Positions 1 through 64,000 of a stretch of DNA of 64,000 nt are shown here, one piece after another. This DNA comes from Sordariomycetes sp. S80-01Y (taxonomy: Eukaryota; Ascomycota; Sordariomycetes), in the NCBI GenBank assembly GCA_037042185.1, contig JAXQJY010000032.1, positions 2,232,001-2,296,000 on the forward strand, given 5' to 3'. A program made the translations under genes and the position numbers. The notes below the pieces were generated by a model. The model worked only from the letters and a program-made list of their open reading frames with translations, was not told where the DNA came from and ran no database searches. The first letter of the stretch is position 1, and the number at the start of each line of letters is the position of its first letter.

Positions 1-264
1 GACTGTCGTAGCCATCTCGAGCAACCTTAGAGACCTTCTCGCCTTCTCCCGTGTGTTTCCGCTATGGCGAGGTCTTGCTGTTGCTTATGGGCTTTACACC
101 TATTCGTAAGACAGATACGCCGATGTTCAAACTGGATATTGGCAATGCTGATGAGGCAATTGATCAAAGCGTGGCTCGTAGCTGGCGTTCGCCGACATCC
201 GGAACCCCAGTCCCGTTGTTGTCGGCGCCGTCGCGGTGCTAAACACCGACTATTGCCGGCGACC

Positions 265-281
265 TTCGGAAGCGTTCCGAA
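265..281. promoter_or_regulatory. Inverted repeat TTCGGAA-N3-TTCCGAA
   Basis: Perfect 7-bp arms separated by GCG. It lies 7 bp left of a larger inverted repeat with the same TTCCGA core. Both are in the promoter of the FAH gene. Related elements lie at 8235-8255, 11806-11822 and 19091-19146. Confidence 0.45.
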
Positions 282-287
282 CCACTT

Positions 288-312
288 CCGTTCCGAGACA
301 TCCTCGGAACGG
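288..312. promoter_or_regulatory. Inverted repeat CCGTTCCGAG-N5-CTCGGAACGG
   Basis: Perfect 10-bp arms with a 5-bp spacer, ending 92 bp before the upstream ATG of the FAH gene. The embedded CCG/CGG triplets in inverted orientation are what Zn2Cys6 dimers usually recognise. Binding is inferred, not shown. Confidence 0.5.
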
Positions 313-403
313 TCTACTCCCCTTTTCGGCACATAGTCGACGCAGGGAAGTAATAAACATACAATATTTCAGTAAACACAGTCGTTCTATTCTGAGGCAT
401 TAC

Positions 404-1428
404 ATGACTTCAACAAACCTTTTAAAGAAATTCATCACAAAGCAACCTCGACATCTCAATCATCAAACCCCCTTTCAAGGAGACCGCTTCCGCCATTCAT
501 TTCGCACCATGGCTGCTTGGCAACGACTCATCCGCTTTGTCGACGACAACGGCAAAGAAACCTTTGGAGAGCCCTTAGTGAGCTCCGAGAGCGAACTTGA
601 GAGCAAACTTGCCAGTAATGAGCTGTATGCCACAGAATTCAAGGGCAAGTCTCCAGTTGGCGACCTGGCCAGGGGAGAAAAGGTCCATGTGAAGAGCTTG
701 AGTGGCATATTGAAGCCTAGTGATGTTCCTATTATCCGTTGCATTGGTCTGAACTACACCAAGCATAGTAAGTCTGCCCTTGAGCCTGACCACGACGGCA
801 ACTGACAGCCCCAGTCAAGGAGGGAGGCCGCACACCACCGCCATATCCTTCCGTCTTCATCAAGCCATCAACTTCTGTCACAGGATACGATGAAGACGTA
901 CCTATCCCCAAGATTGCACAAGACGGCACTGTTGACTATGAGGGAGAACTTGCTATCGTGATTGGCAAGACGGGCAAGAACATTGCAAAGGAGTCCGCTC
1001 TGTCTCACATTGCTGGCTACCTAGCAGCCAACGATGTCTCCGCCCGCGCTTGGCAGAGAGATCCTAAGAAGGCCGGCGGTGTTCCTCAATGGTGCTTCAG
1101 CAAGGGGTTTGACAAGTTCGCCCCGTTGAGTCCCATGCTCGTCTCCCCAAGCGTCGTGGGCAACGCTTCAGATCTGCACCTGCGCACGCTAGTGAATGGA
1201 GAAGAGCGTCAGAACACGAGCACTGGTGATCTTCTCTTTGGCGTCGAAGACATTGTGGCTTTCGTCAGCCAAGGCACAACTCTAGAGGCCGGGACTGTTA
1301 TTCTAACAGGAACACCTTCAGGTGTGGCTATGGGAATGAAGGAGCCCAAGTACCTGAACGATGGCGATGTTGTAGAGGTCAGCATCAGTAGCCTCGGGCG
1401 TGTGAGGAATAAGATGGCTTTTGAATAG
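404..1428 (+). CDS. Fumarylacetoacetate hydrolase-family acylpyruvase (FAHD1-like)
   Basis: Exons 404..767 and 809..1428; an alternative acceptor at 814 keeps the frame and drops two codons. The domain is a compact FAH fold: the metal-binding E-x-E motif in DYEGELAIV, then NDVSARAWQ, KGFDKFAPLSP and the glycine loop GTPSG. Known relatives hydrolyse acylpyruvates such as fumarylpyruvate or decarboxylate oxaloacetate. Two starts are credible. The ATG at 509 has a strong context (CACCATGG) and gives 292 aa. The in-frame ATG at 404 adds 35 residues rich in K/R and hydroxyl residues with a single acid, typical of a mitochondrial presequence, giving 327 aa. Gentisate 1,2-dioxygenase is encoded about 17 kb away, so fumarylpyruvate hydrolysis is a plausible role, but oxaloacetate decarboxylase or a general acylpyruvase is equally compatible with the motifs. 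Confidence 0.9.
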
Positions 1429-1534
1429 AGAATTGAAATAGATGAGAATCATAAAAAATTGACATGTAGACTAAATTATTCACCGGACTTTGAGACATTC
1501 GTGGCGACCATGCCCTTAGATATACAAACTGTCT

Positions 1535-3949
1535 CTAGTGTTGCGGATTGCCAGTCATGCTGTGGTTTGTTTCGCTCGGCAGCGGGCGAGGACGTCTGAA
1601 AGTTGCAAAATCAGTGTCCTCGAGGTTGGGACTTTGCTGGGGATGATGAGGCTCCTCCTGGGGCTCTTGTGAGGGAGCCAACGTGGGCCCGCCCATTGTG
1701 CCCACTCTAGAAGGTCTCCTGGCATGAAGCTCATGAGTTTCTGTTGCTTGCCACATTCTATGTATGGTCTCATGGGCGAGAATGAGGCCACCCCTGTGTG
1801 CCCCGCTGCTTGACTCTCCTGTAATACCGCCCGTGTCATCTCCCAACTTATCATGGCTTTTCTGAGCCCATTCAAATTCCGGATGGCGCATGTAGATGAA
1901 GTTCTTTCCTCCGTTGTGGCTCCTATATGTCATGATGGCGAGGAATCCAAAATACCACAGCGCCGCGAAGGCCAGTATGCACCATGAGACGACAGGGACA
2001 GTGTACCAGTCTCCTGTCTTGGAAATCCTGGCGGCCGCATCTCGTGTTGGCGGCACCCAGGTCATGACGACAAGGTAGAAGTTGGTGATGAGGTATATGA
2101 CGGCACTTATGATCCCTACTTTCGGGTTGACTGTGCCCTTGATCATCTCGCTCCATTTCCTTTCGATTGGCTGTTGCTCAGGTACGTGATGATGGTTCGG
2201 CGTCTGAATTGGCTGCGTTGCAGGAGGACCCCTGAAATGAAGGATCAAGATGCCGATGGCGAGCAACGTGCCGAAGCAAGCCGCAAGTACGTATGACAGC
2301 AGCTTACTCAGGAAAATGTAGGAATTGTTCGGGGTCATTGAATATGTGGCCAGGAGCAGAACGATGCAAGTCGCCAAGTGAAGCACCAGCGCGCCCACGG
2401 GTGTCTTCTCTCTGTGGTTTGCGGGGTTAAGAAACCTGATGCTCCGACGACGAGAGCTGCGCGTGCCGTTGTCGAACCACATTAGGAGTCTTCCGAGACT
2501 GACGTCCTTATCCTTCGCAAAGAACCCGGCAAATGGAATAAAGCATTGCTTGGCGATTTCCTGCTTCATCCGTACAGCAGTGAAAGTCCAGACCACAATG
2601 TTTCCAAATGACGAGATTGCGAGAAAGGCGTTGGCCGTCTGTTTTGAACGGTTGCTGTCGCTAAAAACGCGTTTGAAGAACTCTTGGGCAACATTGTTGT
2701 CGATCTGTGCTTGGACGGGCACGACGATCATCTAGTTGCGTGTCAATTAGCTGTGCGACCTCTAGGATGAAACGTAGGCGAAGAAGCCTTGGGGCGACTC
2801 ACGTAGCAAATGTTAACCGCCAAGTAAAGCACACAAACTATTCCCATACCCCACCAAATAGATTTTGGGAGAGTCTTGCGAGGGTTCTTGATTTCTGATA
2901 ACACCTTGGTACTCAGTCAGTGTTGTCCATGAATCCTCACAAAGTCAGGGTTCCGGGCAACTTACATAGTTGGGCTGGTAGAATCCAAAGAAGGCGAATA
3001 CTACATTTGATTAGTGTATGCTTGCAGGTGAATGGTATAAATGATACTTACCAACAGTTGTGAAGGCCTGGGTATATCCAGCGTGCTCATTGTGAGTCTC
3101 GGGACCGTCGAAGTATTCCTCAACGTCTCCTCTCAAGGCGGATATGCCGCGCGAGCCACCTGCGACCGCCCAAGTTGATATGATCATAGCAACCATGAAA
3201 CCGCACTTGATAAACGCGAGGCCGTTGCTGAGGAGAATACCGCCACGTCGGGAGAAAGCGTGTATGAAGCAGGTGACAGTTGCAATCGTGATAGCAATCC
3301 CGTAGACGGAACCCTTGCTGAAGTCGGTATGTTCTTTGTTGGGGCTCGCGCACTGCAGAATACGCAGAGCGCAATCGATGCAGTTACTTGCCATGTTTCC
3401 AACGCAAATGAAGCTGATGCCAAACAGGACACAACTGAGCAAGACGGTCCCTTGCTTGTAACTTGGCCAGGAGAAGACGTATTGCAGATAATGGAGCTCG
3501 CCTCCTGACCGGGGCACCGACTGCTCGACTCCGTCAATGACATACCGTGGAACATTCAGTCCGTACTCTATGAAGACGTGCGCTCCTGAAAGACTGTAAA
3601 TACACCCAAGAAGCCATATCAGAACCGCAATCCCAGGGCTGCGAACTCCCTTCATTACTTCTTGTGGACCACTGAAAATGCCCGTGCCTAACCAAGGGTA
3701 TCAGTCTTTTGTCTTCAATTCTAAGACTATGAATATAGAAGACTTACCTATAGTCCGGTTTATCACTAGACAAGTAGTGTCAATGAAGGTCAGGCGGAAG
3801 GGCTCCTCGGGAGTCCTTGTGACGATGCGGTTCTTGTTGATGGGTATGTCGATCACGGCAGCGAGAACACCCCCATCGTTATGTAGACCATCATCGTAGG
3901 TCTGCCGACTAGTGTAAACCGTCGGCTCGTTCGATCGTACCTGATCCAT
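1535..3949 (-). CDS. Amino-acid permease, APC superfamily (LAT/methionine permease type)
   Basis: Five exons on the minus strand: 3949..3748, 3687..3052, 3000..2966 (35 bp), 2904..2803 and 2731..1535, together 723 aa. The N-terminal membrane segment carries INRTIGTGIFSGPQEVM, the APC signature in which the GTGIF turn breaks helix 1. Later segments include FAFFGFYQPNYVLSEIKNP (helix 6 region) and NVAQEFFKRVFSD. The motif TAVRMKQEIAKQCFIPF resembles the loop of fungal high-affinity methionine (Mup1-type) permeases. About 150 residues after the last hydrophobic segment form a polar Pro/His/Glu-rich cytoplasmic tail, longer than in typical relatives and possibly a target for ubiquitin-driven turnover (inference). 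Substrate cannot be read from sequence. It converges with the FAH gene, leaving about 106 bp between stops. Confidence 0.9.
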
Positions 3950-3971
3950 CGTCTCTGCAAATAATACAACA

Positions 3972-4007
3972 TTCACCTGGAGTACTTTCACCTGGAGTAC
4001 TTTCACC
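3972..4007 (-). repeat. 15-bp tandem duplication in permease leader
   Basis: TTCACCTGGAGTACT occurs twice in perfect tandem, followed by six bases of a third copy, beginning 23 bp upstream of the permease start codon. It probably lies in the 5' untranslated region. Confidence 0.7.
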
Positions 4008-5128
4008 AGAGGGTAGCCAGGGATTGCAGGAGCAGAAGAGCCACTACAAGTAGCCGCCTGTGATTCCTGACCGAACTCCCGAAACAAAGAAACGCCATCT
4101 CGTACAGCTTATCAATTGGACCTCGTTTCCGACAAGGCTGCCTGAGGAGCTCTCGCGCAGAGACACTGCCACGCGAACCGCACCTTCATGCCCAGGCGGC
4201 TGATATGCAAGGCGTCCGCGCCAACGTAGACCCCAGCAACGTAACCCCGCACGGGGCGAGCATCAGAAGGACTCTTATCCCGTTGCTCAGCTGGGCTGAG
4301 CATTGAAAGTGCACAATATTACCATGGCTGATTTGCTGCACAAGACCAGCACAGCCTCCCCGGCCAATGGTGTGGCATGCAGTAGTACGCTGTGAACGCC
4401 TGCAGAAGCAACTGGAGGAGATAGCGCGTCAACTTCGGGACCGACTGACGTCGTCACACATTGGTGCATCGCCCAGCTTGTTCTTGGCTGAATTTGGCTG
4501 AATAGCTTTGGTACCACAGGTTGACAAAGTGAGGCAAGCCTGTCCCTTTCGCAAAGCTGAGCGAGCGACGGTTCAGCAGGGAGGTCCAGGGAATATTCGA
4601 TTTCAGTAGAGATACCGAAGTTCCAAGTTTTTGATAGATGCCATGATCACCTAGAAGCTACTGGGAGCCGGTCACTACGGCCCGAGGACTTGGTATACGG
4701 GGTGTCCCGTGTGTGTGGTAGGACCGAGGTACATCAACAGGCAGCATACGTGTATTCTATTACGCACGTTTCCAGCTGGGCTCTCGGCCCCGGATCGGAG
4801 TGTGGGGGGCCCGGGCAGATAAGCTGGGATTAAAAAAAGGCCAGGTTGACTTGGTACTCGTTGTTTTGGGGCGCAGTGCGGCAAGCTAGCTCAGCTGCCT
4901 TCGCTGTTTCTAAGCCTCGTCAGTCATCGACGGCTCGCGGCCACGCGACATGACAGCCTTCCCTCGTTTCGTTTATGACACCGACCATTTCTCCTACATG
5001 TGGGTTCGTTAGGCTGCACGTAAGGAGATTTCCCGACGTTGTTTCTTCTCTGTCATTTCTCTACTGGCGGTTTCACGGTTTACCCGTCTGACTTACTCTG
5101 GCTCTCGTCGGCTCTTGTGTGCTTGAAG
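4008..5128. other. Intergenic region between divergent genes
   Basis: About 1.1 kb separating the divergent permease and fungal-specific gene. Short open frames on both strands show no recognisable domain and no convincing exon chain. Likely promoters for both genes. Confidence 0.5.
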
Positions 5129-7695
5129 ATGGCGGGGCCCATCCAAATCGGTGACGCTCTAAGACTGGCCGAGCTGGCTTGGACTGTTTGGGAATATGGC
5201 TGGGCTCACGAGTATAATGCAGGTTCGTCAGTGCTTTCATCACATTGTCGGGACGGGCTCAGTTCTGTCGATGCATCGGCGGATGCAACGACTGGAGGCT
5301 CTGCCATGTTCAGATGGGTTTCGGGTTGTCGCTCCGCTACTTGAAGCTGACTCTTGCTCAGGAGAAAATTACAGAGCTTTTGGTACGGATGTACAAACTT
5401 TGCACAGGAGCCTAGTGCGAGTCGAGGGAGCCATCAAGCGTGCTCAAGATTCGCTCCAGGCGCACGGCGCACACAACAACGATACCCTTATTGAAGATAT
5501 GGATCTATTCTCGGATATCGTTGGTGACTACAATCGAACTCTTAGCGACTGCCTTCAACTTATCGACGACAACCGTCGTTATGCTCACACAACTGGTCCT
5601 ATGCTCAACATTGACTGGAACCTGAATGTCATGCCACAGGTTGAGCACCTACGTGGCCGGCTCCAAATGCACAACGTTCGGATCCAGCACTTCCTAGGAC
5701 CGTTCGAAATGTAAGCCGGTGCTGATTTGTACAGGAAATTCCGCTGACGTCTTCTTTCTTAGCGACTTGATCAACAATTTCCACGGGAGCCTGGCACGAA
5801 GGATGATGAGCATGCACAACGACGTTTTGAGGATCGGCAGGGACATCGGAGCACTCCTCGCAGACAAGTTCCCCGAAGTTGCACAAGCAATTCATATGCG
5901 CGAGGAACAAAGCCTATGCACCATAGCCATTCCTGATCTCTTGTCATACAAACTGGACAGCGAGTTCAAATGCCACGGTCTGCCTCAAGCCCCGGACCTA
6001 CAGGACATGACAGATTGCTTCCTCGTACACTTTAACCGGAGTACCGCACTTCTACCATATGCCTCGAGAGGTGAAGGGACATGCCCACCTGTCTCGCAAT
6101 ATCTGGAGCTTCTGAAGTGTCAAGTCTTAATGAAGAATATCAAGGCATCACCCGAAATAGAACAACCTCGGAAAATGTCATACTGGCCTGGCTACGTCCG
6201 AGCTCTGGAAGAGGTAAAACCCCCTTTCTACCCACCCATTCAGCCCAAGATTCTTGCTTGCATTATTGTCAAACGTATCTGACTTTTGTGCAGAATTTAT
6301 CACACGAGTGCGCTAGATTTCGCACCGAGCTCTCGCCACCAGACGTATCCTTTGTCAATGACGAAGCGCTGAGCATCTGGACAACGGTCCAACGGCAGGT
6401 TCAAGCGCCAGCCTTGGATTCAGGACCCCCTCATGAACCTTTGTTATCACTGTAAGCCAGGACAATTGTATGTACAACATTGAAGATGCTGACACGACTC
6501 CTAGATCACTAGCCCCGGGAGACGACACGATGACCTGGAGGACAATGCAATTAGAAAGACAAGTAGGATCTGAATATCGATATCGCATCATTGAGAAGTG
6601 GGGGAACGCCCGGCAGCCGAGACCAGAAGGGCCTCACGTTGTTCACTTTGATACTCGCACTGCGATACTCAATCCTATCTACGCCGACCCAGTCGGAGAC
6701 GATGGCAGACTTCCGCCTTTGGAAATTGTTCTGGAACACAGCCACAGAACCTTCCGATATGTATTCCTCGACTTAAGGAGTCTTTTGCAGTTCCAGAGGG
6801 CATTGACAGGGTTCCAAGTCGCGGAAGCCTACATGCAGTCAGTTGCCATGATTCGGCCAGATTTTCAAGCGAAGCTAACGCCTCTAGATCACATGCAAGC
6901 GTGGTATTTGTCAGGCCTCGCAAAGAAGACTCCTTTGAAGAATATGCTACTTTACAAATCTGGATACCGACGAGCACTCAAGGGCGTTCTCAGAGTGGTA
7001 AGGCAGCAGACCACAGGAGCCTTAGTTCAGGGTCACCGCCGTCGGCGCATGCAACATTTGGGCACTCGAGCAGAGCACACAGTGTCTCCTCAACCCAATC
7101 AGGCTTCACCTCATCGACAAGTCATAGCAGCCTGGGGTTCGACGACTCCATGTCCATCGCCGTTAGGCTAGGGGGATCGGCCGCAACCACAGATCACGGA
7201 ACGATTCGCACGATGCCACGCAAGCCACTACTCGTGCTCTTCACCAGGAATCCGGAGACATCCCGTCGCTCAATCATCGCCATCGCTATAGATGGTGAGA
7301 CCAAGCCGAATCCTGAACGTTGCAAGTGCCAAAGCGAACAGAACGAAAAGCATTGCTTTGTCACGGCCGTTGAGCAGGGCCGAGGAGCAACATCGACACT
7401 TCAAACTCGTCGAATAACTCAGCCCGACCGTTGGAATCTACTATCGTTCCCCGCTCGAGCTCTTATTTGGGAGGGGCTTCTGCGGATCAGCATTCTGTTC
7501 CCGACAGTCGATGCCCGAAGGAGGTTTAGCGGAAGCTATTGCGAGTGCAAGTTGGTGACCGAACTCGACGTCGACAAGTGCCTGCAACAAGGACACGGCG
7601 GACTTATGGGTGCGGTGAGAACACTCTATCGGCGGCAGATGATTGTGCGACAGGGCTACAGTGACGCGCGTCCGGCCATCACAAGTACTAAATGA
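5129..7695 (+). CDS. Fungal-specific protein with N-terminal helical domain, function unknown
   Basis: Six exons: 5129..5222, 5362..5710, 5763..6213, 6294..6451, 6505..6837 and 6888..7695, together 730 aa. The start MAGPIQIGDALRLAEL and the helical 200 residues after it resemble the 'fungal N-terminal' domain that opens many filamentous-fungal proteins of unknown role, some of them linked to cell-death or NLR-like proteins. Residues about 440-730 form a second conserved block with YATLQIWIP and PLLVLFTRNPETSRRSI, joined by a Ser-rich linker. The last intron (6838-6887, donor GTCAGT, branch GCTAAC) is needed to join the two conserved blocks; without it the gene would look frameshifted. No enzyme motif, signal peptide or membrane span is visible. 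The family assignment is from memory of sequence style only. Confidence 0.8.
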
Positions 7696-8503
7696 CTATA
7701 TGGGCTGTTTATAGACTTAGAACAAGGCGCTACGCAGTCATTTATCAATATACTTGATAGTACTTGCTGTGAATGTATCTTCGAACTGCAACAGCCATAT
7801 CTTATCTTATGTACACCAGCAAGAAATTTCTCGGTCTAGGCTTGTAAGTCGTGCTTGGAAGATCCAAGGATTTGCACACACAGAGTCTGGCCCCTTGGAC
7901 GGGCGATATACAGGCCTTTTGAGCAGCTAAGTTTGACTCATTTGAAGACGAGCTGGCAAATCAGCTCGAAACTTTTAGTACAGCCCATCGAGATTGAATG
8001 GCAGGTCGTCAAGAAAAATAGTCGTTAAAGCTCCTTTTGATTTGGCCTGAAGCGGCCCAAGCAACGGGGAGCATCTACTTAGTACTATAACTACACCGCC
8101 CCTGAAGCAGCACCAATGTGTAGGACTTGAGGATGCTGCAAACTCGAAATACATGGCCACCAGCAAGGGCACACTTACAAAAAAGATATCGGCTCCCAAC
8201 AACTTGTGCTGACATCAAAACCAGAACTTTCGGTGTTCCGCCCGAGCTTCGGAACCGCTTCGGCTGAGTGGAGGTGGGTCTCGGAAGCCCCGAATGGCCC
8301 TCCGAGGTCTCCGAAGGCTCCTATCCTGCTCTTCCATCGGAAGCGATGTCAAATTTCCTACAGCCTGCCGATGTCCCACTGCCCGGCACACGTTGGTCTG
8401 CTGAGCGAATTCGAGTGGATCGGCGAGCCTTGCAGCTGCCGGAAGCATCACTGCCTTCCGCACGTCTGCTCCCGACGCAGCAACGCGTCTGATCCGCGAC
8501 GCG
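7696..8503. other. Intergenic region upstream of Zn2Cys6 gene
   Basis: About 0.8 kb. Nothing gene-like is seen. The segment from about 8225 to 8345 is dense in TTCCG, CTCGGAA and CCGAGG words, including the inverted repeat at 8235-8255. Confidence 0.5.
8235..8255. promoter_or_regulatory. Inverted repeat GTTCCG-N9-CGGAAC
   Basis: Perfect 6-bp arms, about 250 bp upstream of the Zn2Cys6 start codon, followed within 60 bp by CTCGGAA (8280s) and CCTCCGAGG words. It has the same core as the repeats upstream of FAH, GFA and gentisate dioxygenase, so autoregulation by this factor is a testable idea. Confidence 0.4.
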
Positions 8504-10925
8504 ATGCCTCAGCCAAACCAGCAGTCGTTGCTCAGTTCAGAGACTCCACGGAAGCCTAAGCGCGTCAAGATTGATGTGGCTTGTGAAACTTGTCGCACGA
8601 GAAAGGTCAAATGCGATGGCCTTCGACCTGGTGAGTCACTTTGGACCCCTTTGCCTGTATGTGGCAACTCACATTATGCGGCCGCAATCCTTGAGTGCAT
8701 AAGATTGCACCGTGTGTATCTTCGTTCAGATTGTGAACTTGGTGTGTTGACAATTTAAATAGCTTGTGGTAACTGCTTGAAGAAACCTGCGTTGAAGAAT
8801 AACTGCACATACATTCAACATGGCCCGTCTGGCCTGCCCCCTAGAAGATCTATCGGCTTCGATGTCCCGAGGACGGCAAGTCACGCACAGGAGAGCTTGA
8901 GTAACTCTAGGCAGTTCTACTCAGATGAGGACTTGAGTCATGCACATGGTCCAGTCAGATCTGGGGAATCTGCAAGCACAGAATTTTCAAGACCAGCGGC
9001 CATGTCGGATGCGTCACCAGCAAACCGATCGACTGGAGGTAATTCAGGCGGCTCACGACCCCCTGTGAGCAATATCAGCCCTTCCGTCATAGACTCTATG
9101 ACGGCAGTAATTGACGAGGGAGGTCGGACTCGTGAATATTTCGGCAGAAGCAGTGCCGGCTCCTTTACGGCGCAGATTAGGAAGGCTATTGAAGCCAAGG
9201 CTGGTGATAGCAACCCGTACTTCTCGAGGAAAGACGACTCTGTTCCAGCTCAGCATTTGAGAGCTTCGCCCATCTCAGCGCCTGTGGTCAATGATGCTCA
9301 CAGAGTTCTACCGACGCGGCGTCAGGCCGATCAGCTGCTCTCCGTGTACTGGAAATACGTGGATCCTCTTTACCCCTTTCTAGATCGCCAACGTTGGGAG
9401 ATGGCCTACCGTGCCATTTTCGATGGCACAACGATAGATCTGGAAGAGCACACTTTTCTAGCAACATTGAACGTCATTTTTGCTCTTTCGTCCCAGCTAC
9501 TGGAGTCACAAACCGCCGATCAGCGGGACGAGTCGAGCAACGTGTACTTCGACAGAGCGCAAGCGCTGCTCCCTCTAAACACTTGGAACGACAGCTCGCT
9601 GGAGTTGGTGCAGTACCTTCTGTTGACCAGTCAGTATCTGCAGAGTACCGATCGTCCGCATCAAACCTGGATGACGGTCGGGTCTGCTGTGCGCATCGCG
9701 CAAGGGTTGGGCCTCCACCTGCGCGAGACCTCGGCGAACCATCCTAATGTAGATGAGCGCGAGCTGCTCCGCAGGATCTGGTACGGCTGCGTTCTGATGG
9801 ACCGGTAAGTGAAGGAAGCTCTGGAACCATTCGAATCCCTGCTGACGATGGTAGGATGGTTGCCATAACGCATGGTAGGCCCTCAATGGTGTCTCCCTGC
9901 TTAGCTGCGGTGGTTTCCATGCCGACATTCTCGGACCATCTAGAGCCTCGAGGGCCTACGGCCTCAATTACTGATGCTGCATTCTTTGTCAAATCTGTAG
10001 AGCTTTATGAGATCATTCATCGGACGGTCCGAACGCTCTACGACGGAATGGGAGCAAGGCCAAAGCAGGTCGCTGCATCTGATAGCGATGCAGGCTCGGA
10101 CGAAGAGCAGATAGATCTTGGCATGGTGCTGCACCTCGACAGTACGTTGGGTAGATGGGAGCGCAAGCTTCCGGAGCGCCTTAGGTATCTTTCTCCACAG
10201 CCGAGAAGTGAGATCACGCACCGGCAAGCGACGATCTTGTACATACGGTAAGCTTGTAGAGCGAATATTCAGCAAGGGCCGAGAATAACGTGAATAGTTT
10301 TCTTCACGCTCGAATTCTTCTCTTGCGGCCAATCCTGGGGTCCTTTTGCCTGGCGCCCCCAACAGAAGTGGAGAGTCCAGATACTCTAGAAGGTCGGGTA
10401 CTGAGGGAGTGCGCATTGCTGTGCGTCTCAACATCCCAAGACGTCATATCCACCTTACTGAAGCATCAAACGGCCGATGGCACCGTTGGCCTCTTGCCAG
10501 CCTGGTGGTACCGCGTTTACTACGTTTACACGGCGGCAACTGTACTGATTGCAGCCAAGCTTCGGCCAGAGGCGCTCTCGGGAAAAGACCTTGGCAGATC
10601 TTGGAGTCAAGCCATGTCTGTGCTCAAGGCCCACGAGAAGTTCGGACAGTCAGCTCGGAGGTGTGTAGCTGCACTTCACTTCCTTTCCACAAAGGTGAAT
10701 CAAGACAGCGGCGGAGACCCATCTGGCAGAACCTCAAATGGGGATGTTGGGCAGGTTGGCCAATACCAAGACGCCGTCGACATGCAGCAAGCTTCCCTGC
10801 CAGAGGATTTCCCCTCTTTTGACGGCATGGAAAATTTCGGTTTCCAGGATGTCGAATTCGACGTCAATGACCTCACGTGGCTGAATGATATGCACGCTAC
10901 GTGGGAGCTTCTGAACCATGGATGA
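8504..10925 (+). CDS. Zn2Cys6 transcription factor with fungal-specific TF domain
   Basis: Four exons: 8504..8630, 8763..9804, 9855..10247 and 10298..10925, together 729 aa. The binuclear zinc cluster uses C27, C30, C37, C44, C47 and C57 (CETCRTRKVKC, then CGNC and the final C). The first intron falls between the third and fourth cysteines, a frequent position in this family. The basic stretch PRKPKRVKID precedes the cluster. From about residue 210, RQADQLLSVYWKYVDPLYPF starts the fungal-specific TF domain (PF04082 type), and QGLGLHLRE is also typical of it. The acidic C-terminus may be an activation region. Neighbouring aromatic-catabolism genes and shared promoter palindromes make it a candidate local regulator; target and inducer are unknown. 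Confidence 0.95.
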
Positions 10926-11066
10926 AGGGACGCTTGGACTCTTCATCGCTAAAGACACAGCTACATGGGCCTTATTCTAGGGAAGGCTCTTGGATTCATC
11001 TAGTGGTCTCGGCCCGTCGGACTGCTTGACCTTGGTCTACTTCCTCTGGCTCTCTGACTAAATGAA

Positions 11067-11612
11067 TCACTTCCTCATCTGCTCCCACTGTGGAACCCCT
11101 TCCACGGCAGACATCCATGCCGGCCGATTCTTGACGAAAAGTTCGTTGTTGGGTTTGAGCTCAAGACTATACGATCTCAGCCTTCACTCGTTGCTCAGAT
11201 CGGAGGCTTCCCTCCCGGCCGACACTTACCCCTTGTCGAGAAGAGAAGTTCTGACGATGTAGAACTTGCCTGCTGCTGACTCTGGTACTGTCCAAAGAGT
11301 ACATCCGCACGTCCTGCAGAAAGCTTTCTCTTTTGGACTTCCGCTGGCGGTATCGTGCAGTGTCACAGTCGAAATTAGATCGGGCGTGGCAGCATTGATC
11401 TCAACGCTTCGAGCCTCGCATTTCGCCAGCTAGACGCGTCAATTAGCCTGCAACTTGGAGTGGATAAGTCTCTTTGGCCTTACCACTTGGTTTGGACCGC
11501 CTGCATTCTTCTGGCAATGCCTACAATAGCAAGATAGAACCACAGCAGGCTCCGAAGAAATCGACAAGGTCACACCACCACACAGACAGCCTCCAACGTA
11601 CGGAGCGGGCAT
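11067..11612 (-). CDS. GFA-domain protein 1 (CENP-V/GFA zinc fold)
   Basis: Three exons on the minus strand: 11612..11484, 11429..11230 and 11166..11067, together 142 aa, the usual size for a single GFA domain. Zinc-ligand cysteines are plain: C9-x-C11, the CYCRHCQKN block (C28, C30, C33) and CRTCGC (C81, C84, C86), followed by LDKGLELKP near the end. The family was named for glutathione-dependent formaldehyde activation, but most members have no proven activity. Start chosen at MPAPYVGG just before the first ligand pair. A second, diverged GFA gene lies 0.9 kb away on the same strand. An inverted repeat at 11806-11822 lies about 195 bp upstream. Confidence 0.9.
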
Positions 11613-12482
11613 TCTATTTCCGTTGTATCGTGGTGAGGTCGAGCTCCTGGGTGAGGTATTTCCAACAACCTCAAGTGTCCCTTCGCAATGCCTGACCGTT
11701 AAGTACAACGGTCGAGCGACTAAGTCTACTGTTGTCAAGACTTACATCTATCCATACGATCCAAAACTGGCCTAGTGTGCTCAACCCACAAAGCAAGCTC
11801 CGAGCTTCCGAGGCCTTCGGAACTCATTAGCGCCTCCCGAGCAACATTCCGAGACCGGCTCCCGGAGTTCAAGTGAAGGGATAATAGCTAAGAGGCATCG
11901 TCCTGGCTGACAAATTCGATCCGAATCCATTTTGAGGAAACAAGAAGAGACGATGACTAACAAATCGCTTGAGTTGATTCGGCAGACACCACTGGATCTT
12001 TTAGACACAGAAGCCTCAGTCGTCAACCCGCAATTCCCCGTGCAATCCCCACCCAACTTGGAGCTTGGATGACTCGCGTCCTGCACGCATAGCTAAATGT
12101 GGAGGAGGGCAGGACGGTCTATTGATGATTGAGCTCGCGTTGAGTGTGGAGAGAGTTTGTTCTGCGCAGTCAAGCATTGTCATGTCGATCCGAACCATCC
12201 GCAGCCTATACTGTGAGGTAGCAATGATAAACATCGAGGGCACCGTCGTCTGTTGTGAGGTCTTCAAAAGTATTTCACACCCTGCTCCCGAGTCCTCGCA
12301 TTGAGAATTCAGACGCCTTTAGCCGTCCACAGCTATTAGCGCGCCATGCTCCGTTTCGTAATCGCCAACTTTACCCCCTCTCGATACCCGCAGGCTCTCT
12401 CTGTGATACCAGCGCCCGCTCGTTCAACATCAGTCTAGGCGTGAGGTGGTCGAGACCTGAATTGGCTGTCCGGCAGGTATTT
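11613..12482. other. Spacer between the two GFA genes
   Basis: About 0.87 kb with no recognisable gene. It contains the promoter-type inverted repeat at 11806-11822 and further CCGAG words to about 11860. Confidence 0.5.
11806..11822. promoter_or_regulatory. Inverted repeat TTCCGA-N5-TCGGAA
   Basis: Perfect 6-bp arms with a 5-bp spacer upstream of the first GFA gene, embedded in a CCGAG-rich 70-bp patch. The core matches the repeats in front of the FAH gene, the Zn2Cys6 gene and gentisate dioxygenase. Confidence 0.4.
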
Positions 12483-13083
12483 CTAAACCGAGGGTTCCCT
12501 TATTACCTCCTCCGCCGGAGCTTGACCTTCGAATTGAACCATATTTTCCATGTCCTGGAGCCAATCCACTCTGTGCTTTACGTACTGCTCAATAGTTGGC
12601 CTCAGTGCAGTTTCTGCAAGTTTGAAATCATCCACAGTGCCGATCCTCAGTATGCTCGCCACCGAAACACCCGCGGATCTACGGTACATCAGTGATCCAC
12701 AGGTACTGCAGAAGAAGTTGGTCATGACGTTTCCCTTTTGCTCGATTGTCTGAGATTGGCTGAATTGCTTAAGATTTTCCTCCCCGCGAACATGTTTCAA
12801 GTGGGTATTAAGGATGAGGAAGCCGGAGGTGAACATCGAGGCCGTGATTTTACGGCAGTCGCTGCAGTGACAGACAAAGGCGGCAACGAAGCCTGGTTTG
12901 GATAAAGGCTGAATGCAATGAGTAACTTGGTTTCATCTAGAGCAACTAAGAACTCACAAAGGAGAGTTGCACAGCACCGCAGTAGCATGTCGCTGTTGCT
13001 TCCTCCGCCGTTGACCAGCCATCCTGCGCAAGGCCTGCCCGGGGGAAGAACGAACCAGCGCTACCGATCACTTCATGAGCCAT
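12483..13083 (-). CDS. GFA-domain protein 2
   Basis: Two exons on the minus strand: 13083..12958 and 12908..12483, together 183 aa. The ligand pattern is CYC (C33, C35), CHCSDC (C55, C57, C60) and CSTC (C109, C112), then YRRSAGVSVASILRIGTVDD, characteristic of the longer GFA subfamily whose members end in a W-L-Q-like helix. It is too diverged from the neighbouring GFA gene to be a fresh tandem duplicate. Start MAHEVIGS is the first ATG of the exon, and an N-terminal arm of about 30 residues precedes the zinc motif. Function unknown beyond zinc binding. Confidence 0.9.
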
Positions 13084-13299
13084 GATTACTGAATAGATCT
13101 TGGGCAAAAGAAGTGATTGAGGCGCAATCTCTTATTCTGTCTCTGTGAAAGAGGTGCGCAAAGGTCATGGGTTGCTGAAGTCCGTATAAGATTGATCTCT
13201 AGCTGTGCCCAGCAGTGGGGTAACATTGTTCTTGGATTATCATTACGAATACTTATATAGGCATGGATTAAACGAGATTATTAATCCTGCTTGGATATG

Positions 13300-13740
13300 T
13301 TCAATTCCGTTCATATCACTGGCGCGGGTTGCGGAGTTTCAGCCTCAAGTGCCGAACGCGTCTGTGGTTAATACGCAGGACAATCCGGACGCACATTCGG
13401 TGCGGTTATTGAGATCCATACAACATAACGAACGCCTGCTGTCAATGTAGCCAGGTGAAATGTTATTTATTCGGAGAATTGACCCGGGTGCACGTGTGAA
13501 GCGATGGAAGTCCTTTCGACATCATTTTGCCGGAGCCAGTCAGATATGATCTCAGCACAGTTCTTTTCTGCCACTTCGACGCTGGGTAGCTCAGCAAGCT
13601 TTTTTGCTATGGCGCCGGTCGAGGAACGTGTAAGCGCAAGTATTCTGTGGTTGGAAAATCTGGCCGTGGTTTTTAGAAGTTGTGACAAGGTTTCCATAAC
13701 GCCTTGTCTAGTGTTACCAGTGGCGCCGGCTAAGGATAGT
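13300..13740 (-). pseudogene. Decayed NmrA-like NAD(P)-binding protein pseudogene
   Basis: On the minus strand one frame reads GATGNTRQGVMETLSQLLK (Rossmann-type GATGNTG motif), SNHRILALTRSSTGAIAKKL, SHVHPGQFSE, a stop (13469-13467), then still in frame AGVRYVVWISITAPNVRPDC, a second stop (13370-13368) and a third (13313-13311). Intact fungal NmrA-like proteins of about 300 aa, as I recall them, carry a glutamate and a tyrosine at the first two stops and V-R-I-S-T-T where this has V-W-I-S-I-T. There is no ATG at the expected start. Several differences (R to W, T to I, R to Q) are C-to-T or G-to-A changes and the 3' end is A/T-rich, as RIP leaves, though the stop codons themselves need not be transitions. 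Confidence 0.75.
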
Positions 13741-14574
13741 AGGCGGCGTAGTTCCGTGTCAGAGTTCGGTACAAGTCGGTACGATGGAAGAATTGGTAGG
13801 GCCTGGGCTAAGGCATGTCCTGTTCAAGCGGAAGGGGGCTCTTGTTTATCTTTATGGAGAAGACACCAGCTATCAGGGCGATTGACGCTGTCTGCGAGAG
13901 TGAGCTCACACATCAAGGGCCAGTGTTTATCCCACAGCTTGGCTCAAGGATGGATTTCCCAACGTCCTCGAAAGCACCTGGAAAAAGGAGAAGGCCGTAG
14001 GTGAGTGAAAACGTGGGGGGAAGACGTTACTTAGTTATTTTGAAGCTCCATAAAAGATCACATACTCTCGGCCCAATGTCCAAAAACGGCATCATAACAG
14101 CGGAGTTTGCGCCGGCACGATCCGCGCCAAAGCCATAAGTCCGCAAGGAGTGGACCATAACTACAGAATACGGCTGAAGTAAAAGAACGGATTGTTCAGC
14201 AATCAGTTCTAGGCTTGACACTAGACCGAGGAATTTCCATCATTACCGCTAGTCGCCATGCAAATACTAGGGTTCAACTAGGCAAAGACTGTCAATCAGC
14301 TTACAAAGCTCACAAGTGGTTAGGCTGCCGGCCGCGGAGATCTGCGACAAAAAGGGAAAGCATGTCAAGGATGTGCCCAACTTGCTAGGTGAGATGGCGA
14401 TTAAGTGAGAAGCAGAGAACTTTCTAGGTATCAGAGAGAGAAGCAGACATTATGGGACCATCTCGGAAATAAAAGGCCTGGCAAGCATCCGCTTCTCAGG
14501 TCGATCCATCCATTTTGCTTGTTCCCAGGCTATTTTACCAACACCTACTAAATCTCAATCAATAATCGAGGATC
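13741..14574. other. Intergenic region upstream of SDR gene
   Basis: About 0.83 kb without a convincing gene. A minus-strand open stretch at 14221-14027 could be another relic but was not recognised. A lone CTCGGAA half-site is at 14462-14468, overlapping a TATA-like AATAAAAG (14468-14475) about 100 bp before the SDR start codon. Confidence 0.45.
14468..14475 (+). promoter_or_regulatory. TATA-like element of the SDR gene
   Basis: AATAAAAG, about 100 bp upstream of the SDR ATG, a normal spacing for a fungal core promoter with a short leader. A CTCGGAA half-site overlaps its left edge. Confidence 0.35.
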
Positions 14575-15570
14575 ATGTCTCGCTACGCAGCAGCTCACGC
14601 CAATCCTCAGGGTCCCGGCGACGCCCGGCCAACTGCACTCCAGATCATTGAAGACGAGGGTATGAACGGCAAACTACGCAACAAGGTCATTGTCATCACT
14701 GGCACCTCGTCAGGAATTGGAATCGAAACCGTTCGAGCCCTCTCAGCTACTGGAGCCAAACTTTTCTTGACGGCCCGAAGCCTCGACAAGGCCAAGGAAG
14801 CCTTGGCCGGCATCTTTGACCCCAGCCGCATGGAACTTGTCCAGATGGACCAAGAATCGCTGCAAAGTGTCCGTCTCGCAGCAAGCACCATTCTGAGTAA
14901 GACGGATAAGATTAACATCTTGGTCAACAATGCCGGAATCATGGCCGTCCAAACTCTTCAGTTCACCAAAGACGGCCACGAGCTCCAGTTCGGCACCAAC
15001 CATTTGTCTCATTTCCTGTTCTTTGAGCTGCTCAAGCCGGCACTTTTGGCGGGTACTACGCCAGACTTCCACAGCCGTGTTGTCATTGTGTCTTCAACAG
15101 CACACTTGAGGGGCGGCATCAACGCCTCGGACGACTACAATTTCGAGAAGAGCGAATACACCCCATGGGGGGCTTATGCGCAGTCCAAGACGGCTAATAT
15201 CTACATGGCCAACGAATTGGAGCGGCGCTATGGCTCTCAGGGCCTTCACGGGATAAGCCTACATCCGGGCGGGATCATGACCCCTCTCGCAAGGCACCTT
15301 CCAGCGGCTGAGTTGGAGAGGGCCGGCAATGACGGGGATCTCTTCAAGGAATTCAAGAGCCCTGAGCAAGGAGCTGCGACTACAGTCTTTGCGGCGATTG
15401 GAAAGCAGTGGGAAGGCAAGGGAGGGATTTATCTGGCCGAATGTGCGGAGGCAGATCCTTCGGAGGACGAGAGTAACGAGTTCGGCTCGGGGTATGCCAA
15501 GCATGCTTTCGACAAGGAGAACGAGGGACGCCTATGGAAGGACTCGCTAAGGCTTGTCGGGTTGGCCTGA
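14575..15570 (+). CDS. Short-chain dehydrogenase/reductase (retinol dehydrogenase-like)
   Basis: Single exon, 331 aa. Classical-type SDR: the nucleotide-binding glycine motif TGTSSGIG at residues 43-50, NNAG at about 118-121, the catalytic serine in VIVSSTAH (about 173-174) and YAQSK at 201-205 giving Tyr/Lys. The family oxidises or reduces alcohol/carbonyl groups with NAD(P)(H); TARS after beta-2 hints at NADP preference (weak inference). The first 33 residues are an extra arm, and an internal Met at residue 30 is an alternative start. The gene lies among aromatic and carbonyl metabolism genes with its own promoter; no signal peptide or membrane span is seen. Confidence 0.93.
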   Translation: MSRYAAAHANPQGPGDARPTALQIIEDEGMNGKLRNKVIVITGTSSGIGIETVRALSATGAKLFLTARSLDKAKEALAGIFDPSRMELVQMDQESLQSVRLAASTILSKTDKINILVNNAGIMAVQTLQFTKDGHELQFGTNHLSHFLFFELLKPALLAGTTPDFHSRVVIVSSTAHLRGGINASDDYNFEKSEYTPWGAYAQSKTANIYMANELERRYGSQGLHGISLHPGGIMTPLARHLPAAELERAGNDGDLFKEFKSPEQGAATTVFAAIGKQWEGKGGIYLAECAEADPSEDESNEFGSGYAKHAFDKENEGRLWKDSLRLVGLA

Positions 15571-16466
15571 AATCATGTTAAATAGATAATCATTACCCAA
15601 CACCCAGTCGTTATCGTTCGGCACCAGAAATCCTACTGCGTCAGCATATAAGTCTACTCCTCTTCCCGGCGGCATCTCCAACGCCTCCAAATACATGCTT
15701 CTGTGACAGTGGCGTTTCCAGGGCAATTTGAGTCTACCAGACGAAAGATATGTCAGCCATGCCCTTCGCTGACTCGTTGAGAACATGCCGGTAGATCTCC
15801 TCAGTGTGGATCGGTTGTATATTAATCCGCTCGCAGCATGATGGTTGCAATTATAGCGACTGACCGTGGCCGGTTCGGTACATATGTGTTAGCCATCCAC
15901 GCCTGTAGCCTCTCCTGTGGCGATGATGGTTGCCCTCCAGCCCGTGGCTTTCGGGCCTGCGGGCGAACCCAATGGGTAAACGGAGAGTTGTATCACTGGA
16001 ATCTACTACGCCCCAATTGAAAGCCTTAAGTCATTTTGCTTCTACGTCGGCTTCTGTAGTAGTCTATCCCGTAGAGTCTCATGATATGTCTGCCTCAATT
16101 TAGATGGCGATGCAGTGCGTAGGTGGCTCAAAGGCTACGTTGAAATAGCCCCGCTACAGCCTCTAGCTGGCCTTATTCGAAGCTAAGCCCAGCTCGGTCT
16201 AGATGGGGCACTGGTCAGGTACCCATCCACTCAATAAGTCCTTAGGTCGCATTGGCCGTTGCGCTCATTAGCCTGAATGCGTGTGGACTGTTACCCGCGA
16301 CTCCCCGAAGCTCTGATGAGGAGATCGAAGAGGCCATGGGGGACAAGTCGGCCGGTTGAGTAATTTTGAGAGCACTCCTAAAATATAAGCAGTACATTTC
16401 ATCGCAGAGTATTGTAGATCAACTTCAACCCAAATCTCATAATTTCTCCCAAACGAGCGAGTCGAA
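15571..16466. other. Intergenic region upstream of Gfo/Idh/MocA gene
   Basis: About 0.9 kb, no gene recognised. A TATA-like ATATAAG at 16383-16389 sits about 80 bp before the next start codon. No copy of the TTCCGAG palindrome is seen here. Confidence 0.5.
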
Positions 16467-17543
16467 ATGGCAGAGAAACCTACCCTCCGCTGGGGTATCA
16501 TCGCCACCGGCCTCATCTCGTCATGGTTCGTCTCGGACCTCAATCTCGAACGCCCTGATGCCGAGGCCAACCACGTCATCCAAGCCATCGGCTCCTCTTC
16601 CCTCGAGAAGGGCAAGGCTTTCGTGAAGGAGCACATTCCCAACACCAGCCCGACGGTCTATGGTAGCTACGAGGAGTGTTACGCCGATCCCAAGGTCGAT
16701 GCCATCTACATCGGCACGCCCCATGCTTTCCACAAGCAAAATGCCCTCGACGCCATTAAGCACGGCAAGCACATTCTCTGTGAGAAGGCCTTCACGCTTA
16801 ACGCCGGTGAGGCAAAGGTTGTGCTTGATGCAGCCAAGGAGAAGGGTGTGTATGTCATGGAAGCCATGTGGACGAGACACTTCCCGCTGGTGAGGTCTTT
16901 GCAGAAGGTGCTCTATCAAGATAAGGCGATCGGCAAGATCCATAGGGCTTTCTGTGACTTTGCCATGGACCAAAAGATCGCTGAGAAGGGGCCGGAGTCT
17001 CGCCTCAAGAACCCCGCCTTGGGGGCTGGGAGTCTGCTGGACATCGGCATCTACAGCTTGACGTGGACCATCATCGGTCTCGAACCGCCCCTGGGCATGG
17101 GTTCCCAGCCCTTGTCATCGGCCCTGGAGAAGCCCAAGGTCGTCGCGTCGCAAACACTCTCCGACGGCATCGATGTCAGCTCTGCCCTGATCCTACAGTA
17201 CCAGGACGGACGTCAGGGCTTGGCCACCTCCAACACGAGCGTCAAGTCATCGGAGGACTTCTGCCGCATTGAGGGCAGCGAGGGAACCGTTGTTGTGCAC
17301 GGGCCCGCCGCGTCCGTACCGAGCTCCTTCACCGTGAAGAAGTTAGACGGCGAGGAGAAGACCTACGAATTTGAAAGAACCGGCAGGGGATTTTACTGGG
17401 AGGCTGATGCCGTCGCGAAGGATATCGCTGCGGGTCGAAAAGGGAGCGGTGTGATGCCGTGGAGCGAGACTTTGAGGGTCATGGAGATCATGGACGAGGC
17501 GCGTAAGCAGGGAGGTGCTAGATTCCCTCAAGATGACCAGTAG
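16467..17543 (+). CDS. Gfo/Idh/MocA oxidoreductase, dihydrodiol/D-xylose dehydrogenase type
   Basis: Single exon, 358 aa, the normal length for dimeric dihydrodiol dehydrogenase and fungal NADP-dependent D-xylose dehydrogenase relatives. The N-terminal Rossmann domain starts RWGIIATGLIS, followed by VYGSYEECYADPKVDAIYIG and LCEKAFTLN, where E106-K107 is the family's EKP-type catalytic lysine with Ala in place of Pro, as is usual in this subgroup. VMEAMWTRHFP and LGAGSLLDIGIYSL belong to the C-terminal sheet domain. Likely cytosolic. The substrate could be a trans-dihydrodiol or an aldopentose. Stop is 109 bp from the convergent gentisate dioxygenase stop. Confidence 0.92.
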   Translation: MAEKPTLRWGIIATGLISSWFVSDLNLERPDAEANHVIQAIGSSSLEKGKAFVKEHIPNTSPTVYGSYEECYADPKVDAIYIGTPHAFHKQNALDAIKHGKHILCEKAFTLNAGEAKVVLDAAKEKGVYVMEAMWTRHFPLVRSLQKVLYQDKAIGKIHRAFCDFAMDQKIAEKGPESRLKNPALGAGSLLDIGIYSLTWTIIGLEPPLGMGSQPLSSALEKPKVVASQTLSDGIDVSSALILQYQDGRQGLATSNTSVKSSEDFCRIEGSEGTVVVHGPAASVPSSFTVKKLDGEEKTYEFERTGRGFYWEADAVAKDIAAGRKGSGVMPWSETLRVMEIMDEARKQGGARFPQDDQ

Positions 17544-17652
17544 ATTCGTGCCTCCAAGTTAGAATATATACGAAACGCCAATGTATATTTTGCGGTACAT
17601 CAGTACAAAACATTGCTTGCTGAGAAGATGAATCAAAACTCCCGCTTCAAGC

Positions 17653-18803
17653 TCAAGGGTGTCTTAGTCCCAGCAGATCCAAAAAGGGGGCATCGTTGAC
17701 GGCAACCAAATAAGCCGGCTCGCTCTCCGAGTCGTTGAAATGTTCAAGCTTTGACCACGCCGGTACTGCAAAAGTATCTCTCGAACTCCACTCGAAAGTG
17801 ACCTTCTTCTGCCCAGGCGCCTCAATGGTCGTCCTCCCTTTGCCCTCAACACCGTGATAAATGAAGGATGAGCTGTCTTGTGATGATACAGAAGCGCCAG
17901 GCGCTAGTCGCTCAGCCTGCATACCGAGTGTGGTCGAAAGAGGTGAGCCGTCCTTCTTCTTGTAGTGATAGGTAGCGTGCTTGCTGTCCTGGCTTTCAAG
18001 CTGGGCCTGAACGGGAGCCCATGGGTGCCTCCATTCGCAAGGATCATATGGTCTGCTTTTAGTTAGACTCGTCGTTGGTGATAGGCAAAACCTCTGGCAG
18101 AACTCACTCGCTGGGGTACCGCTTCTCATCATATCCCTCGGCAAAGTGCACCCTTGCGTGCCGAAAGAGGGGCAAGTTCAACATGTCGAGCCAGATGACT
18201 GGTTTATCGCTCTCGTTGCCATGGTCGTGCCAGTGCCAGGTGGGGGTTACGACCACATCACCTCTGACAAGCGGCATCTTCTTGCCTTCAACTGCAGTGA
18301 AGCCCTCACCATCCATGATGAAGCGACAGGCAAACGCAATGTGCCTGTGAGCTGGAGCAATCTCACCAGGGTTGACGACTTGAAGCCCACCATAGATGGT
18401 GTCCGTAGTGTAGGGGGATTCTGTGAGATCTGTGAGCAGGTGGAATGCGATAAGGGGCTCATATCTTCTCACCCATGTTTGGGTTAACCAACATCAAGAC
18501 CCTCCTCTCAGCCTGCTCCTCTGGCACGAGCTTCGCTGCGCTTTGCAAATGTGGCAGCATCTCCTCATACTTCCAGATCGCTGGAACGGCTTCTGGGTTC
18601 GGACTTGGCGGAACCATGGCCCCCATTCTTGACCAGAGGGGCTCGAGATTTTTCGAAGGCAGCCCTGATAAGAAAACGTCCATCTCGCCCGCTGGTTCCT
18701 TTACTGCTCCGTTGCTGTGTCCATTTGCCTTTCCGTTCATGTACCCGTTTGTGGTTGCTTGCTTGTTTCCAGTCCCGGAAACCTTGCTGGTTTTGGAACC
18801 CAT
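17653..18803 (-). CDS. Gentisate 1,2-dioxygenase (bicupin)
   Basis: Three exons on the minus strand: 18803..18473, 18420..18108 and 18052..17653, together 347 aa. Ring-cleaving Fe(II) enzyme converting gentisate to maleylpyruvate. Visible signatures are EEQAERRVLMLVNP, YGGLQVVNPGEIAPAHRH with iron-ligand candidates H135 and H137, GDVVVTPTWHWHDHGNES with the third His (H175 or H177), and VIWLDMLNLPL. The C-terminal half (from about 225) forms the second, metal-free-type cupin. Introns interrupt just before the first cupin and between the cupins. The N-terminal 45 residues are a low-complexity Lys/Asn/Gly arm starting MGSKTS, which fits an N-myristoylation consensus. It is divergent from the MFS gene, sharing a 611-bp promoter with TTCCGAG palindromes. 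Confidence 0.93.
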
Positions 18804-19414
18804 AATTTCAAGCTTAGGAGATGATTAAGCGTTCAGCTTGGATACTGATGGCTCTTAACTGGTCGTTGGGGTGTGGTTTTGAGACTAGGGCTGAGGGGGA
18901 TGAGTTATCTGATCCGAGCTTGTCGTTGCTGGTAACGAAGCCAGCCCGCTTGAAACGACGAGGGGCAATTTTTACAAATAGAGAACGGAGATTCATATCA
19001 TCTACAGCCTTCTGCGCACAGCCTCGGGTCCTCTTTCCGTCGCCCCGAGGTAGGACAGGAATTCAACGTTCCGTCGTTAGCCTCATGGCGTTCCGAGACC
19101 TCGGAAGCTAGGTGGAGCTCCTTTCACCTCCGCTCCGAGATCTCGGGACCTGACTCGGACCACCAACCGGCCGACAAACCGGAAGCGTAGAATGCCCCAG
19201 GTTTCCCACTTCCACGTGGATTGTCGACGTTCGAAAAGACCCCGTGGGGTCCAGACCTCCCCCAACAGCCCCAACTAGTTCCGAGGTCTCCCAAAGTGCG
19301 ACAAACCTTTGGTTCGTCGGGCGGCGACGTAAAAGCTGTCGAGTATCCGCACCTCTTTCGCCCCTGTAACTCTCTTCCTCTTGCATAAGGTGAAGAAAAG
19401 ACGACTAGGTCAAA
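18804..19414. promoter_or_regulatory. Divergent promoter of gentisate dioxygenase and MFS transporter
   Basis: Shared 611-bp region between head-to-head genes. It contains two palindromes close together (19091-19106 and 19135-19146) and additional half-sites such as TTCCGAGG near 19279. No gene within. Confidence 0.5.
19091..19146. promoter_or_regulatory. Paired palindromes TTCCGAG-N2-CTCGGAA and CCGAGATCTCGG
   Basis: The first element (19091-19106) has perfect 7-bp arms with 2-bp spacer; the second (19135-19146) is a perfect 12-bp palindrome. Both give CCG-N6-CGG, a plausible Zn2Cys6 dimer arrangement, in the divergent gentisate dioxygenase/MFS promoter. Confidence 0.5.
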
Positions 19415-21183
19415 ATGGGCCTTCTAAACAAAAGCGAAAAGACAGGTGCGGAGAGACAGGTTGGGTCGGACCTGGCAGCCGTAAGTCAACAACATCCTTC
19501 GGCGGACACAAGCCAGTGTCGCCGTGCTTGACGGAACAGAAAACTTATCGCCGAGAATGCAGTATCTCCCCGAAGACCCTCGCCCTTGGTACCGCGTACC
19601 TCATCTCCTGAAGCTAAACTTGACTCTCCTGATTCCCCTAGTCTCTTCAGGCGCAATCGGATACGATGGTATGACAGATACCTCTGATCATCTCCCGGGC
19701 TGGACACTAACGGGGCTAGGATCCATGATGAACGGTCTCCAGACCCTTCCTCAGTGGAGGGAGTACTTTGGAAACCCTGAAGGCGCTTTGCTCGGGGCCA
19801 TGAACTCTGTTTATCCCGCGGGCAAGGTTGTTGCCCTGTTCCTGGTCACCTGGTTGGCGGATCGCTTCGGACGAAAGCCCACCATTGCGGTCGGCGCCCT
19901 TGCATGCGTCGCCTTCGCCATCATGCAGGGCATGTCTCGAGATATTGAGACCTTTATCGCCGCCAGGGCCATTCTAGGATTCTTCACCAGTTTCCTAGCC
20001 CAGCCGAGCCCCATCATCATCACGGAGCTGGCCTATCCTACGCATCGTGGAAAGCTCACGGCGCTGTATAACACCTCTTTCGTGGGTACCATCTTACTTT
20101 TTGGGTGAATTCCGCACCTAACCGTGTCAATAGTATCTCGGCGGTATCATCGCAGCCTGGTGCACCTTTGGAACCTTCAAAATCGCATCCACGTGGTCCT
20201 GGCGAATCCCGTCTCTCGTCCAAGGCGCCTTGCCCGCCGCTCAGCTCCTCTCCATTTACTTCCTCCCTGAATCACCCCGATGGCTCGTCGCTCACGGCCG
20301 CCGCACAGAAGCTCGCAAGATCCTGGCCGACTACCATGCCGGAGGCGACCTCGAGTCTCCGCTCGTCACCTTCGAGATGGCCGAGATCGAGGGTGCCTTG
20401 ACTCACGAGGCGGACAGCATGTCGCAGAACTCGTGGCTTGAGCTCTTCCGCACACCTGCGAACCGAAGGAGAACTCTCATCGCCGTTATAGTGGGTTGGT
20501 TCGCCCAGTGGAACGGGGTAAACATCATCTCCTACTACCTCTTCCTCGTCCTTAACACCATCGGCATCACCAAGCCCGAGGACCAGACTTTGATCAATGG
20601 CCTCTTGCAGATCTCTAACTGGTTGGCTGCCATATTTGTAGGAGCGCTTATGGTCGATCGCCTGGGCCGCCGCACCCTCTTCCTCGCCTCCACAGGCGGC
20701 ATGCTTGTCTCCTACATCATCTGGACCGGTCTCAGCGCCCATTTCCAAGCCACGCACGACGAGACCACAGGAAGGGTCGTGGTGGCGTTTGTCTTCATAA
20801 CGTTCTTCTTCTATGCCATCGCATGGGCACCACTTCTCCAGGCGTATATCGTCGAGATCTTCCCTTACACGCTGCGCGGCCGTGGTGTCTCGACCATGTA
20901 CATTTCGACGTTTACTGGTCTTGTGGTCGGAAACCAGGTTAATCCCATTGCGATGGAGAATATTGGCTGGAAGTATTACATTGTGTTCTGTTGTATATTG
21001 GCCTGCCTACTGGTCATCATCTGGTTCTTGTTCCCGGAGACCAAAGGCCATACTTTGGAGGAGATCCGGGAGGTTTTTGAAGGCAAGTTGGACTCCAAAT
21101 TGATTGACGAAGAGGACGTTGTGAGTCCAAACAAAGTGACTCCAAAGAGAAATGGGGATGTGGATCAGGTAGAAGTAGCTTGA
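19415..21183 (+). CDS. MFS sugar transporter (lactose permease/hexose family)
   Basis: Four exons: 19415..19480, 19563..19668, 19720..20081 and 20134..21183, together 527 aa. Twelve hydrophobic segments are expected. Sugar-porter signatures are GYDGSMMNGLQTLPQW, LADRFGRKP in loop 2-3, PESPRWLVAHGR before the central loop, VDRLGRRTLF in loop 8-9 and PETKGHTLEEI after the last helix. The intron at 19669-19719 (branch ACTAAC) restores the GYDG-SMMNG junction, and the one at 20082-20133 restores NTSF-YLGGIIAAW. The first intron is less certain; translation could also begin at the internal Met at 19559. Despite the name the substrate may be a sugar, quinate or other small organic molecule; its promoter is shared with gentisate dioxygenase. 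Confidence 0.92.
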
Positions 21184-21644
21184 GCACACTGCTACCACAG
21201 TGGTAGTCGCATGGTAGGCTAAAGGTCGGACACCTGGTAATTGGTGAATCAGATGAATAGGTCATCAAAACATTACAATGGAGCCCTAGCAACGACCGAA
21301 TATCTTCCCAGCCGTTCCCCCAAATGCGGAATATTTATTTTGTTGCTTGAGGAGTCACAGACTCCTGTTGAGCAAGTACAAATGTCATCTTCGTCGAGGC
21401 TTCCACACCGCCACTATACGAGACGAGAACCTCAAGACCACATGGAACCTTTCCCCACCTCTTTCTTCTCCGTTATAGAACGTCTGGCAATCATCATCAG
21501 ATTTTACCGTTGCTGCTACCGTTCTTGTGGCAGTAGTCCCGAGTGATTGCAGAGGATCGCATCAGACTACCAGAATTGAGTCTCCACAACGGGGAGTATG
21601 TGATTGTTCACCTGGGTCAGGTTTCCATTGGACTAGTTAAATAG
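21184..21644. other. Intergenic, convergent 3' ends
   Basis: About 460 bp between the MFS stop and the stop of the minus-strand gene. Nothing gene-like is seen; it probably holds both 3' untranslated regions. Confidence 0.5.
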
Positions 21645-22376
21645 TCAGTCCACTGTAAGTTGCCTCAAGTCATTTTGTCTTACTATTCGTTGCACCATGC
21701 GATCCAGTACCCCCATCGTCCTGTTGATGGCATCCATGGAGTGATAGCTGCCGATATAGAGTAGTGTCTGACGAGCATCAAACGAGATCATAACATCGAA
21801 TCTCTCCTGAAGTACCTCCAGAGAGGACTGCGAATTTGGCGTAGTTGCGTTAATTTGTTCGAACAAATTGGCGATGCTCGTGAATTTGGGCCACGCTTCC
21901 TCGATGCCGTGCCAAATTGCCTTGAATTGCGGTTCCGATGGATCTGCGGAATTTGCCAAACTGGGGAATCTGTAATGCCCATACAGCTGTAACTCGGCAG
22001 CTGACATTTCAGCCGACCAGGGAATCAGCCGAGACTGATCCCTGGTGGCGACATCGCCATTGCTGCTAGATTGATTGTCTCTATCCACAGCAAGCGCGTC
22101 CATCTCGCCCATAGACTCTAAAGTTCCCTTGAGGAAGTCGACGATTTCTCCGCGGAGATTACCTCCCACAAGAAAACGGAACCAAGGGACTTCTGGATCG
22201 TAGATGACCTCATAGATATTGCCAAATATTGTCTGGTACCAGCGTCAGAGTACGTGGAAGAGAAGAGATAGGTGAGAACTCACCGGGTTTAACTCGCGCA
22301 AGCTGGCTACCACCTCTTCCACCCCGGAGGGCGAAAGAGGTGGGTTAGATGCCACGTAAAACTCCTCTAGGTCCAT
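21645..22376 (-). CDS. Conserved fungal protein of unknown function
   Basis: Two exons on the minus strand: 22376..22284 and 22232..21645, together 226 aa. It begins MDLEEFYVASNPPLSPSGVE, then TIFGNIYEVIYDPEVPWFRF and LVGGNLRGEIVDFLKG in the second exon. The rest is mainly helical with acidic N-terminal half and contains no catalytic motif, signal peptide or membrane segment I recognise. Splicing is well supported: donor GTGAGT, acceptor ACCAG and unbroken frame. The promoter immediately upstream holds a (GT)14 microsatellite and a long purine tract, unusual for this window. Confidence 0.75.
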
Positions 22377-22412
22377 GGCTATGGTAATCGCTAGTGGGAG
22401 TTTTGATGAAAT

Positions 22413-22415
<3 letters not shown>

Positions 22416-22443
<28 letters not shown>
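22416..22443. repeat. (GT)14 microsatellite
   Basis: Uninterrupted GT dinucleotides, 40 bp upstream of the start codon of the minus-strand 226-aa gene, so inside its promoter or leader. Such tracts can adopt Z-DNA and vary in length between strains. Confidence 0.9.
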
Positions 22444-22446
<3 letters not shown>

Positions 22447-22518
22447 TGTTGTCTTCGTCGTCGCTACCGTCTCCTCCCCCGGTGAGCTCCTTGTGCCTGG
22501 ATATATGGTACAGACGAC

Positions 22519-22597
22519 AAGAGGAAGAGATGAGACCCGAGGAGGAAGAGGTAGAAGAGAGAGAAGATGGAGAAAAGGAAAGAGTCGAGGGAGGGGG
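22519..22597. repeat. Polypurine tract
   Basis: About 79 bases that are almost entirely A and G on the plus strand, with only scattered T/C interruptions, lying about 75 bp beyond the GT microsatellite. A candidate for triplex-forming or nucleosome-disfavouring DNA. Confidence 0.7.
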
Positions 22598-22930
22598 TAT
22601 TACCCCTCGTGATGAATCAAGGCCGCTCCTACCCTCAGAAACCACGCTAACACATCAGAAGATAACCTCTGCATCCCACCGGGGACCCTTTGGAAGGTTC
22701 TAGGCGTAAGGGTGAGATCCGACGAAACCATAGAGCCGGGTGGCAGCAGGATCCCTGAAAGAACGCCAGTACCGTGTTTGATCAGAGGCAGGCAGCCTGA
22801 GACCACCTGCAGCGAGGGCAGCGACTGCCGTGGCGGAGGTCGGTAAGTATCTTCTTAGCGGACTCCTACGTTCAACTACTGAGACATTTCCTGCCGATTG
22901 TCATAGTATACATGGTGTGATTGACCGATG

Positions 22931-22954
22931 CTGCAGCTGCCAAGGCAGCTGCAG
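22931..22954. repeat. Perfect inverted repeat, 11-bp arms
   Basis: CTGCAGCTGCC, then AA, then the exact reverse complement. It contains two CAGCTG E-box-like palindromes. The position in a 1.26-kb gene-free region gives no clear target gene. Confidence 0.75.
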
Positions 22955-23639
22955 TCCGTGTAACGAGTCTGTTTGTACTCCTTTCAGAGCACGCAGTCAG
23001 GGGCAAGACGCGGTAAACGTCTCAAATACAGTCATAATGATACGTATTTACTATTCCAGGAGATGCAGCAGCCGTTGATCAGAGAAAGGGCACTGCAATA
23101 GGCAGACGAGCTGAGAGCTTGATCCCACATTCAGAGTTTGAAGCCCACCCACCCCCTTTTCTTCTGATCACAACAGAGTCAGGTACATCCCGGAGAGCAT
23201 AGCCTTTGCACGAGGAGAGAAACACGAAGGCAAGCGAGGGAGCACGCGTCTGCATTGTGATACTAGTGTCATTTCCAAGTCGCTGAGGTGTTGTTCTAGA
23301 CTAATCTATCCCATCCGTCATAATCCAATTTGGGATGTGCATTAGCAGTCACTGGAAGATCGTGGCGATGGGCCGCGCGGAAGCTGGGAAACACCCTGGG
23401 TGCCTTATTATATTCCTCCTTGGGATTCAAGGGAAGCCTCAAATGCGGAGAAGCCTGCTCTATTGCTCGAAAAGAAAAGCAATGGTATCGTCGTTCAAAT
23501 TTCGTATCTGTCGTAGCCCCTGGTGAGGTCTCCTGAGTGAATCTGGGAAATGGCGGCTGAGGTGGGAGGTGGGCTGGTTGGTAAGCCCATCTGTCCTGTC
23601 TTGTGAAAAGTTGCATTGAGTGTCTGCGAGAGCACCACC

Positions 23640-24998
23640 TCATTGGGCTCCCTTCACGTTTTCCTTCACATTGAGGGCCCAGCGCAGCTTGTGTAGCGCT
23701 TCCCTCGCCTCGTCAAGCAATCTCTGCTGCTCCTTTTCCGTCTCTCTCGCGTTGACCTTGATGTGTTTCAAGTCGTCCTCTTGCGTCTGCTTGTATTCCT
23801 CAAACTTCTTTGCGATGTCCTCCTTTTCCCGGCGAAGCTCCTTGATGTTGCTGTCCTGCTGGTCGCACAAATCTCGCAGCGTCTGTATCTTTGTATCGTC
23901 TTCTTGCCGCTCCTCAACAATGCCGCTGATCTCATCCTTGATCTTGGCCACAGCTCGCTTGACTTCTTGTCCTTGGTCTTTCCAATGCGAAGATATGGCC
24001 GTATAACGACCCTCCATGAGGGCGGCGAAGGTTGTTGCTTCTTCCACTTGAACCGTTGTGTCTTTCTGAACCTTTTCCAACTCACTCCGCCATGTCTTTT
24101 CCCTTTCCATGGCTGACTGGGCTTTCTGCTTCTCCAGCTCAATCGACGCTTGTAGAGTCTCGACCTGCCGCTCTTTCCGTGCTAACAAGGTCTTGGTGAC
24201 ATTCGCTTCGAGGAGCCGGCTCTCATAGTCGTTCACCATGCGGTCCATTTTGTCTTCAATCAGCTTGGCGGCTTGCTTGGACTCTTCCGCCCTCAGCTTC
24301 TCGATCTGAATATCCCTCTTGAGCGCGTCGTTCTCGCTGACAAGCTTGTTGATAACCCTTCCCGTCTTCCCAAGCCCAGCTTTCCCGATCGTGGAGTCCC
24401 ATTGTGAATCGCCCTCTGTGGCGCCCTCCGACAACATTGACGAGTCCCCGGGGCCAGGCGACGGCTCAATGACCCTGACATTCCCTCCATTCCCTCCCCA
24501 CCTCGACGGTGTCTCCTGATTTGGGTCGCTTTTTAACCTGACGCTTGGCGTTCTGTGGACTTGTGTGCCTCCCATGGCGGAAGCTTCGGTTGCGCTGCTG
24601 TGAACGCTGCTCGAGAGGACGCTATCTTTGCTCGCTGGGCTGGAGTCGGATGGGTCGTAGCTGGGAACGCTGCGAATGGTGGCTGATCGAGCGATGGGTT
24701 GTTTCGAAGGTCTATTGGCCGGACTCTTCATGCTATTAATGGAGCCGGTCGTCGCGGGAGAGAGCGACTTCACCGCTGGTCCATCTAGTGTTGGCGCAAC
24801 GTTGGAAACTGTCAAATCAACAAAACAATGTCAGCCTTGCTCCCCTATGTCTGCAATTGCCTGACGCGTGGAGCGGTCCGTTGGCGATCGGCTGACCAGG
24901 CACAATGAAACACTGTCCGGCGACGCAGGGGATCACACACCTTTACCAGCGTCTCGGTGAATGTCAAACGATTTCTTCTGGAGGCGGTTCCGTGGCAT
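23640..24998 (-). CDS. She3-family coiled-coil protein
   Basis: Two exons on the minus strand: 24998..24947 (MPRNRLQKKSFDIHRDA) and 24808..23640, together 406 aa. Residues about 20-150 are Ser/Pro-rich and disordered; from RVINKLVSENDALKRDI to near the C-terminus the chain is a long coiled coil (KLRAEESKQAAKLIEDKMDR, NVTKTLLARKERQVETLQAS, LRDLCDQQDSNIKELRREKE). This block matches the proteins annotated in filamentous fungi as SWI5-dependent HO expression protein 3. Yeast She3 is an RNA-binding myosin adaptor; whether the mould protein carries mRNA is unknown. The first exon is short but its splice to VSNVAPTLDG keeps frame and supplies the only convincing ATG. Confidence 0.85.
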
Positions 24999-25766
24999 GT
25001 CGCGCACGCCCAGATGCAACAGACGGAGGTTTAGCAACTGTGGTGAAGTCGAGGAGTCGGGCTCAAGGACACTAAATGCTGCGAAACGCGAGGGAAAAGA
25101 CTGTGCGCGCCCGTCAGACGGTGATGGCGGTGGCTTCGCTGCTCTGGGATGCCGGATTGCAGTCGGGCGCGAAGTCTTGGCGCGCGCTCTGATGGGGATT
25201 TTGGCGTGTGACGTCGGTAAACAAGGGACCTCAGGTTGTGAAGATCAACAGCCTCAACTGGATCCCAGGGCTCAGAGCAAAGTTGGAAGGGGAGGAGAAT
25301 GACACCTCAGAACGCGGAACGATGGTTTCCAATCTTCGCTCACATGATCTCATCTCCAAAAGCAAAGCAAAACAACGAGGCCCCTTGACCCTTTCGGCAA
25401 TCATTACCATGTGCGTTTATGCAGGTCCATGCAAGGGCCGCGATGGCCGAGCAACGGCTGAGGGATGAATTCGCTCTCCCTGGAGTTCGCCCTCGGGGGG
25501 AGCCCTCAGTAATTCAATAGCAAGTCGTACGGTTCGGTGAGCAGGACGGCTATCAGGACGACTATCATTCACATTGCCGTGGTATCTCGTACATTTCTTT
25601 TTGGTATCTCAAATGCCAGCTGCTGGCGAACCCCTCCCTGCCTCTGCTCCTCTTGACGCGGATGTTTTGAAGAGAGCTTGTGAGGCGCAAAGCCATGTCC
25701 TCTACTTGAATGTCACGTCCAACGCCTTCCAATGCCTTTTTATCAAACAGTATCTGTACAGATCTA
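24999..25766. other. Intergenic region
   Basis: About 770 bp between two minus-strand genes. Nothing gene-like is seen. It should contain the She3-like gene promoter and the 3' end of the symplekin transcript. Confidence 0.5.
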
Positions 25767-27977
25767 CTACGTCGCAACCGCAGCTGCGGCCCGTGCCTCA
25801 TTGTTTCCCTCGCCTTCTGTCGCGTTTTCCAGGAATGCGTGTCGATACTTGGAGAGATACTTGCCCGCGATCGGTCGTAATTCCTCGTCTGCGACGTATT
25901 AGCTTTGCTGTAGAATCGCGGATTTTGTGTACTTACACTCCAACCAGATATCCTGTACGGTATCGAGTGCTACCTCCTTGATCGGGGGTCGCATCATTAC
26001 AAGATACAGCAGACTGGTAACTGCCAATTGTCCCACGCTCGGGTCCTGGCACATCGACTTCACCTTCTGCAAAATCGCACGGTTCAGTTCCGGAATCTCA
26101 CTCAAGAATCGCGTGAGAACCTTGTCCTGGGGGTGTAGATATGGCAAGAAGCCGTCAATGAGCCGCAGTGCACATTGCTCGTAGTGCTGCGGGTGCTCGC
26201 CAGCAGTCTTGCTTTGGATTTTGTCGTTGTACCACTCCTCGCAGAGCCATGACACCGCCACGTCGAAGTGTTTGCGGAAATCCTCCATGATGAAGTTGTA
26301 GAGCACATCGCGTATGCTGCTGCTCAATGTGTTTTCGTTTCTCTGTGATGCATCTTCTTCGCCCTTGACGGAGATCTCTTCCAATCCTGCAGATGATCTG
26401 GTTGCCAGTCGCGTCAAGATTGTCATCCATGATTCCTTGACACCTGAAGTTGCCGCCAGTCGCTGGAAGCCCGCTTTGAGCTTCTTTGACTGTGAGTCTT
26501 CCATCGACTTGGTCATATCCAGAACTCTCGTCACTATACTGTTGCCGGCGCTGAGTGCCAGTTCTGGAGTCACCTCTTGTGGCTGGGGTAGATTGAAGTT
26601 GGCGAGTCCCAGGGAGTCCTCCAGGGCCCCGTGCTCCCCAGTAGTGTTGGCTACACCATCAAGCTTGTTCAAGATCTGCTCGGTGTCCTCGGCCATCGAG
26701 AAATCGGGCTCGTAGTCATCATCATCCTCATCCACTCCAAGAGGCGCTGTGTTCGGGTTTAATTCAGGTGCCGGTGCACTAGCCAGAGTGTCTAATCGAG
26801 TTCGTACGGCCCCAATTGCCTTATCCAACAACTGCCCATCTATCCGGGAGAGGGTGTTGACGGCAAGTTTGGCGACTAGTGGGGGAGGAACTTGAGAAAG
26901 GTCGAAAGTCTTCAATCCTGCGGCGTCCGTCAGAGAGAAGATGTCTGCAAGAGTATGCGGTCCAGGGCCTAGCGGCGGTATTTGCACTTCTGCAGGGTTG
27001 ATCCGTTGTCGTTTCGCGTCCACAGTATCAGCTTGCTGGTTCTCAAGAACGCGTTTCTTCCCAGAGCCATCCAGTGCCTCGGCTACCATTCTCATTGTCC
27101 GTTCGACATGCTGCTGTATTCTTGGCGTCATTGGGTTGTGAGGATCTCGTTTGCTCAAATGGACCAGTAGTATCCTCGCCGTCTTCTCCATTGATTTGAC
27201 CATGACCTTGGTCTTCGATGACATAGGTGATATGGCCAGTTTCAAGGGGTCGAAATTCAATAGAGCGTTCATGATGCGTGATGATGTTCCCGGTCGCGCC
27301 CTGACCAGGATTGACAGACAATTGATCGTTGCGTCGACAACCAAGGCATCGTTGCTTTCTTGAAGCACATGTAGCATACGATCCAAAAGACCCATACCCT
27401 CAGCCTCCAGCGTCTGCGGGTCCAAGGAAGGGTGGTTTGGAGGAACCTTGTCCAGCGACACGTCGAGAGCGCCGCCGTACGCAGTGCCCGATGCAACACT
27501 CTGCGCCAAAACGACCCGCTGGGCAAACTTGATGCAACATATCCTCACCGTCGGCGGCGCATGTTCCCATATCCGCAATATCCGCTGCTTAATCGCCATC
27601 ATCCGCTCCCACGTAATCGTATCGTACGAGTTGTTGATGGTCCACCTCACGGTCAGTGGGTAGATACTCGCAGCAGTCATGATCACGCTCCTCAGCACCT
27701 GCGAGTCTTCCCTCTCGTTGTTCACCATACTTTCCATCAACTCCAACACGTAAGGCTGCATCGTCTCCTTCTCGCTATTCGGTAAAGCTGGCGTCGCGAA
27801 CGCCTCCGCTAGGAAATCGGCGCCCCATCTTCGCAGTTCAACGGATGATGAGGGCTTGATGATGGGCACGATGCCGCGGACCACGCTGGGGTAGTGTTGG
27901 ACGTCGCTGAGGACAAGTTTCCGCGCGTCGTTGAGCTGTCGTATCTGTTCTGGAACGGAAAGATTGGTGTTAGCCAT
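25767..27977 (-). CDS. PTA1: Symplekin/Pta1, mRNA 3'-end processing scaffold
   Basis: Two exons on the minus strand: 27977..25937 and 25888..25767, together 720 aa. Scaffold of the cleavage and polyadenylation factor, nuclear. The N-terminal HEAT-like domain is clear: EQIRQLNDARKLVLSDVQHY, YPSVVRGIVPIIKPS, ELRRWGADFLAEAFATPALP, then NILRIWEHAPPTVRICCIKF-like repeats. A basic KR-rich patch (KKRVLENQQADTVDAKRQR) near residue 345 may be the nuclear signal. The start MANTNLSV has a good context and matches the family. The last intron is needed for the true C-terminus: the frame otherwise ends after CKYTKSAILQQS, whereas splicing gives YEELRPIAGKYLSKY. Shorter than animal symplekin, as usual in fungi. 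Confidence 0.9.
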
Positions 27978-28563
27978 CGTGACACGCTGCAGCCGCACGA
28001 CGGCTGGTTTCAGTCTCGTGGCTCCAACGATATGATTGTCGCGGAAGGTCTTTGTCGATGGATGATGCGCCGCCTTCGAGCGCACGCGACGAGGCGTGGG
28101 TGCCGATTACTATTGTTGTATGCTCATGCTCCAGAGGAACCTGGCGCACAATTGCTTGCGTCAAAGCTAATGCTGATTTGAAAGTCGGTATGGACACAGA
28201 TATATATTCTGCTGTCGCTCGTCGTTCGGGTTACCGGGCGCCAATCCTATCGTCACTCGCAAATGCCGTTGATTGTTCTTGGAAGCTTTTGAGTTGGGGA
28301 GCAATTCAAGACGCGGGTATCCACCCTTGCAAGACAAGAGCTCAAGTTGCGCCGCGTATAAAGAAAGACACTAATAACGCGACAGTCAGTGCCGAGAACA
28401 GGAGTGCGATTACCTTTTTATTTTGGCTTGTTAGCATTGAGACGTCACTGGTTGATTAACCGGCAATGAGCCGCTGAGATCCCTGTTTCCAGGACCCTCG
28501 GTCTGGAGATCCGCCGTGACTTCTACACTTCACGGTTGCAACTTCAGCCTCAGAAACGCCAGG
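27978..28563. promoter_or_regulatory. Divergent promoter of symplekin and COA3
   Basis: 586 bp between the head-to-head symplekin and COA3 start codons. No gene within and no distinctive motif identified. Confidence 0.45.
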
Positions 28564-28889
28564 ATGAGCGTGTAAGTCCGTTGCGTACGTCTTATCTGAC
28601 AGGTACTAATGAAAAACAGCCAAAACCAGAACACATACTACGATCGGAAGTTCCGCCAAGGAGCAGCGCTCCAGCGCGCAAGAAGGCCGTATCTCGTGAA
28701 GAATGCTGTGACTGGGCTGGGCTTGTTCGCAATCGTTGCTGGCATCTGTACGTGATCAAGTCGGGAAACGTGTACAATAGCCGGGGCTAATCCACTACAG
28801 ACACATATACCTTGAGACAGGTTGGCCAGGACGAATTCGACGACGTCAAAGTTCCTGAGAAGCCTCGTTCACCGGCCTCGGCGAAGTAA
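28564..28889 (+). CDS. COA3: Cytochrome c oxidase assembly factor 3 (mitochondrial)
   Basis: Three small exons: 28564..28571 (8 nt), 28620..28747 and 28801..28889, together 74 aa. Mitochondrial inner-membrane protein that, in yeast, works with Cox14 and Mss51 in COX1 translation control and early complex IV assembly. The match rests on TYYDRKFRQGAALQRARRPY, the single hydrophobic segment at about residues 31-50 (VKNAVTGLGLFAIVAGIYTY), and LRQVGQDEFDDVKVP after it. The first intron has donor GTAAGT and a canonical TACTAAT branch site, which makes the 8-nt exon believable. No other ATG fits the reading frame. Because each exon is so small the gene is easy to miss by ORF scanning. Confidence 0.85.
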
Positions 28890-29367
28890 ACGAACTATGT
28901 GGGGGAGAATCAAGACCTGGCAGTGTGTGGGAAAAAGAGGATGGGCTCGGGAGGATGCGATGTTGATGATAAGATGCGGAGTCTAGCCTCCCTGTCGTGA
29001 TATTGGCATTACAGCTCGTCTACATACACTCCCTATGTACAATACTCGATAAACTCCGGTAGAGGAGTTTGGAATGAGCATGAATGTAACAGAATGTACA
29101 ACAGCAAACGCGTTATGCAAGTCCGACCCGTCGCGAGCCGTCTCTCCTCTCCCTAAACAGCCCGATCCTGATGTTGCGCCGTTGGAGAGTGTCTTTCGTG
29201 AATTCCTACACCTGATTTCCATGCTATGCCGCTGTCTTCCTGTATCTTATACAGACTTTGTACCAAATGCTAATGTTTCTCTTTCGTGAGTATGCGAAAT
29301 CCAAATGCAGGCTTCCCAGGAGTGTAACCAATCCCTAGTGATGCCGTCAAGTCCGCCTCTGCTGCCC
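28890..29367. other. Intergenic, convergent 3' ends
   Basis: About 480 bp between the COA3 stop and the Dep1-like stop. No gene or RNA feature recognised. Confidence 0.45.
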
Positions 29368-31458
29368 TTATGCCGCGGCTGTACTTGATTCCCGACCGGG
29401 GTTTGGCAGTGCGGTTCGCTTCTTGAGTGCGTTCCGAGCTAGCTCTGGCGATTCGGACATGCGGTTCGACAGTGCTGGTGACCGCTGCTGTGACAATGGC
29501 CCGTCAACCGCGGCGGTCGGAGCAGTGCGTGGCAGGGCATTTGAGGGTTGCGTGCCGATGCCCCGCCCTGATATGGCGGAACTCTCAGCACGACCATCTA
29601 CATGGCTTGCCTGCACATGCTGCTGAGACTGGGGGGCCTGATGGGCCATGTGGTTCGGGTTTGCCCACGGTGTCTCTCTGAGGAATTGCTCTCCGGCAGG
29701 CCCAAGGCGAGAGAATGACGGCGCCCTATATTCTTCGCGTGATTGAAATCCTTGAGGCTGTCTTGCACGACGAAGCTTCTGTGCGGAAAGGTCAGTTTCA
29801 TGTTGCTCTGAGATCGATCAACGCGGACAACTTACTTCAATGTCCGAGAAGTCAGATTCTACTTCGGCGTGTGATGCACCCTTGATATCAGGTACAGCTG
29901 GGAACCCTTCGTACTTCGCGATCCCTGCCAATGTTGATACCTCAGTGTTGTATGCAACCGCGTTTCTGACGCGCTGCGACGGCTCTTTGGGGAACATGAC
30001 CCCGTACTCGGATACGCTATGCGCATTGCGCCTGGCTGCGATTACGTCGTAGAAGTCCTTGTTGAGTGACTCGAGGGTTGCTTCGCGCTTCTCACGCACG
30101 CCTTGGACGTATTGGCTCCAGATTTGAGCGCGCTCCGCGACAAAGCGCTTCTCGTGAGCTTGTTTCTTGAGTTCGCTCTCCCTTTCGATCTCGCGGAGAC
30201 TCTTGGCCAGTCGATCATCTATGCACTTCTTCATGTTGAGGAACTCGTGGTGGGTGGGCTCGTCCGCCACAAGGGATTGCTCCTCCTCCTCCAGGCGTTT
30301 CAGGCGATCTTTGTACAGTCTGGGCGATGGTTAGACTATCGAGGCTTGAGGTAAGAAAAGGGTCGCATACCTGTCTCGGAATAATCCGAACATTTCTTCT
30401 ATTCGAGACCAGTCCTTGAAAGCTTCTTGCTTTCGCTCCGCTGAATCTTAGTTAGTCTGGGCTTCCTTATGATTGTCGGGAGACTGACCCTCTTCGGCGC
30501 CCTTGGCTGCCGCGTCGGCCTCTTCATCTACTTCAGCCTCCACAGTATCTGGCTTCGGAGCTGGCTCCTCTTCGCCTTCGTTCTCCTCGACTTCGGGCGG
30601 GCCCCCTACCCCCTCTCCGTCTTCTTCGCTTTCCTTTCGCCTGGAGTCACCGCGGGTTGCCTTTCTCGTGCTGCGTGTCAGCCGGTCTGTTGTGTCGCCC
30701 TCGGCCGATGTGCCTTGTTTCGAGGGAGAGGCTTCTCCTTCGGCTGGCGTCTGGCTCCGACTGCGATCAGCCACAGCGGTAGTGTCTTCCTCGTTGGGAG
30801 GTTCCTCTTCAATATCAGCGTCCGCAGCCCCAACGGAGCCAGTGCGTTTCCGTAGAGGCTGCTCGAGATCGGAGTTGTCGGTCGCGAGCGAGCGCTTCCT
30901 CTTCCGATCTTGGGAGTCATGTTGCTGCTCGTCGTCGACGCTCGTATCTTTGGTCGTAGCAAATTTCCTCGGCGACCCAGCAGTGTCGCTTTTCCCGGAT
31001 TGACTTGAGGCCGCGTCCTCGGCTATGGAATCGTCGTCAGGGTGGTCGTCTTCGTCGTCGTCGACTTTGGCTTGCCTTCGAAGCTTACTAGGTGTGTGCT
31101 CGAAGACTTCGCCGTCGTTGTACTGATCCACAAGAACGTCGCGCTGTCGTTGGTTTTGAGGCGTATCGAAAAGTCGCTCTGTCTCGGCTTCGGTGTCATT
31201 GGCTTCCGAGTTAAGGACCGATTGAGCGTCCGACAGGGCACTTTCTGAGTCGGAGCCGGCTTGATTGTCGTCCTCCCCTTCTTGGTCGTTGTTATTGGAC
31301 TCGTGCTCGTCATCGTCATCGCCGTCATCTTGCCGCATGCTGATGTCGTCGTCGTTGGCAACGTCACTCAGCTCACTGGAGACGTTGCTCTCCTCCAGGT
31401 CGACCTCCTCATCCTTAGGAGGGGTGGTGTCGGGCGGCGCCGTTGCCGTTGCCGCCAT
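29368..31458 (-). CDS. DEP1: Dep1-like subunit of Rpd3L histone deacetylase complex
   Basis: Four exons on the minus strand: 31458..30489, 30440..30371, 30319..29836 and 29778..29368, together 644 aa. The Sds3/Dep1-type core is in exons 2-3: EAFKDWSRIEEMFGLFRDRL, then YKDRLKRLEEEE, the helical HHEFLNMKKCIDDRLAKSLR and SQYVQGVREKREATLESL. Upstream, RLFDTPQNQRQRDVLVDQYN is the conserved Dep1 block, preceded by a very acidic disordered segment of about 80 residues. The middle (about 110-320) is a charged, low-complexity linker with RKRKRS and RTRK-like basic patches. The C-terminal 130 residues are Ser/Pro-rich. Nuclear corepressor subunit expected; neighbours do not add information. Confidence 0.85.
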
Positions 31459-32720
31459 ATCGCAATAGCGCTTCGATACAATTCAGTCGTGACTGCTGTC
31501 GCGAAGGTCGGGTGGTAACGGTGCGGGCAGACGTGGGTTGGCTGAGCGTGGAGCGCGCTCGCGAGAGCTACCGACAGCCGTCGATCGCACCAAGCACAAG
31601 TCTTGTGCAGGTAGAAGGCTGAATGAATATTTTAGACGTGCAATAACCGAGCTTTGGGGGCGAAAGTATCGAAGAATGACGACAAAAGTAGCCGTTGTCG
31701 TCGGTCGGGGCTGAGTCGTAGAAGAAGGGATTGACGGTGGGAAAGGCGAGGAGCAGAGAGACTGGCGGCCAGCAGAAGGATGCCGATTTGCGCACCTCTG
31801 CCACTGCAGCGACGGCACCAGGCTGGATGCGGGCTATGTGGGGAAGGCGGTCAAGACGGGCAGAGACTCGAAATGGGGGAATTTGGGATCGGCAAACCGC
31901 GGCACCCAAATTGGCACAAGTCCAATGACGCACTCCTCAACCTCTGCCTCTGCCTCTGCCTCTTCTCCAATTACAGCGCCTTCGCGTCGAGAACTGCAAG
32001 CTGTTCACGCGTGTCTTCAGCGTTCAATTGCTCACTCCAGATTGGTTGCGGGAGTTGAGTGAGCGTAAAATAGATCGTGCCACCCGCCGCCATTGTCGAA
32101 CTCCCGGTGACTGTCGGTTTAAGCGCCCCGCATCGCGCGTTCGCTGCTGGCACCTTACACCACGTGAACCCGTTCGCAACTCATCGCAACACGCCGAACA
32201 CCTAGATCAGTCGCATCATGTCTTTTGCCATCAGAAAGTGCATTCGTTTGATTTCGATCTGCATGTCACCATGTGCATTTGAGTACAACGCGGCGCCTTG
32301 ACCCTACACAACAGTCCATTTGGTAAGATACTTCACGTTACTAAGTAGCTGTAGTACGGAGACGGTTACCTACCAGATAGACACAAGCAATCACTGGAAG
32401 TGAAAGCACTCGTTAAGTGGGGGGTTCCAACGCTCCGGGTCTGCATGGCTTCTCGTAGGTTTAAAGAGGGTCATGCCTGTTTTGATCAACTCGTGCTTAG
32501 AAATTGAGTCGCGAAGGGCGTACTGGCGACATTACATCGCTGATGTCCACGGGATATGAATTGGCACTTCAACCCACCCTATGCTCCCCCAGCTTCATCT
32601 CTGAGTTCTGTACGCGGCTCGATGTCCAGTACTACGAGCTCCTTCAGACCAGAGCAAGACCGATTCTCGACCGAGACATAACTTCTTCAACGGAGATTGC
32701 CAACCAGACGCCGCCATAGA
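31459..32720. other. Intergenic region between divergent genes
   Basis: About 1.26 kb between Dep1 (minus) and the MDR oxidoreductase (plus). It contains a short CCTCTG hexamer array at 31941-31963. No gene recognised. Confidence 0.5.
31941..31963. repeat. CCTCTG hexamer repeat, 3.8 copies
   Basis: Perfect tandem CCTCTG units in a pyrimidine-rich stretch of the promoter region between the Dep1 and oxidoreductase genes. Confidence 0.7.
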
Positions 32721-33823
32721 ATGGACAGCCTACCCACCCATCGTCAAGCTTACCGTCGCACAGACGACCACACCCCCGGAACTCCCAAGGTCAAGCTCAT
32801 AACCGAAGCCCTCCCCCTGCCTCTAGCACCCACGGCAGTCCTTATCAAAGTTCGCGCCATAGCACTCAACTACCGCGATGCCAACATCGCCAACGGCGGC
32901 AACCCGTGGCCAGTTCACCCCAACGGCATCCTCTGCAACGATGCGGCAGGCGAAGTCCTCGCCGTGGGAGACAAAGTCCAGGACTTGAAGGTTGGAGACC
33001 GGGCTGGTCCTATAGTAGACACTGAGAACTTAACCGGGAGAGAGCCGGGGAGAAGCTGGCTGGCAGCCGACGAGGATGGAGTGATGGCGGACCATATCGT
33101 CTTCGATGAAAGGGTGCTTTGCAAGCTTCCAGGGTACCTCAGCTGGGAAGAAGCAGCTATGATACCTTGTGCTGGCACAACAGCTTGGTCCGCGGTCAAG
33201 GACGTAGGTATCGGGAAGACTGTACTCATACAGGGGACGGGAGGTGTCAGCATGTTTGCCCTCAAGCTTGTCTCTGCATCGGGCCTCAAGGTCATCTTGA
33301 CCTCTTCTAGTGACGAGAAGATTGAGGAGATCAAGAAGAAATTCCCTAGCGCACCCATCTCGGGCGTCAACTACCGCACCAACCCAGAGTGGCACGAGGA
33401 AGTCATTCGCCTCACAAACCATGTTGGAGTCGACTTGGTCGTGGAGAACGGTGGCACTCATTCACTGTTGAAGAGTATGAAGTGTACTCGTCGAGGCGGA
33501 ATCATCAGCCAAGTTGGGTATCTTGCAAGGCAGGATCCGATGCAGCTGGCGGACTTTATCCCACAAATCATTGACAGACGCCTGGTTCTCCGGTAAGTCA
33601 TCCCACCCAGAGCGGTCCCTCTCCCAAAAAGTACTCATCGCCCATTAGGGGTATCAATGCTGGCTCTAAGCACGACATGGAGGATCTCTGTACAGCTCTG
33701 TCAGCCAAGGAGTTGAAATTCGACGACATCCTCGATTCGGTCTGGCCCTTCGAAGAGGCCGACGAGGCTCTGCAGTATCTCTGGGAAGGCAAGCAAGTGG
33801 GCAAGCTTGTCATTAAGGTCTGA
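32721..33823 (+). CDS. Medium-chain (MDR) alcohol dehydrogenase/quinone reductase-like
   Basis: Two exons: 32721..33592 and 33649..33823, together 348 aa. GroES-like N-terminal domain (VLIKVRAIALNYRDANIANG, GEVLAVGDKVQDLKVGDRAG) followed by a Rossmann domain with AMIPCAGTTAWSAV and the dinucleotide loop LIQGTGGVSMFALKL. The usual catalytic-zinc Cys/His set of true alcohol dehydrogenases is not evident near RDANIANGG, so a zinc-independent NAD(P)H quinone or enone reductase role is more likely despite similar fungal proteins being called zinc-type. The second exon supplies FDDILDSVWPFEEADEALQY, the standard C-terminal end of the fold. Substrate unknown; cytosolic expected. Confidence 0.9.
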
Positions 33824-34060
33824 TTACTATACGTAGTGCAAGTACGCTTTTTTTATGATGAACATTTGCTCCGCCGTGCTGTTCCCCTTATGTACCTTAC
33901 TTAGGTAGGTCCCTGATACTAAAGCGGCGGTGACCCCACAGTCTTGTCGTGCTCCACTAAAATTTTGGACGACGGTGCCCGTCTCAACTTTTTGCAGAGC
34001 CGCCTCCAAAATTCAAACATCAGCATTGCCCGATCCACGACGTTGCAATAATTCGGAAAA

Positions 34061-35852
34061 ATGGGCAAGAAGTAAGACCTGTTACTAAATTTTCCTTCAG
34101 AGAGGAGGCGCTAACGACGATCAGAAAATCCGGCATTGCTGCCTCGGCGGCTTCCATCGACCCCACACTCGATGCTCTCTTCTCAGCAAGCGTATGTTAC
34201 GAGGTGATTCGCTCCCAAGATTTTGTTCGCATACTGACAGAACTCGCAGTCCGGTCCAGTGCAAGCGCCACCAAAGTCGCGATACTCCGTACAGGAGCCC
34301 AGGCCCGCGCCAAAGGCAACGCCCAAGGGCGAGGATGGAGAGAGCGAAGACGAGGACGATGAGATGGCCGAGGCCGACGAGGAGCTCTCAGAGGCTAGTC
34401 AAGAGCTGGACTACGATGAAGATTCGGACAGCGACGATAAAGAAGACAAGGAGGGTGGCTCGAGCTCTGAAGACGCCTTAGACGGAGTGGCCAAGGATGG
34501 GTCCAAGGTGAAGACAGACGCAGAGGCGATCCCGCAAAAAGCAGAAGTGCCAAAGCGCGAGCGTAAGCGCAAGAGGAAGGAAGAAAACGTCGATCTCGAG
34601 GACAAGTACCTCTCCAAACTGTCCAAAGACGATGCCGAGCCTCAGGAGAAACGCCCCAAGACCGACGACGCTGCGACGTCCGACGACGAGGACGCGGCAC
34701 TGCCCCAACACGAGTCTCTGTCGAAGGACACCAAGTCGTCCGAGCTCGAGAAGGCTGATCGGACCGTCTTCCTTGCCAACGTTTCTTCCGAGGCCGTTGG
34801 GTCCAAAACCGCGAAGAAGACGCTCACCGCCCACCTTGCGTCAGTCCTGGACAAGGATGCTGGCGAAAAGGTCGAGTCCATCCGTTTCCGGTCCGTGGCC
34901 TTCTCCGCCGGGTCCATGCCCAAGCGAGCCGCGTACATCACTAAGCAGCTCATGGAGGCCACCACCAAGTCCACCAACGCCTACGCCGTCTTCTCGGGTG
35001 TCGCGGCCGCCAAAAAGGCTGTCAAGACTCTCAACGGGTCTGAAGTCCTAGGCCGCCATATCCGTGTGGACAGCGTCTCGCATCCTAGCCAGACAGATCA
35101 TCGTCGCTGCGTATTCGTGGGCAATCTGGGCTTCATGGACGATGAGTCTGTGCTTCAGGAGAATGAAGAGGGCGAGACCATCAAGAAGAAGCGTAATAAG
35201 GTCCCCGCGGATGTGGAGGAGGGTCTTTGGCGCACTTTTGGTCAGCAGGGCAAGGTTGAGAATGTGAGGGTCGTGAGAGATCCTAAGACCCGCGTTGGCA
35301 AGGGCTTCGCCTACGTCCAGTTCTACGTAAGTTCTGCACTCCTCCGCGCCACCCCCTATGGATCCTAACATGGAGCAGGATGGAAACGCCGTGGAATCAG
35401 CCTTGCTGCTCGACGGCAAGAAGTTCCCGCCCATGCTCCCGCGCGCCCTGCGCGTTACTCGAGCCAAAGACCCCCGCAAGACGACACTGGCCCTCGAGCG
35501 CTCGAGGGACAAGCTCATCGGCGCAAAGCCCGTTGGCAAGTCCAACAAGTACACGCCCAAGTTCACACCAGAGGAGAAGTCCCAAGCAGGCCGAGCAGGC
35601 AAGCTCCTTGGCAAAGCGGGTGCTGCGGCAGAGAAGAGGAGAAGCAGCGGCAAGGAGAGACACAGGCCCGATGTGGACGCCACTGAGGGCTTGAAGACAC
35701 CACAGCAGATCGTTTTCGAGGGCAATCGGGCGAAGAGGGAGAGGCCGCTGGACGGAAAGAGGATAAAGAAGAACAAGAAGGCGTTTAAGGGGCCCAAACC
35801 AACAAACAGGGGCACCAAGAGAGCTCAGGAATGGAGGAAGTCCAAGAAATAG
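34061..35852 (+). CDS. NOP12: Nucleolar RNA-binding protein Nop12
   Basis: Four exons: 34061..34071 (11 nt), 34125..34191, 34250..35326 and 35379..35852, together 542 aa. Two RRMs: the first starts at about residue 197 ([17 protein letters not shown]), the second at about 312 ([16 protein letters not shown]) with RNP1 [10 protein letters not shown]. The intron at 35327-35378 falls just after that motif. Residues 55-185 are an acidic Ser/Glu tract and a basic KRERKRKRK patch, typical of nucleolar proteins; the C-terminus is Lys/Arg-rich ([14 protein letters not shown]). Yeast Nop12 acts in 25S rRNA maturation. Conserved start [20 protein letters not shown] is only recovered by splicing the 11-nt exon. 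Confidence 0.9.
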
Positions 35853-36294
35853 ACCATCCCCGTATGTAATTCAGGAGTTACAGCTGGTGTTTCATGCTTA
35901 ACTTATAAAGTATTTCTCAATTTCACGGACACGGAAGCATGCTTATAGAAATAAAAGGGGGATATCAACATTGATCTTTGTACCTGCTTGCTCTCGACGA
36001 ATGGGATAAAATCAAAAAGATGAGGGGACAGTCTCTCTATTAGACTCGGTTCCAAAAGACGATTTCCTACTGAAAGGGACTCATCTGAGGACCAGCGTTT
36101 TCTTTGCCATGCTGGACAAAGAAAATCTACCGCTCCACCACGGTCCCGCCTCGCAATGAGAGGCAGGATGGCAAATTTTCATTGCACAAAACTCCTGTAC
36201 ACCCCGATCGCCCCCGACACGTTCCTGACAAAGGAAGTGAAGTTGAAGAGGGATATCAAGCGTGGTCATTGGGACTCTTGCGGAGTACCGTAGC
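35853..36294. other. Intergenic, convergent 3' ends
   Basis: 442 bp between the Nop12 and alpha-tubulin stops, A/T-richer than its surroundings; presumably both 3' untranslated regions. Confidence 0.5.
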
Positions 36295-37964
36295 TTAGTA
36301 CTCGGCCTCCTCCTCGGGCTCGAAGCTGTCGGCAGCGACCTCCTCGTAGTCCTTCTCGAGAGCAGCCAAGTCCTCACGGGCCTCGGTGAATTCACCCTCT
36401 TCCATACCCTCACCAACGTACCAGTGAACGAAAGCGCGCTTGCTGTGCATGAGATCGAACTTGTGGTCAAGTCGAGACCAGGCCTCGGCGATGGCAGTGG
36501 TGTTGGACAGCATGGAGACGGAGCGCTCGACAGGCGCGAGGCCACCGTCCTCGGCGGGGGCGGGAACAGTCACGGGCTTCTGGTAGTTGATGCCGAGCTT
36601 GAAACCGGTAGGGCACCACTCGACGAGGTTGAAGGAGGCCTTGGCCTTTAGAGCAGCAATAGCAGCGCTACAGTCGCGGGGAACAACATCACCACGGTAG
36701 AGCAGAGCAACAGCCATGTACTTGCCGTTGCGGGGGTCGCAAACGACCATCTGGTTGTTGGGCTCAAAGCCTACTCTGGTTAGCCACCACTGATGATTCT
36801 CGTAGAGACATTTAAACTTACACTGGAAGGTGATGTCGTTGACGCGGAAGCTCTCGTGTTGGCTCTTGGCAGCGGAAACGACAGGGGCGTAAGAGATGAG
36901 AGGGTAGTGGATACGAGGGTATGGCACCAGGTTGGTCTGGAACTCGTTCAGATCGACGTTCAGAGCACCATCGAATCGGAGAGACGAGGTGATGGAAGAG
37001 ACGACCTGAGCGATGAGGCGGTTCAAGTGCTCGTAAGAGGGCCGGGGGATGTCGAGGTTGCGGCGGCAAATATCGTAGACAGCCTCGTTGTCGACCAGGA
37101 AGGTACAGTCGGAGTTCTCGATGGTGGAGTGGGTGGAGAGAACAGCGTTGTAAGGCTCAACGACGGCAGTCGAGACGCGGGGAGCTGGGTACACGGAAAA
37201 CTCGAGCTTGGTCTTCTTGCCGTATTCGGTGGAGAGACGCTCGAGGAGAAGAGCACCAAAACCAGAACCAGTTCCACCACCGAAGGAGTGGAAGATCAGG
37301 AAGCCCTGGAGAGACTGGCAGTTGTCTGTGGTCTCAACATTAGCATCTCGGAATGCCTCCAATCGCATAGTCTCTGGGTGCGTCACTCACCGGCGACGCG
37401 GCGGATACGGTCAATGACATTGTCAACCATCTCCTTGCCAATGGTGTAGTGGCCACGAGCGTAGTTGTTGGCAGCATCCTCCTTGCCGCTGATCAACATC
37501 TCCGGGTGGAAGAGGGAGCGGTAGCTGCCAGTGCGGATCTCGTCGATGGGGGAGGGGTCGAGATCGATGAAGAGCGAACGGGGGACATGCTTGCCGCCGC
37601 TGGTCTCAGTGAAGAAGGTCTCAAAGGAGCCAGGGTCGCCAATGTCCTGGGCGTTGGGGTCAGGACGACCGTCAGCGCCGAGGCCATGCTCCAGAAGGTA
37701 GCTTAGAGTCGGTCAGTATCGAGTCCAGAGGTTGGAGGTTCGTATCGGAAACATACAGCTCCCAGGCAGAGTTACCCAGCTGGGTACCAGCCTGGCCGAT
37801 GTGGAGGTGAAGAATCTGCAAGACGGCCCGTCAGTCTCGGTTTACATACACATATATCTATCGCACAGCCTCGACCGGAACCGAACGGAGAGATTAGGGA
37901 CAAGTGGCGCCAGACGTTCAAGCTCAACAGCCAGGGGCAGCGTTCAACTCACCTCGCCCTTCAT
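36295..37964 (-). CDS. Alpha-tubulin
   Basis: Five exons on the minus strand: 37964..37953 (12 nt, MKGE), 37815..37757, 37701..37391, 37325..36822 and 36770..36295, together 453 aa. Identity is unmistakable: [20 protein letters not shown], the GTP-binding glycine loop [49 protein letters not shown] and [20 protein letters not shown]. The C-terminus is acidic and ends in tyrosine (EEEAEY), so the residue used in detyrosination cycles is present. The MKGE start and the intron directly after it are usual for ascomycete alpha-tubulins. Polymerises with beta-tubulin into microtubules. No defect seen. Confidence 0.97.
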
Positions 37965-39705
37965 TGTAAATGATTTTCCACGAGACCTGTCGAGAAGAAA
38001 CCGGAGGAAAGCCGAGGAGGATGTTGCAAGCGACCACGCAGGACGTCGGACGGGAGGTAAAGCAGCAGAGGAGTCGGGAAGCAGCAGGAGGTGAGGAGGA
38101 GAAGGTCCCAGTCGGTGATGATTTCTGGTGGTGCCGCTGCCGCCAATTGTGGGTGGGCCGAACATGGCGGGGTCGATCAACAATTCGCCAGCCTGAGTGA
38201 GCTAGCGATGAGCGGTGTGGGTACTCAGTACATTGGCTCGCTGTCATCTGATGAGCTCAGGCAGGTATCCTCGACCTTCAGCTGCCGGTGACCCCTGGCG
38301 TTGGGGGTCCCTCAGGGGGTCGTGGCGTTCGGCTTGGGTTCCTTGCCAGGAACAGCTTTGACACTTGCACACGAGATAACAATACCGTCATTTTCGTTCC
38401 CTCAGCTGGACGGTACCTGTTCTGAGGACTTGCTCGATGTTCAACTTTCGAGTAGTGGCGTTGGTTCTGGATTTCCTCATCTTCTCCGAACAATCAGAAT
38501 ACCGCATGTACAAGAGCTTGCGCTAGTACTGTCTTAGCCCCGATACCAGCCCTCTGGTGTGAGCGACGGTCACCGACGATCTCGCCAGGGTGGATGGGCT
38601 GGTTCCATTCGCATGCCAATTGCTTGCCTTTTGCAAACTCACTGAGCTAGAAATTCGTCTCTCGATGGGCGAATTCGCAACGTGATGCAGATTGGCGAAA
38701 TCTGGGGAGAGCCCCTGAGCTCTGACTATCCGGCGCTACCAGCATTGACTTTGACCATCAACGTCAGCGGCACCTCTAGGCTCCAACAGGCTCAACTGCC
38801 GGTGGGGACGGGGAGACTTAGTAGTTATATTCGTGTTCCGTACGGAGTATATTGGTTTGATTTTAGCAATCGTTCGGGATGCTGAAAGCCAATCGGTGTT
38901 TACATAAGGGGCAGTCAATGCAGGACATAGTCACATCAGACCATGTATGGTCGGTATAAGAGAGCGTAGCTCGCGTTATAACACCGTCTCCGATTTCTCA
39001 GCCCATCATTTTCTGAACCACCTAAGCCATGTGAAATATTGTTTGAAATATTGTTGTCGAGCTCCTAAAAGGGTGGCCAGATGGAAGCTGGAAGAATGGA
39101 TGCCTCCCAACCCAGCAACACCTTGTACAAGGAGTGGGAAGGCTTGGAGGTAAACATTTTTCGAAGGCCCGTATACCTCTGGTGTCTGAAGCATTCAAGT
39201 TGCCGCCAGTCGAAGCTGAGGGAGACATGTGACTTCTTTCGGACTGTCCCAAAACCGCGGGAGAAAGCGTTCGCAACCCCAACTTCCCTTACCCGGCACT
39301 TGATATCCCCGGACGGCAGTCGAGTCACGGCAGCTCCGGCACCCGACTCCAAAATACCACCTTTTCGGTCAACCCTTATTTGGCCGCTTAGATCTCGCAG
39401 GTTAAACTATGTCACTGCGGGTCAACACCTGCAACCCCCAATGGCGGATTGTCCAAGTCCATCCCCTCGGAACGTGTTGCTCCACACTCCCAATGTTGAA
39501 ACACCTTTCCTGGGTGTGTGAAACGGAGCATGGGCGAGGAACCATCAATATTATACACCGAGACCCGCAACATGTTTCCATCAATGAGAGAAGCCCCGGA
39601 TTTGAGTTAGATTGATATAAAATGCTATGGCCCATCTGCGTCCTGTCCTGCTGAGGCAGTCTTTGATCCTCGCCCGACGCAACCCCCTTTCTGGAGACGC
39701 TCGTC
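37965..39705. other. Intergenic region, 1.7 kb
   Basis: Lies between divergent alpha-tubulin and GH53 genes. Short open frames on both strands show no domain. A TATA box at 39616-39622 serves the GH53 gene. The remainder is unexplained. Confidence 0.5.
39616..39622 (+). promoter_or_regulatory. TATA box of the GH53 gene
   Basis: TATAAAA, 84 bp upstream of the endo-galactanase ATG, in the right orientation and distance for a regulated fungal hydrolase promoter. Confidence 0.5.
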
Positions 39706-40746
39706 ATGAAGACATTCGCACTCCTCGCTCTCACCTCGCTCGCCACAGCCCTACAATATGTAGGGGTGGACTGGTCCTCCGTTCTTGTCGAAGAGCGCAA
39801 CGGCGTTACTTACACATCCCCGTCCGGCACCGCAGCCCCCCTTGAGCAGATCCTCGTCGACGCCGGTGTCAACACCGTCCGCCAGCGCGTCTGGGTCAAC
39901 CCCTCCAACGGCGACTATGATCTGTCCTATAACCTCGAGATCGCCAAGCGCGCCCAAGCTGTCGGCCTCGATATCTATGTCGACCTGCACCTCAGCGATA
40001 CGTGGGCCGACCCTGCACACCAAGACATCCCGAGCGGTTGGCCGACAAATGTTGATGATCTCAGCTGGAAGTTGTACAACTACACGCTCGAAGTGTCGAA
40101 TGCCTTTGCGGCCGAGGGAATCAACCCGACGATTGTGAGTGTCGGGAACGAGATCAGGGGCGGATTGTTGTGGCCGGTTGGACATTATGACAACCCGTAC
40201 AACATTGCTCGCCTGCTGCATTCGGGATGCTCCGGGGTGAGGGACTCGAATATCAGCCCCCCGCCCAAGATCATGCTGCACCTTGACAATGGATGGAACT
40301 GGTCGGACCAAGAGTGGTTTTACAGCATGGTGTTGGAGCAGGGACCGCTGGTCTTGGGTGACTTTGATCAAATGGGCGTGAGCTTCTACCCCTTTTACAA
40401 CCAGCAGGCTACGTTTTCCAACCTTGAGTCGACATTGAACAACATGGCGAGCACCTGGGGCAAGGAGTTGCTGGTTGTTGAAACAAATTGGCCAACCTCA
40501 TGCCCTAATCCTCAATATCCGTTCCCAGGTGACGTGTCGGACATTCCCTTCTCTGCCGACGGCCAAGCTACCTACGTCCGGCGAGTCGCGGATGTTGTCG
40601 AGGGAGTGAGCGGCGGCGTGGGTTTGTTCTACTGGGAGCCAGCATGGGTGAACAATCAGGGCCTCGGATCATCTTGCGAATCCAACACCATGTTCGAGTG
40701 GCCCGGCAATGCGTTGTCAAGCCTGTCCGTCTTCGGTTCGTTGTAA
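39706..40746 (+). CDS. Arabinogalactan endo-beta-1,4-galactanase, GH53
   Basis: Single exon, 346 aa, typical length for the family. Secreted enzyme that cuts beta-1,4-galactan side chains of pectin. The signal peptide is short (MKTFALLALTSLATA, cleavage near residue 16). TIM-barrel signatures follow: NTVRQRVWVNP, YVDLHLSDTWADP, the acid/base Glu149 in SVGNEIRGGLLWP and the nucleophile Glu259 in LLVVETNWP. Near the end FYWEPAWVNNQGLGSSCE and the paired Cys suggest a disulphide. Plant-biomass use is implied. Its stop is 196 bp from the stop of the convergent membrane-protein gene. Confidence 0.95.
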   Translation: MKTFALLALTSLATALQYVGVDWSSVLVEERNGVTYTSPSGTAAPLEQILVDAGVNTVRQRVWVNPSNGDYDLSYNLEIAKRAQAVGLDIYVDLHLSDTWADPAHQDIPSGWPTNVDDLSWKLYNYTLEVSNAFAAEGINPTIVSVGNEIRGGLLWPVGHYDNPYNIARLLHSGCSGVRDSNISPPPKIMLHLDNGWNWSDQEWFYSMVLEQGPLVLGDFDQMGVSFYPFYNQQATFSNLESTLNNMASTWGKELLVVETNWPTSCPNPQYPFPGDVSDIPFSADGQATYVRRVADVVEGVSGGVGLFYWEPAWVNNQGLGSSCESNTMFEWPGNALSSLSVFGSL

Positions 40747-40942
40747 AACAAGAGTGAGCTGGAGCAGGAATAATATACGTGTAGTTTGATTTCATCATTC
40801 ATCTCATAGCTCGTTTGGAAACCCTTATCTATGTATGCCCGACCACCAACCACGCTGTAATGCAAAATGGTATCATATGAGTGGGTGTCGCTGAAAGCAA
40901 AAGAACAAAAAAGAAATCGCACATCAAGCCAAGTCCTGGACC

Positions 40943-42010
40943 TTAGCGTTCCTGGACGTTTTCGGCCGCCTCAACCCTCTGCAGCTCCTCGATGCGACGC
41001 TGGATTGCGGCCTTCTGGGCGCGAAGGGCCTCGATCTCTCCATCCCGTACACTGTCGTCATCTTCGTCGTCTGCAATGCTGTTTCTCTCGCTGAACTCGT
41101 AGGCTGGGGACGGCACGTCTGATCCGTTGGCCCACGACCTCATCCCACACCTTCGGGTGTCTCCAGCGGCGTCGGCCTCTTCCTTCTTAGAACTTCTGTG
41201 TCTCCTGCATAGCAGGAAAAGCAGCAGAGCAATGACAAGAAGGCCTCCCAGGGCCGCACCAAAGCCAATGCCAATGCGTGCGCCCAACGACAGCCCCCCG
41301 TTGCCTCCTCCATCTGTCTCGTCCCGAATTTCCTCTTCGTAGGTCAGACCCAAGGCATCCTTGTCTCGTTCCTGGAAAAGCGCATTGATTGTCCAGACAG
41401 CCAAGGTTGCCTCTGTAAGCGTCGTAGTCGTGTCAGGATAGACATAGTGCGTGCTTTCGGTGGTGTTGTAGACAATTGGCACAGCGAGAGCGGTCGACAC
41501 CTCCCGTCTGCAATGATCCCCGTGTAAGGCGTACTCGCTGTTTTCATTAGCACACGACAAGCCAAGAGCCTGGATCTAGACTTACGAAGAGCAGCAGACG
41601 GCTGTCGTGGTTGCCTTCGTCTTGGGCTCATTGGTGTTGACTCGGACAGAAACCGTCGTCCAACCATTGGGGCAAGTTCCTGGGCTGAACGTGCCAGTTC
41701 TTCCCCCGTAGAACATGCCCTCTGGGTAGCAGGAGTGCGTACTCGCATCGGACACAGGCTCGAGATCCAACCATGCAATAGGCCCCGTTGTCCCTTGTCC
41801 GTACTCCTGATCGACATTGTACGTCCATGTGCAGCTCAGAGGTGTGCTCCATTGCGTTGTCATGGCCGGATATGAGTTCGGGTCGCCATCGCTCGTGGTC
41901 GTGGTCGCTGGGGCCGTTGTCGTGCTCAGGGTCGCTGGCGATGCTGAGGGAGTGGTCGATGTCGCGAACGTCGAAGGCGCACTCTCTGACGGTCCTGGTG
42001 AGGACGACAT
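40943..42010 (-). CDS. Single-pass surface protein with Ser/Thr-rich ectodomain
   Basis: Two exons on the minus strand: 42010..41586 and 41537..40943, 339 aa from the ATG chosen. Residues 1-45 are Ser/Thr/Pro-rich (likely O-glycosylated); then a cysteine-containing ectodomain (LSCTWTYNVDQEYG, STHSCYPEGMFYGG, GTCPNGWTTVSVRV, AVCCSS) with NTTES as an N-glycosylation candidate. One membrane span, GIGFGAALGGLLVIALLLFL, is followed by CRRHRSSKKEE and an acidic tail ending in a short coiled coil (EIEALRAQKAAIQRRIEELQ). The layout resembles fungal WSC/Mid2-type wall sensors or receptors, but no named domain is certain. No signal peptide is visible before the ectodomain, so an upstream exon may be missing. 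Confidence 0.7.
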
Positions 42011-43225
42011 GGTGTCGCTCCAACCACCGGACCTCACGAGAGCTGGAAGGGTGCCAGGACCAGCGACTGGCACTTAGAGAGAAAATAAGGGAGCGAATCG
42101 GGGTTCCGTAGTCGGCAGAGGCAACGTGATTATCGCCGATCACCTCCACCAATGCGCCCGGATCTGGGGTGGTTGCAGTGGTTCGACGGCAGTTGGTGCA
42201 CGCGTGGGCAAGCCTCCCCGCTGGGATCGTCTATGGAAGAGCGGCGCAAGGAGCGAGGAATAGAGAGAATGGAAGGTGGGATATACGGGTCAAGTAGCAA
42301 GAAAAATCATCGATGCCAGCAGGCAGAGCTATGAGCACAGCGAGCGGAGGCAGCGCTCTTCGTTATTAGTAGCCCCGAGGTGTTTGCTGGTGTTGCAAAC
42401 CCCCGTCATGCTGAGCCCACTGAGGTCTCTTGTGTCGGCTTGGCGAATCTTATCACCGCTTGCCAAGGCGACAATTGGCAAACGGAGCGGTCATGTTGAC
42501 CGCTGCAGCTCCCAGAAGCGCATTGGCATCATCCTAGCCAACTCTTGGGACTCAAAGGATCTGCTGCTGACCAACAGAGGCCCAAAGGCCAAAGCACCAC
42601 CACTACGACCAGCACGCGAGGGCACAGGGCAAAGAGATCGAGGGTCTCGATCCAACCTGCGGCCTCTCAAGCCTCGCTCTGCCATCCCGGTGCTCCCTGA
42701 GCCAAAGTGCCAAGATAGGCATTGCCGCAGTGTCTTGCGACCCTTTATGTAACGCTGCGTCTGGCTCGCAAGCCCTCAGTAGAGTCAGGCTTGGCGGCTT
42801 GGAATTGGGCCCGTCCTGAGCCCGGGCCTTCTTGGCGGAGGTGGACGTCGGCAACGTCGGTTTTCGGCACCAAACAAATCGCGTCTCGACGGGAGGCACT
42901 CGATGCGTGATCAATCTGTCCGTGCACGATCCCGCTCGTGGCACATACCTTACGTCAGCAGCCTGGAACCTGCGGCTCGAGCCCGGACCCACGCCTCCGG
43001 GAAGTGGATCACTGCCGCCGCACCTGGGAGTTCCAAAATCCAGAGACCTCAGCACGTGATGTGAGGGGTGAAGGGCACAACCCTACGGGCGGTCGAAAAT
43101 TTGGCCCCATTCCGAGAAGTGAGTGCAGCGCCAGACTGGCCCTGCATCGACGACCCCATCACGGCCACAAGTTTCCCTCGCCAGTCAATCCGCCATCAAC
43201 CGACGGAACACCCAACACCGCAATC
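42011..43225. other. Intergenic region between surface protein and RPS15
   Basis: About 1.2 kb with no recognised gene. A lone TTCCGAG half-site occurs at 43110-43116, about 110 bp before the RPS15 start, which shows that half-sites alone are not specific to the catabolic genes. Confidence 0.5.
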
Positions 43226-43977
43226 ATGGCTGACGAATACGTACGTTCAATTCTGCCGACTTGCCCGACGTCTGCGATGCGACACCGTTCGACCTTCAAT
43301 CTCGAAGAACATCAAATGACGACAGGGCAACGACGACGATGGAATCCGGAACATGGCTGACTGGTTTGCTTAGGACGCCGAGAGGGCTGCCGAGATCAAG
43401 AAGCGCAGAGCGTTCCGCAAGTTCTCCTACCGCGGAATCGACCTTGACAAGTATGTCCCAACAATCCGTCCTCGACCTCGACGAAGATCCCGAAGATCCC
43501 ACGACGAGATCTAGGCATACAAGGATGGAACACTGGTACTAACCGCGCCCTATAGCCTCCTCGACCTCAGCTCCGACCAGCTGCGCGATGTCGTCCACGC
43601 CCGTGCCCGCCGCAGAATCAACCGCGGTCTCAAGCGCCGCCCCATGGGCTTGATCAAGAAGCTCCGCAAGGCCAAGCAGGAGGCCAAGCCCAACGAGAAG
43701 CCCGACCCCGTCAAGACTCACCTGCGTGACATGATTGTCGTCCCCGAGATGATCGGCTCCGTCATCGCCATCTACTCGGGCAAGGAGTTCAACCAGGTGG
43801 AGATCAAGCCTGAGATGGTTGGCCACTACCTTGCTGAATTCTCTATCTCATAGTACGTCCAGGCTATTTCGGGGCGCGGAAGACATGTATGGCTAACAAG
43901 CTCGCAGCAAGCCCGTCAAGCACGGTCGTCCCGGTATTGGTGCGACTAACTCTTCTCGATTCATTCCTCTCAAGTAA
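43226..43977 (+). CDS. RPS15: 40S ribosomal protein S15 (uS19)
   Basis: Four exons: 43226..43240 (15 nt, MADEY), 43374..43450, 43556..43852 and 43908..43977, together 152 aa. Small-subunit head protein contacting the decoding region. Diagnostic stretches are [60 protein letters not shown] and [20 protein letters not shown]. All three introns have GTNNGT donors and clear branch sites (ACTAAC, GCTAAC). A short first exon encoding the first residues is standard for fungal ribosomal protein genes. Length equals that of other ascomycete S15 proteins. Confidence 0.97.
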
Positions 43978-44189
43978 GGGAAGTTGCGGTGGTCTTCGGG
44001 TGGTTTCTGCATTCACGGACTGTTACGGGCGAAAAGGGATGGTTTTGGTAGACTGGCAGTGAAGTCACTACCAAATGCTTATGACAATGGGTACCATGAT
44101 CGTACAATAAAGAAGAGCATTGTCCGCTTTGCAATTCAATCGCTATCGCATTTACACGCTGTTGTACCATTGTATGGCCTCCGCCGGCA

Positions 44190-45476
44190 TCACAAGAGAC
44201 CCAGCAAGAGCGTGGTCGCTGGTAGGGTCGGATCAAAGCCGCTGCCACTCGGTCCGTCGTTGCCAGTATTGTGATCTGAGCTCTGCCCTGCTGCTTGTTG
44301 CGTCCTGGCTCGGGACGATGTTCTAAACTCCACCGTTGGGCGACAGCTTCCTTGTTCGGGCTGTAGCTGTTCTCCCAAAACTGATTGTTCGTCTGAGTGA
44401 GTATCTTTCTCCTGCCTATCTCGCCCGCCATGACCCTTTTCTCTAAACCGCTTCAGTAGCTCACAGAGCTTGAACGAACTGTCCCATACAATGCGCCTGG
44501 CTCTCTGGCCTAATTTGCTGCAACATTGGAAGCATGCATATGTCTTGTTCGCGCCGTACGGAAAGAGAAGCTCTTCGTCCTTGGCCACATCTCTTCTCAG
44601 ACTGGCGGTAATCTTCCAAGGGTGGTTGGACTCAACCTGGTCGACCCTGCAGTTGGAGTGCTGCTCACAGGCGTGATTCAGCTTGCATGGATGCAGATAG
44701 ATCAGAGCGCGATCACGGTCGCGGGTGTGGTCGTCGTGTCGAAAGGCATATTTGCCCACGAAATTGTTGAGCTTCCTCTTCTCACGACGGGTGAGACTCA
44801 TCGAGGAAATGTCACCGACCTGCTCCGTAAACACTCGCTTGACCTGATCCCTCTTGTAGTGGTCCAGTCTGCTCCAGTCCTCGACGACTGTGCATCCGCG
44901 ATGACGCCCAAACATGGTTTTGTGATGCCTACAGGACAACCAAGCGTTCTCACGTAGGATAATCTCGTCCTTCTGAAGTGGCTGAAGAGCGAACACCCCC
45001 ACCCCTTTGGCCTTTTCGCTGCGGCGTATTTCAAGGCGTCCCTGGAAGGGCGGCGTTGCCGGGCGTGCTCCATCTGACGGGTAGGAAACCCGAGGCCCTG
45101 CGTTTGGGAGCACCTCACTATCATTATTGTCCGATTCCAGGTGAGGCAAAACGTTCCCGTCTAATAGGGCCGGCTCAGCGTCCACATTAGTATTCCTTGA
45201 TCTATTTGCCGAGCCCATGGAGCCCTGTGTAGGAAGCGAACGAGCTGGCAGCGCTTCCCTGGAATGTGGGCGGCTGTTAGGTGCTTGGGGAAGCTGATCT
45301 TGACTGGAAGGTTCCGAAGATTGACCATGGGTGCGCTTGGTGAGATGACTCCATGAATTGCCCACAGCCTTCTTGAAGTCTTGAGATTTGTGTTTCACAG
45401 CTTCCCGAAAGCCAACCCGGGGTTCAGTGTCAACTGCCACAGGCTGGGCCGACGATTCAACATGGCACGATGTCAT
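44190..45476 (-). CDS. SET-domain protein
   Basis: Single exon, 428 aa from the ATG at 45476. The SET domain spans about residues 148-310: LEIRRSEKAKGVGVFALQPL, EIILRENAWL, LNHACEQHSNCRV (equivalent of the NHSCxPN motif) and LLFPYGANKTYACFQC (equivalent of ELxFDYG followed by a post-SET-like cysteine cluster). SET proteins methylate lysines using S-adenosylmethionine. The pseudoknot is recognisable but both motifs deviate from the strict consensus, so activity is uncertain. The first 145 residues and the last 100 are disordered and polar. Convergent with RPS15, 213 bp between stops. The N-terminus may be longer if an upstream exon exists. Confidence 0.8.
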   Translation of the reverse strand: MTSCHVESSAQPVAVDTEPRVGFREAVKHKSQDFKKAVGNSWSHLTKRTHGQSSEPSSQDQLPQAPNSRPHSREALPARSLPTQGSMGSANRSRNTNVDAEPALLDGNVLPHLESDNNDSEVLPNAGPRVSYPSDGARPATPPFQGRLEIRRSEKAKGVGVFALQPLQKDEIILRENAWLSCRHHKTMFGRHRGCTVVEDWSRLDHYKRDQVKRVFTEQVGDISSMSLTRREKRKLNNFVGKYAFRHDDHTRDRDRALIYLHPCKLNHACEQHSNCRVDQVESNHPWKITASLRRDVAKDEELLFPYGANKTYACFQCCSKLGQRARRIVWDSSFKLCELLKRFREKGHGGRDRQEKDTHSDEQSVLGEQLQPEQGSCRPTVEFRTSSRARTQQAAGQSSDHNTGNDGPSGSGFDPTLPATTLLLGLL

Positions 45477-45962
45477 GATTCCGTACCGTTGCCAGCTTTT
45501 GCTAAATCTGACGGGCGTAATTGATAGCAATAAGAATCGGAAACCAAGCACAGAGAGTGTGGGAAAGTACTGGATATTGATGAATGAACTTGGTGATGAC
45601 TCGGACGAGGGTAAAACAGCACGAAGCCACAGCGAACGTGACCGAAGGAATGGAACTTGGCGAAGTTGTTGCGCTTGCCCGAAACATGTCAGCCACTGCT
45701 GCTAAGTCAATACGCATCGGATCCTGAGATGGGTAGGAACCAGCCACAGACGGAGGAACCGGCATCGTGACTTCCGTAGGGTCATTACTTGGGGGGAGTT
45801 CCACAGTCCCAGCTTCTTAGAGGCAAGAGAACCGCACGTCGTGTCCAAGGAATCAAGATTAAGCCACGAGCCAAGAGAAGACAAGCGTGATGACAAACGA
45901 AAGAACTCTTTGAGGTCGATTGACGACACGTCTCTAACAGCCAACGCGATAATATACACTCC
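45477..45962. other. Intergenic region between two minus-strand genes
   Basis: About 490 bp. A minus-strand open stretch (45804-45502) contains a hydrophobic segment but lacks any recognised motif and was not called. It should hold the SET-gene promoter. Confidence 0.4.
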
Positions 45963-46574
45963 TCAATTGCTCTCCATGTTCTTGATTTTCCGCTCCTGTT
46001 CCTTGTTGTGCAAGTCCTTGTAGTGCGCCACGGCGGCATCGATGTTGTTGATGTGTCCAGCACGGATGTTGCGGTTGCAGTGCGACTGCAGAGCCCTGCA
46101 GCAGAGGTTAGCTGGACCAGTCCGTCTTGGCTATCTCGCATCACGTACTCGGGGTAGGCGACGTCAACCCAACGGTTCTTCGGCGTCTCGTTTTCGAAAA
46201 GGTTGCGGTCGAAACCAGCCTGCTTCGCCGCCAGGGAGTGGGCTGCGTTCATCTCTTCCCAGTCCTTTGGTGACGACGTCCACCGCTCGATAGCCTTGGT
46301 GATGCCGGACTCGTCGCCCTGACGGGGGGCGAACTGGTAGAGGAGAACACTGCCAAGCGCTGCGCTGATGAGGGCAATTGATCCTTTCTGTTTCCCGATC
46401 TGTTAGCAACTGTTCGTTCATCGCGGGGCTGCGCATCGCGGGCGAGGGTTTTCTGTTGCGTACACCAAAGGATTCGCTGGCACCCTCGGAGTGGTGGTGG
46501 TCTGAGGCGTAGGATCGTGTGCTCCGCGGCAGCTGGCGAGCTAGGCAGCGCGCCCTTTGTCGTGCGGCGAACAT
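45963..46574 (-). CDS. Mitochondrial complex I accessory subunit, 17.8-kDa type
   Basis: Three exons on the minus strand: 46574..46464, 46387..46145 and 46085..45963, together 158 aa (about 18 kDa). The N-terminus MFAARQRARCLARQLPRSTR is a strong mitochondrial presequence. One hydrophobic span follows (GSIALISAALGSVLLYQFAP). The rest, WEEMNAAHSLAAKQAGFDRN, LFENETPKNRWVDVAYPEY and RNIRAGHINNIDAAVAHYKD, fits the fungal NADH-ubiquinone oxidoreductase 17.8-kDa subunit. Splice sites: donor GTACGC after FG, acceptor ACAG before KGSIAL; the second acceptor at 46086 was chosen because it keeps frame into SHCNRNIRAGH. The assignment rests on remembered family features. Confidence 0.8.
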
Positions 46575-48370
46575 GTTGGAGGGTTGGCGTCGTCAATTGG
46601 CGTTGCAATCCTTGGGGTTCAATTCAAGCTGGAGGTGGTCGTGGATGAGGTCGTCGCCAGACCGAACCACGACCCGCATTACATAAGCCACGTTTGACCA
46701 ATAGCGCAGAGCACATTTCATTCAGCAAACCGGAGCCGAAACGGGGTTCGAGCTCGGTGTAGAATCCCAGTTCGCTTGCTGGACAAGCCTATATTTGCCC
46801 AGGACTACTTGAACATGAAGTGCTTGCCATCAAGTGACATGGCGCATGGAACAGGCCCGGTGCTGTCTCATCCGGCGCAGCTGGTGCTCACCGGTCCCGG
46901 CTTGAGCAGTAGTAGCCAGCTTGCCAGCGCACAATCCGCCCAAAGTCCTCTGTGAGAGGTCAAGTTCAACCGCGAAATGCAACCACAGCGGCTTGCATCT
47001 GACCTATCGGGCATTCTCATGGGCGACGCCCGCCCGAAGGAGGCAGACACTCAGGCAATTCCTGTGAACCACACTCGTTTGTTTCTTAGTTTGCACATTT
47101 CAGGACCGATCAGGCTTCTTGGCTGCTGCACAGAACATCTATGGTTTCTACACGGTTCCTCCAACCACTGACGTTCACCACTGGCGGATATGTGATGAAA
47201 CTGGCTTCTGCAACCTCATTATGATGTCCAGATGGAGATCAGCAGGTTTATGCGACGACAGCAGGGAGGAGGCGTCGAACTCAAAGCCGGAAGCTAGCCG
47301 GCGTTCCGAGACTGCAGCCTGCCATCTTACCCGTGCCCATTGCAGAGACACAGAGACATGCCGGTAGCGACATTACGGGTGGCGTTCAAGTACCACAGAA
47401 TGCGCAAGCAGGCGTACTCCCCGCTTCGCGGCAGGTTCCATTCCTGGGGCGCTCAGGCTCACTTAGCCTAGCCTCCATGGCTGGCCACCTTGGACAATCT
47501 CGACGCTAACAAGAGGGGAAACCTGCCGCGGTATCCAAGGACGCCTCTCTGGAATACCATGCGACGGGAGGACTGAGGATTGGATTCGAAGAAACCCCGC
47601 TGGGCCTTTCTACAGGAATGTGGGACGTAAGCTCGCCCTGGCCATAAGCTCAGACGCCTCGAACCTTGTCCCAGCTCGCCCAAGTGCCCGCCAGCCGCGT
47701 GGCAGCGTGGCATCAACAACGGTGTCTCCGCAGCAGCGGATGCATTAGACCGGTCTCCGGGACGTAATAGTGTCGTGCCGTGGGGAAATGGCTCGTCTAA
47801 GCTTGTCGAGTTGCAATGATGGCATACATACAGGTATATGACCGCAGTGAGGGGTGTCCCTGGTTTCTCACCGGCCCTCCAAGAGGAAGGCGCAGGTCTT
47901 CGAATTCCTGAACCCTGCTTCGAAGACCCTATTGACTTTCCTGGTCTCCCATGCTCCTATGGAGGGCCTATCATACACCCTAGGTTAGATAGGCCCGTGT
48001 TGAGGGGGGTGTCGTCATCCAGCAGTCACAAGCCACTCCCCCAAGTGAGTGGCACAAACCCTATCAACTGAGGCTCGACTTCGGTTTTTGTCGTATTGGG
48101 CATTTCCTGCCGGTCTAGAACCGGTTGAAGGTCGACGTCCAGAGGTCGCGTTGCGTGTAAGAACGTCAAGCTTTGTATAAGAGGAACCGCAACTCCAGCG
48201 AGCGCCGTCTTGGGGCGAAAGGTTATAAAGGGACACCGAATCTCGAGAGGAGAAGAGAGAACGCCTTCTGCATCATCAGAACCCTTGTTTCGCTATTCCC
48301 GTCTACCTGCAGCTGACCCTATTCACCGACTGCCACCAGCCGATGAGCTTGATCCCGGTCAAACTCCAGC
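46575..48370. other. Gene-poor region, 1.8 kb
   Basis: No exon chain, RNA gene or transposon feature was recognised on either strand. A TATA-like TATAAAG at 48224-48230 lies about 140 bp before the next small gene. The left end should hold the complex I subunit promoter. Confidence 0.45.
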
Positions 48371-48688
48371 ATGTGCCATCGGATCGTTGCCGAGAAGGTG
48401 TGCGAGGACTGCGGCTGCAAGACGGGCGAGACAGTCATTGACTTCGATGCCTGCTCGCGAAGGTGCACGACTCCCACCTACCGTCTCCATCCCGAGCCCC
48501 TGGAACTCATCTGCGCACTCTGCGTAGCTGCATGGACACCCGACTCCGAGTCTTCTGCTGGCAGTGAGGACCCGAACCTCAGCATCTTCCCGAGCCCGTT
48601 CGCAATGACAGCTCAAAAAATGTCGTCAAGAAGGAGTAGCTCGATTAGCACAATAGCGTCTATCGGTGGGTCATCAGGGACCAAGTGA
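48371..48688 (+). CDS. Small cysteine-rich protein, function unknown
   Basis: Single exon, 105 aa. The first half has cysteines in paired spacing (MCHRI, CEDCGC, ACSRRC, ICALC), suggesting a small zinc-binding fold; fungi have many unstudied proteins starting MC-x-K/R-I with such pairs. The C-terminal half is Ser-rich (SSRRSSSISTIASIGGSSGT). No signal peptide, so it is intracellular if real, which argues against a secreted effector. A TATA-like element lies at a suitable distance upstream. Evidence for coding is composition and Cys pattern only. Confidence 0.5.
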   Translation: MCHRIVAEKVCEDCGCKTGETVIDFDACSRRCTTPTYRLHPEPLELICALCVAAWTPDSESSAGSEDPNLSIFPSPFAMTAQKMSSRRSSSISTIASIGGSSGTK

Positions 48689-49433
48689 GAACATGGGCAG
48701 GATGGTCTCTTGGAGGAAGGGGTTTGCGTATGGATGTTATTGGTTTACCAGCTTCGGGCAGCAAAGCCTGTCTCGAAGCAATGGTTGCATGAGAGAAGAG
48801 TCAAGACCGGTAAGGGTCAAGGTGACCGGGAAAAGAAATGTACGCAGCCACGGCACGCTGCATGGTGACGGGAGGAGCTCCGTCTTGTTGATTCTGTAGC
48901 GCTATGCAGTAGTACGACCTGCAGGCGAGCTTAGACAGGCATCGTGCATCAGACCACGGCCCAGGAACTCGGGCAATAAATCCGCCATCAGTACCCTGAA
49001 TCGAGCAACACCCCCAGACTAGCTCATTGACAATTGGAAGCCCCTTCGTCTCGATAAAAGCCCTTGCTGCAAGCCTCTTTGCCCGCTTTGTTACACCAAC
49101 TCCAACCTCCAGGGGCCGGCACTGACGAGTCCCCGGTCTCATGCATCGTGTCTGCCGCTGACCAACTACTGCTTGCACAGCGATTGAGCATCAATTGCGA
49201 CTTCTCGACCAGTGGAGATGAGATCGGGCAAGACTGCCGTGCAAACAGTCATGAGCCGGCTTGTGCCTGGCCATGAATCTGCCTACGTCTCCTCCAAAAT
49301 CTGACGTCGACTAACGAGGCGCTGAACCTGACCACGCCTGACCTTGATTCCAGCCGTCCCGCTCGTCCCAGCCAGCTTCACTCACGCTATTTATGGACTA
49401 GCTTAAAACCAATTGTCCTGAACCATCGTTGCT
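48689..49433. other. Intergenic region
   Basis: About 745 bp. No gene recognised; it leads into the Nudix-like gene. Confidence 0.45.
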
Positions 49434-50735
49434 ATGGAGGGAATCACGATTCTTCCGCGGCCGTATAAGGCAATGGACTCGGCAATTGAAGATGTTGCAA
49501 GATTTGCGATACCACAGACTTCCTCAGCAAGCCATTCTCGGAAGCACAGGGCTCAGACGAACAGAGCGAGCATGCGCGGATCAGAGATGAGGTTATCGCC
49601 CATGTTGGAGGTTGTACGCAAGAAATGGTACAACTTCTCGTTTGAGGATAAGGATGATTACTGGAGGCTAGACTTGAGCTCCTACGACAAACCTATCGGC
49701 TACATTAAGAAGGAGATCTGCGACAACACGACGTGGCCGGAGGGCTACTTCCGGCTTGACTGCGGCAAAAAGACTATCACAGTACAGAAAGAGCATGCCA
49801 ACCAGGCATTCGTTGAACTGTATCGTTTGAACAAGGACCTTCGCGGCGGAGACAGATCGACAGGCAATAAGGCCATGGACTTCTATGATAAAAAGACAGG
49901 CGACAAGTGGTTCCAGATTGGAAGCTACCAGAACGTTGATACGGCAACATGGGACATCGAGAATGACGAAATCCGCGATTACCACCCAATCTTGATTTCC
50001 GGCCATTCAAAACTTGGAGACCTTGGCTTGAAGGTCCCTTCACCTATAAGAGGATGTCTTGGAATACTCACGGCCGGCATTCATGTGAATATCTACAGCA
50101 CCAATGCCTCGAATGAAGTCAGCAAGATATGGGTCTCCCAAAGGGCTTCAACCCAGTCGTATCCATTTTGCTTTGATCAGTGCATTGCAGGCGGCATGGA
50201 GATCAAACACGAGCTCAACCCGTACAAGAATCTTTGGTTTGAGGCTGAAGAGGAGTCGATGTACCAAATCAAGAAGGGCGAGAGCGGCCTCGAGCTTTGG
50301 TCGCCTAAATGTGATGGTAACCTGCCTAGATGTATAGGTGTGGTTAGCTCAACGGTCCATCGCATTTACTTCTTCACTGAGAAGACGGACGAGTACGTTG
50401 GAGACGCCGAGAGGGGCCACGTTGAATTCGGCATGCGGTTCTGCTTCGACATCGAGATTGATTCCGACGAGACCCCTCACCACAACCCTGCCGACCATTC
50501 TAGCACAGGCTTCAAGGAACAATCAGTGGAAGATATCGAGGACACGCTCAGAGCGGGGTTATGGAAGCCGAACTGCGGACTGGTCATGATCGACTTCCTT
50601 CGTCGCCATAATCTGCTGGCAGATTGCGACGTGAGAGCAATGGAGGTCCTGAGTAACCCAGAATTCATGCCGCTTAGCCTCCCCATCCCCAAATTTGACG
50701 AAAGGATTCCAGAGCATAAGTTCAAGGAGATGTGA
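49434..50735 (+). CDS. Nudix-like protein, thiamine pyrophosphokinase-related (DUF4743 type)
   Basis: Single exon, 433 aa. The layout follows fungal and plant Nudix proteins related to thiamine pyrophosphokinase: a DUF4743-like N-terminal half (about residues 60-200, with KPIGYIKKEICDNTTWPEGY), then RGCLGILTAGIHVNIYST, KIWVSQRASTQSYPF and IAGGMEIKHELNPYKNLWFE, ending EDTLRAGLWKPNCGLVMIDF. In the Nudix box (residues 253-275) the Gly, first Glu and E270/E273/E274 are kept, but the usual Arg before the Glu cluster is Phe269 and the box appears one residue longer. This predicts altered or lost pyrophosphatase activity. The first 55 residues look disordered. Family assignment is by remembered motif order. 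Confidence 0.75.
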   Translation: MEGITILPRPYKAMDSAIEDVARFAIPQTSSASHSRKHRAQTNRASMRGSEMRLSPMLEVVRKKWYNFSFEDKDDYWRLDLSSYDKPIGYIKKEICDNTTWPEGYFRLDCGKKTITVQKEHANQAFVELYRLNKDLRGGDRSTGNKAMDFYDKKTGDKWFQIGSYQNVDTATWDIENDEIRDYHPILISGHSKLGDLGLKVPSPIRGCLGILTAGIHVNIYSTNASNEVSKIWVSQRASTQSYPFCFDQCIAGGMEIKHELNPYKNLWFEAEEESMYQIKKGESGLELWSPKCDGNLPRCIGVVSSTVHRIYFFTEKTDEYVGDAERGHVEFGMRFCFDIEIDSDETPHHNPADHSSTGFKEQSVEDIEDTLRAGLWKPNCGLVMIDFLRRHNLLADCDVRAMEVLSNPEFMPLSLPIPKFDERIPEHKFKEM

Positions 50736-51920
50736 TCTGATTGCGGCATTCTATCAGCCTTTCAATGGTATTTCCCGTGGGGAAGAGAGACGAATCCGCC
50801 GTTTGACCTAATGTGTTTGGTTGGGACAGTATCAATATGAATGCAACTTGATAAGAAAAAAAATACCATACAGACCAGAAAAATAAATCGATTTATTATA
50901 GACCACTTCGCCTTTAGTGAACGTGTACACTCAACAATGGCCATAGCGACTGGGGCCGCTGTATAGCAAAACAGTTGGGACCCGCCCGGTGTCTGGGTTA
51001 TGACGTTTGAGTTAATTCAATCTTAGGCAAGCATATTAATTTATTGATTTAGATTGTGGCCCAAGTAGAACAGGTTAGACGGTGCTCAGCTTTTCAGCTT
51101 TGAAAGCGTCGGTAACGTTGCGTGCTTCCGGGTCGCCACACTCTATAGGCGCTCGTCATCACTCAAGCAAGACCACCAACGATTTGAGAACTCCGCAGAC
51201 GGCGCGCAAAGCCCATCGAGGTCGCTTTTGGCTACAGGCTATTGAAGTCTATGGCTGAAGAGGGGTTTATTTCAGCTGTAGGTGCCCACTCCTCTCGCCG
51301 ACTCAGGCGAGCTGACCTTGCATAACAGCGTGCTGTGGCGGATGGAATCACTCTGGTGGACTGGAGAGTCCAAACCTGCACCTACCAGGCCCTCTCCAGA
51401 AGCAAGCTTGTCTACCAGGAGTCCTTTGTCATCACCTTGCCGGCACGCTACGCCTTCTACTTGTCCGCCGCTCCGATCATTCAGCCGCAGGGAAATGAAC
51501 GAATTGCATTATGTGTCCACTCATCAACTGAAAGATGCTGTGCGAGGTGACAGGCGCATCATGCCGTGTAAAAAGGGGGTGATGTTGAAGCCTAAGAGGC
51601 AGCAAGTATTCCGAGCCAGTAGGAATGCACCCAAATAAGCGCCACTGTGCGCTTATTGACACACGGTACGGAGCACTGTACTCGTGTCATCAGCCCGCCC
51701 TCTTCTCCTCGAATCGAAGATCTTTGATCGTCGGGTCAGTTCCCGAGGCGATCATACGTTTCACTCGCTTTAAAGTGGTGCATAAGCCGCCGGACATTCG
51801 CTTATATATCTCCCCATCACGGTTGCTTCTCTCAAGTCTGCCCTCTCTAAACTCACCGCCAAGGACTCGTCCTCTTCCCCTTCGTCACCCCAACAGATAT
51901 CGATCAGGTCGAGATCTCAG
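50736..51920. other. Intergenic region, 1.2 kb
   Basis: A/T-rich to about 51060, then mixed. No gene recognised. A TATATAT element at 51803-51809 followed by a pyrimidine-rich leader is the likely core promoter of the next gene. Confidence 0.5.
51803..51809 (+). promoter_or_regulatory. TATA box of the 509-aa oxidoreductase gene
   Basis: TATATAT, 118 bp upstream of the ATG at 51921, followed by a CT-rich leader of the type seen near fungal transcription starts. Confidence 0.4.
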
Positions 51921-53450
51921 ATGGAGCCGATACCCAAGCCAGAAATGTCTTCAGACCCTCCGCGCTTCATAGTCATCGGGGCGGGATCTCGAGGCACAAA
52001 TTACACCGAAGCAACCTTTGCCGCGAGCAACGGTGTCATCACAGCCATCGCTGAGCCTATCAAGTCAAAGCGGGACAGATTGGGAAAGAAATATGTCTGG
52101 GGCGACGAGGGGCCTAAGGAAGGTCAAGCTTTTGACAATTGGAGAGAGTTTTTGGCGTATGAGACCGAGAGACGGAAGAGGGAGGAGAACGGCGAGGATG
52201 TCCCGAAGGGTGTGGATGGTGCTTTTGTTTGTGTGATGGATGAGATGCACCGCGAAGCCGTTGTTGGTCTTGCGCCGCTCAACATTCACATAATGTGTGA
52301 AAAGCCCCTGGCATGCTCGCTTGAGGATTGTTTGGAGATGTATCGCGCTTTGAAGCCCTTGACGACGAAGGTCTTCTCCATCGGACACGTTCTACGGTAC
52401 AGCCCGCATAACAAGATGCTTCGCAAACTACTCGTTGAGGACAAAGTCATTGGAGAAATTAATAGCGTGGTGCACACAGAGCCTGTGGGATGGTGGCACT
52501 ACACCCACTCATATGTCAGAGGGAACTGGAGGAGATCGGACACCACTGGACCCTCGCTGCTCACGAAGAGCTGCCACGACATTGATCTTTTGCTATGGCT
52601 GCTGTGCTCTCCAGAGAAATCTGGTGAGGGAGAAAATCATCTGCCGACATCAGTGTATTCGACTGGCGGGCTGCAGTACTTCAAGAAGAGCCGCAAGCCC
52701 AAGGCAGCCGGCGCAGCAACTAACTGTACCAAGTGCCCCCTTGGTGACGAAGGGTGCAAATACTCGGCCAAGAATGTGTACATTGGGACCCAGGCTAAGG
52801 GCCTAGGTACCGGCAACTCTCGATGGCCCGTCAACATCGTCGTCCACGATATTGAGGATTACGCCTCTAAAGACGACCAGGTTGCCGTTATGACGAAGGC
52901 TCTAGAGGAGGACTACGACGAAAACACACCAGACTCAGAGATTAAAGCGAGAAATTGGTTCGGTCGCTGCGTCTTCGAATCAGACAACAACGTCTGCGAC
53001 GACGAATTCGTGACCATCACCTGGGACGAGACCGACACCCAACCGGCCAAGAGGGTCGCGTTCCACATGGTCGCCCAGACAATTCAACAATGCGATCGAT
53101 ACGCAAACTACTACGGAGAACACGGCGAAATATACTGCGATTCCAATGAGATCAGGTGGACTAACTTCGAGACCAAGCATGTCGAGTCGTACTGGCCAAA
53201 GATTGAGCACGCTGGCCACGGTGGTGGAGATTATGGGCTGACAAGACAATTCGTGCTGGCTTGTGACAAGGTCAAGAATCATGGGTGGGAGTCAGAAAAG
53301 GCACAACATGAGGTTCTCGGCTGTACGCTTGAAGATGTCGTCCGGTCACATGCTATGGTATTTGCGGCTGAGGAATCAAGGCTAGGGAAGAAGATTGTCG
53401 ATTGGGACGAGTACTGGACGAGGGAGGTGGAGAAGGGAATGAAAGTTTGA
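51921..53450 (+). CDS. Gfo/Idh/MocA oxidoreductase with cysteine-motif insertion
   Basis: Single exon, 509 aa, longer than the 330-400 aa usual for the family. The Rossmann motif is GAGSRG (residues 20-25); the catalytic lysine motif is EKP at 127-129 in IMCEKPLACS; LTKSCHDIDLLLWL (about 214-226) supplies the second active-site segment. An insertion at residues 269-279 holds CTKCPLGDEGC, a CX2CX6C arrangement followed by KYSAKNVYIG. Similar Cys motifs occur in some bacterial relatives acting on sugars. Likely an NAD(P)-dependent dehydrogenase of a sugar or cyclitol; substrate unknown. An internal Met at residue 9 could be the start. Confidence 0.9.
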   Translation: MEPIPKPEMSSDPPRFIVIGAGSRGTNYTEATFAASNGVITAIAEPIKSKRDRLGKKYVWGDEGPKEGQAFDNWREFLAYETERRKREENGEDVPKGVDGAFVCVMDEMHREAVVGLAPLNIHIMCEKPLACSLEDCLEMYRALKPLTTKVFSIGHVLRYSPHNKMLRKLLVEDKVIGEINSVVHTEPVGWWHYTHSYVRGNWRRSDTTGPSLLTKSCHDIDLLLWLLCSPEKSGEGENHLPTSVYSTGGLQYFKKSRKPKAAGAATNCTKCPLGDEGCKYSAKNVYIGTQAKGLGTGNSRWPVNIVVHDIEDYASKDDQVAVMTKALEEDYDENTPDSEIKARNWFGRCVFESDNNVCDDEFVTITWDETDTQPAKRVAFHMVAQTIQQCDRYANYYGEHGEIYCDSNEIRWTNFETKHVESYWPKIEHAGHGGGDYGLTRQFVLACDKVKNHGWESEKAQHEVLGCTLEDVVRSHAMVFAAEESRLGKKIVDWDEYWTREVEKGMKV

Positions 53451-53548
53451 CGAGAAATGATCGTTTCTAATTAGTCATGCCAGCAGCTGATGTAATTCCA
53501 TGATGAACTGTTCGAACGAACTGTTCGCGCTATGCTCTATCGTGCGGC

Positions 53549-54789
53549 TTATCTCATCTCCGCCCTGTTCGTGTCACTTCCCAGAGGCGCAATTGTCTGC
53601 AGCTCACTGGCCGGGCTCTGACTCTGGTCATGAAACGAAGTATGCCCCTGGCTTCCCACCGCTCCTGGGCTGGGAGTAGTATGCGGCGGCAGGGAACTAG
53701 GCTGATAGACAACACCGCCGTACCCGCCATGCTGTCCCGGTTGTGGCGCATACCATGGTTGGTTTTGAGGAGGATATCCCTGACTCATCCTTGGATCGAA
53801 TGGCGGAGGGCCCTGGAAGCCAGCTGCCATGCCAGGATGCATCGTCCCTGGCGTTGAAGGCGACTGAGTTTTGGGGGGAAGAGCCTGCACGGTCTGAACA
53901 GAAGGACTCGCGTTATGCGATGCCTTGTTCTTCCGCTTTTGTCGTATGAGCAGAAAGGCCGCAAGTCCCACCAGCCCAAGAGCTGCAACGCCTCCGACCG
54001 CACCGCCAGCTATGGCTCCAACATTGGTACCGCCTCCGCCACCGCCGCTTCCTCCCGTCTCTGTTGGTCCCGGGCTGTCTGTTTCTGTACGTGGCTGTGT
54101 GATCGTTTCTGACCCTGTTCCGGTTCCAGGCTCAGTGTCAGTAGCGCCAGGTGTATATTCGCTAGGGTCATAGCCCAGGAGGACACCCGACCCGGCCCTT
54201 GGAGAGCATTCGAAGAAGGTGTATGCGTCTGTTGTGCCAGTTGATGACATTGTCCAGGTATAACATGATGGATTTATTGTGTCAACGCTGCAATGCGATC
54301 AGCTCATGGGCATAATCCGTAATGGAAAGATTGCCTTACCAGCACAGCGTGTGATAATCATCGGGGAGGTCGCACTCTCCATCCTGGACAGCATTGTAGT
54401 CCAAGCATGTCGTTTTCACAATGTTGCAGTCGGAGATCGGATCACAGCAGCCAATGTAGTCGTCCGAGAAGGTGCACGTCGCGCTCGATTCAATGCAAGT
54501 GAAGGAGTCTAAGTGAAGCCTTAGTCACATGGCCCATCGATCTGGAAAGGCGAAGTCACTTACATCCATTTGAGGAGATGAACCCGCAAGTACCATCGCC
54601 CATGGTATAGTCTTCTTGCCGCGGTAAGACTTGCATTCTACCGAACAGGGCTTTAGGGGCCTGGGTTGGCCGCGGAGACCATCCCTGAGCAAGCTGCTCC
54701 TCGATGTCCGGTGCTCCGGTCTCGAGGGCTGGCTGCCAGGCCGCGGCTGATGCGCCAGAGGCGATCAGCAGCATCGTTCTCCAACTCAT
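53549..54789 (-). CDS. Secreted-type single-pass surface protein with Cys-rich ectodomain
   Basis: Three exons on the minus strand: 54789..54564, 54508..54340 and 54287..53549, together 377 aa. It starts with a signal peptide (MSWRTMLLIASGASAAAW). The ectodomain is Cys-rich: CGFISSNGYSFTC, SATCTFSDDYIGCCDPISDC, KTTCLDYNAVQDGEC, HTLCCVDTINPSC and FFECSPRAG. A Gly/Thr/Pro stalk leads into one membrane span (GAIAGGAVGGVAALGLVGLA, then AFLLIRQKRK) and a Pro/Gly/Gln-rich cytoplasmic tail. The order matches fungal wall-stress or receptor-like proteins of unknown ligand. Both introns lie within the Cys-rich region and all junctions keep frame. It resembles the 41-42 kb surface protein in layout but not clearly in sequence. 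Confidence 0.85.
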
Positions 54790-55631
54790 TATGTGATTTT
54801 CGGGCGCCTATGCACGGAGTTCTCTGAAGTTTCTGTAGGTGCTTCTGAGCGCAACGACGAGCAGCGACCTAGAAAATGAAGGTATGCGCTCCGGACCAGT
54901 GTCACGATGGTCTAGGTTGAGTTTAGGAAATCCGCTTAAGGATCGCAACGCAGTTCCCAAGCACCCTTCTTAACACCCCCATTATCCAAGACATGCCCTC
55001 GGCGCGGAAGCAAGCATGGGATAGCTCTCAGATAGATTCCGCCCAGCTGCGCCCATCCGTGAGCTGTGGCGTTCGATCTGGCGTCTCATTCGCGATGGCG
55101 AAACTTGGCAATGGTCAGCTGAATGCGGGCCGTCGCTCGGACTTCTGCTTCGCGCGCACTGATGCATGACCAAGGCCCACCCGGACCTCATTAGGCGAGG
55201 CTGGGCTGAGTTGTTCAGCTTCTTTGAGGAGGTAATAGTCTTGGCTGTTTGGTGAGGCTACAGACACAGAGGTTCCGAATTCCGCACTGCAGCAATAATT
55301 GGTCAAGTAACGCATACGGGGCCAAGACGATGTTCTCCAAAGGCCGTGTCTATGTAACAGAGGCTTCAGAGGTTTTGCGGGCGGGGTTGACTTAATTCTG
55401 CCTTTAGAACATGTATAGGCGACCGAGTTCTTCACTGGCACACTCGAAATGCCCATGGAGGAGGTTGGCGCTAAACCTGTTTGGGTGCAATCCACAAGTG
55501 CTCTCAGGCCTTGCTGTGGTGGTCCATCTCGAGATGGGAATTTGACCCTTACAACCTGCATCATCGCAGCTTAATTTCATTTTGGATTTCACGACTCAGA
55601 AAAGACGGAATCACTCGGGTCTCACATAAAG
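54790..55631. promoter_or_regulatory. Divergent promoter of surface protein and oligoribonuclease
   Basis: 842 bp between head-to-head start codons. Short open frames on the minus strand have no recognised content. Confidence 0.4.
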
Positions 55632-56310
55632 ATGTCAACGAAAGCACAACAAAAGGCCGCAGCCGAGGCGAACAGAACCACACGTGGCGTGACCGACGAC
55701 CCTCTGGTATGGATAGACTGTGAGGTGAGTAAGCTCCGCCCAACAAGGCGACGATATTAAGCTGGGGTAGATGACGGGGCTGGACCCGGATAAGGAGGAG
55801 ATCATCGAAATCTACTGCCTCATCACAACCGGAAACCTAGAGTTCATTGACGAAGAGGGCTACCACGCCATCGTTCACCTCCCCAAGGAGCGAATGGACC
55901 AGATGGACGACTGGTGCACCAAGACGCACGGCGAGTCCGGCCTCACGCAGGCTGTCCTTGACTCTACCACAACGCCGCAGCAAGCAGCGGACGGCTTGTA
56001 CGACTACATCACCAAGTTCATCCCTCAGAAGCGCAAGGGTATCCTCGCGGGCAACAGCATCCACGCCGACAGGACGTTCCTCAGAAAGGAGCCGTACAAC
56101 AAGGCGCTGGATCACTTGCACTACCGACTGCTCGACGTCACGACTATCAAGGAGGCCGCAAGGCGGTGGGCTTCGGTGGCTGTGATCAAGAAAGTACCCA
56201 ACAAGAAGGGGACGCACAAGGCGAGAGACGACATTCTGGAGAGCATTGAGGAGGCCAAGTATTATCGTGAAGCTATTTTTGGAAAGACGGTGGAACAGCC
56301 ATCGCAGTGA
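55632..56310 (+). CDS. Oligoribonuclease (DEDDh 3'-5' exonuclease, REX2/Orn)
   Basis: Two exons: 55632..55724 and 55771..56310, together 210 aa. Degrades short RNA oligonucleotides, mitochondrial and/or cytosolic in fungi. Acidic residues of the DEDDh site are visible: D29 and E31 in VWIDCEMTGLD, D131 in GNSIHADRTF, and H180 with D184/D185 in KGTHKARDDI. Family blocks RLLDVTTIKEAARRW and EESIEEAKYYRE-like ending are present. The intron falls inside the first catalytic motif, between WIDCE and MTGLD. The N-terminal 22 residues are basic and acid-poor to about residue 20, so organelle targeting is possible but not strong. Tandem with phosphoglucomutase, 415 bp apart. Confidence 0.93.
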
Positions 56311-56725
56311 GGGGTTGAAGACTCGATTTTGACACCAGATAATTCTCGAAATTTCATCACGTACCGCGGCCTACCTATATGGTAGACAACAACAGCCTTC
56401 AACACGGTGATCGCCATCTTCTGGGGCGAGACCAGAATTTATTTGCTGGGCAAACGCACGTTCGCCCACCAACAACTTTGACCGGCTGCATCCGGTGGCT
56501 TACCGGCACTGTCCTCGCCCTGCGCCAGCAGGGGGAGCTCACAGTGTCGAGAGTGCGCGTCTACCCCTCCATTTCACCCCACCAAAGCTCCTCGAGCTCC
56601 CCTCCCCCTCGCCCCTCACGTCATTCCCAGTAATTCTTCTTGCCCCTTTACTCTCTGGACGCTCCAGGACGAAATCAATTGCACTCTCACCCTCAGATCC
56701 TCTCCCTCCTCGCTCAACCGCAATC
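56311..56725. promoter_or_regulatory. Phosphoglucomutase promoter and leader
   Basis: 415 bp. The last 170 bp are strongly pyrimidine-rich on the plus strand (CTCCCCTCCCCC-type runs), as in highly expressed fungal housekeeping promoters. Confidence 0.45.
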
Positions 56726-58594
56726 ATGGCCGACATCAAGACTGTCGAATTCGAGCCATTCCAAGACCAGAAGCCGGGAACGTGCGTTTGTCCAGACCCC
56801 TCCACTGCCACATCCTCGACCAGACAACTGACCTCGCTCTGCTCCGAACAGCTCCGGTCTTCGCAAGAAGGTCGTCGTCTTCCAAAAGCCAAACTACAGC
56901 GAATCTTTCGTCACGAGCATCCTGCTCTCCATCCCCGAAGGCGCCGAAGGTACGAATGTTGCGAGGATGCCGGGCACTTGGTGCTTCAGGGGTGGGAAAC
57001 ACGCGTTCTTTGCTAACTGGCGGGGACAGGCTCATTTCTCGTTATTGGCGGTGATGGCCGGTACTACAACCCTGAGGTCATCCAGCTGATTGCCAAGATC
57101 GGTGCTGCTTACGGTGTCAAGAAGTTGTTGATCGGGCAGAATGGTATTCTGTCTACTCCTGCGGCTTCGCATGTCATTCGACTGCGCAAGGCCACAGGTG
57201 GTATCCTCTTGACGGCTAGCCACAACCCCGGCGGTACGTCCTATCCTGTTGATTCATGTCTAAGAATGCGTCTAACCGTCTTGATAGGCCCCAAGAATGA
57301 CTTTGGCATCAAATACAACCTCGCCAACGGCGGTCCCGCGCCTGAATCGGTGACCAACAAGATCTACGAGACCTCCAAGACCCTCACTTCCTACAAGATT
57401 GCCAACCTCCCCGATATCGACATCTCCACCATCGGTACCAAAACCTACGGCTCCCTCGAGGTCGAGATCATCGACAGCACCAAGGACTACGTCGACATGC
57501 TCAAGGACATCTTTGACTTTGACCTCATCAAGAAGTTCTTCAGCATCCACCCCGACTTCAAGGTGCTCTTTGACGGTCTGCACGGCGTCACTGGCCCGTA
57601 CGGTAAGGCCATCTTTGAGAAGGAGCTCGGTCTCTCTGGTGCTACGCAGAACTGCGAGCCTAGCCCAGACTTCAATGGAGGTCACCCAGACCCTAACCTT
57701 ACCTACGCCCATTCTCTGGTCGAGGTCGTCGACAAGAACAACATTCCCTTCGGCGCTGCCTCTGACGGTGATGGCGACCGCAACATGATCTACGGCGCCA
57801 ATGCCTTCGTTTCCCCCGGTGACTCCCTCGCTATCATTGCCCACTACGCCCATCTCATTCCCTACTTCAAGAAGAACGGTGTCAATGGTCTTGCCCGCTC
57901 GATGCCCACGTCTGGCGCCGTTGACCTCGTCGGCAAGGCCCAGGGCCTCGACACCTACGAGGTCCCCACGGGATGGAAATTCTTCTGCGCACTTTTCGAC
58001 GCCAAGAAGCTCTCCATTTGTGGCGAGGAGTCTTTCGGTACCGGATCTGACCACATTCGTGAAAAGGACGGTCTTTGGGCTGTCGTTGCATGGCTCAACA
58101 TCATTGCTGGTATTGGAGCTGCCAACCCCGACGTCAAGCCCTCCATCAGTGAGATTCAGAAGGAGTTCTGGACCAAGTACGGCCGTACCTTCTTCACTCG
58201 TTACGACTACGAGGATGTCGACTCTGACGGTGCCAACAAGGTCGTTGGCGAGCTGAAGAACCTGGTTGCCGACTCTAGCTTCATTGGCAGCAAGATCCAG
58301 GGGCGAACCGTCACTGATGCCGGTAACTTTTCTTACACTGACCTCGACGGGTCCGTATCCTCCAACCAGGGTCTGTACGCCAAGTTCGACTCTGGCAGCC
58401 GCATCGTCGTTCGTCTGTCGGGCACCGGCTCCTCTGGCGCCACCATCCGTCTCTACATTGAGCAGCACAGCAGCGACCCCTCCACGTACCAGATGGATGC
58501 TCAGGACTTCCTCAAGGCCGAGGTCAAGTTCGCCACCGAGCTTCTCAAGTTCAAGGAGCACGTTGGTCGGGACGAGCCTGACGTCAAGACCTAA
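56726..58594 (+). CDS. PGM2: Phosphoglucomutase
   Basis: Four exons: 56726..56781, 56852..56949, 57030..57233 and 57288..58594, together 554 aa, standard length. Interconverts glucose-1- and glucose-6-phosphate; cytosolic. The phosphoserine loop TASHNPGG is at residues 113-120, the metal-binding loop DGDGDRN near 280, the sugar-binding loop GEESFGTGSDH near 373 and the phosphate-binding end RLSGTGSSGATIRLYIEQ near 500. The third intron (57234-57287) splits the Gly codon at the end of the phosphoserine loop. Donors are GTGCGT, GTACGA and GTACGT, and all junctions keep frame. No missing residue seen. Confidence 0.97.
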
Positions 58595-59040
58595 AGGACG
58601 AATGCTGTTATGTACAGGGTGTTAATGGCGGATGATTCGTTTCGAGAGCAAGGATTCAGGGGCAAACAAACAAACAGATAACGAGCGCTTGTTTTAGCAA
58701 AGCAATAACTACCATCATCGTACATGATCTTTGCCGCTCTTGTGTTCAAAACAAAGTTCAGTACAGCAATTTCAAATACCAAACCAAAGTTATTATTCCC
58801 GTGCTGGGTATGTCCCGCATTCTGTTGCACCGTGCCTTTTCGTCGTAAAGTCATAAGAGAGGAGATCGTAATTCGTTGCATGTCGTCGGATTCATAATCA
58901 ATCGTAGGTCATCGTCAATGATAGCTCGCCAGTGCCCTCGACGTAGTTCTCTCTGTCCATGCACACGCAGGACATATGAAAAGTCTCGAGTCCCCGAAGA
59001 GTGTTCTCGCCAATCTCGCGGCTATTATGTGTAAATCTCG
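58595..59040. other. Intergenic, convergent 3' ends
   Basis: 446 bp between the phosphoglucomutase stop and the stop of the nine-exon gene; A/T-rich in its first half. Confidence 0.5.
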
Positions 59041-60956
59041 TTACTGTCGGCCAGCCAACTGAGGCGTCTTAGGTCGTTTAGGGATCGACTGGAGAGGGAA
59101 CAGGTCCTTGAAGCTCGCGCAGGCTATGAAACCAAGTCAGCCATGTACAGTCACGGCCGCCGGGGTCGCGCACCTTCTTCTGTCATAAAGTGAATTTCAA
59201 ACATTTTGCCAGGCCCCTTTCTCATATTTTCCTCGTTGTATTCCTGGCAGAAGATGTAGAGTTGAAGGTCCTGGAGGCGGACTTTCTTACGACCCAGAGG
59301 GACGATCCACGAAGGCGAGGACGCCTGGTGGGTCACTGGAAGGGATGATTAGTCGAGCTGGTGTGGAACGAAGGACACTGATGGCAAAGGGGGTTTCAAG
59401 GAGGGGGGTTTCAAAATGAGGAGCGGGCAACCTACCAAAAGCCGTCCAGATAGGACATCGCTTGAGCTCGCCACTCCAAGCTGCGGCGAGAAGTCGTACA
59501 GCGCCCGTCATTGCGTCTTTGTAGACAATCAAGGAGTGCCAGAAGCCATCGTCATTGATTCTCCTTCCAGGTCATTGGTCAAAAATTCAGGTCATGGAAA
59601 GGAAAAAGCTTACGCTTGGAAGAGCCTCTTCTCCCCAACAGGAGTCCAGGAGTCAGGGTCCACTGACACACATCGCTTGTCACGGACCTTCAGTACTAAC
59701 ACGCAGCAGTAGGCCAAAGTAAGCTCTTCAAACAATGTCAGACAGTCAAGTATGGCGGGCGGGGCATCTCAGGTTACGCACCTTCATAGGTAATGAAGTT
59801 CAGGGCTGCCCAGAGCTTGGGGCCGCCTGCGGATCTACTCCATCGCATAAGCTGGAGAATGGGACCATCCCGAACGAGGCTAATTTCGTGGACACCGCGT
59901 GATGAGAACCAAAAGTCCCCCGTGTCAGTCTTGGTCGACCTGAGAAGAAGGTAGGGGCCATTCTTGCTTTCGTATGCCGTGAGGCTGATTCCGTTGTTGT
60001 TGAAGTTACTAAAGCGGTCAGTGTTTTCGACGCCGAGGACATGTGCAGGATGACTGACCGTCGAAACAATATCGTAGAGTCTTTCGGCATTGAAGCCTGG
60101 CCCCAAAGCTGGAGTGAGCCGGAGACGATGGACCTGATGAAGCGTCAGCATCACGGGTTAAACTCAAAATGCCGTCAGACTCACTGGAACTGCTTCTTAA
60201 ACACTGTTCGAGACGACAGAGGCGTTGTAAATATTTCACTAGCCCAATGCTGGTTCTGCGGATGGCAAGTTAGTCCAAGATAGTCTCAAACAGAGAATGG
60301 TTTACAGACGGGGTCTGAGTCGAACGCGAGATAGTTGGAACGCATCACAGGTCCAACACGCTCAGGGGGCGGAGGCAAGCCCCTGTCCTCTCGTAGCTGC
60401 ATTATTCTTATTCTCGCGGCTTCCAGGCCGTTGAGATCAAACAAGGGAGACCTTGCAACATGGTCAGTGCGGGAGGGAAAGGACACTCTCTTGCGCACAC
60501 ATACCTGATGAGGACGTCGCGCAGTGATGTCAGGAAGTATTTGTATACAGAGAAACGTTCTGCCAGCTCCATGCCATCCGCCTCCTCCTTCATCTCATGG
60601 TACATTGTCCGCCATCGGTTCTTCTTCGTCATTGACCTATCTTCGATGTAGCTCTGAATATCCCGCAAGGTACGGCTTATGCACGGCAGTACGATGTTGA
60701 GGTGGTTCAATACTATTGGGATGCGATCTTGGTGGATCTGAGAGTAGTCGGCGAGCTCCCGGAGAAACCGTGCCGTCAGGTGCATCTCTTTGACGATAAT
60801 CGACAGGTGCCCAAGGCCGGACTCGCTGAGACTGTAGCCGAGCCCCTCCAGTTGCAGAGCCACCAAGTCAGTTCTTTGTGCTTCCAGTGCGCATCCGCTC
60901 AAGAGCTTGATGTCGAAGCTCGCAGCCTCGAGGTCAGGTCTGGGGACGAGCTCCAT
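59041..60956 (-). CDS. Fungal-specific protein of unknown function, nine exons
   Basis: Nine exons on the minus strand: 60956..60505, 60451..60310, 60255..60185, 60133..60059, 60008..59782, 59725..59614, 59563..59436, 59335..59174 and 59123..59041, together 483 aa. The first 150 residues are helical (ASFDIKLLSGCALEAQRTDL, LADYSQIHQDRIPIVLNHLN), like N-terminal regions of other fungal-specific proteins. The rest is a mixed domain with NNNGISLTAYESKNGPYLLL, ARINDDGFWHSLIVYKDA and RLLAAAWSGELKRCPIWTAF. No enzyme motif, signal or membrane segment seen. Eight introns in 1.5 kb of coding sequence is the highest density here. Frame is kept at every junction, although the donor GTCTGT at 60309 is weak, so exons 2-4 are the least certain. 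Confidence 0.75.
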
Positions 60957-62620
60957 AGAGACGGTATCCTACAAGCTCATGTTCGAGAGGCGGGTCCGTA
61001 CCAGTTGGCAAACAGCTTGAGAGAGGCTTTTGAGGCTGGAGATGTCTGAAGGGAGGGCAAGAGACTTCTTGGGAGCAGACAAGAGCATGCAGAAAATGGG
61101 CTGGAGTGTCGTCTGCTTGCTCACCTCAACTGCGCGAGTGCCCTCTGATAGAAGTGTCCCACGGTAGCATGATCTCAGATAAACTGGAGCAGTAGTTTCC
61201 TCTGATATCGAGACCAGTGTCAAGCATAGGTATCTGCGGGGAGGTGAAAGGTCGACGCTGTCCCGAAGGCGAAGATGGAAGACAGAAGCGGAGTGCAGAC
61301 GGGCTCCGGGAGTAATTTAAAGCCCACTCAACACCGCTTGCATGTGGCAGCTGGTGCAAGCAGATGCATTCAGAGGGCCTCATCAAAGAGTTTCCCAGAG
61401 AACCAGAGGGTTGGGCAGCGACGGGAGGGTTAATGGCCCCGATGCATGTCAGCTTCTCCCGCTACAGCACCGACACACGGCGTACCAGCACGCAAGCACC
61501 CATTCTCAACCCACGATGGAAAACCCTCAGATCGGCTCATGACACCAGCCTGCGTCTCGCCATGCTGTCACGGCCTCGATATCTAGTGTCTGGTGCCCAT
61601 CGGCATTTGCCCGCTGGATAGCGGCGCGACGCAGCTCGACGCGGAAGGCCGCTCAGCAGCTGCCACGAAAGCATGCGCTCACCCACACTTACGATGTCGA
61701 TATGGGCTTCCGGCGGGACGCAGAGTCGTAGTTGGTTGGGGTTGCGGGACTTGCATGAGTCGGGATGCACCTCGAAACGACCTATGGTGGAGGGCGGAGG
61801 TCGTGCAGCTGAGCTGCGTAGGGGCCAAACACGGGGAAGGCCAGGCTCCTCATGCTACGTGCTGGTGTTAAGGGAGGTGACCGAGTCGAGCGTCAGATCG
61901 TGCATGAGCTGCTCGTTGAGACAGACTCTGGCGCACGAGTGAGTTTGGAGCATTTGCGACAGCCGAACTCAAAATTGCAGCCGCAGTGTAGCTGTTCGAG
62001 CGTGATGGTCTTTTAGGCAGAGCGTCGGCAACGTTCGATTCCCAAGGCCGTGAGCATGTGCAATCGAGGACCTGCGTTGAATAAAGGTGGTGTTGGTTGA
62101 AGTTCAAGGAAATGAAAGCTTGGGTTCTTGCGAATGTGAAGGAGAAGTCGACTCCAAGTCGTGGTGAGTCACGGAAGGCGCAGCGTCCGAATTCAGCTTC
62201 CATGTCCCCAACCAGAGTGCCGCCAGCCTGAGGCCAGTAAGCATTGTGCGGGCGATCACGTACTCCGTATAGCTGTGGGTGAGAGACGCGAATGGTTGCC
62301 GGCACTGAGCACGAGCGGTCGGAATTTATCAAATCAATTCATAGTTACTGTCGAGGGTGCGCAGTCAGACCGCCAACAAGCTTCGTCATCGTCGTCGTCA
62401 AGCTTTGCCTGTGAACTCATTTGCCTGTTGTCATTGAACTGCCTGCGAAACCGAGAATGTGTTAACCCTGCGCATCCCATCCCTTGCCATCATACAACAC
62501 CGCCGACCAAAATTACAAAGCAAAAGACCGTGCTGTACGAGTTGCCGACAGCCATCGATAGATGAGCCGTGTCCCGAGCACAGCCTGCACCATCTTTAAG
62601 TGTAGCGACTCCCGAAGCGC
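60957..62620. other. Gene-poor region, 1.7 kb
   Basis: No supported gene. A minus-strand open stretch at 62332-61868 has no recognised motif. A tRNA B-box-like GTTCGATTCC at about 62031-62040 lacks a matching acceptor stem. Confidence 0.45.
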
Positions 62621-63031
62621 TTAGGAAGACTCCTCCTCATCCGCAGCCTAAGGGACATCGTTAGCTTGGCGATCCAGATATGTGACTTGGTCGTCATACG
62701 TTGTAGGCGGCCTTCTCGTCCTCGTATCGCTTCTTGTCGGCGGCAGCCTTGGCCTCGTAGGGGGCACGCTGCTTCTCGTTGAGAGCCTTCCAGCGCTCAC
62801 CGAGGAGCTTGCCGACCTGGCCGAAGGAAATGCCAGGGTTCTCCTCGCGCACATTCTCGCGCTGCTCGTTGGCGAAGAACATGTAGGCAGAGAGACCACG
62901 CTTGGGAGCGTTGGGGTCTGGCATCCGTGTCAGTTGGTTGAGATGGAATGCCACGATGCTGAGAACTCACCCTTCTTGCCCCTTCTCTTGACCTCCTTTC
63001 CACCGCGCTTGGTTGTAGCAGCCTTAGGCAT
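62621..63031 (-). CDS. NHP6: Non-histone chromosomal protein 6 (HMG-box)
   Basis: Three exons on the minus strand: 63031..62971, 62917..62700 and 62647..62621, together 101 aa. Single HMG-box DNA-bending protein that cooperates with FACT and chromatin remodellers. The basic N-terminal arm ([20 protein letters not shown]) precedes the box, which runs from [20 protein letters not shown] through [20 protein letters not shown] to [12 protein letters not shown]; the tail is AADEEESS. The final exon has only nine codons including the stop and is needed to avoid ending at the GTATGA donor. Length and arrangement match other ascomycete Nhp6 proteins. Introns separate the arm, box and tail. Confidence 0.95.
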
Positions 63032-64000
63032 TTTGACGGAATGTAAGAAGCTGGACAAATCGAGGTTAGCACATGTATGCCTTGGGTAAAGAACGCGGCG
63101 CAAAATCGAATGGTGGAAAGCCAAGCGCATTTGATCGAACCACGGGGGCGGGCGGCGACCCGAGATGATGCGCGGTCGCAAATTCGTGACGCGACTAGAG
63201 CTAGGGCGACGCGCGACGAGTGGGGGAGCTACCACCGAGGCGTTGACGAAGCTCTAGCTGCGGTCGGGCGCAATTGCGATTGCGCCCGTCCCGATGGTGT
63301 TGGGGCGAGGCGAAGCTCAGAAAACGCGCGAATGAAGCTCCTTCCATACCTTGCAAGTGCTTTCACAGAGAGCGCAAGTCGTGGTGGTGCTCGTTCGCGG
63401 TTCTGAGCTACGAGTAGCCCTGTCAGTGGAGTGGCATCAAGATGCGCGATGGCCTTGAGCACGAGGTGAAGCGAGACTGAGGGCGCGCGATGCACTTGCG
63501 ATGGCAGCCCAAAACAGCTTCTGAAGCAGCCGACGATGGGTTTTGAAAGCCAAAAAAGATGTCGAAAGTGTCGCAAGACGTGAATTGAAGGGAAGGAGAG
63601 AAAGCACAGATAGTGACTTGTGTTTGGTGGTGATGCGCAGCAAATGGGATGTACTCACAGTTGTTTGCGTGTGTTGCGGTTGTGAGTGCGGACGCGATTT
63701 GTATGGGAGCAGAAGAGTGAGAGAGAGGGAGAGGCAGAGGCGGGCAGCTTTGGGGGGGAGAGGCCAAGGTGCCTTTTTACTGTGGGGGCTCCCGGATCAC
63801 CCAGCTCATCAATCAGCAACGCGTGTGAGGAAGGCACCTCCCGCCGGCAACAACAACACTCAGCGCTGCGCCTGCCACCGCCCTCACGGTGCTGCACCCA
63901 CTCACTCGCCTCTTTCAGACTGGGCAGTCACTGGCGCCTCCGGGACCTCTCACTGCCCTGGCGCTCACGCTCACACCCGCCCTCTCTCACACCGTACCTA
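63032..64000. other. Upstream region of NHP6, window end
   Basis: Nearly 1 kb reaching the window edge. On the NHP6 strand it is pyrimidine-rich around 63690-63770, consistent with a strong promoter or long leader. No gene recognised; a neighbouring gene may begin beyond the edge. Confidence 0.45.

Follow-up and report, generated by a model that had tools for sequence, protein, structure and literature searches.

We analyzed a 64-kb window of the Sordariomycetes sp. S80-01Y genome (C15:2232001-2296000, called the window below). Gene models were assembled by visual inspection of frames and splice signals, and by our reading of the frames the genes have short introns. The left edge of the window holds the start of a GH3 beta-glucosidase gene on the minus strand (1-15, start codon 13-15, with the remainder lying to the left); the protein has GH3, Fn3-like and PA14 domains, and its top solved relative is a beta-glucosidase. 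A 493-bp promoter is shared with a divergent plus-strand gene for an FAH-family hydrolase (509-1428, exons 509-767 and 815-1428). The family was matched in Pfam (FAA_hydrolase), and the PDB relatives span several substrates, including that of a putative fumarylpyruvate hydrolase; because the relatives differ in this respect, we treat the protein as a candidate fumarylpyruvate hydrolase.

An APC permease gene on the minus strand lies between the FAH gene and a Zn2Cys6 regulator gene, and two frames of a further gene between the permease and the regulator were searched against Pfam without a match. The regulator, a protein of 729 aa, is encoded by four exons on the plus strand (8504-10925), and both its Zn_clus and its Fungal_trans domain scored above the Pfam cut-off. 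The last gap of its CX2CX6C...CX2C...C domain is 9 residues long, compared with 6-8 in the consensus quoted in PMC5082525. To its right follows GFA-1 (minus strand, 11229-11612, low end approximate, start codon at 11612), a candidate maleylpyruvate isomerase assigned to the glutathione-dependent formaldehyde-activating family by Pfam GFA matches in two exon frames. GFA-2, also on the minus strand, comes next, then an SDR gene and a gene for a Gfo/Idh protein, and then a three-exon gentisate 1,2-dioxygenase gene on the minus strand (17653-18803, low end approximate, start 18803), whose top PDB matches are gentisate 1,2-dioxygenases with E-values down to 5.6e-56. The last gene considered, on the plus strand at 19415-21183, encodes an MFS transporter (Sugar_tr, from the frames and a Pfam match on the last exon frame) and is a candidate importer of aromatic acids or glycosides. 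No gentisate-making hydroxylase (sahG or MNX2) was recognised when a subset of the frames in the window was searched with Pfam.

Half-site arrays in four promoters

A sequence check recovered all six perfect inverted repeats described in the initial annotation, at 265-281, 288-312, 8235-8255, 11806-11822, 19091-19106 and 19135-19146, and all six do fall between gene models. They had been placed about 50-300 bp upstream of their genes, which is correct for FAH (197-244 bp before the start codon), Zn2Cys6 (249-269 bp) and GFA-1 (194-210 bp) and not for the dioxygenase, where the distance of 288-343 bp slightly exceeds 300 bp. The same dioxygenase repeats lie 269-324 bp before the MFS start codon, and those at 265-312 also lie 250-297 bp before the divergent GH3 start codon, so that two of the four promoters marked by repeats, GH3/FAH and dioxygenase/MFS, are divergent.

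The repeats are built from a half-site, (C/T)TCGGAA or TTCCGA(G/A) on the other strand, with the core TCGGAA. In the GH3/FAH promoter (265-312), TTCGGAA-N3-TTCCGAA with 7-bp arms at 265-281 is followed by the repeat at 288-312 with 10-bp arms, for a total of four merged half-sites. The Zn2Cys6 promoter array (8235-8342) contains the repeat at 8235-8255 and half-sites at 8248, 8280, 8301, 8310 and 8337, and the GFA-1 array (11799-11853) contains the repeat at 11806-11822 and half-sites at 11799 and 11847, with another at 11920. In the dioxygenase/MFS array (19091-19159) the two repeats at 19091-19106 and 19135-19146 are joined by a half-site at 19154, with others at 18913 and 19279. Each marked promoter thus has 4-6 half-sites about 130-360 bp upstream of start codons, and their arrangements include outward-facing, inward-facing and direct ones. 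Lone half-sites reported at 14462 and 43110 are also present.

The CGG triplet of the half-site suits a Zn2Cys6 DNA-binding domain. A single dimer site of fixed spacing was dropped as a description: the variable CCG/CGG spacing already pointed out in the initial annotation runs from N5 to N9 in the arrays, and the orientation is mixed. The NirA-like consensus is CTCCGAGG, and it was rejected as a candidate with one copy in the regulator promoter and none in the other three. For FacB, the literature search turned up no consensus that could be used for comparison. The TCGGAA-array motif was not found in print in searches of the open-licence literature.

Local enrichment

The four promoters had originally been chosen for carrying the repeat, and therefore we compared other promoters too, namely those of GFA-2, SDR, Gfo/Idh and the APC permease together with two from contig C5 (FAH/aldehyde dehydrogenase and regulator/dioxygenase). 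Each of the four marked promoters held 4-5 merged half-sites per 200 bp and each of the six comparison promoters held at most one, a split expected in 1 of 210 random divisions of ten. The four best 400-bp bins of the window for half-sites were the four marked promoters. The background maximum was 3 half-sites in 4,139 overlapping windows from 212,511 bases, a non-random background made up of the rest of the window and fetched loci, many of them chosen for holding a motif pair, and omitting some loci, among them the promoter belonging to a paralogue of the regulator on contig C10. The enrichment withstood a shuffled-promoter check, in which dinucleotide shuffles of each promoter were as rich in half-sites at their peak as the real sequence in 0-0.2% of 3,000 trials.

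When all 5- and 6-mers in the marked promoters were ranked against a background of 121,819 bases, CGGAA (24 vs 3.9 expected) and TCGGAA (13 vs 1.1) came out on top; CTCGGA occurred 13 times vs 1.3 expected. The paired pattern TTCCGA-N0-20-TCGGAA occurred 3 times in the window, compared with 0.13 expected from shuffles.

Genome-wide counts

The genome scan (30,874,049 bases in 16 contigs) bore out the local concentration of sites and did not bear out an excess of pairs over reversed controls. TTCCGA-N0-20-TCGGAA had 40 sites vs 59 for the reversed control. Three of the 40 lie within 18.8 kb here, a clustering with a simulated P of about 0.010; 24 of the 37 sites outside the cluster were checked for covering open frames. 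The inward-facing TCGGAA-N0-8-TTCCGA had 14 sites vs 30 in the control. Half-site triplets in each of three orders occurred in 2 places, with 2 control places each, and the distinct places are the FAH, GFA-1 and C10 paralogue promoters and the inside of a 581-residue frame on C13. Counts for CTCGGAA-N3-7-CTCGGRA were likewise equal, at 4 places and 4 in the control. TCCGAG-N0-4-CTCGG, which is somewhat commoner than its control (79 and 86 sites, one count per strand, vs 59 and 59), was rejected as too loose.

Two patterns were numerical exceptions. TTCGGAA-N0-8-TTCCGAA was found twice in the genome, before FAH and in the C10 paralogue promoter, and not at all in the control. TTCCGAG-N0-12-CTCGGAA had 5 sites, 2 of them here (control 1; simulated P for clustering about 0.011); the three others fell in a polyketide-synthase-like long frame, in a kinesin-like long frame and among frames of at most 144 residues, the labels being our own reading. 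What is unusual is the local concentration, and most genome-wide pattern counts are not above reversed controls.

Comparison with known gentisate clusters

The gentisate cluster of C. parapsilosis is described in PMC8929692 as MNX2, HBT1, GDX1, FPH1, GFA1 and GTF1. Five of these six are matched by family here, all by marked genes (MFS, dioxygenase, FAH, GFA-1 and Zn2Cys6). APC permease, GFA-2, SDR and Gfo/Idh are outside that list and also unmarked. The initial annotation had seen no full repeat before GFA-2, SDR and Gfo/Idh and had counted this against a regulon. The observation held, with at most one half-site per 200 bp at each, and it supports a regulon because these genes are outside the known gentisate-cluster list.

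Both clusters, as far as that account goes, combine a gentisate dioxygenase, an FAH-type hydrolase, a GFA1 protein, a transporter and an activator of the Zn2Cys6 type (741 aa in C. parapsilosis, 729 here), and in both a dyad motif recurs in cluster-gene promoters. The Gtf1p site, given there as GGA-N7-TCC, was by the same account not found before GTF1, whereas the regulator's own promoter is marked here; in the marked promoters we counted 2 copies of GGA-N7-TCC in GH3/FAH and 0 in the other three. The cluster analyzed here also differs from the one in PMC8929692 in its TCGGAA half-site and variable arrays, in that MNX2 was not recognised in the frames searched, and in the additional GH3 gene. 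In the open-licence literature, as far as these sources describe promoters, we found a fungal gentisate promoter code only for the yeast C. parapsilosis.

Compared with the GC clusters of filamentous ascomycetes described by Greene et al. 2014 (PMC3914699), gdoG, fphG, the C6 regulator and the MFS gene are common by family, whereas the window cluster showed no recognisable sahG or sdoG, both named there. Rss1 of Ustilago maydis, likewise a Zn2Cys6 protein, activates the catabolism of an aromatic compound, salicylate, and its authors deemed self-regulation conceivable; PMC5082525 did not determine which motif it binds, and therefore the sites are not comparable.

A second gentisate cluster and a paralogous regulator

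Contig C5 holds another gentisate dioxygenase, with 53% identity across residues 110-252 of the query. It lies in a cluster with FAH, aldehyde dehydrogenase, salicylate-hydroxylase-like, Zn2Cys6 regulator, MFS and stilbene-dioxygenase-like genes, names that are our own reading of the frames. This cluster reads as the canonical type that Greene et al. describe for gentisate catabolism (PMC3914699). Arrays were absent from the two C5 promoters examined, one of which had 0 merged half-sites and the other 1.

By E-value, the regulator's nearest paralogue in this genome is on C10 (E 4.8e-32, 32% identity, start codon near C10:737818), and its DNA-binding domain is 51% identical to that of the cluster regulator over 43 residues. 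Its promoter has five raw half-site positions, four when merged, 440-488 bp before the start codon. This promoter and that of GFA-1 both contain CTCGGAA-N3-7-CTCGGRA, and they agree in its 5-bp spacer and in the 11 bp that separate it from GTTCCGAAG. The C10 array was spotted after we had inspected the promoters of both top-ranking paralogues, one of which was negative: upstream of the next paralogue, on C10 near 142 kb, the stretch read held no dense array. At C15:660 kb, a regulator with 48% identity across 43 residues had 4 raw half-sites in 3 kb and no dense array there. Downstream of the C10 paralogue is an FAD monooxygenase gene with one half-site in its upstream region; the protein has as its best solved relatives a decarboxylative vanillate 1-hydroxylase and a structure entered under the name 4-hydroxybenzoate decarboxylase.

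Discussion

We consider it probable that the repeats regulate in cis a gene cluster for the catabolism of the plant phenol gentisate and that the protein binding them is the cluster's own Zn2Cys6 activator (8504-10925), which would also act on the promoter of its own gene. The shared site precedes cluster genes and the regulator gene alike, and the arrays are at pathway genes with none at the compared bystanders, and therefore they probably serve the cluster's own regulator as docking sites. The autoregulated Zn2Cys6 regulon of the initial annotation is thus the best-supported reading, with binding predicted, although in modified form: the unit is the half-site in arrays, GH3 is added through the shared promoter, and a related array is present at the C10 paralogue.

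In the mechanism that we propose, the Zn2Cys6 protein would bind the arrays, probably in several units because the spacing is not fixed, in response to an aromatic acid, which may be a hydroxybenzoate or gentisate. It would then activate uptake (MFS), ring cleavage (dioxygenase), isomerisation (GFA-1) and hydrolysis (FAH), these roles being predicted where they go beyond the enzyme family, and would raise its own expression. GH3 would belong to the regulon because the 493-bp promoter is common to GH3 and FAH, and it perhaps frees a phenol from a beta-glucoside. Several points run against this reading. The four promoters were first chosen for carrying the repeat, variable CCG/CGG spacing is unusual for a simple dimer site, GGA-N7-TCC, the Gtf1p site of PMC8929692, is in one of the four promoters, and genome-wide the pair counts are below reversed controls and the triplets equal to them.

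It is rather unlikely that the arrays are instead binding sites of another Zn2Cys6 protein, most plausibly the C10 paralogue, or that the two proteins cross-regulate. The paralogue is the regulator's nearest relative by E-value, with a similar DNA-binding domain, and an array precedes its own start codon, containing a repeat otherwise found only before FAH. However, the cluster's own regulator gene is adjacent and marked, as is usual for a pathway-specific activator, and the hydroxylase gene beside the paralogue has a single upstream half-site.

We regard it as very improbable that the sites cluster by chance, or that they belong to a dispersed family of short repeats lying in promoters by accident. 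The genome-wide pair counts would allow it, as would the abundance of single half-sites (21 copies of TTCCGAG in the window) and the P of about 0.01 from a clustering test on pairs only. However, the arrays exceed both background windows and shuffles and are located at pathway genes, and the stretches common to the promoters are short and centred on the half-site. A dispersed family, the rival named in the initial annotation, is moreover unlikely because the GFA-1 promoter stretch 11780-11880 had no match in the genome other than itself, in a search that covered this one promoter of the four and skipped very common words.

We give hardly any credence to the sites being CCTCGG elements of FarA/FarB (CTF1), also Zn2Cys6 proteins and general regulators of fatty-acid and hydroxycinnamate use, with the longer repeat incidental: the hexamer bound by FarA/CTF1 (PMC5068947) overlaps the outer part of several half-sites and is in all four promoters (7 copies vs 1.62 expected), and ferulate use in A. 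niger needs FarA (PMC10512302), but in these accounts it is a short, non-paired site of a broad regulator, to which the paired arrangement and AA/TT flanks seen here are foreign, and TCGGAA and CTCGGA are far more enriched, so that CCTCGG was set aside as a poorer description than TCGGAA (7 vs 1.62 against 13 vs 1.1).

Regulation by the cluster's own activator could also be part of a wider arrangement, which we offer tentatively and as a doubtful possibility when all its parts are taken together. The TCGGAA arrays would link two duplicated, auto- and cross-regulating Zn2Cys6 regulators, that of the gentisate cluster and that on C10 beside a decarboxylating vanillate/4-hydroxybenzoate-type hydroxylase; the GH3 beta-glucosidase would free the phenol from a sugar conjugate, and the canonical gentisate cluster would run on a different promoter code.

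A system of this kind is ordinary. The motif sets pathway genes apart from the compared bystanders. Its pattern agrees with the hypothesis of the C. parapsilosis authors (PMC8929692), who proposed GFA1 as a glutathione-dependent maleylpyruvate isomerase, that a GFA-family protein is the maleylpyruvate isomerase of the gentisate pathway. One genome with two gentisate clusters under apparently different promoter codes is a natural comparison, and a paralogue of the regulator, on C10, carries the promoter code of one of them.

Other genes and repeats in the window

A gene for a GH3 beta-glucosidase with a PA14 domain lies on the reverse strand, divergent from the FAH-family hydrolase gene, and spans window positions 1-15 and positions 7401-9965 of locus L019, fetched from the same genome. 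Among solved structures, its best match was beta-glucosidase I (3abz). For a multi-exon gene at 5129-7695, a Pfam search of two frames returned no match.

Two further perfect inverted repeats with 10-bp arms were found, CCGTCATAGACTCTATGACGG at 9084-9104, within the coding sequence of the Zn2Cys6 regulator, and CGGGCGCAATTGCGATTGCGCCCG at 63265-63288. A GT dinucleotide microsatellite was also noticed at about 22419-22444.

Loci on contigs C10 and C5

The stretch C10:730509-735846 (L037:1509-6846), on the contig that carries the closest paralogue of the regulator, encodes an NTP transferase resembling MobA, a MoeA-like protein and a molybdopterin oxidoreductase. The oxidoreductase has a dinucleotide-binding domain, and its nearest types are formate dehydrogenase and periplasmic nitrate reductase. 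Because such enzymes are regarded as prokaryotic, their co-occurrence in a fungus looks odd.

A second gentisate dioxygenase gene of the genome was found within C5:966001-986000 (L035 and L036). Its surroundings, named from a reading of the frames, read as a canonical gentisate cluster that includes a stilbene-dioxygenase-like gene. Near the regulator of this cluster stands a perfect repeat, TGCGGAT-N8-ATCCGCA (L035:9785-9806), which could be a promoter code proper to the C5 cluster.
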